Source: Paramacrobiotus metropolitanus
Taxonomy: Eukaryota > Tardigrada > Eutardigrada > Parachela > Macrobiotidae
Assembly (NCBI RefSeq): GCF_019649055.1
Contig: NW_026570269.1
Span: 930,001-994,000, forward strand
Direction of reading: 5' to 3'
Length of the DNA: 64,000 bases
The notes below the pieces were generated by a model. That model ran no database searches, had not been told where the DNA came from, and saw nothing but the letters and a program-made list of their open reading frames with translations. The translations under genes were made by a program, and so were the position numbers. Below are positions 1 through 64,000 of the stretch, piece after piece; within the stretch, counting starts at the first letter, position 1; every line of letters starts with the position of its first letter.

Positions 1-45
1 GCAGACGCAAAATCGTTTTCTTGCAGTTAATTTATTTTGTAATAG

Positions 46-2785
46 GGAATTCCGTTGTGCGTTTTGGAACTGGGCATCGGGCAGCGTCTGCGGTTGGGCA
101 GTATCGGTGTATGGAACAAAATCCATCCGTACTTGGGTGGGCTGGGCATAGCCAGTGCGATCGTGGCCTTCCTTGTTGGAATGTACTACACCAGTATTAT
201 CGGCTGGTGTTTCTTCTATTTCCTCAGTTCTTTCCGTACGGATCTCCAGTGGGCGGAGTGCCCAGTGGTACCCGGTACCAATAACACCATCGAGCCGGAA
301 TGCGAACGAACGTCTCCGACATCGTACTTTTGGTACCGCCAGGCACTGAATATCACCAACGGGATCGACGACTTTGGAGGAATACAATGGAAGTTGGTGG
401 GAACGCTAGCCTTATCCTGGATCACGATATGGGCGTGTATGGCGAGGGGAATCGAAAATTCTGGCAAGGTACATGCAGCCATACAGGCATTCTATGCAAT
501 GACTATGTCGTACGTGCGCTTCGTAATGTAATTCAACATGCATATGCCACGAGTATTTACAATAATCGTGGCGTGACAATCGTGACTTAATTCTTTCTTC
601 TGCAAACGATGGATGCTTTTGCATATTAAGTTGCATGCAAATAGTGGTGACCTTACGTCGGAGCTTTGTTGACAAAGAATGTTAATAATAAATTACACCT
701 TAAGCAACTTTGTAAAAAATTTCAGATCATGTACTTTACTGCCGGATTTCCGTATTTGGTCTTACTAATCTTTTTCGGGCGCGCCATTACGTTGAAAGGG
801 GCATCGCAAGGAATTATGCATTTGGTCACCCCGCAAATGGATAAGCTGCAGGATCCCATCGTGTGGCTGGATGCTGCCACGCAGATATTTTACAGTCTTG
901 GACTGGGATTTGGCTCTCTTATTGCTTTTGGTTCATACAATCCGACCAAAAACAACTTTGTTAAAGATGCGGTGGTTGTTTCGCTGACCAATGCCTTTAC
1001 TGGGATATTTGCTAGTTTTGTTGTGTTTGCTGTGTTGGGATTCAAAGCTGCATTATCCGTTGAAAACTGTGCTTGCCGGTAAGTTTCCGAAGCAAACAGA
1101 AATTGGATATATTGTACGAGTATTTAAAATTGTCTGCGCTTAATAGATTAAATTTGAACGAATAAGACCTTAAATTGCTCTCATTGTAATATAGTACGTT
1201 TCGCATGAGAGGTGCGACATAGCGTAATGTTCTAAGATTTTCACCACACGCTCGATCTTGTTGTCTGTTTAGATTTCTTTCCGATATTGGACCATCGCTG
1301 ACGATGACCCCGTGGCCAGCCGTCGAGTACCAGAACATAATTAGCACTTCAGATTTGTGTGTCGAATACTACCATCTGTTAGAATCGAATCCAGCTACCT
1401 ACGGAATTTCCAAAGATTCATTTACAAATGCTACATGCACCAACAAAAGTTTCTGAATGAGGTGAGTGTTCCAACAGTAAACACAGCTTTGTCTTTTACC
1501 TGTGTCACCGTGAAATATTACTGGTACCGCAATAATTAATCTAGCGGCATTGATTGTTTATTTCGTGAATGTTTTGCAGGCTTCTGAAGGAACGGGCTTA
1601 GCGTTCATCGTCTTTACAGAAGTAATGGTCCAGCTACCCGGTGGCCCTTTCTGGTCAGTGATATTTTTTATGATGCTGCTGGCTCTGGGCATGGGCTCCA
1701 TGTTCGGCAACGTTGCCGGTATCCAGGCCAGTATTGAGGATCTCAAACTGCTTCCGTGGATGAGAAGAGAAGTCAAATCAGGTATGATTATGCTTTTTAG
1801 CACTGGCACACGCAACCTGATTATAAACACTACAGATAATCCTAACGACTGTTTTGCAGCCATCAGTTGCGCGATCTCTTTTCTAATTGGACTGATATTT
1901 GTAAGCCGAGCCGGTATGTATTGGATCGGATTGTTTGACAGTTTTGTCGGATCCTTTTCGCTGCTTATTATTGCTTTATTGGAAATGATTGGAGTTTGTT
2001 GGATTTTTAAATACTCAAGGTATGCAGCATGGTATACTGGGAAATTAATTAAGAGTTGTAGAACAACATTGACTGTTCAATTTGCTTCGATTACGATGGA
2101 TGCACTATTGTCTACGCTGGTGACCTATTAAATATTTTATGACAGATTTGCTGCTGACGTAAAGGATATGACCGGTCAAGCACTAAGTTGGTATTGGTCC
2201 GTAACCCTTCGATTCATCGCCCCGGCATTGATAATTGTCGTGCTTGGAGCATCTATTGCCATGCGTTTTATAAACGGCGTTTCGTATTTGGTATACAGTC
2301 CGGAAGATGTGAGTTACCACTTTTGGCCAGTAATTTCAATAATCATGCGGTATACCTATAATATAAGGTGCTATCACTATTATTGTACACGTAAGTCTGT
2401 CATCCTCAACAATCACATAAACATAAACCTTCTGTTGGAAGCTTACACAACTGGGTACAAATCAAGTACCTAACGTCACAGATTGAACAATGAATTTTTA
2501 TGGTAGGGCTTAATGCACTCCACGGCGTACCCCACGTGGGCACAGTGCATGTGCGCCCTACTGGTCATCGTGGGCGTAGGTCCGATTGTGCTCGTGGCAC
2601 TCTTCCGGATGACTGGACTGATCAAGTACGAGCCAGATCCCAGTCTAGTCAATGCCGGCTTCAACACGTCAGCTTCCACAACCATGTTTGTGCGCAGTGG
2701 ACTAGATGACCTTGACAATGAGCCTCGGACGTATGGGACTTACTTGTTTCCCACAACAACAGGCACTGCGGACCAGCTTCACTAG
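46..2785 (+). CDS. SLC6A15: SLC6-family amino-acid/neurotransmitter transporter (SLC6A15/17-like), 5' end outside window
   Basis: Sodium-coupled transporter of the plasma membrane or vesicles; the closest family I recognise is SLC6A15/A17 (B0AT2/NTT4), which moves neutral branched amino acids and proline. Exons read: 46-468, 726-1078, 1273-1461, 1580-1781, 1860-2019, 2146-2308, 2507-2785. Phases agree at every join. The first visible residues, GIPLCVLELGIGQR, lie in TM2, so TM1 and the N-terminus are upstream of the window. TM6 carries the family motif FYSLGLGFGSLIAFGSYNP and TM8 has EGTGLAFIVFTEVM. A Cys-bearing extracellular loop lies in exon 3. In exon 3 the frame breaks at about 1449-1455: one base is missing compared with the expected length from the loop Cys to EGTGLAF, giving a TGA. 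I infer a sequencing indel, because everything downstream is intact. The short C-terminus after TM12 is acidic and serine/threonine-rich. Confidence 0.92.
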
Positions 2786-5258
2786 ATTAACAACTGCAAG
2801 CGCTTTTTTTCACAATTCACTGCGATAAACAAAGTATAATTAATTGGAGCGAAGTTATGCAAAGATTTGGCGGAGATTATATTAAAGGTTACCCTATATA
2901 TATGTACCTATATAGATATGAGTTCCGTTTTGCATATAAGCCGACATAAATTGTAGTCATCGAGTCGAAGACTCTTCGACTCTTCATAATACTCAACGCT
3001 TAAAATTTTATTAATTGGCGCAACAATGATAGCAGTACTTAAAAAGGCTAAACTCTCAAATATATTGTTAGCTTACAAGTTAGCTCAGGAGTTTCTCCCA
3101 AAAGTGAACAGCCGGCCACCGTTTGTACACAATACGGCTGAGTCCTTCGAATTCCCCGCCGGTCCCATAGCGGGACCCACTTTCCGGTATATCCCGGCCC
3201 GTGTGCCGTAATTACAAGTCTCACAATGATGGCCTAAGCCACGACCGGCCCGATTCCCGTCCTCGTAGAGAGGGAAACGAATCCCGTTTGACGTTCGATT
3301 CCAGCCCTAAAATCAAACTCCCTATATCGGCTGCAGTCCGTTAAATAACGTTGCATGCACAATTTTTTCAACTCCCAAAAATTTACAAAGCAAGCACAAC
3401 GATGATTACTTGCCAATTGCACACTTTTTCACTTAACTCATTTCATTCCATTTTTACAAGACGCAGTGTCCAGTTGGGCAACATCCGTAACATACAATAA
3501 TAAGAAAATACATGAACGCGACAGTTGAGCTAGCGCCGTTTTAACCATCAGCATCAATTTGTCCATTGAGATAAGCGCAAGAGCGTGGAGGCGATCAGCA
3601 CCGTGAAAGTACTCTCATCGCCTCATGCCGGCGAAATTGGGAGCCTAAGGGGTTTACTAAGTAATACTAAGTTTACTGAATCGGATCAGCAGTAAACAGC
3701 AAATTAAACAGCAAACCTTACAGAAAGAAACACAAAAAGTAAAGTAAAAGAACGGCGATCCGGTAAGTATTAAAACAATAAAAGCCGGCTAGAAATTTTT
3801 GTTTTTGGTATTAGTCCGGTTCAAAATAGACCGGAAATTTAGTAAATCCTGACAATTGTGAGAATTCTGCAAAAGCTGAGTAACGCACGAGATAAGATAA
3901 GCGCTCATAACTGGTCCAAATTGCGATGAGGTGTCTTTTGCATGTTTGTATCCACGCCGCAAATATTCGTAAATGTTGCTCTAGAAAAAGCTACTCGAGA
4001 GTAGAATATTCGAGCGTCAAAGTCGCCAATTTGGATATTTCTCATGCAGACTCCTGTGCACACATTTTAATGCTTACATTTCACCGCGATATTCCGTAAT
4101 CGTACACCTCCGTAATTATCCATTAATAAGTACTCTAACGCCTATCGGGTATCGTCGGCATTGCTACGTCCACAATCGTAATAACTAAGTAATTAATAAC
4201 ATTATAATTAGTGTTAATTGCTCATGCGAACACATTCTGGTAGCGTAAACCAGAAAGTGCGCGTAGGGCGCATAAGTCTCTAACATAACTTATAAGTTAC
4301 CACGACATGTTAAAATGTCTAATTAAAATTAATTAATTAATAACGGGCTCATTAGAATTTAAAATTTTGCAGATAAATGGTGTGCACTGTATAGAGTATT
4401 GATTAATTCGCTGACCGGCTGACGTTTATTAACTTGCAACTGTAGCGTTAATTAACTGTTTTAAATTAATCGTTAATTACAGGAACTTTTTTATTTTTTT
4501 CATTAATTTGAAGCACTGAATTCGGTAGGCAATACATATTTTATAGGTAAAGTGCAAACTGCAAAGTAAAATTACAGACTGGAATGAAAACACACCATAA
4601 AGCAAAATGTCGCACGGTTTTGCGCTCCCAAAATTGCCCGCTCGATGCAGATATGTGATGCATCATTGCCGTGCAGTTATTTGATGTTTGTTAAGGTTCA
4701 AAGTTCGATTTTTTTAAGCGTGTGTCACAGATTTCCTTCGCTGATATCTTCATAACTGAATTTTGAGCCTAACTATTGTCTCGCTGTACATTTTCGTTAG
4801 GAACTTAGGGCGTACGCATCACGTATTACGTCACGCTACGCCCTGCATCGATCACTGCACTCTAACTTGTACGATATGAGTGTACAATGTACATCCACAA
4901 AAGCGTAAACACAGGTTTATAAGATCAGTTAAATATCAGAGACAATCAGTTTTCTAGATGTTTTTCTTAAACCAATATGCATCCGCTATTATTTCAAAAC
5001 CAGTTCTTTTTGCAAATAAGGGACATTATTGTTTAATTGCTGCCTTGCGATTTCGCATCGAAGATCGATTACCCTTCCCATCGGCGTTAAGGCGCACCAA
5101 TCACGCCACCAGCGACGATCGATGTTTCATAACCCAGCCAGTTATTCCCGAAATAACTTCACCACCGCAACACAACCGACGCGCTTTCGGCTGGGATTCA
5201 GTCGACCGGACGTGTGTAGTCGGGAGGATGTCTTGCAAAGTGTAACAGCTATTTCCCG
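2786..5258. other. Intergenic / probable 5' flank of the CaMKK-like gene
   Basis: No conserved coding segment is visible. A short ORF at 3026-3211 has no recognisable similarity or splice context. A clean donor (GTAAGT) at 3763 could end a 5' UTR exon of the downstream kinase gene, but this is inference. The rest is AT-rich, unstructured sequence with several long TTAATTAA-type runs near 4320-4500. Confidence 0.4.
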
Positions 5259-8200
5259 ATGTCCATGCGCTCAAAAATGTGCTTGGATAGTCCCGTTAAG
5301 GGTATCGACGGCGATCGTTGCCAGTGCTCCCGGAAGCAGGTCTGCAGCGATGCTGGCTGCAGTGGCAGTGCGCCCTGCAGAATGACCGCCGATACCAGTG
5401 TCCAGTCCGAGTGCGGGGCAGTTGCGCCTGCCGCGCGGTTCCCCACTGTTCCAACGGGGAATCCGGCTACGAGTCGGGATCATCGCAGCCTGGTACCGAC
5501 CACTTTGATTATGTGGAATTTGAAGGGAATATTGAGGGTGTGGATTTTGACGGGGATATCGATGGTATAGAGTTTGATGATAATTTTGACGGTGTTGACT
5601 TTGAGGACGGGGCTAATGTGTTGAGTGCAGTGGAGATGCTGCGACCGACGTCGTGGCTGTCCGCGAGGGAATCGTCATCCTCACCGACGCCGCGGGCCCA
5701 TGTGGCGAAATTCCTTTGTCCGCGCTATAAGGTGTATGAGGATGCGCCGTCGGATACGGAAATCTTTACGGGGCCCGCTGGAGGTGATGTGGCCATTGAG
5801 TCCTGTGGATGGGAGGTGCAGATTTTCGTTGATAGAAAACCCGAGTAAGTAGGCGTAAACACTTAATTCCTCTCGTATTTCTTGGTATTTAATTTTGGTA
5901 ATTTGTGTCAAAATTGTAAATGCGCTGACGCCGCCAACTATTCATACACTGCACTCTAATATACTGGGATATGGCTAAGGCTATTAAAGAAGTGTTACAC
6001 ATTGCCAAATTTGTACGCTTTGTTTTTTGATAGATATCTTTTTGCAAACTTTTAAAATATTTAGAGTTTTATATTGATTTATGACTGTGTTGGTATTAAG
6101 ACGGGTGCATTAACGATGCCGAAACTGCAAGCAAAAAAAGTTAAAAATGGAGCAATCTTCCATTTTAAAATTGGATTTACCTGAAGGGATACTTATTTTT
6201 CCCGAAATTCCGTTGTTTACGCATGAGGTTGTAACGTAACAACAAAGTTAAGCAACTTCTGTCAACAATTTGTGAAGTATTTTGGACTTCGACATGCTGA
6301 ATTTCGTAATTAACAATAAGTGCTAAACAACATTAGTGATCAAGAGAAAGTTGTTATGTGAACTGCATATCGAGCATGTTTCTTGTCTTGATGTGCTTGA
6401 TGCTTTATAAGAACCCAGTTACATATTTTTTTGTGATATTAGTTTCTGCGTTCATCTGGTTTCTTTATTATTTTGGATGTTAAAACCTTTTTCGAGTACG
6501 GTTGTTGAATGTGTTGTATGGTTGTATTGTTAGTTGGAACATCAATGTGTTCGGCAAGAAAAAGGATTTTGTTTTTACGCTGTCATGTGAATGTGACGTT
6601 GAGCACGATTAATAAAAAAACACTTCTGGGCAATTTGCCCATGACACCACAGTGCGCAGAATCTATCGCCTAAGGAATGACATCGTTAAACAAAGATTTC
6701 TTTTCAGCCCGTTAATTACTGCGAAATGTCACATGAGCTGTCACTAGACTGCGAGGATGTTTTGATTTTTGGTGTTGTTTAATTTATCAAATTTATAATG
6801 TAGGGTTATTTGTACGGATCGCCTTGTGGTCCGCGATGCTGACGTCGGAACTATTCAGATTAATGATTTCCTTATTGAGCCGGATAGCGATTTAGGGTGT
6901 GGATCGTTTTATACGTTTCGTTTGGCATCTTCTACAAAAGATCATGGGCTGTATGCTATCAAGTCAATTTCCAAACGAAAAGCTCAGAAAAACTCCATGC
7001 TATTCAAGTAAGCATTGCCTGACATTTTATGATAAGAATGCATGTCACTCATTACGACCAATTTTCAGACAGTCAAAAAATCCGTTTTTGAACATTGAGA
7101 GGGAAACATCGATACTAAAGAAAATCTATCATCCGAACATCGTCAAACTATTCGAGATTATGGACGATCCGGAAGAAGACAATATGTATTTTGTATTCGA
7201 ATACATGGACCGTGGTTGCATTTTAACCATTCCAACTGGTAAGCAAGCTTCTTAAACTATTGCATGCATGCCGCATTGTAGCGAGCACTGATCAGCGGAC
7301 CAGATGTATTCGCGGAAGCGTTCGAGTGGTGGTAACTGGAAACGTTGTTAGACGTGTTCTCAGTATTTAATATAGAGCAATAAACTTCCCTTGGTGTATT
7401 TATAGATACTCCATTGAAAGAATCAGTGGCCATATCGTACATGCGCGATGTAAGTACTTATTACACCCGTTATGATATTTGCGATTATGTGGTACCGTAA
7501 TATTACTAAACAGTGGTATTATGGTGGTACCTAAATTAAGTTACAGTAATCGTATTGGATGCCATCAGCCATCAGGTATTAATAGTGATACAGTGATACT
7601 TGAAACTGGTTAACAAAGAAATATTATTAAGAAGTCGCTGGCAGCAGCTTGATATTGTTTACGGCTTGGGATAGATTTGCATTCACGCGAGCGTGAGTCC
7701 TCTTTAGCGGAACTAAAGTTTATTTGATGTTTTACTATCGCCGGAGGTATCGATTTTTCCTCCCAAGTCGGACGATCAGCATTTCGAATTTTAAGTGCTT
7801 CTCTGTAGAGACTCACTAAAAGGGATCTTTTACGTAGTGGATAGTGCCACACCGGAAGTCATACGATTTTGGCGATTTACTTGTTTAGTTTGCGGGCTTT
7901 AGCATATCGAAGGGACAAGGTGACGCGTCACATTATCCCAGTATCGACCGTGGTTGTGCAGCCTGGTTAGCATGACTGCATGAGACAGGGTGGATTTGAT
8001 TGGCTGTAATTTTATAAGTCAGTGTAGGCAAAAATCGTCTGGATTTGAGATAATTTTGTGGAAAACTAATGGTGTACTTCGCGAAAGCACATACGATTTT
8101 CCTCCTAGAGCGAGCAATACCGAGCGTTAGGCTTTGCCAGAGGCGTGTTGTAAGCCGGGTGACTTTTCATGATCATGCTGATACCTATCAAAAGTCACGT

Positions 8201-9138
8201 GAGTTAATTACTTGCGAACGTCAATACCGACGATGGAAGTGGCCTTTAATTGAGGATCACGTCAGTTCCATTTTAATTAAAAATACGTAATTCCATTGCA
8301 TGATTCCCGTTGTGAAGAGGTTGTTTTCTCAGGCTTTGTACGGCGTGGAATATCTGCATTCGAAGAATATCATCCATCGCGATCTCAAACCGGAAAACAT
8401 GTTGTTGAATTCCTTTGGGAGGGTAAAGTTAATCGATTTTGGATTGAGTTTCGTCCATGAAGAGGGAAATGACATCACTCGTCTACCCTACGGTACGCCG
8501 TCGTTTACTGCTCCGGAATGTCTGGATGGAGAATTACCGGAAGGCTATTCGGCACGAGCCATGGAAATGTGGGCGTTGGGTGTCACGTTGTTTGCACTGC
8601 TGTTTGGACAGGTGCCCTTCTATCACGATAATCTCTTTGAACTCTACCGGATGATCCAGGAAGACCCGGTTGTTACTCCCACCAAAACATGTTGTCACAT
8701 CTCGCTGAATGTCCGTGTTTTGTTAAGAGGGTGAGAAGTGATGATTGAATATCATGAGTATTGCTAATTAGTAATTATGCAGTTCTGTTAATACTGTCCC
8801 CGTTAATACTAGCTTGCAAGCTTGTGGAAAATTAGTAATTGCCTTTGTTTTTGTTCTGTTAAAATTCCATTGCCGTCACTGAATCTTCCTTTCGTCACAG
8901 ACTGTTTGGGAGGAGGATGCAATTTTTGCACTTTCGAGATGATATAGTTGCAACTGATCTCTTGATGCGTCGTTGTTGTTGCAGGATGCTGGAAAAGAAT
9001 GTTAAAGAGCGCTTAAAGTTGAAGGATATCTTGTCTTCGACGGTGTTCCTTTGGAAAAATTCATCCTATTATCTTCCGGAGCGTTGTACGACCTGCCAGT
9101 ATTATAGTCCTAAATCTTGCCATCCGGTTCCGGTATGA
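5259..9138 (+). CDS. CAMKK: Divergent calcium/calmodulin-dependent protein kinase kinase (CaMKK-like)
   Basis: Serine/threonine kinase of the CaMKK group, which phosphorylates the activation loops of CaMKI/IV, AMPK and Akt. Exons: 5' exon ending 5844, then 6804-7007, 7069-7238, 7406-7449, 8333-8730, 8985-9138; phases are consistent. Visible motifs are the β3 lysine in YAIKSIS, the CaMKK-type stretch ILKKIYHPNIVKLFEIMDDP, HRDLKPEN, DFG and APE, and a C-lobe ending in RMLEKN-like sequence. Oddities: the glycine loop reads GCGSFYTF and lacks the third glycine; the catalytic loop has KPEN where CaMKKs usually have KPSN; the Arg-Pro insert after the β3 lysine is almost absent; and the protein stops about 40 residues after the kinase core, leaving no obvious autoinhibitory/CaM-binding segment. 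The N-terminal region carries an acidic repeat (FDGDIDGIEFDDNFDG, 5515-5610). The start is unresolved: an ATG at 5259 opens a Cys-rich frame different from the acidic-repeat frame, so an indel or an unseen exon lies between about 5400 and 5470. Confidence 0.83.
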
Positions 9139-10324
9139 GTGCGCTTCATATGGAATCAACTTCGAGTTTATTCAGATCATTTATTCATGTGTTTCATTCA
9201 GTCTTTCCAAATTCAGACAGCTGTTTTATTGTGACGGTTGCGAAACGATTAAGATAACAATGTGCAACCTGACGTTTTCGGCTTAAATCGATACTTTTTA
9301 GCTTTTATTTTTCAGATCTGGATAATTTTGCCTGATTAGAGTTAACTTTATCTGCAGAATGTATATCTCTTTAGTCAACCGTAAAATTTTTAAGTTTGTT
9401 TGAATTTATAATTTGTGATATGGAATACATTTCGTGAAAAAACATTATTAAAACGAATAGCAGAACATTTTTAGAGTGTTTATCTGCGCCTGATTGTAAA
9501 CGAAGAATACAAAGATACAAGCAGCAAAAATCCAAAAAAACTGCAACAATGAATTTAGACTTGGAACGAACCTTTAGGCAATGACGCTGTAGTGATTGTA
9601 CGCAGAAGAAAAAAACGTGAAAAATCACCGGAAACATGCTGACGAGGCCAGCAGTGACCAGTTAACTGAATGTGCGCAACGACAGCCACACTAGTGAATA
9701 CTCATAAAAATCAAAACAAAACTTCTACAAAACAAAACTGTAATTGATTTTTGAAGATACTACGTCTCGCCGACATGTAGGAGAAGACATAAAGCAAACT
9801 CCTGACCGTACTCAGCGTCAGTGGGGTTGCGGGCTGACCTTCGCGCCGGGGACTTTCGCCAGAGTCTGCAAGTTTTATAGTTGTCACAACGGAACGTATA
9901 TGGAATATTAATTATTTTATGATAATAGTTGTCGCAACGAATATGGATGTTACTGCATATACTTGGTTACTTGTCACAAAAATACTATAAAGTTTTTATT
10001 GCGAGCCAATCAATCCGTCGATATCAGGGATGATAATAAATAAATATACACCTTCAAGAAAATGTAGGTTGGGAATGGTTTCAAAAATTTTGCTCTCGAT
10101 TGATAACTGCCATTGTAAGAGAGAAAGCACTATATAATCTCTATATAATAATCGCGTAAGTTTGGATCATCGCGTAAACTGAAACAAGACACACTCATCG
10201 TGTTACACATGGTTAAAATGCCAATAATTATTGCAAATAACAGCATTCCAAGTGAATAAACTTTCGGCTGCGTCGTAAAAGTTTAACGTAGCAAATTGTA
10301 CGAGTATCCAAGGGAAAATAAATT
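9139..10324. other. Convergent intergenic region between CaMKK-like and flotillin-2
   Basis: Both neighbours point into this 1.2-kb gap, so it holds their 3' UTRs. No conserved ORF, RNA gene or repeat is seen. Confidence 0.5.
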
Positions 10325-13300
10325 TCATGTTATTACCTGGGACAAATCGATACCGTTGATGGCATGGATAGCCGGTGGAATTTGGGCGATAGCCTTCGTT
10401 AAACCCGTTAATAAATCCCCGTTAGCACCACCCAGAACCACAATTTCATTGGTTTTGGCCAGCGGTGCGGCAATTTCGTGCGCGATCTACAAATAAAACT
10501 CAGAATCACGGCTCATAAACTTAATATTGGTCGTAAAATCACCGAGTATATTTCTACGAAGAGGTAGCATAAGTAAGTTTTCGTCGTCGAGCTGCATGGA
10601 CACTGTGAGGATTGTCCAAAAGTGAAAAAAAAACATCGAAACATACGGATGGCAGTTCCGCAAATAGAGCGCTACGTAAACATTTTTTGAAACAGTAAAA
10701 CAATTCTTTTTGCAACTTTCGAAGAGGCTTTCAATACAGCACTGTCTCACAATTATTTGAATAGTGTCTACAAAACTCAAAGTTGTCCACCACTAACCAG
10801 GCCCTGACTGAACCGAAGCTACTTGCACTACGATACGGTAAGATAGATGCATGGTAGCATACCAGCTTGTTCCTTAACATCAGCTCAGGATTGATGTAGC
10901 CAGTATTAAAGTCAGTTGATTTAAAATAATGGCGACCACGTAACAAATTGTCTGTATCGCTGCTTACCTTCGGCAGTGCATCCAGTATCAGACTAACTGT
11001 AGCCGCATTTCCGTACTCTTTGTAAGCGTAGGCACGCATCTTCATGGCTTCAGCCTCGGCTTGACCTTTCGCATGAATTGTGGAAGCTTCCGCCCCACCT
11101 GACAAAAGAAAGAGCGTTGTTATTGAGAAATTCTGCAGATCTTTGCGATTGCATTCTGACAAATAATATTTTACCAATAGCACGAATCCGGTGAGCTTCA
11201 GCTTCGGCTACACGAAAGCGTCCGTTACGGTCTCCTTCAGCGATTAAAGCCACTCTAAAGTTCGGACGTATATTACAATATTATATTTATTAATTAATTT
11301 ATGTTAGTATATATTATATAATATTAATTAATTTAATGTTAGTAGTTGTCACAACGAACCGTTTGGCTTCGTAGTCAGCGGGCAACGTGACTACCGTTTT
11401 CAGCTCCTTTTCCCGACGAAGAATTTCCTTTTCTTCGATTTCAATTTGCTTCCTACGTTCCACCACTTCAATGTTGATTTCTTCCGAGCGAATCTTCTGC
11501 TTTTCACGAGCCGCTTGCAATTCGTACGCCAGCTGAGACTCGGCTTTCTGAAACGATCAAAATTCAGTTTCAACGACTTATAACAATCTGAACAAAAAAA
11601 TAAACACGAACGCATAAAATGGACGCAGAGCAGAACGGCAGAGATATATAGATACTATTAACTATACAGCCCCCACGCATGAGAACGACGGACAACCAAA
11701 CATTTTTTCATTTCTGGGCTGATTGCGAGACAGTAGGCGCTGCTGACCTTCGTGTTAACTTCCTGTTCGAAGACTGCCTTCTGCAGCTGGTACAGACGTC
11801 CGGCGTTTTCAATATTCGTGCTAGCCTATTACAAAACATCGCGTATAACCACGCAATCTTGCACACGAAGACAACAGAGTACTTTGAATTTGACGTCCAA
11901 TGCCAATCGTTCGTTTTCCGCTTCCTAATGAGAAATATATCAGATCGGCCCCAACGATATGGATTATACTGCTTTATCCCGCACCTGGATACCAGCGTCC
12001 CTCTCCGCCTCCGCCACACCGATGTTAGCATCCCTTTTCACAATAGCCTTTAATTGCCACAACAAAAAAGACAATAATGTTAGTTAATTGCCACAACAAA
12101 AAAAGACAATAATGTTAATTAATTGCCACAACAAAAAAGACAATAATGTTAGTTAATTGCCACAACAAAAAAGACAATAATAAAGTTAGTTAATGCCACA
12201 ACAAAAAAGACAATAATGTTAATTAATTGCCACAACAAAAAAGACAATAATGTTAGTTAATTGCCACTACAAAAAAGACAATAATGTTAATTAATTGCCA
12301 CAACAAAAAAGACAATAATGTTAGTTAATTGCCACAACAAAAAAGACAGTAATGTTAGTTAATTGCCACAACAAAAAAGACAATAATGTTAATTAATTGC
12401 CACAACAAAAAAGACAATAATGTTAGTTAATTGCCACAACAAAAAAGACAATAATGTTAATTAACTGCCACAACAAAAAAGACAATAATGTTAGTTAATT
12501 GCCACAACAAAAAAAGACCATAATGTTAATTAATTGCCACAACAAAAAAGACAATATTATGTTAATTAATTGCCACAACAAAAAAGACAATAATGTTAAT
12601 TAACTGCCACAACAAAAAAAGACAATAATGTTAGTTAATCGCCACAACGATAACTTACCGTTTGCGCACGACCCAGTGATGACAGGTAGTTGACGTGATC
12701 GAAAATTTCTAAAAACAGCAGTTTTAAAATGAAATGACGAGATGGTACACGGAAGGGTTAAACAATTCTGCAGTCGCCGTAATTGATACGCAGCCAACAA
12801 CTGGCAACAAGTATTAATCTACCTTTGATCGTGAAAGAAAGGATTTCGATGCCCATTTTTGCCACGTCCGGGGCCGCTACCTAAGAATATAGAAACTTCC
12901 TAGAACCAACTTCACAGAAAGCGTGCATTCCAGAACACCGTGCTCCCAGTTTCCCATCTGCGTATGTACGCTCAACGCGCTTTGCGCTTTAAGTAATTAT
13001 GCGCGCTACTTACTTCCGTGACCTGGGCAGCAAAACTTTCTCGGTCTTGATAGATCGCTTCCACGGTTAAGCTACCTACAAAGACGAACAAAACATGTTT
13101 CACAAACCAAAACCTATATTTGTTTACAGGTAAGTGAAAAAAGTTTTGCAAAACGTACCCAAGATAGCGCGTAAATGACCTTCCATAGTCTGAAGAATGA
13201 CCTCTTTAATCTCCTCAACAGAGCGTCCCAAAAACTGCACAACTGCAAAACACTGATTTAAGCAAAGGGAAAAATATTTCTGAAACCGGGCACACTTAAA

Positions 13301-15095
13301 TTTATTTTTCACAGAAACACAATAATTTTGACACGAAATTTGATAGACGCTACTTGAAAAATTTTGCAGACCATATTATTAATTTTTTATAGTTACAGTG
13401 ACTGGGAGTCTTACTTGCGTTTCCTAGAAGCTCTTCCGATCGCGTCATAACCTGTCAAACAGGAAATAACATACAGAATATGTACAGTGTGGGAAAACTC
13501 ATTAAACCATGCTCCAGTTTCTATCCCGTAGCATTCTAGCTACCAAATTTAATCCGTTAACAAAACAGAGCGGAAGCCAGTGTGTATGTACTTACTTTGA
13601 CTTGCGCTACGCCCGTCACTGTCAGCTGGACACCTACAACCAGGCACGAAAACGCGTAAGCCACAAGCAGTTTTTATCGATCGCTTGGAACTTATGATCC
13701 CCAATTTTGGGGTAACCGACACTCTCTGTTTACCATAATAAGCGGAGTGTGCCGGCAATCTACTTGAAGTACGGCTTGTCATAAATGCTACAAACACTAT
13801 CGTATGCGTTAATACCACAGCATCTGCTGCAGCTCAACATCAACACTCAAAACTCTGCAAAAACGAAGCCACAAATGTGGCGCGACCGTCCCAGCACAAC
13901 CTTAAGAGTACTATAAAAACTATCAACTAAAAAACTATCAGACTAAACTAAACTAAACTAAACTAAACTAGACTAAACTAAAACTAAACTTCTTAGTAAG
14001 TAAAACTATCAGTTAGCCAGACAAACTGTAAATATTATGGAATTCACAATTCTACGCCCATTGAATAGAGTGTGATATCCGTTAATAAATAACAAGCTCG
14101 AACCAAAGCAAAAATTCAACTGAAAAGGAAGTAATAATTCTCATTTTTAATACTGCCAATGATAAAACCTTCAGCAAATAATGGTTAAAGTACATAATTA
14201 TGTACGAAGTATTGATCGCTTTGGAAAAGGCCTGGAAAACGTTGTTAACCGAATCCAATCTAATCTGATAACAACTGATCAAACAGTGCAAATACCGACA
14301 GAGATTTCAACCAACCGCTTGTCACTACCGAAATTCAGGCGACAGATTACAATTCATAGCCACACAGCTTGCCGCTACTCTCTTTTCAGAACTATCTGAC
14401 ATCACTGCGTAATGACGTCAATCGATGAGCACAAAATGACTGCATGCATGTCGCACTTACCTTGGCTAGTTTCCACGGCGTTACACTGGGGTTTAAGTGT
14501 CATCACTTCCAGTGTCAGACGCGAAACGTCTATATTAATAATATTGCAAGTGCATGGAATAAAAAAAATCAAAATGAGTCGAAATACAAAGGCAACCAAA
14601 CAAAACTGCGAAATCTAATAACTGACATAAATTTACACAGTGATTTAATGATTTTAACAGCCGCGAAACCCGATATACAAATGTGTCCCAGAGAAAATCG
14701 CAGTAATTTATTATTTTTAACGATAATTTATCTCCGGAGCTAATTCAAAGCCAACTTTACCTGACACCCACCACCAAGCCCAAGCCCATCCACTTTCGCG
14801 AATAACCGTGCGCCGCTCAGCGCCGCAGCATCCACCTGTAGGACAACACATTCAAAGGTATGTTACTATGTATGGCACTAATCCAATGCCTGCATCGATG
14901 AGCAAAAACGCCCGGAAATGGTGTAATCGAATTTGCGTCACATACCAGAAACAACGAGGAGCTCGTTAGGACCTGCAAGAAAGCCACATGAACAAGCATT
15001 CGATATTGTAAGAAATTAAGCGGCAAAACATACGCGTAGAAAAAATGCATTAATTTCATCAGCCGGTTCTTACCTGTGGTGTGAATATTTCCCAT
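10325..15095 (-). CDS. FLOT2: Flotillin-2 (reggie-1), complete, 17 exons
   Basis: Membrane-microdomain scaffold that oligomerises on the cytoplasmic face of plasma and endosomal membranes. Exons in transcript order: 15095-15074, 14972-14946, 14835-14761, 14529-14461, 13633-13596, 13451-13415, 13242-13159, 13075-13014, 12880-12823, 12708-12659, 12047-11985, 11924-11883, 11825-11748, 11547-11360, 11254-11175, 11098-10968, 10486-10325. All phases close and give 421 residues, against 428 in human. The N-terminus is MGNIHTTG: Gly2 can be myristoylated, Cys4 of vertebrates is Ile, and the palmitoylated Cys19-Cys20 pair is kept (GGCCG). The PHB/SPFH domain includes GWAWAWW and LEVMTLKPQC. The C-terminal coiled coil keeps the EA-rich repeats (AEAEAHRIRAIG, AKGQAEAEAMKMRAYAYKEYG). 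The last exon reads through a possible donor (GTAATA) into TGA at 10327-10325. A further tiny exon is possible, but the family length does not require it. Confidence 0.95.
12052..12655. repeat. Minisatellite inside flotillin-2 intron, about 18 copies of a 34-bp unit
   Basis: Unit is about TTAATTGCCACAACAAAAAA followed by GACAATAATGTTAG. There are eighteen GCCAC cores between 12055 and 12645, spaced 32-37 bp, with copies differing mainly at TTAG/TTAA and in A-run length. It fills almost the whole intron between exons 10 and 11 and stops about 10 bp from each splice site. Homogeneous units indicate recent expansion. Confidence 0.95.
13931..13996. repeat. Short ACTAA tandem repeat
   Basis: About ten head-to-tail copies of ACTAA with minor variants, inside a flotillin-2 intron between the exons at 14461 and 13633. 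Simple-sequence repeat with no further meaning visible. Confidence 0.85.
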
Positions 15096-15547
15096 TTCGT
15101 TGACTAAAAAGTGGAACGTTCGCTTATGACTGACTGATTGGTCAGAGTCAAAGTGATCGTACTGAACTTCAAAAGAAGCAACAATCCGCAAGTTTTTTGG
15201 ATGCAGCAAAACGTCCACAACCGAAACCTTGTTTACAGATGCCCGAAGTTGTAAATTGAGATCAAATTAAATGCTTCTCAAACAAATGGCGAAAAATAGC
15301 GCAAGCGAAGCCAACGCGAAGTGCGATGCAGTACTTACGCTTATTACAGCCACCTACCTAATGGTAAATAAGTTGAAACGCCGTCAGGATATTTTGCGAG
15401 AGCTCTCGTACGGTACGTTCAATTGCAGTACGGTAGCCAGCCGCCTCGAGCTACGTACGTAACTTTTAGTGGGGGTAATATCGCTTTTAACCCCCTCGGT
15501 AATCCGCCGAGAGTTTACTGCTCGACGCGCTACGAAAGCGTCTTCTT

Positions 15548-16740
15548 GTCAAGCGAGCGAGCGAAGCCTTTTTAATTTAAAATGTGTGACGTGACGAACC
15601 GAAGAGCCGGGTTCCCGGGGTCCAGGGGCAAAGCCCCTGGTTGGGTCGGGGCGGAGCCCCAATATGCAGGCAGCCCCCGCTGAAACAACTGAGAAGGTAG
15701 TTTAAAATTCAAAACCTAACCGGGTCATTTTTGACGAACCCGCCGTAGTAATGTACGGGGCGTCCGGAAATTTTGACCCGGGGCGGATTCTTTGAGCGAC
15801 CTCCAGGTGGAGCGGTTTTGGGGAACCGTGACGTAAATTATAACCCGGTCATTATTAACGAACCCGCCGTAGTAATATACAAGGGTTCCGGAAATTTGGA
15901 CCCAAGCCGGATTTTTTTAGCGGCACCCGGGTGGAGCGGTTTTGGGGAACCGTGACGTAAATTTCAACCGGGTCATTTTTGACGAACCCGCCGTAGTAAT
16001 GTACGGTGGGTCCGGAAATTTGGACCCGGTCCGGATTTTTTTAGAGCCCCAATTGGAGCGATTTTGGGGAACCGTGACGTAAATTATAACCCGGTCATTA
16101 TTGACGAACCCGCCGTAGTAATCAAGCGAGCGAGCGAAGCGAGCGAGCATTTTTAATTTGCGGTGCGACATGCGGAGAGCTGGGTACCCGGGGTCCAGGG
16201 GTTTGGGGCAGAGCCCCAATGAGCAGGGGTGCGGGGGGGCGCAGCCCCCGCTGAAGCAATTGAGAAGGTAGTCGAAAAATCGAAAACTAACCGGGTTATT
16301 TTTGACGCACCTGGTGCAGTAAATGCATAGGGGATCGTAAATTTGGACCCGGTACACTCATACAGACCGGCCTGGGTGGATCGTTTTTTGGAAACCGACA
16401 TGCGGGGAACCACCTGGGCATTTTTCACGAACCCGCCATACAGATAGTATGGTGGGTCCGTTTTTTAGAACCCGGTCCGGGAATTTTGCCTTCCCTGCTT
16501 GGTGCGTTTTTGGGGAACCGACATGCGGGGAACCACCGCGGCATTTTTCACGAACCCGCCATACATATAGTATGGTGGGTCCGTTTTTGAGAACCCGGTC
16601 CGGGATTTTTGCCCGCCCCGGTTGGTGCGTTTTTGGGGAACCGACATGCGGGGAACCACCGGGGCATTTTTGTCGAACCTTCCGTACATATGAATAGGGC
16701 GTCAGATATTTAGGACCCTGTCCGGAAATTTATCCGGCCC
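15548..16740. repeat. Two-block array of about 122-bp units with internal hairpins
   Basis: The motif (A/G)ACGAACCCGCCGTAGTAAT recurs at about 15735, 15858, 15983 and 16104, and a diverged version (CACGAACCCGCCATACA) at about 16428, 16550 and 16672; spacing is 121-125 bp. Each unit carries an imperfect inverted repeat (ACCCGCCATAC…GTATGGTGGGT) and a TTTTGGGGAACCG segment. The blocks are introduced by two related leaders (15548-15720 and 16121-16290) with GAGCGAGCGAAGC, GGGTCCAGGGG, self-complementary GGGGC…GCCCC runs and GAGAAGGTAGT, so the array is also a roughly 575-bp higher-order repeat. It is markedly more GC-rich than its surroundings. Open frames across it are only repeat readings. Confidence 0.85.
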
Positions 16741-16779
16741 TCTCGGTACATTTTCAGTATAAGAGTTAGCGTAACGGAT

Positions 16780-17100
16780 TTATATTATCATTACCTAAAC
16801 ACTGTTGCTAATATCGTACCCGTGAAAAGTTATTTATCGCTGTTACCGTAGCGGTTCAGTCACTACCGCTAACGTATCCGCAGTACATTTGCAGTTGCCG
16901 CGGATTATCGTGCATTGTAACGGGCAACCACTATTCGCAACGGAGTACCATTTCTAAATTGTTGTAACGATTTTTTGCTAGCGTAAGAGATAACCGTTTC
17001 TACGGTTACCCTGATACGCTATACTGTTACCTGTTACCGTTACCGTAACGGTTTACCGTACGTATTACCGTAACTGTTACAGTTAGCGTAAGGAGATACA
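16780..17100. repeat. Degenerate TACCGTAAC-type short repeats
   Basis: Many short imperfect copies of TACCGTAACG/GTTACCGTTA in both orientations, becoming nearly continuous at about 17030-17095. Similar words recur at 17590-17880. No coding potential is seen. Confidence 0.6.
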
Positions 17101-17590
17101 GCGATAAAATGCTGATGCTTTAAGAATTGACCGTTTTTATAGAAAGGGCTCAAGGCGACGCCAAACATGAATAAGCGCAGCAAAGCACCTGGCGCAGTAA
17201 GTACAGCGGAACCACTTCGTTTCTCCTTTTTTAGAAATACATTTGATTTCTTTTCGCTGGCATTAGCAAATTTTGTTTCTAAAAAACTAATACGAAACCC
17301 AAAAAGTTAACTGAATGTACAACCACGGTATTCATTAAAGGGGAATTTTGCGGCTTGCGCCCTGCCGAAGCCTGCATGTTGTGTGTGTAGTTGTAGAGAT
17401 ACGGCTAAGAAACGCATTCCTGCGATGGAAACCTTTGTAACATGATTCACAACATTATAAGGCCTTCAGCAAATGTTGGAAATACTCGAAGGTCCTCAAC
17501 CAATATATAACTTTGTAGACCAGTGGAGTTGAGTCCGGTCATTCAAGCCAAACGTCACCATAAGATCATACCGAGTAACATTACCTTGAA
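17101..17590. other. Unassigned stretch between repeat families
   Basis: I see no conserved ORF, RNA gene or internal repeat here. It is flanked on both sides by TACCGTAAC-type repeats. Confidence 0.4.
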
Positions 17591-17720
17591 ACGATGACGT
17601 AGCAAACCATGCTAATCGAAGTCAGGAACCGTTACTACCGCCACTATCGTTAGCAATTTTTACCTACATTAGCGCTGACTTTACAGGACCAATTGAACTG
17701 CCTTCATTTTGTAATGACTC

Positions 17721-17762
17721 GAGTGGTGAAAGCTGGTAACGCGTTACCAGCTTTCACCACTC
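17721..17762. repeat. Perfect 42-bp palindrome
   Basis: Left half GAGTGGTGAAAGCTGGTAAC plus G, followed directly by its exact reverse complement, with no spacer. It sits just upstream of the roughly 170-bp array. Confidence 0.95.
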
Positions 17763-17879
17763 TAATTGTTGCGTTACCAATAATAAACGTTACGCTACCA
17801 TAACTATAACATGTTATCGTAACTATCTCAGTTTCTTTTACCGTAAGGGCTACCGTAACAACTATTGTTAGCGGATTGC

Positions 17880-18680
17880 CGTTACCCTTGCTGTTGAAAC
17901 TGAAAGCGTAGCCAATGGCCGAGCAGCGGCCTAAGCAAGCCCAGCGTAGAGAGCGGAGCAACAAGTGAAACCAAACGGCTCGATTCTTCTTTTTCCAAAA
18001 ACATTTTTTATGGTGTATTTCGAACGTTTCATTATCGCGATGATACAGAAGCGAATAGACGTTTCTACGGAAATCGAAGGCGGAGCCGAAGGCGACGCCG
18101 AGCTGCGGCGTGAGCAAGCGTAGCGCAGCGAGCGGAGCAGCAAGTAAAACCAAAGTCTTTCTTCCAAAAAGATTTTTTACGGTGTAGTTCAAACGTTCCA
18201 TTGTAGCGATGGGACAGAGGCGAATAACCGTTTCTACGGAAATCGAAGGCGGAGCCGAAGGCGACGCCGAGCTGCGGCGTGAGCAAGCGTAGCGCAGCGA
18301 GCGATGGCAAGTAAAACCAAAGTCTTTCTTCCAAAAGATTTTACGGTGTAGTTCAAACGTTCCATTGTAGCGATGGGACAGAGGCGAATAACCGTTTCTA
18401 CGGGAATCGAAGGCGGAGCCGAAGGCGACGCAGAGCTGCGGCGTGATAGCGCAGCAGCGAGCGGAGCAGCAAGCAAGTAAAACAAAGGATTATTATTTAT
18501 AAAAACAAAGGCTTCGGAAACGGTTTTGTCTACAGTTCAGTTCAAATGTTTACTTTTCGTCATGATACTGTACAGTAGCGAGTAATTGTTTCTAAAGAAA
18601 TCGGAAGCGGGGCCGAAGCGACGCCTAGCGGCAAAAGTAAGCGCGAGAGAGACTAGGCGCTGGAAGCAAAGCAGCAAGTA
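17880..18680. repeat. Tandem array of about 165-173-bp units
   Basis: Near-identical units begin with TTTCTACGGAAATCGAAGGC at about 18060, 18231 and 18393 and contain GAGCCGAAGGCGACGCCGAG and a GCGTAGCGCAGCGAGCGGAG-type segment. Diverged partial units flank them (17880-18060 and 18480-18680). Overlapping reverse-strand frames read through the array, so they are repeat artefacts rather than genes. Confidence 0.85.
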
Positions 18681-19633
18681 AAACGTAACGAATTTTTTCT
18701 TTTTCTTTTCGCTTTCTTTTAGCCTTTGTTTTAAAAAAAAACAAGATTTTAAAGATAACTCTATCAAAGTGCAAACTTGAATTCTTGCAAATAAAATGGG
18801 AATTTTTTGAGTGATTGATCAAAGTTTCTCATTTTGTGCTACACCATTAATTTTCAACTTCTAACATGAGCTCATTTATAGAATTGCATATCAGTTTATT
18901 TTGAAAATTAATAAGATAAACCTAATTGATAAAATTTTTTTTCTTTACTGAGAAAAAATAATAAAGATCCATGTCAAGGGTTTTTATTATTATAGAAAGC
19001 GTCGCATTTAATAGTCACTTTTCACGAAAAAAGAAAAATTGGTAAAACTCCCATTCCTGGATTATTGCCACCAAGCACTGAATGAAGTACTGAAACGATA
19101 AATCGTTTCCGCAGCAAATTAGTGGAAAATTATTGGACACAGAAATTTGAAATCTCCGCCGGTGCGTTTCAGAACCAGTGCGGTTCCATCGGCATTCGCG
19201 TCTTCTTTTGTAAATCGTTGTGCAATTGCATCCGCAGATATCTGAGCAGATCTGTTGATAACTCGGCATATGCAAAAGATACAAAAAAGCTAGGTAGACT
19301 CTCAACTACTTGGTTAGGTTGTTGTCTCACCCTGCCAAGTCTTTTACAACAAAAAAATTACACGCTCGCTCGCTTGCACTAAGGGCGGTTACGACCTTCT
19401 ATACTTGTTGGTTAATTGTGTGCTGATTTAATTTTTGAGGAATTTCATCCTCTGTTGACACCTTGGCATTGTAGAAGCAGAGGAACTATTACTGAGCGAA
19501 CTCCAAAACCTTTTGACAAGACGAACGTGAGTGGACAGTTTTTTATAATATTAATAATTTTGTAACTTCATTGAAATCAGCACAGATTTTGGATAAACTA
19601 TCTGATCATGTACGTTTGGAAAATCTGATTATT
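18681..19633. other. 5' flank of the AF9/ENL gene
   Basis: AT-rich sequence between the repeat array and the AF9 start codon. No conserved coding segment is recognised. It presumably holds the promoter and 5' UTR. Confidence 0.4.
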
Positions 19634-22600
19634 ATGGCCACAAACAACATTCAAGTGGTCTTGGAATTAGGCCACACAGCCCTGTGTCGTCAAGAAGGTA
19701 ATTGTAAGCATCAACAGATAAACGAAATTCCCTATCGCGCTTAGATAGGCACTGAATTTTGCTCTCCAATGCAGGCCATTTGACCCACGACTGGGTGGTA
19801 TTTCTGCGCGGACCAAAAGAGAATCCCAGCGCCATCCAGACCATCATCCGCAAGGTGGTCTTCACGCTGCACCCGTCATTCCAGAATCCGATCCGCGTGG
19901 TGGATAAACCTCCGTATGAGATCCGCGAATCCGGTTATGCGGGTTTCATCCTACCCATTGATATCTACTTCAAGGGACGCAGCGATGACATGCCGTACCG
20001 GATCCGTTTCGATTACGATCTAACCATTCCGCCTAACGAATCCATCAACAGTCTGCAGACGGAGAAGATCACCTTCCGCAATCCCTCGGTGGACTTTCGG
20101 AGGAAACTGCTGGAAGGCGGGGGATGCGGGGTACTGGAGACGGATCTGGACGCCGTGATGCCGGGCAAACGGTTGGTGCAGATGTTCAAGAATCCGGCCG
20201 CGGGACACGGGATGCACGCCGGGAAGCTGGAAGGGATTCCGTCGTTTGAGGAGTTTGCCCGGCTCTTCAAGATGACGCTGTCTTCCACGCAGAAAAATCA
20301 AGCGAAGACGGCCGACGGAAAGCGCATACGGAAGGCCAGTAGTGGGTCGAGTGCCAGTTCGACGGCGGGAGAGAAAGCCAAGCGTCTGCTGGCGCCTGCG
20401 GAGGAAAAGGCGAAAAGGGAGAAGAACGTGGAGACGACGGCCGCGGCAGTGCGAAGCCCGGTGCCAAATGCGCCTGTTGCTGAAAAGAAAAACGAAGGAG
20501 AGAAAAAGGCTGCTGCGCTGGAGTCAGTGGGGAAAACGGTGAAGATTTCCAAGGGGGAAAATCATCGTCCTCCAGGTGAGCGAAACGTGGATAATCAATT
20601 CTTGTACGAACATTAATTTTCCGCAGAATTAGTTTCCTTTTTTCATGTAATTTAGCGATCGAACAACAGCAGTGATTTTTAAATGGGGTTTGCGCTAGGA
20701 AATCCTCTTTTTTGGTTTGCTTATGCTTGCTCCCAATGGGTGGAAAAAAGTGTTTTGCTTTGTGTTTTATTTTATCGGTTGTTAAATTTCCAAGTTCAAG
20801 AATGATTCAAGAATTTTTCTTTTATTCGTAATAATTATCTCTATCAGTCTTTCAAATTTATTGAATGGGGATTCAATGAGACCCTCCTAACTCAAGTTTT
20901 ACTCTCCATAAGGAAAACGCGGTTGGAAACATTTGATAGGATAATTATGGTTCTGCAACAATTGCTTATCTGTGAAGTCAGGCTGGTAATGTTTGCGATA
21001 ATGAGTTGACGATAGAGGTACTGATATGCGATGGCGCTGCGATTTAACATGGAATTAGGCCTATATTCCGTATACGCGCTTCCGATCTAAGTCGTCCCGC
21101 ACTGTTGTAGCTATTGATAGGGCACTATCGAGGTTTAGTTTGTGTCAAATTTGACTTCGATGTTGTTGTAATGCCCCGTAAATGGTACAATAATTACTGA
21201 AAGGCTCATGGATCGTTTCTTTAAATCTGTTCTTTTAAATTGCAGTTAGTGCAAAATGGTTGTAATAGCATTCTAGTGTGACAAAACTTTATCAGAAATG
21301 TTTTAGTGAGGATTCTCGAAAGTTGATGTTTTCATGTTTCCTTTACCGTGAACGTCTTCATTCTTTGATTAACTTCGGTAAAATGAATTGAATTTTATTA
21401 TCAACAGACATGCTTGCTGAATTTTATTTCCAATAAGTAAATAAATGCGATTACAATTGTACTTGCAGGCTGTGGTAATGCCAAAATAGTTGTACATAAC
21501 GTGGACTTGTTTTTAGTTTAAAGCACGTTCTTTAATGTCTTAAGTGAAGTTTAATTGCGAATATGAGGCCATGAGCAATGCGGAACGCCACATCGGTTGT
21601 TTTGCTATGTATCGTCGCAGCCCTGGACGCGCCAATAATTATTATTGTTTGTCAATTTGCCACTAATCTTCTTAATTGTAATTTAGGTTCTATCGGTGCA
21701 CTACCAGCGAAAAGTGAAGTGCAGCGTCCAATAAGCGGTTCCGACCAGCCGCTAAGCAGCAAATCCAATAGAAAGGGTAACAAAACAGCATTATCTCCTT
21801 CAGGCATCAACACATCGGCAGCAAGCGCAACCAGAACTGCCAAGTCCGTACTGCTGCAACCTGATACGAACACCTCCAATCACTCTCACACTGCTCAAGT
21901 GCCTGCACCATCATCGAACAGTTATTCGCGGCCTGATAATAATGTTAATATTCCCGCGGAATCCGATGTATCACCATCGCCACACAACGTTGCCGCTTCC
22001 TCAGCGGATAGTGTGGCTAATCCTGCATCCGCTTCCTTACTGGGCATTATGACTCCGCCAAGTAGGAAAACCACACCGAGGGGCTCCAGCCAACCGTTAA
22101 CACCTCACACTCCCTACTTGTCCGATGAAATGAATGACGAAATTCGGCAGCAGACGAGTGTGCCGCGGATGTTGTCACCGTTATCGCCACCGGAAGACTA
22201 TCCCAATGATGGTTCATCCGTGGATGAGGATTTAGCGCTGACTCCTGGTAAGTTGCCCGTGACCGTTCGACAGAATGTTGCTGATACTTCAGTATGGCAG
22301 CTTTTTTATAATTTTTTTTTTTACTGAGAGAAATACGTATGGAGCTTTATTTAGCTTTAGGCCACTGCATTTTTTAGGCCCTCGACGCGATTCTACGGGC
22401 TTCTCTCCCGCGCAAGGATTGCCAAAAGATGGTTCTTCCCTTCATAATCCTGACAGTTATCTCCTCGATCTGACCAACGATGGCTTCATCTCCGGTATAT
22501 CCGATCCTAGTGACACATCTCCTGAACCGTCCCCGCAACACCGACCACCGGTGAAATCTAAACAAAAGAACTCTTCTAAAACCACACCAGCAACCGTTAG

Positions 22601-22958
22601 TCTCAGCGCAGTGGAGTCGGATTTACGCGATGTCCAGATTAATCATAAACCCATCAGTCCGGTGGATGGACGAGACGATGTAGCATTGGACCCCGTTAGG
22701 GTGAACGATATAAAGCCGCGGGCTCTGTCGCCGGCTGAGGAGTTGGAGCGGTATAAGCTGCAGGTGGTGCTGAGCCAGTTGACTGATCGCACAATGATTC
22801 AAAGTATTGTGGACGTGTTAGTCCCTCTAGGAGCCTTCAATGTTGACGAAAAGGAGGGGGTTCTGACGTTTAACACCTCCATGCTGGAAAAGCCGACCGT
22901 GGAGATTATCAAGAAATTGGCGCGGTTTGAGGAGTATACCTTTGAAACGGAGGAATAA
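19634..22958 (+). CDS. MLLT3: AF9/ENL (MLLT3/MLLT1) YEATS-domain protein, complete
   Basis: Nuclear reader of acetylated/crotonylated histone lysines that recruits the super elongation complex and DOT1L; the single insect orthologue is ear. Exons: 19634-19697, 19775-20575, 21687-22247, 22378-22958, all phase-1 joins, 668 residues. The YEATS domain (about residues 5-140) keeps THDWVVFLRGP, the acyl-lysine aromatic cage (His-Pro-Ser-Phe in LHPSFQNP and Tyr in ESGYAGF) and VRFDYDL-like strand sequence (IRFDYDLTIP). A Lys/Ala-rich basic linker and a Ser/Pro-rich disordered middle follow. The last 70 residues, from LERYKLQVVLSQLTDRTMIQ to the end, match the AHD (ANC1-homology) partner-binding domain. 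A poly(A) signal AATAAA lies near 23124. An additional small exon inside the 1.1-kb second intron cannot be excluded. Confidence 0.93.
20576..21686 (+). other. Largest intron of the AF9/ENL gene
   Basis: Donor CCAG|GTGAGC at 20576 and acceptor TTTAG at 21686, both phase 1. I see no conserved exon, repeat or RNA gene inside. Confidence 0.6.
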
Positions 22959-23339
22959 CCCTGCTGCCTTATTGCACAATGGTATTGCCTGCTACACGTG
23001 AGGATCTGTTTTGATCGAGCTGGTTCTGCCGTTTCAGTCGGTCCTGCTCAGTTGGTGTCAGGGTATTTTGTTGTTTTGTAGATACTTGTACTTACAGATT
23101 ATTAGTTTTGTTTAAAATGCAGGAATAAACATTTTGAGAATACACCGAGGTAGCTGTTATCTATTGTTAATATTAAAATTAAATGAACGGTACGGAAGAA
23201 TTTATGAATGTCTGAAATAGGCTGGTTACAAAGGTCACGATGTTGCGCACGCTGTTAAGATTAAGCACTAGAAAGTCATAAAGCAGTTGTAATTTCATCG
23301 CCAGATTGTATGTGAACACCCTGCCTAATTGGAAACAAG

Positions 23340-23677
23340 TTATTTGGAAGTAGGGAGGTAGCAGCGAATGTGATGGCTGAAATTCTGCCAACAGCAGCCT
23401 CGCTGTTCGCATCCCCTGGGTAATGCCCATCCAGCCACAGTCCATCCGGTGCAATGGCGGAGCCCGAATGCAGGTGCGCATCCAGCCTCACACCGAATTG
23501 CTGGAATGTAAATAATGTCAGCAAAAAATGGATGCGTTTTGGCAAAATAGCATCACTAGATAGCCAATGCTGGAAACATAGATAATGCATCTGGATTAGT
23601 TAGAAGACGTAACAGCTTATAGTACCTGTGGCCAGCTGTAGTGTAAGTCCAAGAATCATCACTTTAATTGCCGACAT
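23340..23677 (-). CDS. Small secreted cysteine-rich protein, P-type trefoil-like
   Basis: Two exons, 23677-23626 and 23500-23340, joined at phase 1, encode about 70 residues. Exon 1 starts MSAIKVMILGLTLQLAT, a short signal peptide. Exon 2 gives a mature peptide with seven cysteines. Its end, CEQRGCCW followed by nine residues and CYLP, matches the second half of the P-type trefoil module (C-x4-C-C-[FWY]-x9/10-C-[FY]-x-P). The first half is looser: spacing between the second and third trefoil cysteines is 13 instead of 9, and the PROSITE pattern is not met in full. I infer a trefoil-factor-like secreted peptide; a generic Cys-rich peptide is the alternative. Other frames of the same DNA give longer but featureless ORFs without a signal peptide. 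Splice sites (ACAG|GTACT and TTCCAG) are good. Confidence 0.5.
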
Positions 23678-24450
23678 TCTGATCAGTAACTGATCAAATA
23701 TAATTAATACACCACAAAAGCTGTATTTAAAATTTAGAAGAATTCTCCGAACAAAACTAGCTTTAGTATCGATGGGCAGTCGAATGGCTCAAACCACGAG
23801 AAAGTACGTAAAACTAAACAGTGTGTCCAGTTAAGGATTTGAAAACTGGATATCTCTCATCTTCGAACCTACAGTACCAGCATGAAGTTTACCCTTCCTC
23901 CATTGTCACGTAATTGCCGCTTTAATTATATGTCCGAAAGCGGAAGTGGACTGATTCCAGTGATATGACTTTGTGAAAATTGCAAGCACTGCCGTGTTGT
24001 ATAATTTATTTTGCGTCATAATGTTACTGTAGGCCAGATTGTCTCGGATAAGGAATGTTTATTAGGAGAGAAGCTGTAGAATATAATATGTACATTGTTA
24101 TACTGCATGCAGTGTTTGTGGAAATACAGAATGCTAAAAGGTAATAATTATGACAAATGAGTGACATTACTGCGGTTGTGCGGTAGTGATATGAATTACG
24201 ACTGTTATGTCGCGATATGAACATCAATAAAGAAATATTGTAAGACTCTGCATGTTCCCAATAATCGCATGTGAATGCTAATAATTCTGTGAATTATCGG
24301 ATCAAGAATGTCAAATAAGCGAGATTCACGATACCAAAAACCATTTTTTTAATGGAAGTCATATAACACAACTGTTTAATATCATAGTCCGTAGCGTTGA
24401 AAAACGCATATAAATCAGTCCAGCTACCAAAAGTCAATCGAAAGGCTGCT
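23678..24450. other. Intergenic region upstream of the trefoil-like gene and 3' of QPCT
   Basis: Both neighbours lie on the reverse strand. No conserved coding or RNA feature is seen. Confidence 0.4.
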
Positions 24451-25894
24451 TCAGTAGAATTTCTTAATAAATTGACAATGTAGGTATTCGCATACATAAA
24501 CACGGAAAATCTTATTCAAATCATTAATGGTGTCATAATGAATGTTTGCCAGGTTATCAGAGTTCTTGTGCCATACGCTGGGAAATGGTGTCGAAATTAA
24601 GTGCAATACTCTTACGCCCTTCTCCACAAACGGCCGATAATCGTCGTCCACCCAGGTCTTGGCCGGCAATGGGTCGTGTCAAAATACACCGATTTTCTTC
24701 CCCACGTTTTTATCAAACTCAATTGCGTCAGCCGTGTCTCTGCCGCATTCAATCGGGCAAACTGTCCGCGAGCATTGTAATAGAAATTCCGCAATGTTGT
24801 GTCCTTTGTACCCAACAAATCCAACAAAACTAGCAAATCCATGCTATCCAGTTCGTCCATGCTGGCATCATTCGGAGCAAAACGGTTACGAGTGTTTTTC
24901 AGCTTTTCCGATAACTTTCTGGCACCGTACAGGGAATCAGTGGCGCTCCACTCGCCGAACGCCTCTTCGCCGTCGAGAAACAGTATCTGTAAGGTCACAT
25001 CGAGTTTCTTATCGCGCTGTTTCAGGAACGGTTGGAGAACGGCCGCGGTGTCGATTATCTGTGCACACGGCACGGCGGAATCCGTGGCTCCGATAAACTG
25101 ATAATATGGATCGTATTTGGAGTCGAAATGACAAGCCAGAACGAGACGCCGCGGCGCACTGGGATCCAGTGTCGCGTAGATATTGGTCATGTTGCGAGCT
25201 CCACCAAACCATGCCGGTGGACTCGCCATGAAATTGTGCTGCTCCACAGTGTATCCTAAACCTTCCATTGTTGATATCAAAAACTGTCAAAAGCGTTTTC
25301 TTAGTGTAATACACGCAAGTTTACAGGTGGTATGCACCATGCACAGTGTTTTGATACATACACTTAAATCAAATTAATCTCGCAGTAAAACTTAGATTCT
25401 ATATTTAGATTTTACGATTGTTTTTCGATTAGTGAAAAACATGTTAATTGAGCTAAATACTTGTGTGTTGCAAATATTTTCTGGTAAATATTGTACTCGT
25501 ACCTTTGTACTTTTGCATTATTAGCACTGCCAGAAAATCGCGGAATGGCGATCGGTTTCAGATAATTCATAAAGCGTTCCTGATTTGAAAGGTCACTGAG
25601 GATCCTGAGAGTGTCCGCATCGTCCACGGTGGCTGGTGCGTGGACCTTCTGTGCCGCCACCCATTCCGGTGCCGCACGCAGCAAGGAACGAAGGACTTTA
25701 CGCAGTGTTGCTTTGTCCTCATGGACGCTATGTTCTTGCGGTCTCAGCTTCTCGGAGTTCTCCAGATCGTGTTGGTACGTGTGGGCACGAAGAGACGACG
25801 CACATAATAAAATGATTATGATCCTGCAACACCGGACGCAGCTGTTTATTTCACTTCGCAGTAGTTTTACTTCGCTATTTAGTTCACTTCGCAT
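24451..25894 (-). CDS. QPCT: Glutaminyl-peptide cyclotransferase (glutaminyl cyclase), with one frame break
   Basis: Zinc enzyme of the secretory pathway that converts N-terminal Gln of peptides and proteins to pyroglutamate. Exon 1 is 25894-25511 and exon 2 is 25283-24451, phase-0 join (AAA|GTACAA to CAG|TTT). The start is followed by a short polar stretch and a hydrophobic run, CCRIIIILLCASSLRA, read as a signal peptide. Conserved elements: LACHFDSKY, the zinc Asp in GATDSAVP, FLDGEEAF with the catalytic and zinc-binding glutamates, SLYGARKL, LLVLLDLLG, DDD before YRPF, VLHLIS, and the zinc His in SVWHK. At about 24650-24670 the frame changes by one base between YFDT and the PLPAKTWVDDDYRPF stretch; both sides align to the same family, so this is an indel error or a recent mutation. 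All active-site residues remain encodable. Confidence 0.9.
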
Positions 25895-27804
25895 AACTTA
25901 TATTTTCATTGTTTTTCAAAATTAAATTTCAACGTGCATATAAACAATAACAAATTTTTGTCAGCTGTATTTGCAAACAGAATAAGCTTTTCACTCAGAT
26001 AACTACATTACCATTTTCTCATTCGAAATGAAATATGAAACTATTGTACCCGAATAAACGTTTCACTTCTAAATACCCGGCATATTCACCCTGTCACCTT
26101 AAAGGTAGTATGCGTAGTACACATTGATTTACAGCAGGTATCATACGAAAGAATCTGGAAAGGGAGTACAAAAAAGATTATAACGGTATGTACAATTAAC
26201 CAAAAAGCGGGAAGTCAAAAGCAGTCCTAATACTAATAACAAAAAAGCTTTCCCAAATTCCTAAATTGACATTCTAGACTACGGTTTACGCTGCTATGCA
26301 GTGGTAGCACTGTTGGTAGCACTTTTAAAATCATAGCTGTATGACAAGTACCGTAATAACAGTTGACGGTGTTAAAGTTAGTAGATTCTTCTGTTATGGT
26401 ATGAACGCTATAGTGCGCCATTTACACGAAAACTGAAACTAAAAAAATTTTAGAACCGCTGTTAGTCTTTTATTATAAATTGTTTTTTCTTACAGGAATT
26501 GATTCCCAAACCTTTAGAGCACGTATATGCATCGCAGACGTATTTTTGGCATACCTAGCAACTTGCCCCTTATAATCAGCGTAGAAGGCGAGAAACTCCA
26601 TTATCTGTACACTTTGGGCGGCTGACTTTTAGATCCGATTGTAAATCCCGTTGTCTCCCGATAAACGATGGCAGCAGAATTTTTTTGGCTTAAGACTTGT
26701 AACGCTCCGAGTACAACAACCATACTATAATGCTACTAACCCTTGCTCTATCGAGAGTTAATAACACGAAAGTTTCGACCTTACCTTTGCGAAATCCAAT
26801 TAATATTGCAAAATTTTTGCGTAGCACGCGTTTTGCATATCGACATGGAAAGCAATAATTTCTGCTGACTAATTTTTTGTTAAACATGGTACGAAAGCCA
26901 TAAGAAAGGACAACGTACGGCACAGAAATTGCTATGCATAAACTAAGGGAATTAAGCAGTTTTCTTAAGTTAATAATGAGTTTTCATATAAGTAAGTACC
27001 GTAATAATAGTTGACGGTGTAAAGGTTATTATGTTAAAAGCTTTTGAAAATATTTAGCGAAATGAAATTCGGTATTAACTGCTACATTAACATTGGTGTA
27101 AAAAGCAGTTATTAACGTGTTTCAAGCCCCTGTATTCAGTTACTGCACCGCAGAAAATCTAGTACTCTGTAGTATGTACGTATTACTGTACAAGTTGCAG
27201 GAATCAAACCGTGCTCCTGTTCTTGTCGTCGTGTAAAGCATGCTTACTGTACAATTTGATTACACAATTATTATAGGATGCAGTGAGCAATATTATATTG
27301 GTATAGCTAGAAGGAGTACCGTTTAATGAACCGCTTGTTTGTTCCGCGTTAACTTTTGTTATGCCCTTTTTGCTTTGTGGTGGTTAAACTATAATTGATT
27401 ACGTATAACACTATAGAAAATTCAAAAGATCGTGTTATCAGTCTTTCGAAATTTAGCGAATACACGCGGCGAGTCGCGTGTATTTAACAAAGTTGTTTTA
27501 TTTATTTGTTTATCCAGCCAGTCTGAAAACTAATCACAAAAAGTTTAAAAGAACATATGCGAAGAACTACAGTATGGTAGTATGGAGAGTATATTATACT
27601 GACTGTGAGAGTTAGTACATAAACACAAAACGGTCCAAATCCTAACTTAGCTTTATTTATTATTAAGTTACTATGGCCTCTTCCTGAAACTCCAAAGTTA
27701 GTGGCAAGTGCAACACCGTAGCAATTCAAAGCTTGGATTCTTCTGGTTATCCTCCTTTCTATTCATTCAATACGGTCCAAAGCCAGACTTGGTCATAAGT
27801 ATTA
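25895..27804. other. Intergenic region between QPCT 5' end and DBX 3' end
   Basis: AT-rich. The words CAAGTACCGTAATAA(C/T)AGTTGACGGTGT at about 26344 and AAGTACCGTAATAATAGTTGACGG at about 26994 form a short dispersed repeat pair. No coding sequence or structured RNA is recognised. Confidence 0.45.
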
Positions 27805-30332
27805 TCAGTTCCATTGTGGTTGATCCTCAAAATCATGGTGACCTTTCTTTAGCAGTTTTCTGGTGTTTTCGTCAGTGTTTTTAGCACGATTTCTATAGCC
27901 AGAAATTACTTTGCCATAATTACAGTAGCTGGTCATTGATTCCTTTCCTATCGGCAAGGACAAGGGAATACCGTCATTATAATTATATAATTTTAGAATA
28001 GCGCAGCCAATAACTGTTCACAGTTTTGGTGACGATATTATTGTTTAATACTGATTGTTGAGGCTGCAACAACCTAAAAGACCTTAAAAATTGCAAGCAG
28101 TGGTTTTAAATGCTTTCTTACCGGCAAATTAGTAGTTCCCTTTCTTGGCTATTTCTCCACTTCTGAGTCAAAAATTGGCAGGAAAAGACACATTTAATTA
28201 AGTATTTACCAAATTTTTGCTGCCGAACACCCGAATGCAGAAGTCACGATAATTTAATCTTACCATTCGGCGGTTTTGAAACCAAACTTTAACCTAGAAA
28301 AGCAAGCCATGATGGAATACATTAATAATTGGTCCGCTTATTTTACGTCAGAGCAACTGCTAAATAACAACAAATGCGATTTCCAGAAATTTATTTTTAA
28401 CTGGTATGTATCTTAATATTACTTTCAAAAATAATGGCTGCAAAATTGTTTAGTTTTCTGTAGCAATGACTAGTAAACTGTACGTGCATGAAATATTTTT
28501 TATACTCCTGTACACGCCCAAAGGACACGCGCCTCCTGTCATACGCCCAAAGGATAAACAAAAAATGCGCTCGAGTTAGTAGTTCTTGTTTGTGTAGCAC
28601 ACGTTTATATTGGATTTAAAACTGTACATTGGTTTACCTGGGAATCTTTTAACCCCAGTGTCTCGGATAGCTTTTTTCTGTCTGGTTTGCTGATATATTT
28701 TTGCGTCTGAAATCGATCTTCCAGACGCTGACGTTGTAGATCAGAAAATACCGCTCTGCGGGATATTCCACGCCTGGGCTTTGGTGTTTTATTAGACCAT
28801 AACATTGGATTGCGCGTCCATGAAGTCGTTGAGGTCACCACTGGCCGCACTAAGTCTAAGGAAACAAATTACCGTTCCTAATAATTATTTCCAATAGCGT
28901 TGAAACTATAACTTTGCACACACTATCCGTACCCGAAAAATTAACTGCTGTAGAACGAAGGTGACACTAACTATTTAGTAATTTTTATGCAAAAATTGTA
29001 GAAACCAGTACCTACATAAGTCATAAGCCATGAAAACTAGCAATTACATAAAAAAAATATTTCGATACACAGAGTTCATGTACTTAACTGCTATAGTTTT
29101 CAAAGCTTATGTGCGTCCCGGTTCCTACAATTTTAGCATTACAACTACTAGGTAGTAGTTAGTGCTGGAGTGCGCTGGTAAAGAAACAGTATACGCGTAC
29201 CGGTTATGTTACGGCTCGATCCTTATGTGTCTGACTTTATTAAAATGTAATGATTGAGCTCAGATTCTTGATTAGTTTAATAAATAAAGAAAACGCAGTT
29301 GAGTTTAATTTGTATAACTACTTAGGGTATCATGCGTTTCTTGACTGCAATTTATAGTACATGTGTTTTGAAAAGAAACGTTACCTGGACAGTGTTTTGG
29401 AGACGACAAATGTTGAGCGGAATCATTTAACTCTGAACTATATTCCAAGTTTGTATGAAGCATAAGATCGTCAAGCGCTGTAATTGTGGACAGTTTTGTG
29501 TTTGGGAGTATTGTAAATGCTCCATGCTCTGTAAAACAATTCATCTGCTATTTTACCAGCCGACTTATTAGAATATTGCAAGTGCAAAGCGCATATATAT
29601 ACTTTTGCAATCGTATTAAGTTTACGTAGGAGGAGACGGTTTGACAGTAAGGAGGTTACTCTGGCGCAATGTGTATTGTACATGTTGTTACACTTGCAGT
29701 GCGCTCACCATTGTAAAACATAGGATAAAAGACACTGCCTAAATTTTCAAATTTATTGATTTTATTCCTTTTGGGGGTTTAGAACTGGACACATAAAGGA
29801 TTAACCTGAAGACAATGGGCAGAAAAAATATGCAATATTTTAAAGATTACCGAAAACCAAACTTCAGCGCTTTTTTAAAAATGAAACTGTTATCAGATCA
29901 AGATGATTGTACCTCATTAGTTTGTATGGTGAAGTACTGTACGAGTTATTAATAATACGCATAGTAACTTACTTCTCAATCCGGAAGGAATAGGATTTCT
30001 GTTTAGCACTAAACTGCTATCAAACGCGTCTTGCAGCGCATTATGGCGCGCCAAATGCTGCTGTAGAGCAGTGATGACCTTTACGTCACCATGTCGAATT
30101 TCTGGCTTCACAACGTTGACGCTTGAGATAGAAATGCCAGGAAATGTGCACCAACGGGCCATTTAACAGGAAGCGGTACCTGCAGATTATTATTCATTGG
30201 CAGATCCATGTCAGCCGGAATACACAACGAAGAACGAGATCCCGAAACAGTTTCTTCTTGCGCGACATCTTCAAACCACTCAAACTCGTAGCCGTACAAA
30301 TCTCCACCAAATAACAAATTCGCATTTGACAT
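27805..30332 (-). CDS. DBX: DBX-class homeobox transcription factor, complete
   Basis: Homeodomain factor of the Dbx class, used in nervous-system patterning in animals studied. Exons in transcript order: 30332-30180, 30105-29973, 29528-29385, 28855-28638, 28293-28264, 28162-28122, 27892-27805; about 268 residues. The homeodomain is split over exons 4-6. It shows RRAVFSDLQRQRLEDRF, QKYISKPDRKKLSETLG, LKDSQ, then VKVWFQNRRM and KWRNSQERELL, which is the Dbx signature (KYISKPDRKKLA, KWRNSKERELL). The invariant WFQNRR with Asn51 is intact. The C-terminus is short and acidic/aromatic (DFEDQPQWN). The first intron is the weakest call: only 74 bp with a poor acceptor (GTGAAG), chosen because it keeps phase 0. 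An indel or an alternative start in exon 2 is possible. Confidence 0.92.
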
Positions 30333-32048
30333 TCTCCTTAACTTTCACAACACAGCAACCATTTAAGCAGTAAACTATTTATGCTTGTTTGTACAGCATA
30401 CGAGAACATCAATGCATTTAGTGTGCATAATTTCGACAGTATCAGTTTGCCGCATTCACATCGCATACAAACAAATTAGGGTGTAGTAAAGTAAGCGGTT
30501 CTCCCAACAAGATCGATTACCAATAAAACTAGAATGTTGATCTTAATAAATTATTGCACTTGTAAGGAAGATCTGAAGTTTATATGTTGCATTTCGAATT
30601 TGCTCGAACTTGCTGGTATCTACAAACTTATTCTGAGATGAAGTATGCATGAATGTTCAGATCATGCATACATACAGCTCCTTGTGTAAATGGCAATTTG
30701 TTGTACAATCACAGCTACGGCAAATCATTGTGGAAGCCTCCCATTTGCGCTAACGCTAAAACTATTAGCGTTGTTGTCACTTCCATCTGTTGGCCAGAAG
30801 CAAACGGCAAAGCAATATTAGGATTATACATTAAGCTATCATGATCTTTATTTTCCCTGCCTGGAAAAGTTTGGCGAGAGCACTGCTGATAGCTCTGGTA
30901 TTGCAACACTTCAAATTTCATCATGGATTTTTAAAGATTCCTGGGTAAATTGTAAGAGGTGACCGCAAGAAGCAAGGACTGTAACCTAGTGCCGGATAAC
31001 ATAATAGAACCGTATTCGTCGTCTTTGGGCTGTCACTATACGTGTATGTTCACATTCCATATTGTAAATGACAGTTTGAGTAAATACCAAGCACGGGTAA
31101 GTACCAAAACTGCAATCAAATATGTAATAGGTGCCATATCTGCAATAGTAAAAGGGAAGTTTCATGCACACAATATTAATTTAAAGCAAGAGTATTCAAA
31201 GTTTTTTAATTGTCTTATTGCCTCCGTAATCTATCAAGTAAAACACAATCATTGTGTATGGTATCTAAAAAAAGCGGAGTTTGCTAACGGTTTTGTTGAA
31301 TTACAATACATGTCATGCAGGTGAAAGTTTTTCAGTAATTTACTACGAGTACCGTACTTACATACATGCGCGGGAACGACATCGAGAATTACTGAATATT
31401 TATATGTACTATACAATACGTAGGTTGTACAGTCGATTCTGTGTCATCATACAGAAACTCTAGTTTGCCCCGTTTCATGTTGGTGAGTTTAAAGTTGCCA
31501 AATTTAATACAAATGTCGGTTGTGATTGTGAACTTAAATAGTTCTGGAACGATTTTCACTTTCAAAAGTATTTAACATAGTTAACAACCACCACTACTGG
31601 TCCACTAGGATAGTATATGTAACAAGATTTTCAATAAGGCGCTGAACTGACGCAACTGCCGCCGGTAACATAGTGCCACAATGGTATATACTATATATTC
31701 CCTAGTTTATTTTCGAATATCATAAAGCGGTTGTTTTATACCTGCAGCTATGCTTGCCAGTTGCCGCTATGATTTTATTTAGCATCATGTCTGAAAAATG
31801 CAGTTGCGTCTACGGCAGAGACCCTGAAGCATAAACCTTTAGGCAGTGCTTTGCGTTCTTTACAGTTTTATTTTTGTGTGGTATTAGGAAGTTGCGCATC
31901 CTCGCATGGACTGTTAGGGCGATATCATAATCGACCGGTTTAGTTCGAATTCGAGAATGCATTTTTCCGTGTTCAGATCCTCGATAAGTTAGTGATTACA
32001 ATGTAGGAACTACGGTTGTGGAAATTGCAGGTTTTTGCAGATTAGAAA
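30333..32048. other. Divergent intergenic region between DBX and the TMEM63-like gene
   Basis: The two flanking genes point away from each other, so both promoters should lie here. A 121-codon ORF at 30959-31324 has no recognisable family, no signal peptide and ordinary intergenic composition; I do not call it. Nothing else is seen. Confidence 0.45.
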
Positions 32049-35000
32049 ATGGTTGAGGTAGACACGATAGAGAAGACGGTGTCACACAGCACCATAATTA
32101 ATGGACACAATGACACGTCTTCCATCACCGTCCAGCATACGGATGTACACGGAAAACACGATTATCTTGCTCCGAATAATCACCAACTGAACTCTCCAGG
32201 ACTTTCTCAAGCGCCGGTTTTTGTTGGCGGAACTATTCCTGCAAGCAGTTTTGAAAATGTTCCGGGAAATATTATCGGGAATGTGGTACCGGAAAAGAAT
32301 GGCATACGCCATGAAGACGATGTTGCTGCATCATGGGAAGACGAACGACAGCACCCTGGCGGTGAGATTTCAAATGCAAAAGATATACAGTGAGCTGTTG
32401 GCTGAGGAATAGCTATTAAATCCTAATTTCGGTTAACTGCGTAAAGAGATAATCAAGAAAAACAGATATAACCCTTACTAGCACTTGCAAGTCTTAAACT
32501 GACGACTAAATACGCACGTTGCGACCAAAAATACAGTATTACAAATTTAAGGCGCAAATAACGCTTGATAAACTCCCTAAGTACTCATGTAGTATTCATT
32601 TCCTTGCGCATTTTGAAGATAAAACTTGAGATTAATAAGTAACACAATATTACTTCCTCGAACAGATGCATCCGCTGAAAAGAATACCGGGGCTAGCGAA
32701 AAGGAGACAGAAAATCCGAACGTGGTAAACCTTCCTTCGGTTGTATTCCTGCCAGGACACAGTCCAATGAGGCACTCTGTCCCAGATCGAGCAAACACCA
32801 ACGGGCCGCGAAAGGAGCAAGTTCCCGGTATTTCCAGAACCGTTAATATACTGTAATGAAAAGGCTAAAGGATTAGTATTTTCTATTGATGCAGGCGTTG
32901 AATTCCGCAAAATGTTGTTCATATTGTTAATAATTACAAATCTGTAGATCATGAAATATTAAATAAACTACTTCATTTGCTCGTACTTATTTATGTATAT
33001 AGATAAAATATTTTGTTACTATCAAATATATAATATGCATGTTATTATCAGTACACACTATACAGTATACGTATGCTCGCATGCATTTTGCAGTATTCTC
33101 CTTTTCGCAAATATTTCTTTCTGCAGTGGGATCAGCCAATTCACCAAATAAGAATGGTTTTCTGGGCGCAGTTTCTGCCAGTTCAGAAATTCCACCACAT
33201 TTTGCTCCATCACCTGAAAATGCTCCACAACTCTTTGGCGTCCCTGCTGCGATAACCGGGGAAAGAAAAGGCTACTTTCAAGGGGAAGCGGTAACGACAG
33301 AGCACACGATTTCCGCTCCTGTTCAAAATGCCGCCGAGACTTCAGAAGCTTCCAGCTCTTTCCCAGCGCATCCGCCTAAAATCTCGAACCAACAGCCACC
33401 GCCCGGTTCAAGGATTTTTTATCGCGACCATATGAATATTCCAAATATGGGTGGAGATAGGCCGGCAGGCTTCGGGAACACTAATGCCCTCGGGCAGGAG
33501 AGCGATATTGGTGGCCATGTAAACAACATAAATACTGCAGTCCAGCCTGGCAATGCGAGGCCGACAACAGTGGCAACTGCTGCGAATGCCAACCAGCAGG
33601 AATCACCATATTCTCAGCGCTACGAGACTGCTGTTCCTTACGTTAGCGGTAAACCTGAAGCACTGGAAGACACTAACAGCGTGGAAATTAAAAATAACCA
33701 ACATGGAAATATGCCAAAGCCGATAATGACAGAACGGTCAGTTCTAGAAAAGCCGCAAGCAGTGCGCAAAATTGGGAACATTTCGCAGTTTGCTCACGAT
33801 GGTTCACAGCCTGAACTGGTCAAGCCAGCAAATGTTCGTGAAGATAACGGCAAAGCGTTTCCGGTTCCTGTAACAAACAAAGAAATACCAGAAAATGCAG
33901 TGGACGCGCCTTGGCATGCGTCAAACCAACCAGCAAAATCTGAATCAGAACCGGTAAAAGGGCATGGCCATCGGGATCAATTCCATGCCATACCTCCAAA
34001 GAATCCAACACATGGTATAGCTTACGACAACGGCAAACTAACAGCGCACGAATTACCGCCGGAAGGAAAGAATATGATATCGGACGATTTCAAAAACAGT
34101 GCATCAAATCTGCAGCCAGAAAAACCTGTCCAGAAGGGGGGATTATCAGAGAGAGAAAATGCAATAAGTCATCCTGTTGCTGAGTTTCCAGTGCAAACTG
34201 TAGGAACGCTAGTGCATACAGAAAATACTAACAATGGGAACAAAATTTCTGAGCCTCCAAGGCAACGCCATCCTTATCACCACAAAAACCTCCACGGATT
34301 CAACGAACATGCCCAAAATTTTCCAAAACACGATGAAGTAGAGCTAGACAGAAACACACCTGATATCCCGCCTGGAGAAGCAGCTGTCGATGAATTTGCC
34401 GATCATGCACTGGGCACCGGTAATCAGGAAAAGATCGACCAAAATCCATCACGAAAAGAAATTGGCGACGGCGGAATGTCACAAATTTTCGATGCAAAAC
34501 GTGCTCCCCCTAAAACCACGCAACATGATAGCCGTCCAGATGAAAACAAATTTTTAAACAAGTTGCCCCAAGGCGGAAGAGAAATGATACCCGATTACGG
34601 TAAGAGTGGCAAACAGACACCGTCTGCGAAACCGCTAGTTTTACCGATGTCACTTACTTCGCCGCTAGAAAACGATAATTTCTGGCCGGAAAAGAAGATT
34701 AATGACAAAACTGCTCATCATCATAAATCCCCTCCATTTGATAACGCTACATCGGCTGCTGGGCAAAAACCGCATCATAAAGTCAATAATACTGATTTTC
34801 CAAATCAAAATCAGCAAACTGCAGAGTTTTCAAATTTCCCAGGGGAAATAGGTATAGCGTATCTTAACGCAGACCATCCTACAGCGGATAGTATGCCGCA
34901 GAATAATGCGCGACCTTCCCGAACGAAACCCGAAGTTTCTTTTGTCGACCACTATCATCACAGGGCCAGAAATTTTCCATCCGATGAAGGGATTGCGATG

Positions 35001-38000
35001 GATCAAGAGCACAAACCAAGCCACGACAAGAAACCTGTTGCCGCTGAGCCGCAGTCTGAGACACAACCGGGAGTGCTGGCATTTCCCCAGTTGTACCCAG
35101 TCGGCCCCAAGCTCAAAATACATTAAGCACGCAGTTAGCATCGGTGAAGAATGTTCCGCTTTTCGACGATCATCATCACAGAGCGCAGAATAATCAGGAC
35201 GATGAATTATGGAACGAACGACCGCACAGTGTCAGGGTTCATTATCCCAAAAATCAAGAGCGGGCGAAAGGTCAACATGTCGCTGCAGCAATTTTCCCAA
35301 CCATATCGGACCATGAACAACTGAATCGCCCATTTGGTGGCGATACCGAGCAGTACAACAATGAATTTGTGTATTTTCCGGATAAAAATCTGAGTCAGCG
35401 CAAAAAGGGCGAAATTCCGCATGAGACGGGTTTTCCGCTAGGGCATACGATACATGACGAACCCGATTTATATCGTCATCGCATTAAACCGAACTCACCG
35501 TCAGGAAGCCAACTCGACCACGATGTGTTTGGAGCAGGTGAGAAAAATACTGCAGCACTGGCCGGAAGACAAACGAATAAACATTTTGCGGCTGCTCCAG
35601 AGATGACTTTTCCTCCACCACAATTTTCCGAATCAAGCGTAATTGGCAACAACGAAGGCAACAACTTTGGGCAGGAATCTGCATCAAACATCTGGGATGA
35701 CTCTTTTCATCTCGAGCCTAAAGGTAACGCTAAAAACAGCTTGGCCAATGAAGCGTGGACTGGAACTGAAAATCGTAAGCTGGCCAACAGTCATCCGACT
35801 GTTGTACCTGGTGCTACACTAACCGGCTATGACTCTGATCAAGGAATTCAACCAGAGGAAGCTGATTTTGATCACAGTGACGAAGAGTTTAAAGATATGC
35901 CAAAGGAAACTGGTACCATGAACCAAAACGTACTCAGTAAAAGATTGAGTAATATGCCACAAGATGGAGCTCGGCCACTTGTTTTACCGGCAAACGAAAA
36001 CGGCAACGTGAATCGGCATCGAAATCTGGCTTCGTCGGAACCAGCAGGCGAGCACGATACGGTTGGTGTGATACCAACCAATGAGCTACCCAGAAAATTC
36101 GCGAGAAATGACGAGGAATTCCAAGAAAGCAACCGTCCGTTTTTAGGGGCTTTTACTCCAGCAGTCAGAGCAGACGCGTATCAGCACAAACCCCACGGCC
36201 AGAGTGCTAATTACAAGCCAAACCTGTCAGTTAACGAAGAAGAAATTTCGCCGCCTCCGCCAATTACATCCTTTGGGAATTGGAATCAGAGTAACGGCCA
36301 TCGCACTACCAATTTTATTCCAGAATACAAGCAGCAACGACTAAGTTTTTCGCGACCTTTACCAAATGACAATAGTTACATGAATTCCAATGAGTTCGAT
36401 CGCCCTGCATATAGCGTGCCAAATGCCGACCACTATCACCACCGTTCGGTCGCAAGTGACAGGCAACCATTCAACGGGATAGGAGACAACAGCAAAAATT
36501 CCCATGCGACAATGGATGGAAAGGGTCAAAGCGGGCCAAAAGGGACAGTCGTATTGCCAATTCCCATCGCATATATGCCGGCTATCGAGCAAATGAACGA
36601 CTCGCCATATGTAAATGAACCAGTTGATCATTATAGACATCGGCATGCGAAACCTATTACTGGCTGGAAAGCTCCTGAAATGGACTACGAAGAGATTCCT
36701 GCAAATAAGCAACTTCGGTTTGGGCCGATAGCAGGGCATCGCGAAGATACCGAAGCAATGCCTGAGGCATCTGAAGATCAAGGTTCATTAGTTTCCATGT
36801 CGGCTTTGCCGCTTTTCCCTCGTGGAAATGATAACGCTGAATATCACACACCAAATCCTCAATCACGGCATTTTCCAAACAAAAATGATAATTACAGCGA
36901 TGCGAAAGCGATCCCAGTACAGCCAGTTCCCCAGACAGCAGATATATTCAAGCTGCCCAATGAAAACCAGAACGACAAGGACGCGCAACATGGTCAGAAG
37001 CTTCTTCATCCACCCCGACATATGGGTCCACCGACTGACCCTTATCAGCACAAGCGCAATCTCAATGGCGGCGCTAGCCACCCTGCTTTCGTAGCCAACA
37101 ATGAACCGTATAGCGAGCCTGATAATTTAGCCAACCTAGCCAGATATCCTGCAGATTACAGCAACGCACATGCTCCTCCGGATCGTTCCTTTAAAATGGC
37201 TCCTGATCAGTTAAAAAATGTACCTCCTGGCCAAAGACTTCCTGACAAGCCTGGTGCAACTGAGAACAGGGCTGAAGAAGAAACTCCTGATCAGCTACCA
37301 CTAACTCCGCATCACCATCACCAGCCAATGTCCAACTTCATGCTCCAGAACACGGGACTACCTAATCCCAGTGGGGACGAAAACATCAATACTGCAGCTG
37401 ATGAAAGAATGGAAAACTTAGGAACACCGAATCATTTTACGCAGCCGGCGGGATTTTCACCAGATCCGACAGCTGACGAAGAATTACAGCAGATCGGCTC
37501 GTCTAACAATTATCCAGCTGCAGGCACTTATAAACATCGTCCTCATGGTCAACTTTTGGAGAGTTCGTTACATGAAAATACCCAACCGGAAGGCGGTTCA
37601 TCACACATTAACGGTTACCCATTGTCAACTCACAAAGCAGGACTATCCGCCTTTCCACCAAACATTTATAACTCGGAACATCCAAGAGCTAATCCAAATT
37701 CTCACCACGAACAGGGAAGGACGATTACCCCGCCTCAATTGCCGGCAGGTCAACGCTATCCAGTTTCTCCCAGGAAACTTGAAGAACAGCCAGCGGTCGC
37801 TCACGAGCCACGGGCCTTCGATGCGTCTCTTTCATATGGATATCAACATATACCACCTTACTTGCACCATGGTCAGGGAGAGAACTTTGCTGATTATCCT
37901 ACTGACTCCTTCGGCAAAACAGAAAAAACAAGAAATACAATTTTTGCGCCTATTGTATTTCCGCAATCAGCCGCACCTTCTGCTGGTGAAGCAGATTCCG

Positions 38001-41000
38001 AGCCATTGTTTTCGGAGGAAGATTTTCCACATTTTCAGCCAAGGCCGGGAAATGTGCCAGTTAATCAACGCGGACCACAAGACGCCAAACCTGCGCTGGA
38101 AAACCCGAATTATTTCGATAACGAAATGCACCACGTAAACCAAAGACTGAACACTGCTCCCTCCGCTCGACCTTGGGACGTGCATGGTGCTACTGCGATA
38201 TCTGAAGAGAACGGCCATCCGCCATTCGAGCCTGACCATAGAAAATTCGTCGTCTCACCGTCAGACGAACACTGGGCACAGGATCATCCAAGAAACGTTT
38301 TCGTTGGCCACACCTCTCCAGACTATACCAAGAATATTATGGACAACAAATTTCGAGATATCGATCGAGAACCAGGATATCAGAGTCCGGGCATGCAAGC
38401 AGAGTACCCGAATCCAGAGGTGCCCAAAGGGGCTTCAGGACTAGAAGGTCATGGGATGTTACCGGATAAAGGGAATGTGGACAGATTGTATGGAGAAGAT
38501 AACCCAGTACTAAGGAATCCTGATCCGAAATTCCACCCGTATCGTCAACCTTTCAATGAGAAAATTACCTGGACGCAAGCTCCAATAATTAAACCGGTAG
38601 ATTTCGGTGGACATCCATCCATCGTTTCCGCGTTCCAGGGCGATGACAGCGCCGGTTTAACTCATGACCGTCAATCAGGACAAGATCTTGACCGCACGGC
38701 AGACGCTGCGTTTCAAACTGCACCGAACAACCGAGTGAGTCCCCGCGATGATGTGAAAGGTCATAGTGGCCGAGCGAAGCCAAACAATGAAGATGCGATC
38801 GGCAGACACCGAGACGCGACTCCCTCGCAAAAAGCTGATTCGAAAACACCACTCGCCGGCGGAGCGTTCTTCCCTTTGAAATCTTCGAATACGGAAAGAG
38901 CAAAGTCCCGTCGCTCCGAACCTGAGGCAGACCAACGACCAGTCTCTCCCGCATCGGCTGGTGGTGATGCAGCTGCGTATCAGCCGTACGCGTATACCGA
39001 GTACCCAAATCCTCCCCCCGATGCCACGGCTGCATGGGGGAATAAAACGTGGAAAGGTGCTTTACCAGCACTGGCAGCGATGTCGTCCCCTTTTGTAACT
39101 GACCTGTACAAACACAATCCAAATGCGACCTCCATGTCCAGTAAAATGGACATGTCCACACAGTCCTCACAGTCGCTCCAGGAATTAATGCAGTGCTCCA
39201 TGAGCCACAGTTCTACCGTCGGAACTTCCATGATTGGCTACAATTTAATGGTGTCCTTTGTTTTATTTTTGGTAGGTGATAAATTAAATCCATACAAACG
39301 TGTTTCATTTTGAACTTAGTGACGCTTTTAACTTGAGAAATTTATTGCAGATTGGAATGGCTATATTTTATTTTGCAACAAGAGGCGCCAATAAACAAGA
39401 GCGAAAGCAGCTTCTGGAGCGACGCATGAGCACTGGCTCTGAGTAAGTGGACAAAGTAAAGGTCATCTTCCGTAACAGTAGTTCCGTTTCCACTCCTAGC
39501 GATCCGCCATGCTTAATGGTTATAAGTATTAATAAAAAAATTATCCGAATTTGGCTTATTCAGACTAATCATTTCTGTTTGCAGCTGGGTAAAAACATTT
39601 TATTCTCAAAAGATGGTAGAAGAGAAACCAACCGGGGTGACACGAGCTACATCGACAAGAACCAGCTCGGAATCTGCTAGCGATGTTGTCAATGATGCGT
39701 CTTCAGCGGAACTCGGATTTTTCCTTCCCGTCTGTAAGAAACATTCAGTCAACAAGCTAGCAAAGTGAATATTAATCGTTTCAACGTTTGTTCCGCAGTT
39801 TGGTTTTGGAGAACTGAAGAGATGGAGCGACGCTGTGGCAAATCGGCAACTCAGTATCTTCGGTTTTCGGAGTACTTGATTGCCTATGCATCCTTAGTGG
39901 TCATTGCTTCCACGCTTATCATTCTCCCGATCAATCTTCACGGATCCTTGATTACCACCAGGTTGGAGTTTGGCCGGACAACTATTATCAACATTGATCC
40001 GCAGTGAGTTTGATAACCACATCAGAAGCTAGTTGAGTTAAAAGTGTCAAACTATCGCACCTGGATGCTCGAAACTGCTGTAATGTTATTTATGGGGAAA
40101 TTGCAGATCAAATATTTTATGGATCCATGTGATCTTTTCGATCTTTTTGTTTCCGCTGGCGTTATTGTTTGCCACGAGGTTCGTTCAGACGTTTCGCGGG
40201 TACGGTAAACCGGATCGGTCAACAAAGACATTGATGATAACTAACTTGGGAACGCGGTACGCGTCGGAAGACAAAATCCGGAGACATTTCGAGTAAGTTT
40301 GCTAGATCTAACATGTAAGTCTACTCCCTATATTTAGAGTTTGCTTTTGCAGTTCTTATGTACGAGTACCATCTCTATAGCTAAACATGTACAAGTAAAC
40401 GTAAGACGTTTTGTATTAATATTTAGAGGGGCTTTGTGTTTAGGGAGGGTCATCCGGACGTTGAAGTCTCCAAGATTAACCTATCTTATCATACTAATAA
40501 ACTTCACCGGTTGGATAAAGAACTGTAAGTTTTTTAGTTTAACCGGCACATATTGTGCGCACCATATGTCAGGTTTTTATGGGAATTTTCGCTAGCCTAA
40601 CCAATATCGACCGCAAGTATTTATTTAATTTACTACATGAACCTTTTCGAAAGCGTACCAGTTACTGGTGAAAAGAATTGTTGTTTGCTGTTAATACGAT
40701 GCGTTTGATCCAGTAAGCATATTTCTGTTAATTACAGACAACTGTGCATCTCTTGTTCGAAGTACTATGAGAAAACTTTAAGACCGGGGTCGGAGCCGCC
40801 GGTATATTCTAGAGATAACTTGTGCACGCGATGTTGTTGCTGCTGCTGTGACGTTGCGGTAAGAAGCCTCGTCTGGAATAACTCTGCTTTTAAGAACGCT
40901 AATTTTCCATTTTTTCCACAGATTGATGCTGTTGAATATTACAAAAATCGAGCTGCAGAGCTGGAAATACGGATTGAACAACTGATTGATCGACCCAGAC

Positions 41001-43318
41001 TTCCCAACGCAACTTTCTTTGTTACTTTCGAGGAAGAAGAAATGGCAGAAAAGTAAGTGATATGCAGTAATCTTAAGGTGAAAATCCGGTAATTATCGAG
41101 TATTTTTTTTAAAACGCATCATTCAAGTACAGTAATTTGAGAAGGTCACAAACCTGTTTATGCTGACAGAGTCGCAAAACAATATCGTAACCCGATGAAA
41201 GCACTGCACAGTCCACGGACGGAATTCTCCAAGGAATTGCAAACTAAATCGTGGTCTGCTCAGTTTGCACCTTTTCCGGATCTAATAAAATGGTAGCCGG
41301 AACTTACATTAAACTGTTTATACAGAGTGCGCACACAAAAGTGGTAAATTATAATTATGCGTTTCCTTTGATGCCGCTAGGCAAAATTTGGAAACTGGAG
41401 GCTTACATTGGTGGATTAGGGCGATTGTTTTGAACGTTCTCCTGTTCTTGTTTCTCTTTTTCATTACCAGCCCGATCATTATCCTAAATGCTCTTGGCGT
41501 TAGTCAGTGGGCAAAGAATGTAAGTCCTTAATCGAGCCCAGGATTGTTGTAGGATTTTTCATACTTGTTCACTTTTCGCACACATCCACATCTTTTCTCG
41601 GGCATAGTAGTCTCAGTTTGATCAGAATATATAAATAACCCACTTTACTTGTTAGTTAATTGCCGATTGACCGATTCATTAATATTCTTAAAACTACATT
41701 AGCTGACGATGTTTGTGCAGTAAATACCGTATCTTTATCATTTTGTATACTTTTATGAATTTACTAAACGTTTTATTTTGCAGCTCGTTATTTTGAATCA
41801 AGTTATTCCGGGCATCTTAATGGTGGAGCTGGGATTCATTATTGGCGCTCTTATGAAATCTGTGACTATGCAGACCCGCTACCATGACAAGTAAACCATA
41901 TGTATTGTAACTTTGACCATAACCAGTTTGCGACATTTGTATTGTACCAGATACAAGAATAATTAAAGGCTTTCAAAAACATTCTGGAATTTTAGAATTC
42001 GCGAATTTATGGTTGCATTGAAAGGAACCTTCAGCTACACCTTAATTGCGCAGCTTCTTCTGCCAACGTTTGGTCTAACAAGGTAACAAACTTCTCTTAT
42101 TTTTAAAACGATATATACCGAGCAAGCTTAGTGGCATATATTATTTAAATGTTGTATCTGTATTCAATTTGTTCCAAAAGTGAGCTATATTCTACAGAGT
42201 TGTCTGTAAAACAAATATTTTCGTATCAAATTGATACATTGTGCCGTCTGTTTCTAGTGCGAAGGCCCTTTATGACTATTTAAAACAGTCCAGCAGTTCT
42301 TCCGGACAGTTCAACTGGGCGTAAGTGCTTGTATATAAAGTGATTAATAATTTTTGTTCAAATTAAAACAATTCATGTACCCTTCGTTATTTTGCAGTTG
42401 TTTGTTCCTTCCTGATTACGGGATGGTTTTCGTGACCTTTCTTATATTCCAGTCGCTATTCGGCTCCAGCCTGGTTTTTTCCCGAATATTGGAACTGCAA
42501 ATACTGGTGTTGAAGCGATGCAATGCTCGCTCAACGCCGAACGTTGGCTTCTATCCCAACGAAAACAACCATTCACATTTACGGCGGGATACTCTCGAAA
42601 TTTGGTGCTCTTTGCCGTCACGATTGTTTTTGCTTTTGTTTCACCTTACGTTTCGCCATTAGGTACGGCAACACATTAATAATGTCGTCTTTTCTATCGA
42701 AGAAAGAATATTTTTCTTAACGCTCAAGTTCTTGAAATAATTATGTTAGCTGTATTTATTCAGCAACGTATTATGCAGTTTTACATCCTGTGCACTTTAT
42801 AGGATTGTTGGCATTAATGATGAACCATGTCGCGGAACGATACAGCATCTTTTTCATTAACCGGCGCTCCGAAACACCAAATCCCGTCCACCGGAGTGCA
42901 GTTAATATATTTTTATTTTGTGTGCTGCTACAGCTGATCATGATGATATTTTTTACTGCCATCCGTGTCGGAAACGTTGGCACTGGAGTTATGTTACTTG
43001 CCGCCATTGTGTACACAATTGTTCTACTATACATTTCCTGGCGGGAGGAGTTTGGTAAATTTCAAAAAATCCATTCGACAGCCATTGGAAGCAAATTTCT
43101 GGTACACATTGACGAAGACGATGATGAGGTCAGGATTGGTTGTACTCTGTCGATAGCTTGAAATCTGAATAGAGATACGTTTACAGGGCTCATTTGATCC
43201 CATGGCCGAATCACAAGCATACGAAGCTCCCATCCTGCGCCGGTACGAACTATTACGACCTTTAACATCCAAGCGACATTCGTCGTGGCGAGAATCTTCT
43301 CCCCCTTTGCCAGATTAA
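32049..43318 (+). CDS. TMEM63: TMEM63/CSC1-like (OSCA family) channel with giant N-terminal disordered tail
   Basis: Mechanically/osmotically gated cation channel of the OSCA/TMEM63 family. Exons: 32049-32361, 32666-32827, 33127-39271, 39351-39442, 39585-39733, 39799-40003, 40107-40292, 40444-40524, 40738-40858, 40922-41052, 41170-41292, 41381-41519, 41784-41890, 41996-42082, 42258-42320, 42398-42662, 42803-43128, 43187-43318. Channel evidence: EFGRTTIINIDP, the ILPINLHGSL helix, a Cys cluster before DVAIDAVEYY, WWIRAIVLN, FFITSPIIILNALG, CLFLPDYGMVF, FAVTIVFAFVSPYVSPLG, and MMNHVAERYSIFF. The first helix is assembled across the splice at 39271/39351 (MVSFVLFL + IGMAIFYFAT), which ties the 6.1-kb exon to the channel. 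Upstream lie about 2,200 Pro/Asn/His/Gly-rich, low-hydrophobicity residues; in this family the N-terminus faces outside. No signal peptide is evident. Frame breaks occur near 35060-35125 and 42515-42545. Confidence 0.92.
33127..39271 (+). other. Single 6.1-kb exon coding the disordered tail with recurring Y-x-H-[KR] motif
   Basis: The exon codes about 2,050 residues rich in Pro, Asn, Gly, His, Asp, Glu and Lys, with few aliphatics or Cys. A short motif close to D-x-Y-x-H-[KR] recurs along its length: HPYHHK (about 34270), DHYHHR (34947), DDHHHR (35166), DLYRHR (35466), DAYQHK (36174), DHYHHR (36427), DHYRHR (36627), DPYQHK (37036), GTYKHR (37525), DLYKHN (39101). Between motifs the sequence is not alignable by eye, so this is a motif-spaced disordered region rather than a tandem domain. 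The reading frame changes from frame 3 to frame 2 between about 35060 and the TAA at 35124; the motif is present on both sides. Confidence 0.85.
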
Positions 43319-43625
43319 ATTAATGTCTTATTCTTAAATTACGTATATCTTATTCTTATTATTATGTTTTTATTCTTATTACTTATTTTTAAATTTGCCT
43401 AAATATATTCCAGTTCATTGTATTCCAGTGCCAATTTTGCGGGCATATAAAAATATTCTTAAATTTATTCCAATTTCGTGGGCAGTTATCTACTGCACCA
43501 CCTGCATTTTGATGGTAGTTCATCTGCTGTGTAAAATATATTATTAGTGCTACGCGGCACATCGCCGGTAAGTACGATACAAATTAAGTACAATTAATTG
43601 CTTAAATTCGTTGTTACAATACTAA

Positions 43626-44102
43626 AGCCCATGTTATACTTCCACATGACGGCCAATATGTCTAGCATACGCTGTCATATATGTGATCGGCATTCATACT
43701 TTTATGCTGCACATTTTTTATGCTGAACATAAAAGTATGAATCGTTTGCATAAAAAATGTTAACATGAGCGCATGATGCTCGCATGTTGACTATGCTACA
43801 TAAAAAATGTCATAATGAACCTGCTCATTTCGACATATTTTTATGTCAACAATATGCTAGGTAAAAGCTGTCGCCCCATGTAGGTGGCGATATCACCACC
43901 ACGGGCGGTTAACGGTTTGTTAACACATTTCTGACGAGTTGGTTCATACTTCCGTTTCATTTTACTGGTGATAGCATATTGCCATTTAACATACGGCATA
44001 ATCATTTTTGGTTTCGTGTTTTAAATGTTGAATATGATTATGTCGTATGCTGCTTATGACGCGCCATCATTTTGGCCGTCATATGGAAGTATAACATCGG
44101 CT
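43626..44102. mobile_element. MITE with about 30-bp terminal inverted repeats and TAA target duplication
   Basis: The left end AGCCCATGTTATACTTCCAC and the reverse complement of the right end, AGCCGATGTTATACTTCCAT, match over about 30 bp (continuing ATGACGGCCAA). The element is flanked by TAA on both sides (43623-43625 and 44103-44105). The 3-bp TWA-type duplication and termini suggest a PIF/Harbinger-related MITE. The inside has no ORF but contains further hairpins built from CATAAAAA and GACGGC words. It lies 0.3 kb downstream of the TMEM63-like stop codon. Confidence 0.85.
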
Positions 44103-44105
44103 TAA

Positions 44106-45201
44106 GAATTGTGATGTGTCATTTGCTTTGTGACTTGTGAGCATATAGTAATCTAACTGTACTTTTATACTTTACTTTTATACTGACATTCTATTAGGCT
44201 ATCTATTACAACAACAAAAAACATATTACAAGTTGAATTGCAACTTCACACTGTAAGTACAGTACTTGAGAGAATCCAGAGAGATTATGGACACCAATAA
44301 TATTGGTTGCACAACTTGTACTGCCTCGTTGTACAACAGTGAACTATTGGATTGGTACAGTATGCAAATTTTCCCTCAGAATTTAAAAATTATTTAAGTT
44401 TGTGAAATGTATGAATAAATTCTTAAATTAAAAAACTAGATAGCAACTATCCATAAGGACAGCGTGTCTCTACACTCCCTACTCCTGACAGGCCGCCTGC
44501 TGCCATATTCGTAACTTCGTACAAAGTACACGTACTGGCCATGGAGTCTGGAACGACAGCCTTCTGGCAGACCACAGACACAGCCCCACTTACGTACAGT
44601 ACAACCACATGCCAAAACTCACGTGTGGATAACCATTATCAGCTGCCAGCGGGCTTGCTTGCCAGGGTTTACACTATTTTACACACTAGCTAGTGCAGTG
44701 GTAGTTTTTCCAGTTTGTGGCATTTTACATTTTTAATTTTATCTGAAAGATGAGCGCCATTAAGTCCATAACTCGTGAAAATTTTCAAGATCAGCAGTTT
44801 AGTTAGTTGTCAGTATTATCTTGCTGTCGAAAGAAAGTGCCTGTTATGATTGATGGCACGGTTTTGTTATCGTCTATTACGATTCTAAACTTTCACTACG
44901 AAGTACGGTGCTAGCTTGTGGCCCTTTGGGTACGGGTGTGCGATTTGCTGATTTTCATTTGTTGTTACTGTAATGACCGTCTAATTGTAGCCATGTGCTG
45001 ATTATTCATCAGTGACAATTACACCACACTTGCAAAACACGTGCACTGAGAGATTGCCCGCGATTTGGTTTGTGGTGAACGGTGGTGTGAAGAGATTTTG
45101 AGGCAGCCTTTGGTTTGTGTTGCGAATTCGAGCTGGCGATTGCTAATGCTGCAGCTGGCCCATCGAGCCAGAGGGATCGCGGGCACTGTTTTCGCTGGAT
45201 T
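44106..45201. other. 5' flank of UBTD
   Basis: No conserved ORF or repeat is seen. This presumably contains the UBTD promoter and 5' UTR. Confidence 0.4.
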
Positions 45202-48200
45202 ATGGGTGGGTGTATAACATCGCAAAGGGAACGCAGTCCTCAGCCTGTTCGACGAGTAGTCTCAGAATCTCAGTCAGCCAACAACTTCAGCGCAAACTCC
45301 GAAAGTCGGGAAGTCACCAATGGAAGTCGCTATGAAGGAGGTAACTTCAGATTTCGGGAGTAATAATTAATATGTCCCCTCCACAAATATGAACCACTTA
45401 ATCTATCCTGATTTCTTACTGCTTTCATGATTTTCGAAGAAGCATACGCTTTAAGATCAAGGGGGCACTGTTTTCTGCAAATCATGATATCATCAGACAC
45501 CTTTTTGATTTTCGATCTTTTAAATTTTGATGGCCGGAGGTAGCAGATTGCCTTTTCAGGATTTACTGTGCGTAATTGATTTTAACATGTTCGTACTTTA
45601 TTTGACGTAATTGATTTTTCCCGATTTTTTTAATGGTTCATGGATCTGCAATTTTATTTGTGAAATTGTGCATTGTGAATCTATGGTGCTGCGATGCACT
45701 ACATCTGTTCTGATTTCTGATTTTCTGTATGATCATTGTTATGATCTTTCCGGGCATGTAACATGTTGACATTCTTTTATGGCGTACGTGTACATGGTTT
45801 ATCTTATCTTGCAGCTGTAGCTATTGGTAAGAATCAGTCTCTGAAGAAAGAGCGTCTGCGGTGGCGCAGTCAAGTGGCTATGACGGAAGGTCAACTGAAG
45901 CAGAAGCGTGAGATATTTTGGGAAACGGCTCCAGCTTACGAAGGAAAGAAAGAAGTATGGGACGCTCTCCGGGCCGCAGCCCAAGCTGCTGAAAGTAAGC
46001 CTGTTATGCCAGATATTTAGGGTATATGCCTGTGCAGTTTTGAGAAGATTTTCCGCAAAAAAATTAAAACGTGAGTTTGAAAATATGAAAAATATCAGTT
46101 TTTTAAGAAAAGTCCATTTCTGAATGAATAATTGATTTTTTCTCAAACGATTTTTGCTATTTATTTAGCTTTTCCCTGTTCAAAATACTTGCACAAAACG
46201 CTGGATTAAATCGGCATTTTGCTGTTGATGTTTTTCTGTCCTTTTCGTGATCCACTTTCCCTCATGAGTATTTTGTAGGACATTTCGCAATAAATTGAAC
46301 ACGACATGCTAGGAGTTTGATCTTTCGTTATGCGAAATGGCTGAATAGTTGCGGAAGTGCAGTACAGTAATCTTCGGTCTGTTGCAGCCAACGACTGGGC
46401 TCTCGCACAGGCAATTATCGATGGCGTGGGAGTTTCAATACCTTCTGGTGAGCATTCAAGCATGTCTGAACAGGACTAGATCGATGTCACATAAAGGAAC
46501 TGTACCGGTACACAGTGTGTAATTAGCCTTTTCTTTTATTTATCGTGTACTTCCTGTTGAATCAATCGCGCCGCGTTTAGCAGGAACATAACGTCATGCG
46601 TTAAAATCAGTCATGCTGGGATTAAGTGAACATCCATAATGCTGATAGTTTTCTGTTTTCGCGCGTGGCAGTACGGTGCAGCATTTTGTATCTTAATAAC
46701 CTTAATAGCGTTTGGTCTTTTGTAGGTACGCTTTTGGACTGCTATGACGAGTTGGGAACTCGCTACCAGATTCCTCCGTATTGTCTCTCATCTCCGCTTA
46801 ATTTGATATCCGACGCTGATCTCGGCAAAGATGAAAATAAATCCACTCCCGTTAAAACTGGTAAAGAATGCCCTGTATGAGTTTTGGGAATTGCGGAATC
46901 CAGTTCGAAGAATTCTATTTTGTAGGAAAAGATGTGGCTATCAAGCTGCGCTTCTCCGATTCTGATAAAGATGTGAAGTTCCCCGTTAATACGGAAGAAT
47001 CTATTGCGTCGTTGAAGAAACGCGTGCATCAGTCTGTACGGAATGTCGATCCACTCGATCAGCGGTAAGACGTGTACAGAGATATGCCAGTGCACCACAT
47101 CATGATTGCGCAATAAAATTCGTGACGGTGAAGATTTGACGCTGGCCCATAGACACATATGCTATAACTTAAATTTTCAAAAATTCATAACTTTGTTAAT
47201 TTTCGCGTTAATGTTTTGTGAGTATGCTTTAAAAATATAGAATAATATCTACTATTAGGCAAAACGATTTTTTTCTGTTTCCGTCTTAAGGTTTGGCACT
47301 GAGAGCGTGGTTAACATAGCCGCCTACGAAATCTTTAAATCAAATTAAATGACTTCTCCATAGACAGCCATGCTAATTACGTAGGCACATAGTGCGCAAC
47401 CCTAAAATAAAATCGAAAAACATTTGTTATGCCTACTAGTATATATTATTCTGTATTTTAAAGCATATTCAAAAACATTAACGCGAAAATTAACAAAGTT
47501 ATGAATTTTTGAAAATTTGAGTTATAGCATATGTGTCTATGGGCCAGCGTCAAATCTTCACCGTCACGAATTTTATTGCGCAATCATGATGTGGTGCACT
47601 GGCATATCTCTGTACACGTAAGACTACTGCTTGACGCCTTATTCAAGTACTAGTGACACATACATAGCAGAAAACTAATCGATCTAATGTTGCTGGCTTA
47701 TTACATATCGATTACGCAGATAAAGCCATTGGATGCTTTAATGGGAATAACTGTATAAGTGATGACGAACACGATCGTGATATTCAGATTGTTTTGGTGA
47801 AATTTTCTGGGGCATGTTAGCATATCATTTTCTATATCGTTTTCTACTGACAGTTTTACCCGATATGGGATCAGAGTTATAAAAAATATTTGTATCCAAC
47901 AAAAAGTATGGTGTGATATCGGTTATTTTTACCCCTACTTTAAAACAGAAACTTTGAATCAGTAATCGTATTGTTAGTGTGTGGTTGTGCTAGCGTTTAC
48001 GTTCTAATACAGTACATGGCTTTGAATTAAATGGTGGTCTCCTGTTGCACAATTACCGGTAGTTTGGTGCATTTTCGTATCAATACTCTACCTGTAGTTC
48101 TTATTGGAAGTGCCACGATATCAGCAACATGAGATATTGATTTTAATTAAACTCTGTGCTGTTTGCCCTTGAATGTTCAGAGCTGATGTTTGCAAAAAGA

Positions 48201-48414
48201 AACAATATTTTTTCGGGGATGTGGTATGACATAGCCTGGAATTTTCTTGAAAACTGGGATGAATGTTGACTCTGTTTGTTATGTCTTTAGGTGGTTTTTC
48301 GGGGGTAAACTATTACAGGATCGGTCCCGACTGTCAGAGTTTAAAATCCGACCAGGATATGTGATACAAATTATTGTTAAAGCTCCCAAACCAGCCTCTT
48401 CTCCTTTGTCGTGA
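45202..48414 (+). CDS. UBTD2: Ubiquitin domain-containing protein (UBTD1/2 orthologue), complete
   Basis: UBTD proteins bind E2 ubiquitin-conjugating enzymes of the UBE2D group and have been linked to p53/YAP turnover. Exons: 45202-45340, 45815-45994, 46388-46447, 46726-46860, 46926-47064, 48291-48414; all phases close, 258 residues (227-234 in vertebrates). The N-terminus is MGGCITS, with Gly2/Cys4 suited to myristoylation and palmitoylation as in vertebrate MGNC or MGGC forms. The conserved UBTD N-terminal domain spans [38 protein letters not shown], and [22 protein letters not shown]-terminal ubiquitin-like fold follows ([40 protein letters not shown]). The last intron contains a large foldback insertion directly at its donor. 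Confidence 0.95.
47072..47617. mobile_element. 546-bp foldback element in UBTD intron 5, flanked by 7-bp GTAAGAC duplication
   Basis: The left arm begins GTGTACAGAGATATGCCAGT; the right end is its reverse complement. The arms match almost perfectly for about 190 bp and imperfectly further inward, so nearly the whole element is one palindrome. GTAAGAC occurs at 47065-47071 and again at 47618-47624, a 7-bp target duplication. The left copy is the splice donor of exon 5 (CAGCG|GTAAGAC). There is no ORF, so this is non-autonomous. Confidence 0.9.
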
Positions 48415-49908
48415 TATGGTTTTGTTGCGTTTATGCGTTGGCTGCTGTTCGCTTACACGCAGAATCCTTCTGGTAATGCTTGGAAATGGATTTCTTCCAT
48501 TAGTCCTCGATGGTGCTTTCTTTCTAGCAGTTTTCTTGTACAGTAATTCCCCAGTCGTTTTCATTCGTCGTATTATGATATTCGCTTGTGTTCTGTTTTT
48601 GTTTTAATGGTATAAATGTTTTGGAACTGTTTTTGATTTTGAATGCTTAGGTTGTTACTGACTGGAATGTGTTCCGTTTTAAGGTAGCACATATTTATCA
48701 AATGTCTCATCACTTTGAAATTTTATCATGGATCTGTTGTACAATTACAGTTGGTTGGCTTTAAGCTGGCCAGATTTATGGTCAGTGTTGCCGTCGATGT
48801 TAATTTGATTTGTTGATATCTGCAGTAGATATTTCAGTGTCTCGGCTAGGCATTCGTGTGAACTCAAATACGCAGTCATGTATGCTATTAAAAAAATCTC
48901 AATTCGTCGAGTAATGGACGCTGTTTCTGTCCAGCCACTGGGGCCAAGCAAGCCACTCTGGGAAAGTGTACAAAAAGAAAAAAGCATAGTTTCAATAATT
49001 ATACGATAAATTACCACCCTGTAGTAGGGTATGAGTATAAATATTATCTGATGAGCTTAACAATAAAGCGTGCAATATTCGGACAGTGTAAATTGTATAT
49101 CCGATTTTTCATTTTTATACATGTGTGTTCTACGTTTACAGTGGGCGGTGCCGGGGCGCAGTACCGATTCACTTCTTTACTTACCACGAGGAGCGCGACG
49201 TGACGATGTTACGTTATATATTTTACTTTTACAAGTAAGTACTTGAAGTAGAGATATTTCGTTTTTGTGTTCAAATTCTTTAAGTGATTTGCAGCTAATT
49301 AACACACTCAATGCGTGTAGCGCACTGTTATTACATACTCGTACTTGTTCGGAGCCGCGATAATACCATCAACTGCGAGTAGCCATCAATTATTTCAAAA
49401 ACAGAAACCGAATTCGTTTGGAGTAATACAATGTGGACAAGTGAAGTGCTATAGAAATTTACGAACATACCGTACATACTGCTCGCTATTGTTGTCAATC
49501 CCGGTGTGCAACTGTAATTTATACCTAATACGGCTTATTATTGTGTAGCAACACCGCATATTTCTCGTGGTCATACGTAATTACGTGAGTGGTCGATGAA
49601 AACTTCTTCAAAAAATTTTTTGACACTGGCGCCAGTGTCTGTGTAAACAAAGAAAACGAGTGCCACATGTTTGACATAGTTATAATTTGTCATGATGCTG
49701 ATAGTGAATTCGAAGGTACTGCTGCGGTTTGATGTCCGTCACGTTGACATGACGTTCCCGTACAAAATCTGTAGAATCAAGTTTTTTTTACAGCAAAAGC
49801 TGCTCCGCTAATATTAAATTTCACTTTGAGAGGCAACGTAGCTCTTTTATTTTGCGCTTTTTATATGAGTGGTGAGTACTTCTTCCTTATTGAAAACCAA
49901 TCGTTAGA
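48415..49908. other. Region between UBTD and the small secreted gene
   Basis: No gene is recognised. A possible exon at about 49141-49235 (acceptor TTTACAG, donor CAAGTAAGT) could encode a short stretch, but no partner exon was found. A perfect 18-bp palindrome, GACACTGGCGCCAGTGTC, lies at 49622-49639. Confidence 0.35.
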
Positions 49909-50549
49909 ATGAGTACTTCTATCGTAAAGAATTTTATCGTTCCCTCAATGGTAATTCTGACTATGACAAAATCTACGATGGTTAATGCGGTGCCACTGCC
50001 CGCAAACAGTGCGACTCCTGTACTGGGTAAGAAATATTTGAAAATATTAATTTTTATGTTGGGAAAGTTTTTAAAGCTTTCTGTATGTTACACTTTCTTT
50101 ACTTAATCAATCTTGAGTTCTGTAAGTTACGCTGATAGGTACCTAAACGCAACTCGTAGATATGAGTACGTACTGTTCATGCAAGGGCTTATTGTGCTAC
50201 CGGTACATTTGATTCCCACGTACTGGACCAGACAATATACCCTACAATGTTGGAAACCGTATAATTATAATCGTTTGGGTTTTAGTTGCAAATCCAGTCC
50301 CTTCTATCGGTGCTAATCCATCAGGTAGTACCAGTGCAGGCACCGGAAATGCTGCCTCTCGCGTCGATCCGATGGTTGGTGGTAGCGGTGTGCCTTCCAA
50401 CTGCCAAACTTCCATCTGTGGTCAGTATCCGGCACTGCACTGCATAGCTACTGTAAACGTTTTACATTTTTCATACAGAGAAGGCCCATATTTGCTCCAA
50501 AAATAATTTTTATGATTTACCCTGGGTTTACGTATCGCTTTACCATTAA
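49909..50549 (+). CDS. Small secreted protein of unknown function
   Basis: Three exons, 49909-50026, 50286-50420 and 50479-50549, with consistent phase 1 joins, would encode 107 residues. Exon 1 gives MSTSIVKNFIVPSMVILTMT and continues to a small-residue site before VPLPANS, read as a signal peptide. The middle is rich in Gly, Ser, Ala, Asn and Pro. The end holds three Cys (NCQTSIC, HICSKNN) and finishes in aromatic residues. If the last intron (58 bp, weak donor GTCAGT) is retained, the frame continues to another stop near 50510. I recognise no family. The call rests on the signal peptide and splice phases only. Confidence 0.42.
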
Positions 50550-52269
50550 TCCAAATCAAACTGATGATCATTACGTAGTGCTCCGCCTAGCAGTACGCTC
50601 TAGTGCGTTTCTCGTCAAAATAATTCAACGGCAAAGATATTTAGTTCCTATGCTTTCATTCGCTAAGCCGAAACTATATATCTATATAATTCATAACATT
50701 TTACATATTTTCCATTGTAATTAATGCCTTGTGACGTAAATTTTGTCTGTTTGTAGCACAATGTTCACTAACCCAGGAACTCGAGAAAGTCGTCGGCATA
50801 TCGGTGTATTGCATACAAAACTGCGGAATCTGCCTCCCCGGCAGGTGAATTGAGCAAATTTGGTGAATACATCTGGTTCTACCACGTTAAAGCATCGTTG
50901 ATGGCTCACATAGGTGTTAAACAAATTACTGACTGTTGTGGAAAATACCGCAGCGCTCACAGTCGTTGTTGTACTATGTTTATTTATAATACAAAAGGTG
51001 CAAGGCACTTGTAATTTGCAGCTTTCATTTCGTTAGTCCCTTGGCGTTTACTCTGCTTTAAAAGTTACACTTGCATACGTACCAAAATTTTAGGCTACTC
51101 GTAAGAACTTGTAACTGTTGTGCTTGCTATAAGGAAACTATAACTTAGTACGTGAAGTGTTGAGAGAAAGCCTCAAGTGAACTTAGCAATTAAAAATTTG
51201 GCAGACATTTCAAAGTACTGTAAGCGCATGTTTCTCGTAATTTTAAAACAATAATAACCGCGACTACTACATACACGAAGAGGTTTTAGTCCTTTTTTCC
51301 TTGCATGTTTTCTTGTAGCGCTTAACGTAGTCTTATCTACCTAACAATTGTAGGTCCTAGTATGACATGCCTATACGGTTTTATTATTTCGTCTGATTTA
51401 AGGCGCTCGTATGTTCTCAGCATTGAAAACGTAGATACTGTGTATGTACATCGTGATTCGTGACACGTATCGCTTAGGGACTATCAGTATCCGCTAATAC
51501 TGCGTAAGCTCATAAATTTTCGCTGATAACAATATTTTCAAAGAGTTGCTGGTGGATTTTGGACTGTTGAGTAAATCAATATGTGCAACCAAACTTATTC
51601 AAAATCTATAATGTATGCAGAAAACAGCTAAAAGCTGTCAAAGGTCACTTTGTCCGCGACAGCTTCCGGGGTCAAGATTACAGCCAGTGCAAAATAATAC
51701 TGAGACTGTTTGCAATTTAATACAGCATTAAAATTAATTACAGCAAAGTTAGGGCAATATAACTACGTAGTTATAATGCTCCAACTTTGCTGTAATTAAT
51801 TTCTGATCTGAAAGCTAATGAACGATTTTACTTGAAAAAAACGGTTTGTGTATGAATGTCTTGTATTTGGAGTTGTAAGCACTATTTATATTCTGCATTT
51901 ACGTACCACAAATATCTATATATTGAAGAGAACGGTGCAGTATTCAAACAAACTATTGTTGTTCGAACGCAGTAAAAACGAATAATTAATACGTATACCA
52001 TAATCAAAACATTGAAATACTTTATTGCTTCGGAATATGAGAGTCAAAATATCGGAACAAACGGAATAAAATCCATATTACCAAAATACTATCCTCATTC
52101 ACCAATATAAATCTGGACAGTGTCCAGCTGTACCATGAGATCATAATGAATACGGCATCCTTCCACAATGGATCGTGACGCATTCAGGACTAGGTAATGC
52201 ACATTCTCAGAGCGCCTTATCATTGCTGTACATTCCGCTGCTAATTGGACAACATTCTCCACCGATCAA
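50550..52269. other. Intergenic region with one strong palindrome
   Basis: No conserved coding sequence. A 72-bp inverted repeat at 51731-51802 is listed separately. The rest is AT-rich and featureless to me. Confidence 0.4.
51731..51802. repeat. 72-bp inverted repeat with nested palindrome
   Basis: Arms AAATTAATTACAGCAAAGTT and its exact reverse complement (20 nt each) flank a 32-nt centre that itself contains the perfect 18-bp palindrome TATAACTACGTAGTTATA. Confidence 0.9.
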
Positions 52270-53358
52270 TTAAAGGAAATGGTGTATGCCATAAACAATA
52301 AAGGTCATAACCGTTGGAACGAACATTTGAACCGCTGCTGACCTAACCGCCTGTGCGATAACGACAATCTCGCCATTCTCGTTCTGAATGTGATAGTCGT
52401 GCTCCTGAACCGGAAGGTGTGTCAGTTCCAGGATCTCAGGGGTAATGCTTTCCGTGGTGGTTTTGGTGCAGCGTTCCTTCCAGCGAAAATCATGAAAAGG
52501 AATTATTTTTGTCGGGTTGTCCGAATCCGTTAGATCGGTGACCTTACACTTGATCTTGACTTCACAAAGAAAAAAGTCACCGTTGGACGTTGTGCGATCG
52601 GAGTACGAAACAAAGCCACGCCCAGCAGAGCCCCATAACTCTTGATGATGATGTAGCCATGTGTGTAGCCAGTGACCGGGATCATTGTTATCGCACGAAC
52701 AGGGAATGGTGGAACCGAGCAGCCCGACACATTGCAGTGACTCCGTGCGCATGACGTGGTCGAATAATCCCTGCTCGAGCACTGTGCCCGAGGGAAAGTG
52801 TTCAAACAAAACAGCTTCCAATCCATTTAAGCCGTCTAAAAATTCCTTAGGGATTTTTGGGAAACTGGCCAAGTAGTCAAAGGCTATGTCCAGTAACTTG
52901 AGGTTGTTCATGTTTATAAACGGACTTCCCAGATCCAGTTTTGCCGGTCTGGTCCCGTTAGCTTCCGGAAACGGGTTCCAGTGTTTAATGATCAGCGTAT
53001 GGATGTATTCCGCCACATCTTCAAACAAGTACTGGTCGATGAGGAAATTCAACCGCGGAATGTACAGTTTGACCGGCAATTTACATGGGCGATCTTTGTA
53101 CAATCTGAAGGAATTCTTCAGGTCATCGTAGGACAGGTTGTTGCAAAATATACTATGGTACGGAGCGTTGTCCACTTCCCTTATTTGATCGAATAAAATA
53201 CAAGCGTCGCTTAACATTTCCGCCAAATACGTTCCTTCTTGGTTCGTATTCGTACACGGGTCAACCGGTACTGAAGTCACCATACGAAAACGCGAGATCA
53301 TGATTACTGAAACCGTAAGAATAAACACTAAAATACGAAATTTACAAGACGAATCCAT
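52270..53358 (-). CDS. Secreted or GPI-anchored LRR-like protein, paralogue A (intronless)
   Basis: One uninterrupted frame of 362 residues from the preferred ATG at 53358, which is directly followed by a signal peptide (KFRILVFILTVSVIMI); an in-frame ATG at 53397 would add 13 residues before it. The mature part has irregular leucine-rich stretches (NMNNLKLLDIAFDYLASFP, LNGLEAVLFEHFPSGTV) and then a Cys cluster, IPCSCDNNDPGHWLHTWL, reminiscent of an LRR C-terminal cap (CxCD…W). A further pair of Cys (FLCEVKIKCKV) follows. The C-terminus is a hydrophobic tail ending within a few residues of the stop, which suggests a GPI signal. It is clearly related to the ORF at 59536-60702. Function unknown; the fold assignment is inference. 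Confidence 0.62.
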   Translation of the reverse strand: MDSSCKFRILVFILTVSVIMISRFRMVTSVPVDPCTNTNQEGTYLAEMLSDACILFDQIREVDNAPYHSIFCNNLSYDDLKNSFRLYKDRPCKLPVKLYIPRLNFLIDQYLFEDVAEYIHTLIIKHWNPFPEANGTRPAKLDLGSPFINMNNLKLLDIAFDYLASFPKIPKEFLDGLNGLEAVLFEHFPSGTVLEQGLFDHVMRTESLQCVGLLGSTIPCSCDNNDPGHWLHTWLHHHQELWGSAGRGFVSYSDRTTSNGDFFLCEVKIKCKVTDLTDSDNPTKIIPFHDFRWKERCTKTTTESITPEILELTHLPVQEHDYHIQNENGEIVVIAQAVRSAAVQMFVPTVMTFIVYGIHHFL

Positions 53359-55404
53359 GGTTAAGACTAAACCTTGTGTGTACGTTAGAGCCAACACATT
53401 GTTAAAAGCAACTGCGAACTCTAGTATTATTGGTAACGATCAACAGTGTTGAGCTACGGTACAAATGTGTACTGGAATCGTTAGATTAATTTTTGCGAAA
53501 GCAGCCTCCATCCGTTGAATGCATGACCTGCTAGTTGTGCGAAATTTAAACTTTATTGTTTGCGGTTGGGAATTATAATCTCAAAAGCTTAGATAAGTAC
53601 CGTTAGATAAATAATCCAGGTACCTGAACATGCGCCAACCGGAGCCGAACCTGATATAATTCGAGTTAAATAAGTGATACATACTGTATTCTGTAACAAC
53701 ACGACTTACTTGCTAAAACAGTGGCGTACTCTGTACGAATCTGTAGAGGCTTGCATGTACCGTGTAATTACAGTACCTCAAAAAAATTTTACCACTTACC
53801 AGGTAACTGTTATGATGTTAAAAATGTGAAAAGGTAATTTTTTTAAACATTACCTGCAGGCTGCAGCTAGCATTAAGGCTTTAAGCATAAAATGAATAAA
53901 ACTTCCTTCTTTTGAATACGAGTGTGCACGCAATTTGAGTGTAACCATTGAGAAAACTATTATTCACCGCTTCACTCTGCACAGGAAGATGCAGCGAATT
54001 GATTGTTCGTTCGCTCTGTAGTCCTCTGTACAACGGAACTGCCAGAAAAATATTTAATTTGTCAAAACAGTTAATCAGATCTTGGAGTTCGACAGTTTGT
54101 AGCGCTTTGCCACAGTGCAAAATGAACTCGTACTGTATTTTAGTATTTGTAATTAATTACGTTTGGATGCAGAATCACTTATAACAAAAGTATTCAAGGA
54201 GTGAGTTTACATTTAGTAGACTGAATGCTTCACGGCTTGCCTGCAGTTAGCAACAAAGCAGCGCGTAACAACTGGTGCCAGGTTTTACTTTATACTGTTA
54301 ATCCGTTTTGGAGTATGACTTATAACTAGTACTACATATCTGTATTGCAAACCATATAACGCGTTAATTTTGTTTGCAAATTTGAAAGATGGTATGGACA
54401 TTTAATTAGCAAATTTTGTAATAAACCAGTCAAGCACCAGTGAAGTGAATGTGACCTTAATACTCGCGCAATGGTATTATTTTTTATAGGGGTTTTTAAA
54501 TTGTTTTTTAAATTGGCATCGATCTCGTTATGCTCGTATTAGGAAGTAATAATTTCGGCTGCTCCATGGTAATTGCAAAACATATTGATAAACCGATATG
54601 CATAGCGAAAGGTAAAGTATTATCTGAAATCAAATTTTCCATGGTTGACCTTTCCGATATCATGTTTCACGTTCTACTCTGTATATTACGTACGCGGTAT
54701 CAAAATCGAAAAGGTATCGGCTCATCGTGACAGATTTAGGGCTTTGTGCAGGCCACTTGATAAGCTTGTTCGAATTTATGCTTGTTGACATACATAGTGG
54801 AATTCAATGTTTTGTGAAATATTATTATGCATCCATACTGTAGTTATTTGCCAAGTGCACGAGTTGTCCTGTAGATACGACTTGCACAAAGATGGGCAGT
54901 GAATGGCGTATGACTTTACACAACTGCTGAAAACTAGCTATCGTAATAATGACTACAGCAGTTTATGAAAAACACCTTTCATTATTTTTCATGCCAACAA
55001 AAAAAAATAATTCCAGTACCCTCGTATTTGTTTTAAATGCCGGATCCATTTAAGTTATTATCCAACTTGTTGGAAAACTTTGGTGCCGCGTTATGGCAGT
55101 ATGTAAAAATAAGGATGTGAACAAGCCATATTGGTCGCCAAATTTGGCGACCAATCAAATCAAAAAATTAAATCAAAACCAAAACTTGATTTAAATCCAT
55201 TTGATTTAAATCAAAACTTGCAAGGTATTTAGGCAGTTTACTGGCCTTCAGAGCCTTAAATTTCATCGGCAACAGCATACCTGAAGAGTTGGAGGTGACC
55301 TTAGTTAAACTGCTTCTAGGTCCTCAAACAGCGATAGTGAAAAATGCTTAAACAGAGTAGTGACCTTTGGTATTATGGCGCAATTGATGTCAAACTAGCA
55401 GACC
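53359..55404. other. Gap between LRR-like paralogue A and the decayed gene
   Basis: No conserved ORF. At about 55145-55220 there is a low-complexity run of GATTTAAATCAAAAC words in both orientations. Confidence 0.4.
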
Positions 55405-56790
55405 TTGTTCTTAAATCGACGTATACGCCGCGGCGTAGTCATCTATGTGGATCCCGAAAACGGCTTTGTGGTTAATTTTGGTTGCCTTCACTGCCGCTCA
55501 GAAAGTGTTCCCTTTGGCACATGTGTCGATTCAGTATTCAGAAAGGGTCGCTTCCGGGCAAATGTCGGCGAGACAGTGCAGGCGCTGTGGCAGGACAGCC
55601 CGCCTCGGCCATGGTGTTAGTATCCTCCTAAAGTTCTTGCGATGGGCTCTGACGTATGTGGGGCGAAGATCAAGGCCGGCAAAAAATGGACTTTGGATGT
55701 CAGAAAGTGGGAGCAGGTGTTACCGGCGGCTGCCTGGACGACATTGCAGTGGCGGCATCAGTTCCGAAAGCACACTGTAGAGCTTCCAACGAACAAGGAC
55801 TTGCTGGTTGTGGTAACGAGAAAGAATTTTCGCTCGTTATGGTATCGAGCAACAAAGACCATCAGTGTGGGAAAAAACGAAGGACACTGGACTTACATCT
55901 CGTCCTCTGCAAAAATGTTGACGAAACTGGAATTGCATGGGTAAGAGGGGGTTTGCTGGTTTTATTGCATAATTTTTGGTATTTTTACGTTTAAAATCTG
56001 ATTTACGTACTTATTACTACTGTATGGTTTCCATAAATTTTACTGATGGTTTAAAGACTCGTAATTACGGTACGTTCAAGTAAATAAATTCAGTCACAAG
56101 TGTATTGTTATTGTGTTAGGAAAATCTACTGTCCGAAATGATGACGACGAGCTTATTCCCAGGAACGTGCCAACTCGGCCGTATAATTTGGTAAAACGAT
56201 TAAAATAATATACATATTATTAATTTCGAATTATTTCAAAGAACCATAGGATTACGAGTATTATACGCAGCCTCTATAACTACAACTAAAATTTACAGCA
56301 GTCACCTCATACAATGTATAACAGTCAAGTTTGGCAGTTTTAACCATACTATCACCAATGCAATATATGGCTATGAGTATGGCTGGAAGTGAGCCTGGAA
56401 CATTAATTTAATCGTAGGCACAACACTTCTATGGCGATTGTTTCTGCCACAGCTGACTGCTACGACCGCAGCTTTTCCGGCTAAACCTTCTATTGTCCAA
56501 TACCTAAATGATTGAAATTTTAGGGTTACGTCGATTTTTTGGAATATTCTGTTGACTTTCTGCCGCTGGACCTAAAATATCGGAAGTTGTGTCATTTCTC
56601 CATGCGCTAAACCATAGACCAGCTGAAGGTATCGCGTGTGAGTCGCTTTTGGAACTGCACCGTCGAACCGATTAAGCGCCGACCTGAGCAGGCAGTTGAC
56701 CTTACGGCTGTGGAGACTACAACTGAATCACCGGGAGTGATCCCGAAGACACCACGAGCCATCAGCCTCATCTTGTCATATCGTCCATTT
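55405..56790 (+). pseudogene. Decayed protein-coding gene of unknown family, in-frame stops
   Basis: Two frame-aligned segments are separated by a TAG at 55618-55620. Before it: RRGVVIYVDPENGFVVNFG…FRKGRFRANVGETVQALW; after it: KKWTLDVRKWEQVLPAAAW to KLELHG near 55944, followed by a donor-like GGTAAG. After an acceptor at about 56523 a third segment (YVDFLEYSVDFLPLDLKYRK, then TIDQLKVSRVSRFWNCTVEP and ESPGVIPKTPRAISLIL) runs in one frame to 56793 but is broken by TAA at 56609-56611. Composition is protein-like with ordered hydrophobic and charged residues, so this looks like a degenerating copy of a real gene. I do not recognise the family. Confidence 0.4.
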
Positions 56791-56875
56791 TAAAAGCAGA
56801 AAAATCCGAATTCCGACGGTTATGATTGCACACCGTGCCGTGCTGTATGGGCTGCTGACCTTTTTGAATGCTCCG

Positions 56876-57380
56876 GCACCCGATCCCAAGGCTTGATTTC
56901 GTACGCGCGCCTAGCGAGCACAAGCGGATACAGATTTCGAGCACCCAGCGGATCGCTTGGCGAATACACAAAACTGTTTGATTCAAAATGGCTATAACTT
57001 TATTCTGCCGTCATACACGACAACTTCTCAGGTATCAAAAATCTTCCCAAATGTTTCTTCGTCTTTTGACGCTTTGGTTGACAGATTTCATGAATCAGAT
57101 CCTGTTATAACAAAAGATTTCATCCAGAACCAGATCCCGTTAAAACAGGATCTAGTTCTGGATGAAGTCTGCGAACCAATGCGTCAAAAGATGAGGAAAA
57201 TTGTGGGAAGATTTTTGATACCAAAGAAGTTGTCTTGCATGATGGCAGAATAAAGTTATAGCCATTTTGAATCAAACAGTTTTGCGTATTCGCCAAGCGA
57301 TCCGCTGAGTGCTCGAAATCTGTATCCGTTTGTGCTCGCTAGGCGAGCCTACGAAATCATGCCTTGGGATCGGGGCAGAT
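56876..57380. mobile_element. Roughly 505-bp foldback element
   Basis: The left arm (CCGATCCCAAGGC, GCCTAGCGAGCACAA, GGATACAGATTTCGAGCAC, GCGGATCGCTTGGCGAATAC, CTGTTTGATTCAAAATGGC) is repeated as its reverse complement on the right side up to about 57380, with roughly 90 percent identity by eye. The symmetry axis is near 57130. The right end carries a direct duplication of TTCGCTTGGGATCGGGGCAG-like sequence. No ORF beyond palindrome readings and no clear target duplication was found. Confidence 0.8.
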
Positions 57381-57493
57381 TCGCTTGGGATCGGGGCAGA
57401 TATAATTGTGTGGATAAAAAATACAAATATATTACATTGCATAATATTATTATTGCGTACATGTGATAGAACTACAGACGTGAGTAGTAAGTA

Positions 57494-58111
57494 CAGTGGA
57501 ACCTCCTACTTTGAACAACCCCGAACGCTGAACACCTCTGAATCTTGAACAACTTTTTTCGTACCGGCGCTTCTCGTAATGTATAGCATTAGGGGGGACC
57601 TCTGAACCCTGAACACTCGGCTATGTACCGCAGTATGCTTACATAGTAAATTAGACCTCCAGACATGAACAGAGCAGTTAAGCAAAACATCCGGGAAGAT
57701 CAAGTGTTCAAGGTGTTCACTTAGATCATCGGTAACCATTCGTCTGCCGTTCGGTATTTTTATTTCGTGAACAAATTTTTAGCTTTTAAATGAACATCAA
57801 GGCAAGTACGCCCCAGACAAGTTTACCGCTGCTCATTCTGATAAAAAAAATCTATTCTCGCTAATTTTTCGGCCGACGAATATTAAATTTTAATTTTTTT
57901 GAATTGTAATTGACGTCTTAAGCTTTTATCTTCCCCAACACGACACAAATCATACATTAAGCTTATTAGCTAGCTACATATATATTATACGAATTCAGGG
58001 GCCCCCTAAGAAAGTCTCTGCCCCGGGGCAGTACCTCCGAACCATGAACACCTCTGAACCCTGAACAAGAAACTGCGTACCGAGGGTGTTCAGGGTCGGG
58101 AGGTTCCACTG
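57494..58111. mobile_element. Tigger/pogo-like non-autonomous DNA transposon, TA target duplication
   Basis: It starts CAGTGGAACCTCC and ends GGAGGTTCCACTG, with TA immediately outside each end (57492-57493 and 58112-58113). Subterminal TGAACA(C/A)C and CCTCTGAA(C/T)C words occur on both sides. The CAGTGGAACCTC terminus with TA duplication is typical of pogo/Tigger elements. No transposase frame remains in 618 bp. Confidence 0.85.
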
Positions 58112-59535
58112 TAACTACATGTACATACACCTCTGGGCAGTAGCAGTACTAGTACTAACGTACACTTAACAGTCTGTACAATATATATTGTATTTAATTT
58201 ACAATTATATATACAACACAATAATGTTGCATGCAAGCGAAAGACGATTAATTATTATCGACCTGAGCACAGCGAAGGTCCTCTAATAATTAAATTCATT
58301 GTAAATTGTAAACTAATTACAAAAAATTGTACGTACGTACGCCAAGCAATGTTTCAAAAAATGTATTAAAGGAATAGAAATATATTTCTACTCCTTTAAT
58401 ACATTTTTTGAAACATTGCTTGGCGTACGCGCAGGTATTGCGGAAATGGTAGACTAGTGATTCACAAGTTCCTCCAGACATCGCACTTCCTCCAAGTTTT
58501 CCGTTGGGATTTAATTTTTTAACCCTTCGTAACATCACCCTCCATGCTCTTCTTTCACTGCAAGCAGCATATGGCAGAAGGCCTCAGCGACTCCGATTTT
58601 GCAGCCATATTGAACAACTTAAATTTATAAGCCGGCATTTCAGATAATATTATTACTCGCAGGTTGCATTGGTATACATCCTACTCATTGTCAGTAGCGC
58701 GTGGGCTGCATGGAAACCAACGACTCGCGACTACTGCTCCGCTTTTGCACTTGCAAAATTCATTTTTTTGAATTGCTACGTACAGAAATTTGTTACATTT
58801 TGTAAATTTGCTATATGGTTAATGAACAGTAATATGCGACGAGTTTGCTGAATGCTGAAGTATACTTTTTGTTTAAAGCCTGTGCCGGCAAATTTGTATT
58901 TTTGAATGTAGGCTAATATAATGGGATCGTCTGAAATGCGGGCTAGTAATCAAATAATGGTTTAAAATGCGGGCAACATCGTTAAGTATCTAAAAAACCG
59001 AATTAATTTTTCCCGCACATCTGTTTTACGCAGACTTAAAATATTGATGATATTAACACGTTTGTCTCGAGTCGATTTGAAATTAATAACGTTCAGAACT
59101 TCAGATCATCTTAAATTGCTAGCCGCATAGATCCAGTTCCCAGTTGCACATCTAACTGGGTTTCATATGGTTAGTATTTTTTTACGTACTACAATATAAT
59201 ATTATGCTTTTAATACTGACTATAAAATTTGGATTGGTGTATATATCTATACCGAACTTACTAAATTATTCAACTTTATACTGTCCTTGAAATAATCACA
59301 GCAATACGGCTGGTGTCATTCATTCCGCGAATGTTATTTCCGGACTAGCTATTAATTTTTTTATAAACAGTTTGCAGGTATTATAGCACATGTACAAAAG
59401 TAACAAAACCGATTACGGCTGTGGCATGTGGAAATACCAATAAATGTAAAGGATCCAGCTACAGCGTGAAACAAGTAGATACGAGGTATAACACGATTGA
59501 GTGCGGCTGAGCTTTCCGAACATTAAGATTTTTAA
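58112..59535. other. Gap downstream of the Tigger-like element
   Basis: Apart from the 94-bp hairpin at 58336-58429, I see nothing here: no conserved ORF, and AT-rich composition. Confidence 0.4.
58336..58429. repeat. 94-bp near-perfect hairpin
   Basis: Arms of 38 nt, 58336-58373 and 58392-58429, are exact reverse complements (outer part CGTACGCCAAGCAATGTTTC). The 18-nt loop region contains the palindrome TAGAAATATATTTCTA, so only one position pair fails to match. Confidence 0.92.
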
Positions 59536-60702
59536 TTAAACCAAGATCATCGTGATCAGAAATAAATAAATGCTCAACCTGCTGACCGCTTTGTTTATTC
59601 TGGAGGCAAAACTGGAGCTTCCACGGTCGGTTGAAGAAACGGTTGGTTCTGGTAGTTGCACCCGCTGTTTCACTGGGCTGGTCATGTTTTCCTGACCCGC
59701 CGAATCAACCGGCACAGCCGACGAAAGTGGCACTCTACTGTTTACAGTCAGCTGTTTGGATGTCTGTGCAAAGGTCACGGTTGTCGTTGTGCTGTCGGTG
59801 GTTGTGCTCGGTGGCACATAGGGACACAAGTCCATTAACAATCTTTCGTCCAAATTTTTCTGCACTGCCGATCCGAGAACATTCAAATGGCAGATCGCAT
59901 CGACTCGACAAAAGTAAACCGTTCCGGACATTTGATCTATGTAGTTTATCCCCTCTCCGGCCCATACTCTCCGGTGGCCGTTGCGCAACCACTCGCTCAA
60001 CATCCGAAATCCGCCGGCATCGCACGAACAGTTGAGTGCCGACTGAAAAATCCCAAAGCATTCCAAGTTGGTAAGAGAAAAGAACAGATTGGGGTCAAAC
60101 ACGGCCGTAACTGGTAAGTGCTCGAACTGCAATGCCCGTAGATAATGTAAGCCATAAAAACAACCAGCATCCATTGGCATTAATACACTGTCATAACCAT
60201 TACGCAAGAATGATACATCCAGAATTTCTAAACTGCCCAAATCGGCAAACGGACTATCTTGCTCGTATGCGCACAAGTTTTCCGGAGATATATCCTTTAT
60301 GGTTAAAGCAATTAGGCGGGAAGCAATAGGCGAAAGTAAATGGCGGTGCAATGGGAAAAATACTTGATTTATATACAAGGAGATATTTTTTTGGCAGTCA
60401 TGCTGCAAATAAAATGCTAGACTTTGTTGCAAAGCGTCGTACGATGGATTCGTACAAGTAATGGCATGATAATCCCGGAGAGTATTGGCCGAAAACATTG
60501 TTTGCAAGATGCACTCTGGCTGCGAAACACTGCCTGGTAGTAGTGCAGCATACTGAGAAGAGCAGAGTAACCTTTCTTCCGGTCTGTGTGTATTATTAGT
60601 AAGAATCAGGTGATAATCTTCAATATGATCGCTGTACACATATAAACCGGCATTTCCGCAATACAACCCGATGCAAAATACTAACAGCCGGCATAATTCC
60701 AT
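59536..60702 (-). CDS. Secreted or GPI-anchored LRR-like protein, paralogue B (intronless)
   Basis: A single 388-residue frame. The signal peptide is MELCRLLVFCIGLYCGNAG. The middle shows the same order of elements as paralogue A: SYDALQQSLAFY, LRNG/FADLGSLEILDVSFL, LRALQFEHLPVTAVFD, then LNCSCDAGGFRMLSEWLRNG and VYFCRVDAICHLNV, aligning with CSCDNNDPGHWLHTWL and FFLCEVKIKCKV of paralogue A. A Ser/Thr-rich region (TTTDSTTTTVTFAQTS) precedes a C-terminal hydrophobic tail (LSIYLFLITMILV) that ends at the stop, as in GPI-anchored or tail-anchored surface proteins. Role unknown; a surface-exposed glycosylated protein is the best guess. Confidence 0.65.
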   Translation of the reverse strand: MELCRLLVFCIGLYCGNAGLYVYSDHIEDYHLILTNNTHRPEERLLCSSQYAALLPGSVSQPECILQTMFSANTLRDYHAITCTNPSYDALQQSLAFYLQHDCQKNISLYINQVFFPLHRHLLSPIASRLIALTIKDISPENLCAYEQDSPFADLGSLEILDVSFLRNGYDSVLMPMDAGCFYGLHYLRALQFEHLPVTAVFDPNLFFSLTNLECFGIFQSALNCSCDAGGFRMLSEWLRNGHRRVWAGEGINYIDQMSGTVYFCRVDAICHLNVLGSAVQKNLDERLLMDLCPYVPPSTTTDSTTTTVTFAQTSKQLTVNSRVPLSSAVPVDSAGQENMTSPVKQRVQLPEPTVSSTDRGSSSFASRINKAVSRLSIYLFLITMILV

Positions 60703-62186
60703 GACAGAAATTTTGGACGCTTTATAACAGATACGTATGATAGTTAATAATTTATATGATCTGGATCATTACGCACGGGCATTGGTTAGGTCATAAAATC
60801 CTGCGTGTGCGGACCGGATAAGCGGCATTTGTGGAATACGTTGGCCACGGCTATCTATATACAGCACCATCCAGCTGACATTTTTATTGATGATTTTATG
60901 AAGAATGTTATGAAAAACTCGTTTTTGTCAAGCATCATAAAATGTCGAGGGACTCTGTTGGACTAAGAATGATTAGTGTGCACTGTACATTTGACTGTGT
61001 AATGTAATTTCTCATCCTACCGTTGCTGCCGTCGACAACATTAACACGCCATTGCTTAGAGCGGACGTGAATGTATACATAAGAGATGTATGGGCATATG
61101 CTGCGCATGTCATCTGCGTAGTCGTCACTTTGGTGGAGGAAGGAATTTTTATTCGTACTTGTGCTGTAAACTGACTAAAAATTGTGACGGAGGGATGTCG
61201 GAGCAATAAATAAACTATTACAAGTGTAATAATAATTGGCTTGTACTAAATGATCCTTGTACTGTACATGTGCTGAATGATGCACTTTGAAGATATGCGA
61301 AACGAAAGCGCTAATATTCTACATGCGCCACTGAATCGCGATACTTGCATCGCCCTAGTGCAATAGATATCTAAATAAATAAAGCTTCTACAAACTAACC
61401 AGTAATTGTTTTCTATTGTGTAACGTATGAAGTACTGCAAGTACTTAATAATAATGTTTGATATAATTTTTTATATAACCTAATTATGGTTTGCTTGACT
61501 GTCATGAGTACGTGATCATTGTCTAGCAAATTTCCGAAATTTTTTATTATCATTATCATAGAAGAATTCCCATGCGCATTAATTTTTGCTTACTGTTTTT
61601 GTCTTATTAGTCATAGTAATTATATCAATCACTGTGAAAGGTGCGGTAAATAATGAATTTAACAATTACAGGTGCAAATTACTCACTGAATAAATTATTC
61701 CGAGAACGTTTCCGACGTTCGAAAACACAGTCATTGCCAACCAGTAGAAGTATAACAAATCCCTCCATTGCTGAATGCTATTATCCGTGTACAGAGTACG
61801 TATAGCTTGATCCCGATAACATGAACCGATCGCGAAGATAAAAATTGCATTGTGTGTACTGTGTAGTAGCACCAAAGGGGACCATTGAACTACAGTAAAC
61901 AGTTTCACCGGTTGCTTTTCACCAGTAAACAGTCTAGCGCTAATGATCGGCTGATCTAACATCTTCCGTATTCGCACTATTTAGCTGTACAGTCAAAATT
62001 TACCACACAAAATATACAAAAGATTTGTCACATAAAATAGCGCTTCTGGTTTTGAGGGTACTATGGTTTTTGCAATGCGCAAACCCCGAAATCATATTGA
62101 TATTTCTCTAATTCTAGCATAGAACATCATTATTGTTTTTTTATTGGGTATAGAATTAACAGGGTCCGATTCTCGACTTGTTGGAA
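60703..62186. other. Divergent gap between LRR-like paralogue B and the avidin gene
   Basis: No conserved ORF is recognised. It should hold both promoters. Confidence 0.4.
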
Positions 62187-63725
62187 ATGGATCTTTTTTT
62201 ACTGTTTATTGCGTTGTCTGTCAGTCTGACCACAATTACGGCACATCAAGAATCAAATTCCCTCAAAGATTTGTTATCCGTAAGCCTGACCTTTCTACAT
62301 TATTGTTAACAGGTCTGGGATTTACTGTACGTGAAGTAAAATAATTATCTTAATGATAGTTAAATTATACGGAATCTTTAGAGCGGAAAATCGAACCGTG
62401 CAACTAACGCCGCTTGTTCAGATATCTCCGGAAACTGGTACAACCAACATGGATCGGAAATAATTTTTACTCCTGGTGCCAAATCTTCACTTTCTGGAAC
62501 ATTTGCTTCCACTGTTAGCCTTTACAAGAACAAAAGGCCCACCGCAGGTAGTAACCGAAGTAAAATTGTTAAAGCATCATCAATAGTGTGCAGCGGAAAG
62601 AAGTTCAGTGTAATGACTGCATTAGCCTACATTTGTTACGGTTAGAGCGAAGACGTTTACAAAGTCAAAGTTTGCCCGTGCATAAGCAGTTTAACTAATT
62701 AATTTAATAATTAATTAATTTATTTACTACGCATACCACTGTACACAGCACCATCAGGAAAGAAGGTTGTAAATTAGAATATACACAGTAAAATTTATTA
62801 TGACCTTTTATCATAATGCGAAAAACGCTGGGGTGCATACACGTGGAGGTGGATTAAATGAATGTGCAGTGCGAATTTTGATAAGATATTATTGTGACGT
62901 TCGAATTAACTAACTGCAAGCTTAAGCTCGCTTTATATGCAGATCCGGTGAACGGAAAGCTGGTTGGGTATCTCCAAAGGGACGGTTCATTCGGATTTGC
63001 CGTCATTTGGGTACCATAATTACGAAATGAGGAGGTAAAAAAAGTTCAGCAAAACCCATATGCACAGTTTTTTATATCGTAGGACAACGCGTCTAACCAG
63101 ACCACAGCTTATTCCGGAAATTGTAAGTACTTTAAAGTTAAATTTTTGCAGTAGATTTGGTTTTTGGATTAACCAACTTAAACCCTAATTACAATTATGC
63201 TTCGACGATCGGCAATGTGTGGTAATTCACCCGGCGATGGCGAAGCAATTGCCCTACAGTAGCCTTAAGCTTACACAAAACTAGGTAGGTATAACATGTA
63301 CAGTATGCGGCTTTAGATCTGTACTTAGTTGTACAGTGTGCTTTCGCGTATTCGTGTAAAACAGTTTTGTGCACTGTCGACTTAAAACTGAGTTCAAAAC
63401 TGATGATTGATTATCATGGCGTGCACAAAAAAGTCCGCTATTACAGAAATTTTGGGAATAACACTAGGCGTCTCATAGAACGCCCTAATCTTGAAAAAAT
63501 GTGTAGGTTATCCTGATGAAAACGGAGAAATCCTTATAGCAGCATGGCATCTTGCTGAAAAACAACATTCCATCGGAGATGCATGGAAAGGTTTTAGGTA
63601 CACACCACATACAGACGATATTCACTATAAACGGAACTGCTTCACTCTTACATTTCGCTTTTGTGATTTTTAGATCGGGGCAAGATATTTTTACAAGGCG
63701 CAAGCGGCTCCACCACTTCAGTTAG
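62187..63725 (+). CDS. Secreted avidin-family (biotin-binding) protein, complete, six exons
   Basis: Predicted to bind biotin outside the cell. Exons: 62187-62279, 62382-62547, 62943-63010, 63083-63122, 63507-63597, 63674-63725; every phase closes, 169 residues. Exon 1 is a signal peptide (MDLFLLFIALSVSLTTITA). The β-barrel follows avidin order: CSDISGNWYNQHGS, SLSGTFASTVS, FGFAVIW, NQTTAYSGNCYPDENGE, ILIAAWHL, GDAWKGFRSGQDIFTR. Compared with streptavidin, the contacts Asn23, Ser27, Ser45, Val47, Trp79, Thr90, Trp108, Leu110, Trp120 and Asp128 are present; Tyr43 is Phe, Leu25 is His, Ser88 is Gln and Trp92 is Tyr (Phe in avidin). The Cys before the WYNQ strand and the Cys in SGNCYPD match the chicken avidin disulphide. 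The basic tail (RRKRLHHFS) follows the last strand. No single frame covers more than about a third of it, so simple ORF searches miss it. Confidence 0.93.
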
Positions 63726-64000
63726 TCCTTTGGTAAAACTAAGCGCACCACGGCAGCACACCACGCGAAAAAAGCTGAAGTAACATAAAGACTTCGAGTT
63801 TTTAGTGTTTCCTTTTGCTGGTCATTAAGCTATTTTTCAATGGGTGCTGTTCTTATGAAAATCGTAAGCAGCGCCTGCGTTGCAGGTTTGGGCAATGAGT
63901 AAAACTCAGTGCAAATCTACGTACGTACGTACGCGAAGGACAATTAGTTTGTAGTAAATTAAAATGCTGGCCACATCGATGTAAAGGTATTATGCACAAT
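63726..64000. other. 3' flank of the avidin gene to window end
   Basis: Contains the short self-complementary run TACGTACGTACGTACG at about 63919-63934. Nothing else is seen. Confidence 0.5.

Follow-up and report, generated by a model that had tools for sequence, protein, structure and literature searches.

The closest described systems are the TMEM63 and OSCA channels, which are thought to sense force via the membrane (available text of PMC10636204). The N-terminus is described as extracellular in TMEM63C (PMC10636204) and in OSCA1.2 (PMC6235563), and TM0 of TMEM63C as a peripheral helix coupled to the gate helix TM6, in the available text of these sources. The same text places V39 of TMEM63C and V44 of TMEM63B on TM0 (PMC10636204), in agreement with the statement of the first-pass annotation of this locus that the family starts its first helix within about 50 residues of the N-terminus. 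Plant OSCA1.1 and OSCA1.2 belong to the same fold family as the protein analysed here (E 4.7e-6 for 6oce, 1.4e-4 for 8ymm) and couple TM0 to TM6 in the gating proposed in the available text of PMC10636204, but they are more distant in sequence, and a long N-terminal tail goes unmentioned in that part of the literature. With TMEM63A/B/C (CSC1-like) the present gene shares PHM7_cyt, RSN1_TM, RSN1_7TM, 11 hydrophobic segments and a TM0 predicted to be N-out by the charge rule; unlike them, it places ~2,160 disordered residues ahead of the usual start. Proteins of the polycystin-1 type carry a very large extracellular N-terminus, held to sense force, before a channel-like membrane core, but theirs is built of folded domains behind a signal peptide, unlike the disordered tail described here. 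In yeast Ist2 the linker sits at the C-terminus, faces the cytosol and spans a few hundred residues, and in these respects differs from the present N-terminal tail; Ist2 is of the TMEM16 family and, as far as its available description goes, is a scramblase of the TMEM16/TMC/OSCA superfamily with a disordered stretch linking two membranes.

The window is the whole stretch of DNA analysed, 64,000 nucleotides of Paramacrobiotus metropolitanus (contig NW_026570269.1, positions 930,001 to 994,000); the features of the locus are collected in Table 1. The TMEM63 channel is coded at 39134-43318 on the + strand, its first coding part being the end of the tail exon.

Table 1 Features of the tail and channel locus (positions in the window)
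Feature	Position	Strand	Remarks
Exon 1, long model	32049..32361	+	104 tail codons incl. ATG, plus one base
Exon 2, long model	32666..32827	+	162 nt of tail; phase-consistent
Alternative in-frame start, signal-peptide-like, MHFAVFSFSQIFLSAVGSA	33081..33137	+	spans exon 3 acceptor
Exon 3, giant tail exon (6.1 kb)	33127..39271	+	3′ end codes first part of TM0
Frame break (a), tail exon	35060..35126	+	one base missing, or weak intron, e.g. 35073-35134
Last tail motif copy, DLYKHN	39101..39118	+	ends three codons 5′ of compositional junction
Compositional junction 39128 and in-frame ATG 39134	39128..39136	+	inferred fusion point; possible short-TMEM63 start
TM0, first part, MIGYNLMVSFVLFL	39230..39271	+	hydropathy
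Phase-0 intron within TM0, 79 nt	39272..39350	+	common to both paralogues found
Channel exons	39351-39442, 39585-39733, 39799-40003, 40107-40292	+	
Channel exons	40444-40524, 40738-40858, 40922-41052, 41170-41292	+	
Channel exons	41381-41519, 41784-41890, 41996-42082, 42258-42320	+	
Channel exons	42398-42662, 42764 (or 42803)-43128, 43187-43318	+	incl. stop
Frame break (b), TM6-TM7 exon	42510..42560	+	equals one missing base

The identification of the channel as a TMEM63 by the first-pass annotation is borne out by profile and structure matches, for which the two parts of the broken channel exon were linked by XX. The joined protein scores 87.4, 31.5 and 36.8 bits against the Pfam domains PHM7_cyt, RSN1_TM and RSN1_7TM, respectively, above the curated cut-offs of 27, 27 and 28.7; with the pieces left unjoined, RSN1_7TM is absent from the list for the first and reaches 20.2 bits, under its cut-off, in the second. 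The best PDB match is TMEM63B (8ehx, E 4.9e-70), covering residues 123-727 of 791 letters. By hydropathy only, 11 segments of 19 residues reach a mean of at least 1.2, as for TM0-TM10, one of them resting partly on 13 residues that are lost if the penultimate channel exon uses acceptor 42803, which fits TMEM63B better than 42764. At the gate positions F568, F569 and Y572 of TMEM63B the present protein has V, F and F (1 of 3 identical), and its two paralogues, compared by eye, have I, F, L and V, Y, F.

TM0 lies outside the phmmer-aligned stretch, and its identity is based on position, hydropathy and a common intron. As the first-pass annotation stated, the helix is split by a 79-nt intron (donor GTAGGT, acceptor TTGCAG), and a phase-0 intron stands at the equivalent place in all three TMEM63 genes found in the genome. 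The hydropathy of TM0 is 2.33, and its flanks carry a charge of 0 (14 residues before) and +3 (10 residues after), values that fit an N-out orientation. In the long model about 2,192 residues precede TM0 in place of the usual short N-terminus, which is a common feature of the family and not a criterion of the fold.

The giant, disordered, in-frame N-terminal region that had been proposed in front of TM0 is supported. It is rich in His and Pro (115 His) and lacks cysteine; its length in the long model is about 2,206 residues when counted to the TM0 intron and about 2,160 when counted to the compositional junction. Between 35060 and 39271 the TM0 frame holds 1404 stop-free codons, and the longest ORF that 300 first-order simulations produced had 249; the other two frames of 35129-39061 contain 36 and 94 stops. 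The motif [DN]xYxH[KRN] occurs seven times in the tail, once upstream and six times downstream of frame break (a); 5000 shuffles gave 0.07 copies on average and never more than 2. By synonymous codon preference the tail frame could not be told from the other frames or from non-coding stretches; support for tail coding therefore consists of the openness of the frame, the motif and the composition, and by these criteria the 6.1-kb exon appears to code for protein in the frame of TM0. A second element, [AVILF]{2}[LFIV]P, has 8 copies, a number reached in 8 of 3000 shuffles, and 9.7% of random placements lie as close to the His motif as it does; both signals are weak. At the 5′ end, exon 1 stops in phase 1 at the donor GTGAGA with a codon-position GC of.61/.38/.42, resembling the rest of the tail, and exon 2 (donor GTATTT) has.62/.47/.51. 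Splicing of 32049-32361 to 32666-32827 keeps the phase, and both exons share the codon-position GC pattern of the tail.

The first-pass annotation knew of no TMEM63 with this architecture, and as far as tested the architecture is indeed rare. At E up to 1, no Pfam family matched the tail pieces 32049-32360, 33129-35123 and 35060-39271, and no PDB chain matched the piece 35129-39127. In the genome, the only match of 35060-39271 at E up to 10 was to itself (2 candidates scored), and 33129-35123 gave, besides itself, a single further place with E 5.1 (6 candidates scored); viral contigs held no relatives of 35060-39271. The giant tail is present at one of the three TMEM63 genes found and was not seen at either sister locus. 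The open-access literature searched, judged partly by titles and the starts of abstracts, described no TMEM63 with such an N-terminal architecture and nothing linking TMEM63 with tardigrades, and the P. metropolitanus transcriptome paper (PMC11191345) names neither TMEM63 nor CSC1 in its main text.

The boundary between tail and channel is marked by a change of composition and keeps the reading frame. The change points of codon-position and of amino-acid composition coincide at 39128, two codons 5′ of an in-frame ATG, and the codon-position value there was reached by none of 300 codon shuffles; the next best change points are 39080 and 39125, and the peak is broad (23.2 at 39080 and 23.3 at 39128). 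No stop lies between tail and TM0. From the first ATG of the open frame to the TM0 intron there are 64 and 72 codons in the two paralogues, and the present gene has 48 counted from the junction; both sisters seem to have ordinary short N-termini, and the tail looks like an in-frame fusion onto the start of an ancestral TMEM63. The last tail motif ends only three codons 5′ of the junction, so that an independent tail gene would have neither a stop nor a 3′ end of its own there. If an unrelated gene for a disordered protein had been joined to a TMEM63 gene by misassembly, so sharp a junction would also result. However, the junction falls inside an exon with the frame kept, which a chance join would achieve about 1/3 of the time, the join would have to meet two coding regions with no intervening stop, and the last tail motif lies just three codons away; we consider an assembly join of this kind highly improbable. 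The fused open frame is, with little doubt, real at the DNA level.

Whether the frame yields one product or two bears on the same junction. In the two-product case, the chief rival of the fusion, an internal promoter would give a short TMEM63 from 39134 and a long transcript would encode a separate disordered protein, ending at the retained-intron stop past 39271 or by other splicing, so that the channel would never, or rarely, bear the tail. The coincidence of the junction with an in-frame ATG is what a short TMEM63 needs, 7 Met are found in the 46 codons between that ATG and the intron, retention of the TM0 intron leads to a stop at 39311-39313, and the sister genes seem to begin 64 and 72 codons ahead of the same intron. 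Yet the tail frame runs directly into TM0 without a stop of its own, the intron that would have to be retained is short, with the splice sites given above, and the retained-intron protein would finish in a partial hydrophobic helix. For spliced leaders, another possible source of short mRNAs, no paper on tardigrades, going by titles, turned up in the open-access literature searched. Separate products appear rather unlikely on balance, and the tail and channel are probably joined in one mRNA. The preferred reading, to which we give a modest preference, is a one-chain fusion, in which the first coding exon of a TMEM63 paralogue would have been extended in frame at about 39128 by ~2,160 disordered residues.

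Two breaks interrupt the fused frame, each as though one base had been dropped. The first-pass annotation was right that the tail exon is in frame with TM0, but the long exon is not a single open frame: frame 0 is open until 35123 and frame 2 from 35060, with a shift at 35060-35126. A second shift changes the frame of the channel exon 42398-42662 at about 42510-42560; the first-pass annotation mentioned neither. For break (a), 36 GT-AG pairs would restore the frame, among them 35073-35134 (62 nt), none with a GTAAG- or GTGAG-like donor; for break (b), the range tried held no frame-restoring GT-AG intron. The assembly was built from Nanopore R9.4 reads and polished with short reads (available text of PMC8277472), and HSP70 matches in it contain three breaks in 59,583 nt, in the same direction as (a) and (b). 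At the HSP70 rate ~0.45 breaks would be expected in ~9 kb of coding sequence against the two seen (P(>=2) ~0.08). Some of the HSP70 breaks are possibly genuine mutations. A decaying gene, in which both breaks are genuine and the locus is a pseudogene or a segregating null allele, would account for a break in a conserved channel exon that no intron resolves, but the 15 channel exons lack premature in-frame stops in the chosen frames, break (b) apart, the 1404 tail codons are stop-free, and the breaks share their direction with those in HSP70. Decay therefore seems quite improbable, and we infer that the two breaks are assembly errors, or a weak intron in the case of (a).

The extracellular position proposed for the tail is tentative. 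The N-terminus of TMEM63C and of OSCA1.2 lies outside (available text of PMC10636204 and PMC6235563), but where the long model begins, at 32049 (MVEVDTIEKTV...), a hydrophobic signal is not visible by eye, and with no signal peptide seen there an extracellular location can only be proposed. In a human census, translocated flanks of more than ~100 residues pass via Sec61 and those of less than ~50 via an Oxa1-type insertase, and large GPCR N-terminal domains typically have a cleavable signal in front (available text of PMC13220792). The alternative start at 33081, a possible way round this that the first-pass annotation left unmentioned, has a 12-residue mean hydropathy of 1.75 and G-S-A at its end. 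Two of the 17 acceptors of the gene have an in-frame ATG with the frame open to the exon, and of these only 33081 yields a hydrophobic run outside channel coding. Use of this start would require a promoter inside intron 2. Further upstream (28000-32040), two signal-like ATGs, 30412 and 30841, are candidates. The tail has 10 N-glycosylation sequons, where shuffles average 18.2 and 1.7% of 5000 are equally low, a shortfall open to either reading.

The lack of a visible signal peptide at 32049 also gives room for a fused protein with its 2,200 residues in the cytosol and TM0 not crossing, the tail then serving as tether, scaffold or brush. Consistent with this are the start at 32049 itself, the use of Sec61 by long translocated N-tails (available text of PMC13220792) and the alignment of OSCA1.2 TM1-TM10 with TMEM16A, TM0 being extra (available text of PMC6235563); since TMEM16 proteins manage with these ten helices and lack TM0, an uncrossed TM0 may be tolerated by the TM1-TM10 core. 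Against it, the hydrophobicity of TM0 is strong and its positive charge is confined to the inner side, the 33081 start resembles a signal peptide, and TM0-TM6 coupling is important for TMEM63C activity (available text of PMC10636204). We regard a cytosolic tail as unlikely; as a variant of the fusion, it shares part of its probability with the preferred explanation. If tail and channel are joined in one mRNA, the chances lean slightly toward an exoplasmic tail.

Under the one-chain fusion, a single mRNA would give a single chain in the order tail, TM0, channel. For ER entry of the tail, the 33081 start with its signal peptide and Sec61 would be the most plausible route and TM0 alone a less plausible one, and the tail would therefore face the outside or an organelle lumen. 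As it would be attached directly to TM0, tension in the tail could be relayed to the gate. Such tension might come from binding by the repeated D-x-Y-x-H-[K/R] motifs, or from crowding, dehydration or pH acting on the 115-His chain; the tether and crowding-sensor roles suggested earlier may apply here. For an exoplasmic tail, a part in gating is an even prospect. The full proposal is doubtful: a built-in polymer sensor, its ~2,000-residue tail attached to the outer end of TM0, containing some dozen His/Tyr-rich sticker motifs and made with a signal peptide from the alternative start, would set channel opening by tension, hydration or protonation.

If true, the locus would be an extreme case of moving a long N-terminal tail through a membrane. 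In the genome of an anhydrobiotic tardigrade it would also offer a natural test of whether the OSCA/TMEM63 fold responds to a tether, crowding or drying, and because the tail is on one of the three paralogues found, the tail-less sister genes would be built-in controls.

Read from the ATG at 39134, the TMEM63 channel of this gene is 791 letters long, including an XX at a frame break, and in that form it exceeds the Pfam cut-offs for PHM7_cyt, RSN1_7TM and RSN1_TM. It contains 11 hydrophobic segments, and its closest solved relative is TMEM63B (8ehx; E 4.9e-70, residues 123-727 aligned), with the first helix, TM0, lying outside the region aligned by phmmer. PMC10636204 names three bulky gate residues in TMEM63B; at these positions the alignment places V, F and F in the window. 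The exon starting at 42764 carries 13 residues extra relative to TMEM63B, and an alternative acceptor ending at 42802 would drop them and fits better by eye.

Coordinates of the TMEM63 genes, HSP70 frame-break places and other features (window positions unless a contig is named)
Feature	Location	Strand	Remarks
TMEM63 channel	39351-43318	+	15 exons + final bases of long exon
TMEM63 paralogue, first	C5:97100-101510		approximate; genome search
TMEM63 paralogue, second	C5:1256170-1260640		approximate; genome search
HSP70 frame break	C2 near 3564221		one missing base
HSP70 frame break	C72 near 211248		one missing base
HSP70 frame break	C6 near 858054		one missing base
Tandem array	12050-12648		unit 34 bases
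Tandem array	15717-16122		unit 124 bases
Tandem array	16382-16731		unit 123 bases
Tandem array	17988-18473		unit 169 bases
Long single-exon ORF	52270-53439	-	389 codons, stop to stop; by eye the two ORFs look like related secreted leucine-rich-repeat-like proteins
Long single-exon ORF	59536-60765	-	409 codons, stop to stop; see preceding row
Presumed SLC6-type transporter	46-2473		by eye
Presumed protein kinase	6896-8734		by eye
Presumed YEATS/AF9-like protein	19756-20616		by eye
Presumed glutaminyl-peptide cyclotransferase-like peptidase	24612-25286		by eye

The first-pass annotation had TM0 split by an intron, and this is borne out: the helix, ...MIGYNLMVSFVLFL|IGMAIFYFAT..., is interrupted by a phase-0 intron of 79 nt. 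A search of the genome (169.8 Mb, 533 contigs) matched TMEM63 in the window gene and at two places on contig C5, which we take as two further TMEM63 genes. In each of them a phase-0 intron interrupts TM0 at the corresponding position (FA|ILL and LA|IAI); counted from the first ATG of the open frame, 64 and 72 codons precede it. The longest + strand ORF in the 7.3 kb upstream of the first does not exceed 135 codons, and a frame that by eye resembles a chaperonin stops ~470 bases short of the ATG of the second; the N-termini, whose starts are predictions, are apparently short. Given the shared intron site and the nearby ATGs of the paralogues, the last part of the giant exon very probably represents an authentic first exon of TMEM63, with the tail as a derived feature. 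Change points of codon-position and amino-acid composition coincide at 39128, where the codon-position value was reached by 0 of 300 codon shuffles (39080 scores nearly as high in that test); the last tail motif copy ends at 39118 and the in-frame ATG 39134 lies two codons beyond the change point. We read this as a disordered coding region fused in frame to the ancestral TMEM63 start. As there are no stop codons between tail and TM0, a tail transcript retaining the long exon would continue into TM0. A fusion protein with tail and channel in one chain is likely.

The earlier claim of a channel carrying a disordered tail of ~2,200 residues is sound as a DNA-level observation, but the frame is not continuous and two breaks have to be added. 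In the long exon (33127-39271), frame 0 is open to 35123 and frame 2 from 35060, with an open stretch of 1404 codons, whereas no ORF in 300 first-order simulations was longer than 249. The joined tail has 2,206 residues up to the TM0 intron, contains Pro at 11.1%, Asn at 8.4% and His at 5.2% (115 residues), carries 275 acidic and 199 basic residues, and has no Cys in its first 2,150 residues. With a mean hydropathy of 0.388 it falls on the disordered side of the charge-hydropathy boundary, which is at 0.426. The motif [DN]xYxH[KRN] occurs 7 times (mean 0.07, maximum 2 in 5000 shuffles) and the broader pattern [YH][HRQK]H[KRH] 11 times (maximum 3 in 3000 shuffles). Synonymous codon preference does not mark the tail frame as coding, and the tail pieces queried found no similar sequence in Pfam, PDB, viral contigs or the rest of the genome.

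The break in the tail exon (35060-35126) reflects the loss of one base or else an intron whose splice sites are poor; 36 GT-AG pairs, such as 35073-35134, would restore the frame. In the channel exon 42398-42662 the frame shifts at ~42510-42560, equivalent to one lost base, and no GT-AG intron resolving it was found. Among HSP70 matches in the same genome (88, totalling 59,583 nt), three contiguous pairs shift frame, each by one missing base and in the direction of both breaks here. HSP70 matches are abundant, the 88 counting exons separately, with clusters on C13 and C72, also C83 and others. Because the three HSP70 places share this kind of break, the assembly may drop single bases. The published assembly of Paramacrobiotus metropolitanus (Paramacrobiotus sp. 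TYO) combines Nanopore R9.4 sequencing with polishing by Illumina data (PMC8277472), and the present genome fits that tardigrade: scaffold 5 of the species has a DMRT gene pair, in a synteny region placed at 1.96-2.37 Mb (PMC11191345), and two of the five DM-domain matches here fall on C5, at 2.135 and 2.163 Mb, provided that C5 equals scaffold 5. The HSP70 breaks could themselves be real mutations. Two breaks in the TMEM63 gene against 0.45 expected is not an extreme excess, and we favour assembly error.

The two exons at the 5′ end, 32049-32361 and 32666-32827, are compatible in phase, and their GC by codon position (.61/.38/.42 and.62/.47/.51) matches the pattern of the tail (.59/.43/.38 and.60/.44/.41; channel.46/.38/.47). 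No signal peptide was seen in the protein starting at 32049. Intron 2 contains an ATG, at 33081, that shares the reading frame of exon 3; the peptide it begins, MHFAVFSFSQIFLSAVGSA-NSPN, resembles a cleavable signal, a hydrophobic sequence of a kind that a polypyrimidine tract is able to mimic. In-frame ATGs of this kind occur at 2 of the gene's 17 acceptors, and the one at 33081 alone adds a non-channel hydrophobic run. The N-terminus is described as extracellular in TMEM63C (PMC10636204) and OSCA1.2 (PMC6235563), and the charge flanking TM0 here is 0 before and +3 after. Since, according to PMC13220792, Sec61 is typically required for translocated flanks of more than ~100 residues and a cleavable signal typically precedes large GPCR N-terminal domains, an extracellular tail requires the 33081 start or unusual insertion. 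That TMEM16 lacks TM0 (PMC6235563) makes a cytosolic tail, with TM0 left out of the membrane, a possible alternative. The tail has 10 N-glycosylation sequons, fewer than the shuffle mean of 18.2, a count that does not decide the membrane side.

TM0 is coupled to the gate helix TM6 in the account of TMEM63C in PMC10636204, in which the linked double-cysteine channel was most active and DTT lowered activity. Given this coupling, a chain of > 2,000 residues attached to TM0 would be placed to bias the gate. The tail motifs might bind something and pull on TM0, or the pressure of the chain on TM0 might vary with crowding, water or pH. An extracellular tail would possibly act as a sensor. If the protein is lysosomal, the location reported for Drosophila TMEM63 (PMC10940159), a lumenal His-rich tail would stand at acid pH and its charge would change.

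Follow-up and report, generated by a model that had tools for sequence, protein, structure and literature searches.

The eutardigrade Paramacrobiotus metropolitanus (Tardigrada, Ecdysozoa) carries a small family of avidin genes, at least three in number since the genome search scores the best candidates only. One of these, Avd1, lies on the forward strand at positions 62187..63725 of the window, the whole 64,000-nucleotide stretch of DNA analysed here (C49:930001-994000; contig C49 has 1,043,520 bases, in a genome of 169.8 Mb and 533 contigs). Avd1 is a six-exon gene whose spliced frame encodes 169 amino acids, identical over 169 residues to the NCBI protein P0001, ‘streptavidin-like [Paramacrobiotus metropolitanus]’. 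The gene thus already has a public name, and is a tardigrade addition to the known avidin family, not a novel type of system. No paper on a tardigrade avidin was found among the matches listed from the open-licence PMC literature, and a term search of the main text of the P. metropolitanus transcriptome paper, as far as it was accessible, gave no mention of avidin, streptavidin or biotin (PMC11191345).

Gene structure and sister genes

All five introns of Avd1 are bounded by GT-AG, with phases 0, 1, 0, 1 and 2, and splicing yields one uninterrupted reading frame of 169 codons and a stop. Exon 1 (62187-62279) contains the start codon, a signal-peptide-like hydrophobic N-terminus (residues 1 to ~19, by eye) and a linker. 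Exon 2 (62382-62547) encodes strands 1-3 with Cys43, Asn52 (streptavidin N23), Ser56 (S27), Phe72 (Y43) and Ser74 (S45), and exon 3 (62943-63010) encodes strands 4-5 with Trp109 (W79). Thr117 (T90), Tyr119 (W92) and two glycosylation sequons, N111 and N114, fall in exon 4 (63083-63122), after which intron 4 splits the codon of Cys123. Exon 5 (63507-63597) holds Trp136 (W108), Leu138 (L110) and Trp149 (W120), and exon 6 (63674-63725) holds Asp157 (D128), the bulk of strand 8 and the stop codon; all six are on the forward strand.

Avd1 matched the Pfam Avidin family (PF01382) over profile positions 2-116 of 116, at 1e-20 with a score of 74.7 bits (cut-off 24), so the match is not due to chance, and a monomer structure model predicted the eight-stranded avidin barrel. 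An earlier, sequence-only reading of this DNA had proposed an avidin in an invertebrate host; the Pfam score and the P. metropolitanus contig bear this out, and the start, end and six phased exons that it gave are exact to the base, as seen from the splice sites, the frame and the NCBI identity. Its signal peptide is putative, in keeping with the hydrophobic stretch noted by inspection and a helix at residues 2-20 of the structure model; the Avd1 product is predicted to be secreted.

Elsewhere in the window, forward-strand reading frames at 19756-22955 encode YEATS (2.8e-24) and ANC1 homology (1.3e-7) domains and have the look of an ENL/AF9-type gene, and a Peptidase M28 domain (1.9e-15) lies on the reverse strand at 24612-25283. 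Two long overlapping forward frames of 707 and 1417 amino acids occupy 33003-39313; a 500-residue stretch taken from the second gave no Pfam hit. A reverse-strand open frame of 409 amino acids (59536-60765) lies about 1.4 kb upstream of Avd1; it has a signal-like N-terminus, a leucine-rich appearance and no Pfam match.

Searching the P. metropolitanus genome with the Avd1 protein revealed further matches on contigs C31 and C253. Two genes of six exons each, spliced by hand, lie ~12 kb apart on C31 (757-771 kb; loci L013 and L014): Avd2 on the forward strand at ~757.2-758.4 kb and Avd3 on the reverse strand at ~770.0-771.3 kb, corresponding to the NCBI ‘avidin-like’ proteins P0003 and P0002, respectively. 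All five intron phases are identical in the three genes, and in the protein alignment each of introns 2-5 falls at a shared column; the linker around intron 1 varies too much to be aligned. Used as queries, Avd3 and the metagenome protein P0005 (described below) revealed no further avidin gene in the genome, bar a chance-level piece on contig C5 (E 9.6). A Pfam family search of the genome returned no match, as it did for 14 of 14 controls, and is therefore uninformative for genes split into exons.

Second copies of Avd2 and Avd3 were present at 43-56 kb of the 92-kb contig C253 (L015 and L016). Because matching stretches outside Avd2 share 88-98% identity with C31, and the one over most of Avd2 80%, C253 would be either an allelic haplotig or a recent duplicate of the C31 region. 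The divergence between the two contigs is highest at an avidin gene, Avd2. Comparing the C31 and C253 copies gave dN/dS values for the avidin core of 0.10 for Avd2 (dS 0.225) and 0.12 for Avd3 (dS 0.056); the N-terminal parts, at 0.59 (Avd2) and 1.53 (Avd3, from very few changes), are freer than the cores. The avidin domains of Avd2 and Avd3 are under purifying selection, an estimate that covers these two genes, as Avd1 has no near-identical copy.

That the Avd1 gene model is faulty, or that the gene is a pseudogene or a contaminant, is very improbable. Against such a reading stand six in-frame exons with canonical splice sites, the equal intron phases of Avd2 and Avd3, the 1.04-Mb contig with a YEATS/ANC1-domain gene in the same window, and the identical public NCBI model. 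Contamination and mis-splicing were rejected on the splice sites, the NCBI identity and the two sister genes with equal intron phases; the earlier argument against bacterial contamination, made from phased exons, is upheld by the long contig, the introns and these two further genes.

Biotin pockets of the three proteins

We compared 11 streptavidin contact positions over 41 aligned rows. N23, S27, W108 and W120 were invariant (41/41). Avd1 keeps 8 of the 11 contacts, the changes being Tyr43 to Phe, Ser88 to Asn (or Gln, as set by a one-residue gap) and Trp92 to Tyr; Phe at the Tyr43 position occurs in 8 of the 41 rows. Avd3 keeps 10, with Ser88 to Ala as its sole change. In Avd2, Ser88 is replaced by Thr, Trp92 by Tyr and Asp128 by Ala, each in both copies, and since position 128 is Asp or Asn in 38 of the 41 rows, Avd2 is unusual. 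The loss of Asp128 from both Avd2 copies hints that biotin may not be the sole selected ligand, and the core dN/dS of Avd2 indicates that this altered gene is maintained as a protein and is not decaying.

Beyond the 11 contacts, the lining of the Avd1 pocket differs (in avidin numbering) by His for Leu25, by the loop that follows strand 3 (Leu at 39, Tyr at 40) and by Glu for Ser101; His at 25 is also found in 16 of the 18 other animal-side rows defined below. The intermonomer Trp (W110 of avidin, W120 of streptavidin), which in known avidins is a contact between neighbouring subunits, is kept as Trp149. Both Avd1 sequons are in the Trp79-Thr90 loop, which would place them near the exit of the biotin tail, by analogy with known avidins. 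The avidin-type cysteine pair of the sequence-only reading is present as C43 and C123, although the first Cys stands one residue farther from the Gly-x-Trp motif than that of chicken avidin (C-x4-G, as against C-x3-G). That reading was also right to put Asp at the position of streptavidin Asp128 (Asp157) and Phe at that of Tyr43 (Phe72). Its largely intact pocket holds for the contacts kept, but it had passed over the changes at Trp92 and Ser88, and the lining differs further.

Because the binding energy of streptavidin falls only slightly with Y43F but greatly with D128A, the predicted order of biotin affinity is Avd3 > Avd1 > Avd2.

Relatives and origin

The vertebrate avidins (chicken; xenavidin, 2uyw; zebavidin, 4bj8; BBP-A, 2c1q) are 22-34% identical to Avd1 in structural alignments. 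Relative to this group, Avd1 has Asp in place of Asn at 118, Phe in place of Tyr at 33 and a first Cys one residue more N-terminal. Streptavidin (Streptomyces avidinii, L031) shares Asp128, Ser45, Asn23, Ser27, Thr90, Trp79, Trp108 and Trp120 with Avd1, but lacks the Cys pair and has the Tyr43, Trp92 and Ser88 that are all changed in Avd1. An avidin-like protein from the hemichordate Glandiceps talaboti (P0017) and a set of short-contig proteins (P0006-P0010, P0013-P0016 and P0018-P0026) resemble Avd1 in a WYNQHGSE-like motif, a GQD.FTR-like C-terminus and, in most, an N-terminal hydrophobic stretch, at 22-30% identity in the multiple alignment; many of the unnamed short-contig proteins differ from it in extra Cys residues and in a more extended loop following the second Cys. 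P0018 and P0021 have a Cys-rich N-terminal region followed by an avidin domain, and in P0018 Pfam matches nothing but the avidin part. P0005, a 207-amino-acid metagenome protein on a 1,643-base contig, is 46% identical to Avd1 and shares its C-x4-G spacing and Phe at Tyr43, but has His at Trp92, retains Ser88 and has a longer insertion before Thr90; it is probably from another tardigrade. Avidins on Burkholderia and Xanthomonas plasmids (L046 and L047) also have the C-x4-G spacing, but are two residues shorter between Trp108 and Trp120 and fall on the prokaryote side of the trees.

In Burkholderia glumae (L046), the plasmid avidin gene lies between type I polyketide synthase and transporter genes; 37 Burkholderia plasmid records matched, with neighbours known from L046 alone. 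Avidin genes also occur on two contigs labelled archaeal (L023 and L037, from Methanoperedens and Nitrososphaeraceae metagenome-assembled genomes), for which binning errors are possible. Searching plasmids with the Avd1 protein gave 2 of 72,556 records at E <= 0.1, both from Streptomyces at E 0.04, and among viral contigs 53 stretches matched a pattern, of which none was a relative.

We built two trees. The first had 46 rows, with 19 of the 28 prokaryote loci, leaving out L025, L026 and L027 (the same organism as L024), L032-L035 (more Streptomyces) and the fragments L043 and L045. The second had 35 rows and 116 core columns, with L031 entered once, as SA; it further left out L040, L041, L044, P0018 and P0021 (long-branched or two-domain) and P0006, P0007, P0008, P0010, P0014 and P0015 (close kin of retained rows). 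For counts of residues, the tardigrade group comprised 5 rows (4 from P. metropolitanus, Avd2 being counted twice, and P0005), the other animal-side rows numbered 18 (2 named proteins and 16 unnamed) and the prokaryote-side rows 18 (16 named, with P0011 and P0012); the unnamed proteins are called animal-side because of their tree position and their likeness to Glandiceps. Neither tree includes an avidin from Bacteroidetes, for which avidins are described in the accessible part of a published study (PMC8033661).

In both trees, a single branch separated the tardigrade proteins, chicken avidin, Glandiceps and the animal-like rows from the prokaryote rows, with support of 98/95 (46 rows) and 98/96 (35 rows), and P0005 joined the tardigrade genes at 100/99 in the 35-row tree. 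Animal descent of the tardigrade avidins is therefore likely, as judged from ~116 alignment columns without Bacteroidetes. The alternative, that a bacterial avidin near the Cys-bearing Burkholderia/Xanthomonas/P0011 avidins was acquired by horizontal transfer and gained its introns later, appears improbable, and the evidence does not all run one way. The approximately unbiased (AU) test did not reject a grouping of the tardigrades with those Cys-bearing avidins (p 0.124; 0.097 without P0011), nor one of the animals together with the Cys-bearing bacterial group (p 0.091), and it likewise allowed tardigrades with chicken avidin alone (p 0.357) and the animal rows minus tardigrades together (p 0.213); tardigrades with streptavidins were rejected (p 0.025), which counts against transfer, as does the support for the animal-side branch of 99/94 when P0011 is removed.

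Two sequence characters disagree. Glu after Ser27 is found in 5/5 tardigrade-group and 17/18 other animal-side rows and in 1/18 prokaryote-side rows, and speaks against transfer. The C-x4-G spacing of the first Cys, in 5/5 tardigrade-group and 3/3 Cys-bearing prokaryote-side rows and in 0/18 other animal-side rows (C-x3-G in 16/18, no Cys there in 2/18), speaks for it, as do the motif CDDISG, common to P0011, Avd2 and Avd3, the lack of Bacteroidetes avidins among the rows and the several long end branches of the 46-row tree, including those of chicken avidin and P0011. The sequence-only reading had left ancient transfer and retention both open and looked to a phylogeny with bacterial and animal avidins; the trees tilt the matter towards an old animal lineage, while the bacterial grouping stands unrejected.

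Introns do not settle the origin. The tardigrade genes have six exons and Avd1 five introns, as against the four exons and three introns of the zebrafish and chicken avidin genes, in the available portions of their reports (PMC3811995, PMC1082904). Intron 5 of the tardigrade genes interrupts the codon that aligns with avidin Arg114, and zebavidin, whose last exon is 42 bp long, has its last intron about two codons beyond this point; the published exon sizes add up to 460, which is not divisible by three, and leave the phases unsure (PMC3811995). The near-match of the last introns is suggestive only. No orthologue from Hypsibius exemplaris or Ramazzottius varieornatus was among the matches listed, in a search that needs shared five-residue words and from which absence is not implied.

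Possible roles and significance

On balance, we favour the reading that the Avd1 product is secreted and binds and withholds free extracellular biotin, and in this way chemically defends eggs or body fluid. Biotin would be enclosed by the eight-stranded barrel, which has the Cys pair of avidin, the ureido ring being held by Asn52, Ser56 and Ser74 together with Asp157 and packed by Trp109, Trp136 and Trp149. As Trp149 would come from a neighbouring subunit, the protein would be a tetramer, or a dimer at least. The missing Tyr43 hydroxyl and the missing Ser at 88 may weaken binding to the nanomolar or sub-nanomolar range, and would thereby make Avd1 a tight yet releasable binder. Of the three proteins, Avd3 would bind most tightly, and Avd2, lacking Asp128, would bind least tightly or have another ligand. 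Microbes or grazers that need outside biotin would be starved.

This reading of Avd1 as an egg or body-fluid protein draws on the known animal avidins, which are egg, gonad or stress proteins. In the accessible parts of the reports, amphioxus avidins increase under stress from bacteria or heat and serve as opsonins, avidins are recorded in lancelet and sea urchin (PMC8033661), and zebavidin reaches its highest level in female gonads and is a weak biotin binder by the standards of the family (PMC3811995). The amphioxus, fish and chicken cases would, by analogy, lead one to expect stress- or egg-linked expression. Zebrafish with avd knocked out are described, in the part of the study available, as developing normally with no added sensitivity to Streptococcus agalactiae (PMC13425791), and a defence role of animal avidins is therefore unproven.

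The differences of Avd1 from streptavidin, at three contacts and further lining positions, also argue against the biotin reading. An alternative is a division of roles in which Avd3 binds biotin while Avd1, and Avd2 above all, are weak for biotin and have another small ligand or a structural role, as has been suggested for the avidin-like domain of sea-urchin fibropellin. We consider this division unlikely, although the pocket changes do differ by gene (Y43F, S88N or S88Q, and W92Y in Avd1; S88T, W92Y and D128A in Avd2; S88A in Avd3) and the constrained core of Avd2 is not that of a decaying gene. Trp79, Trp108, Trp120, Asn23 and Ser27 are present in all three proteins and would serve little purpose if the ligand were not biotin or something resembling it, and the recurrence of Y43F among the aligned rows means that it need not abolish binding.

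Alongside biotin withholding by Avd1, we raise a wider and more tentative possibility: that selection has retuned the pocket separately in each gene of a small tardigrade avidin family (Y43F in Avd1, D128A in Avd2, near-intact in Avd3), yielding a set of graded affinity or switched ligand within one animal. Eight tardigrade species, P. metropolitanus not among them, are reported to be without NF-kappa-B, intracellular Toll components and most Imd genes, in the accessible part of that study (PMC7056985), and the phylum may rely on secreted chemical defence instead.

Most work on avidins concerns vertebrate eggs and bacteria, and what these proteins do in nature is disputed. Endogenous avidins could disturb biotin-based labelling in P. 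metropolitanus. The family bears on whether avidins were inherited from early animals and then lost many times, or were acquired repeatedly from bacteria. It also offers a test case in a moulting animal: three genes with pockets that vary between them at known hot spots.
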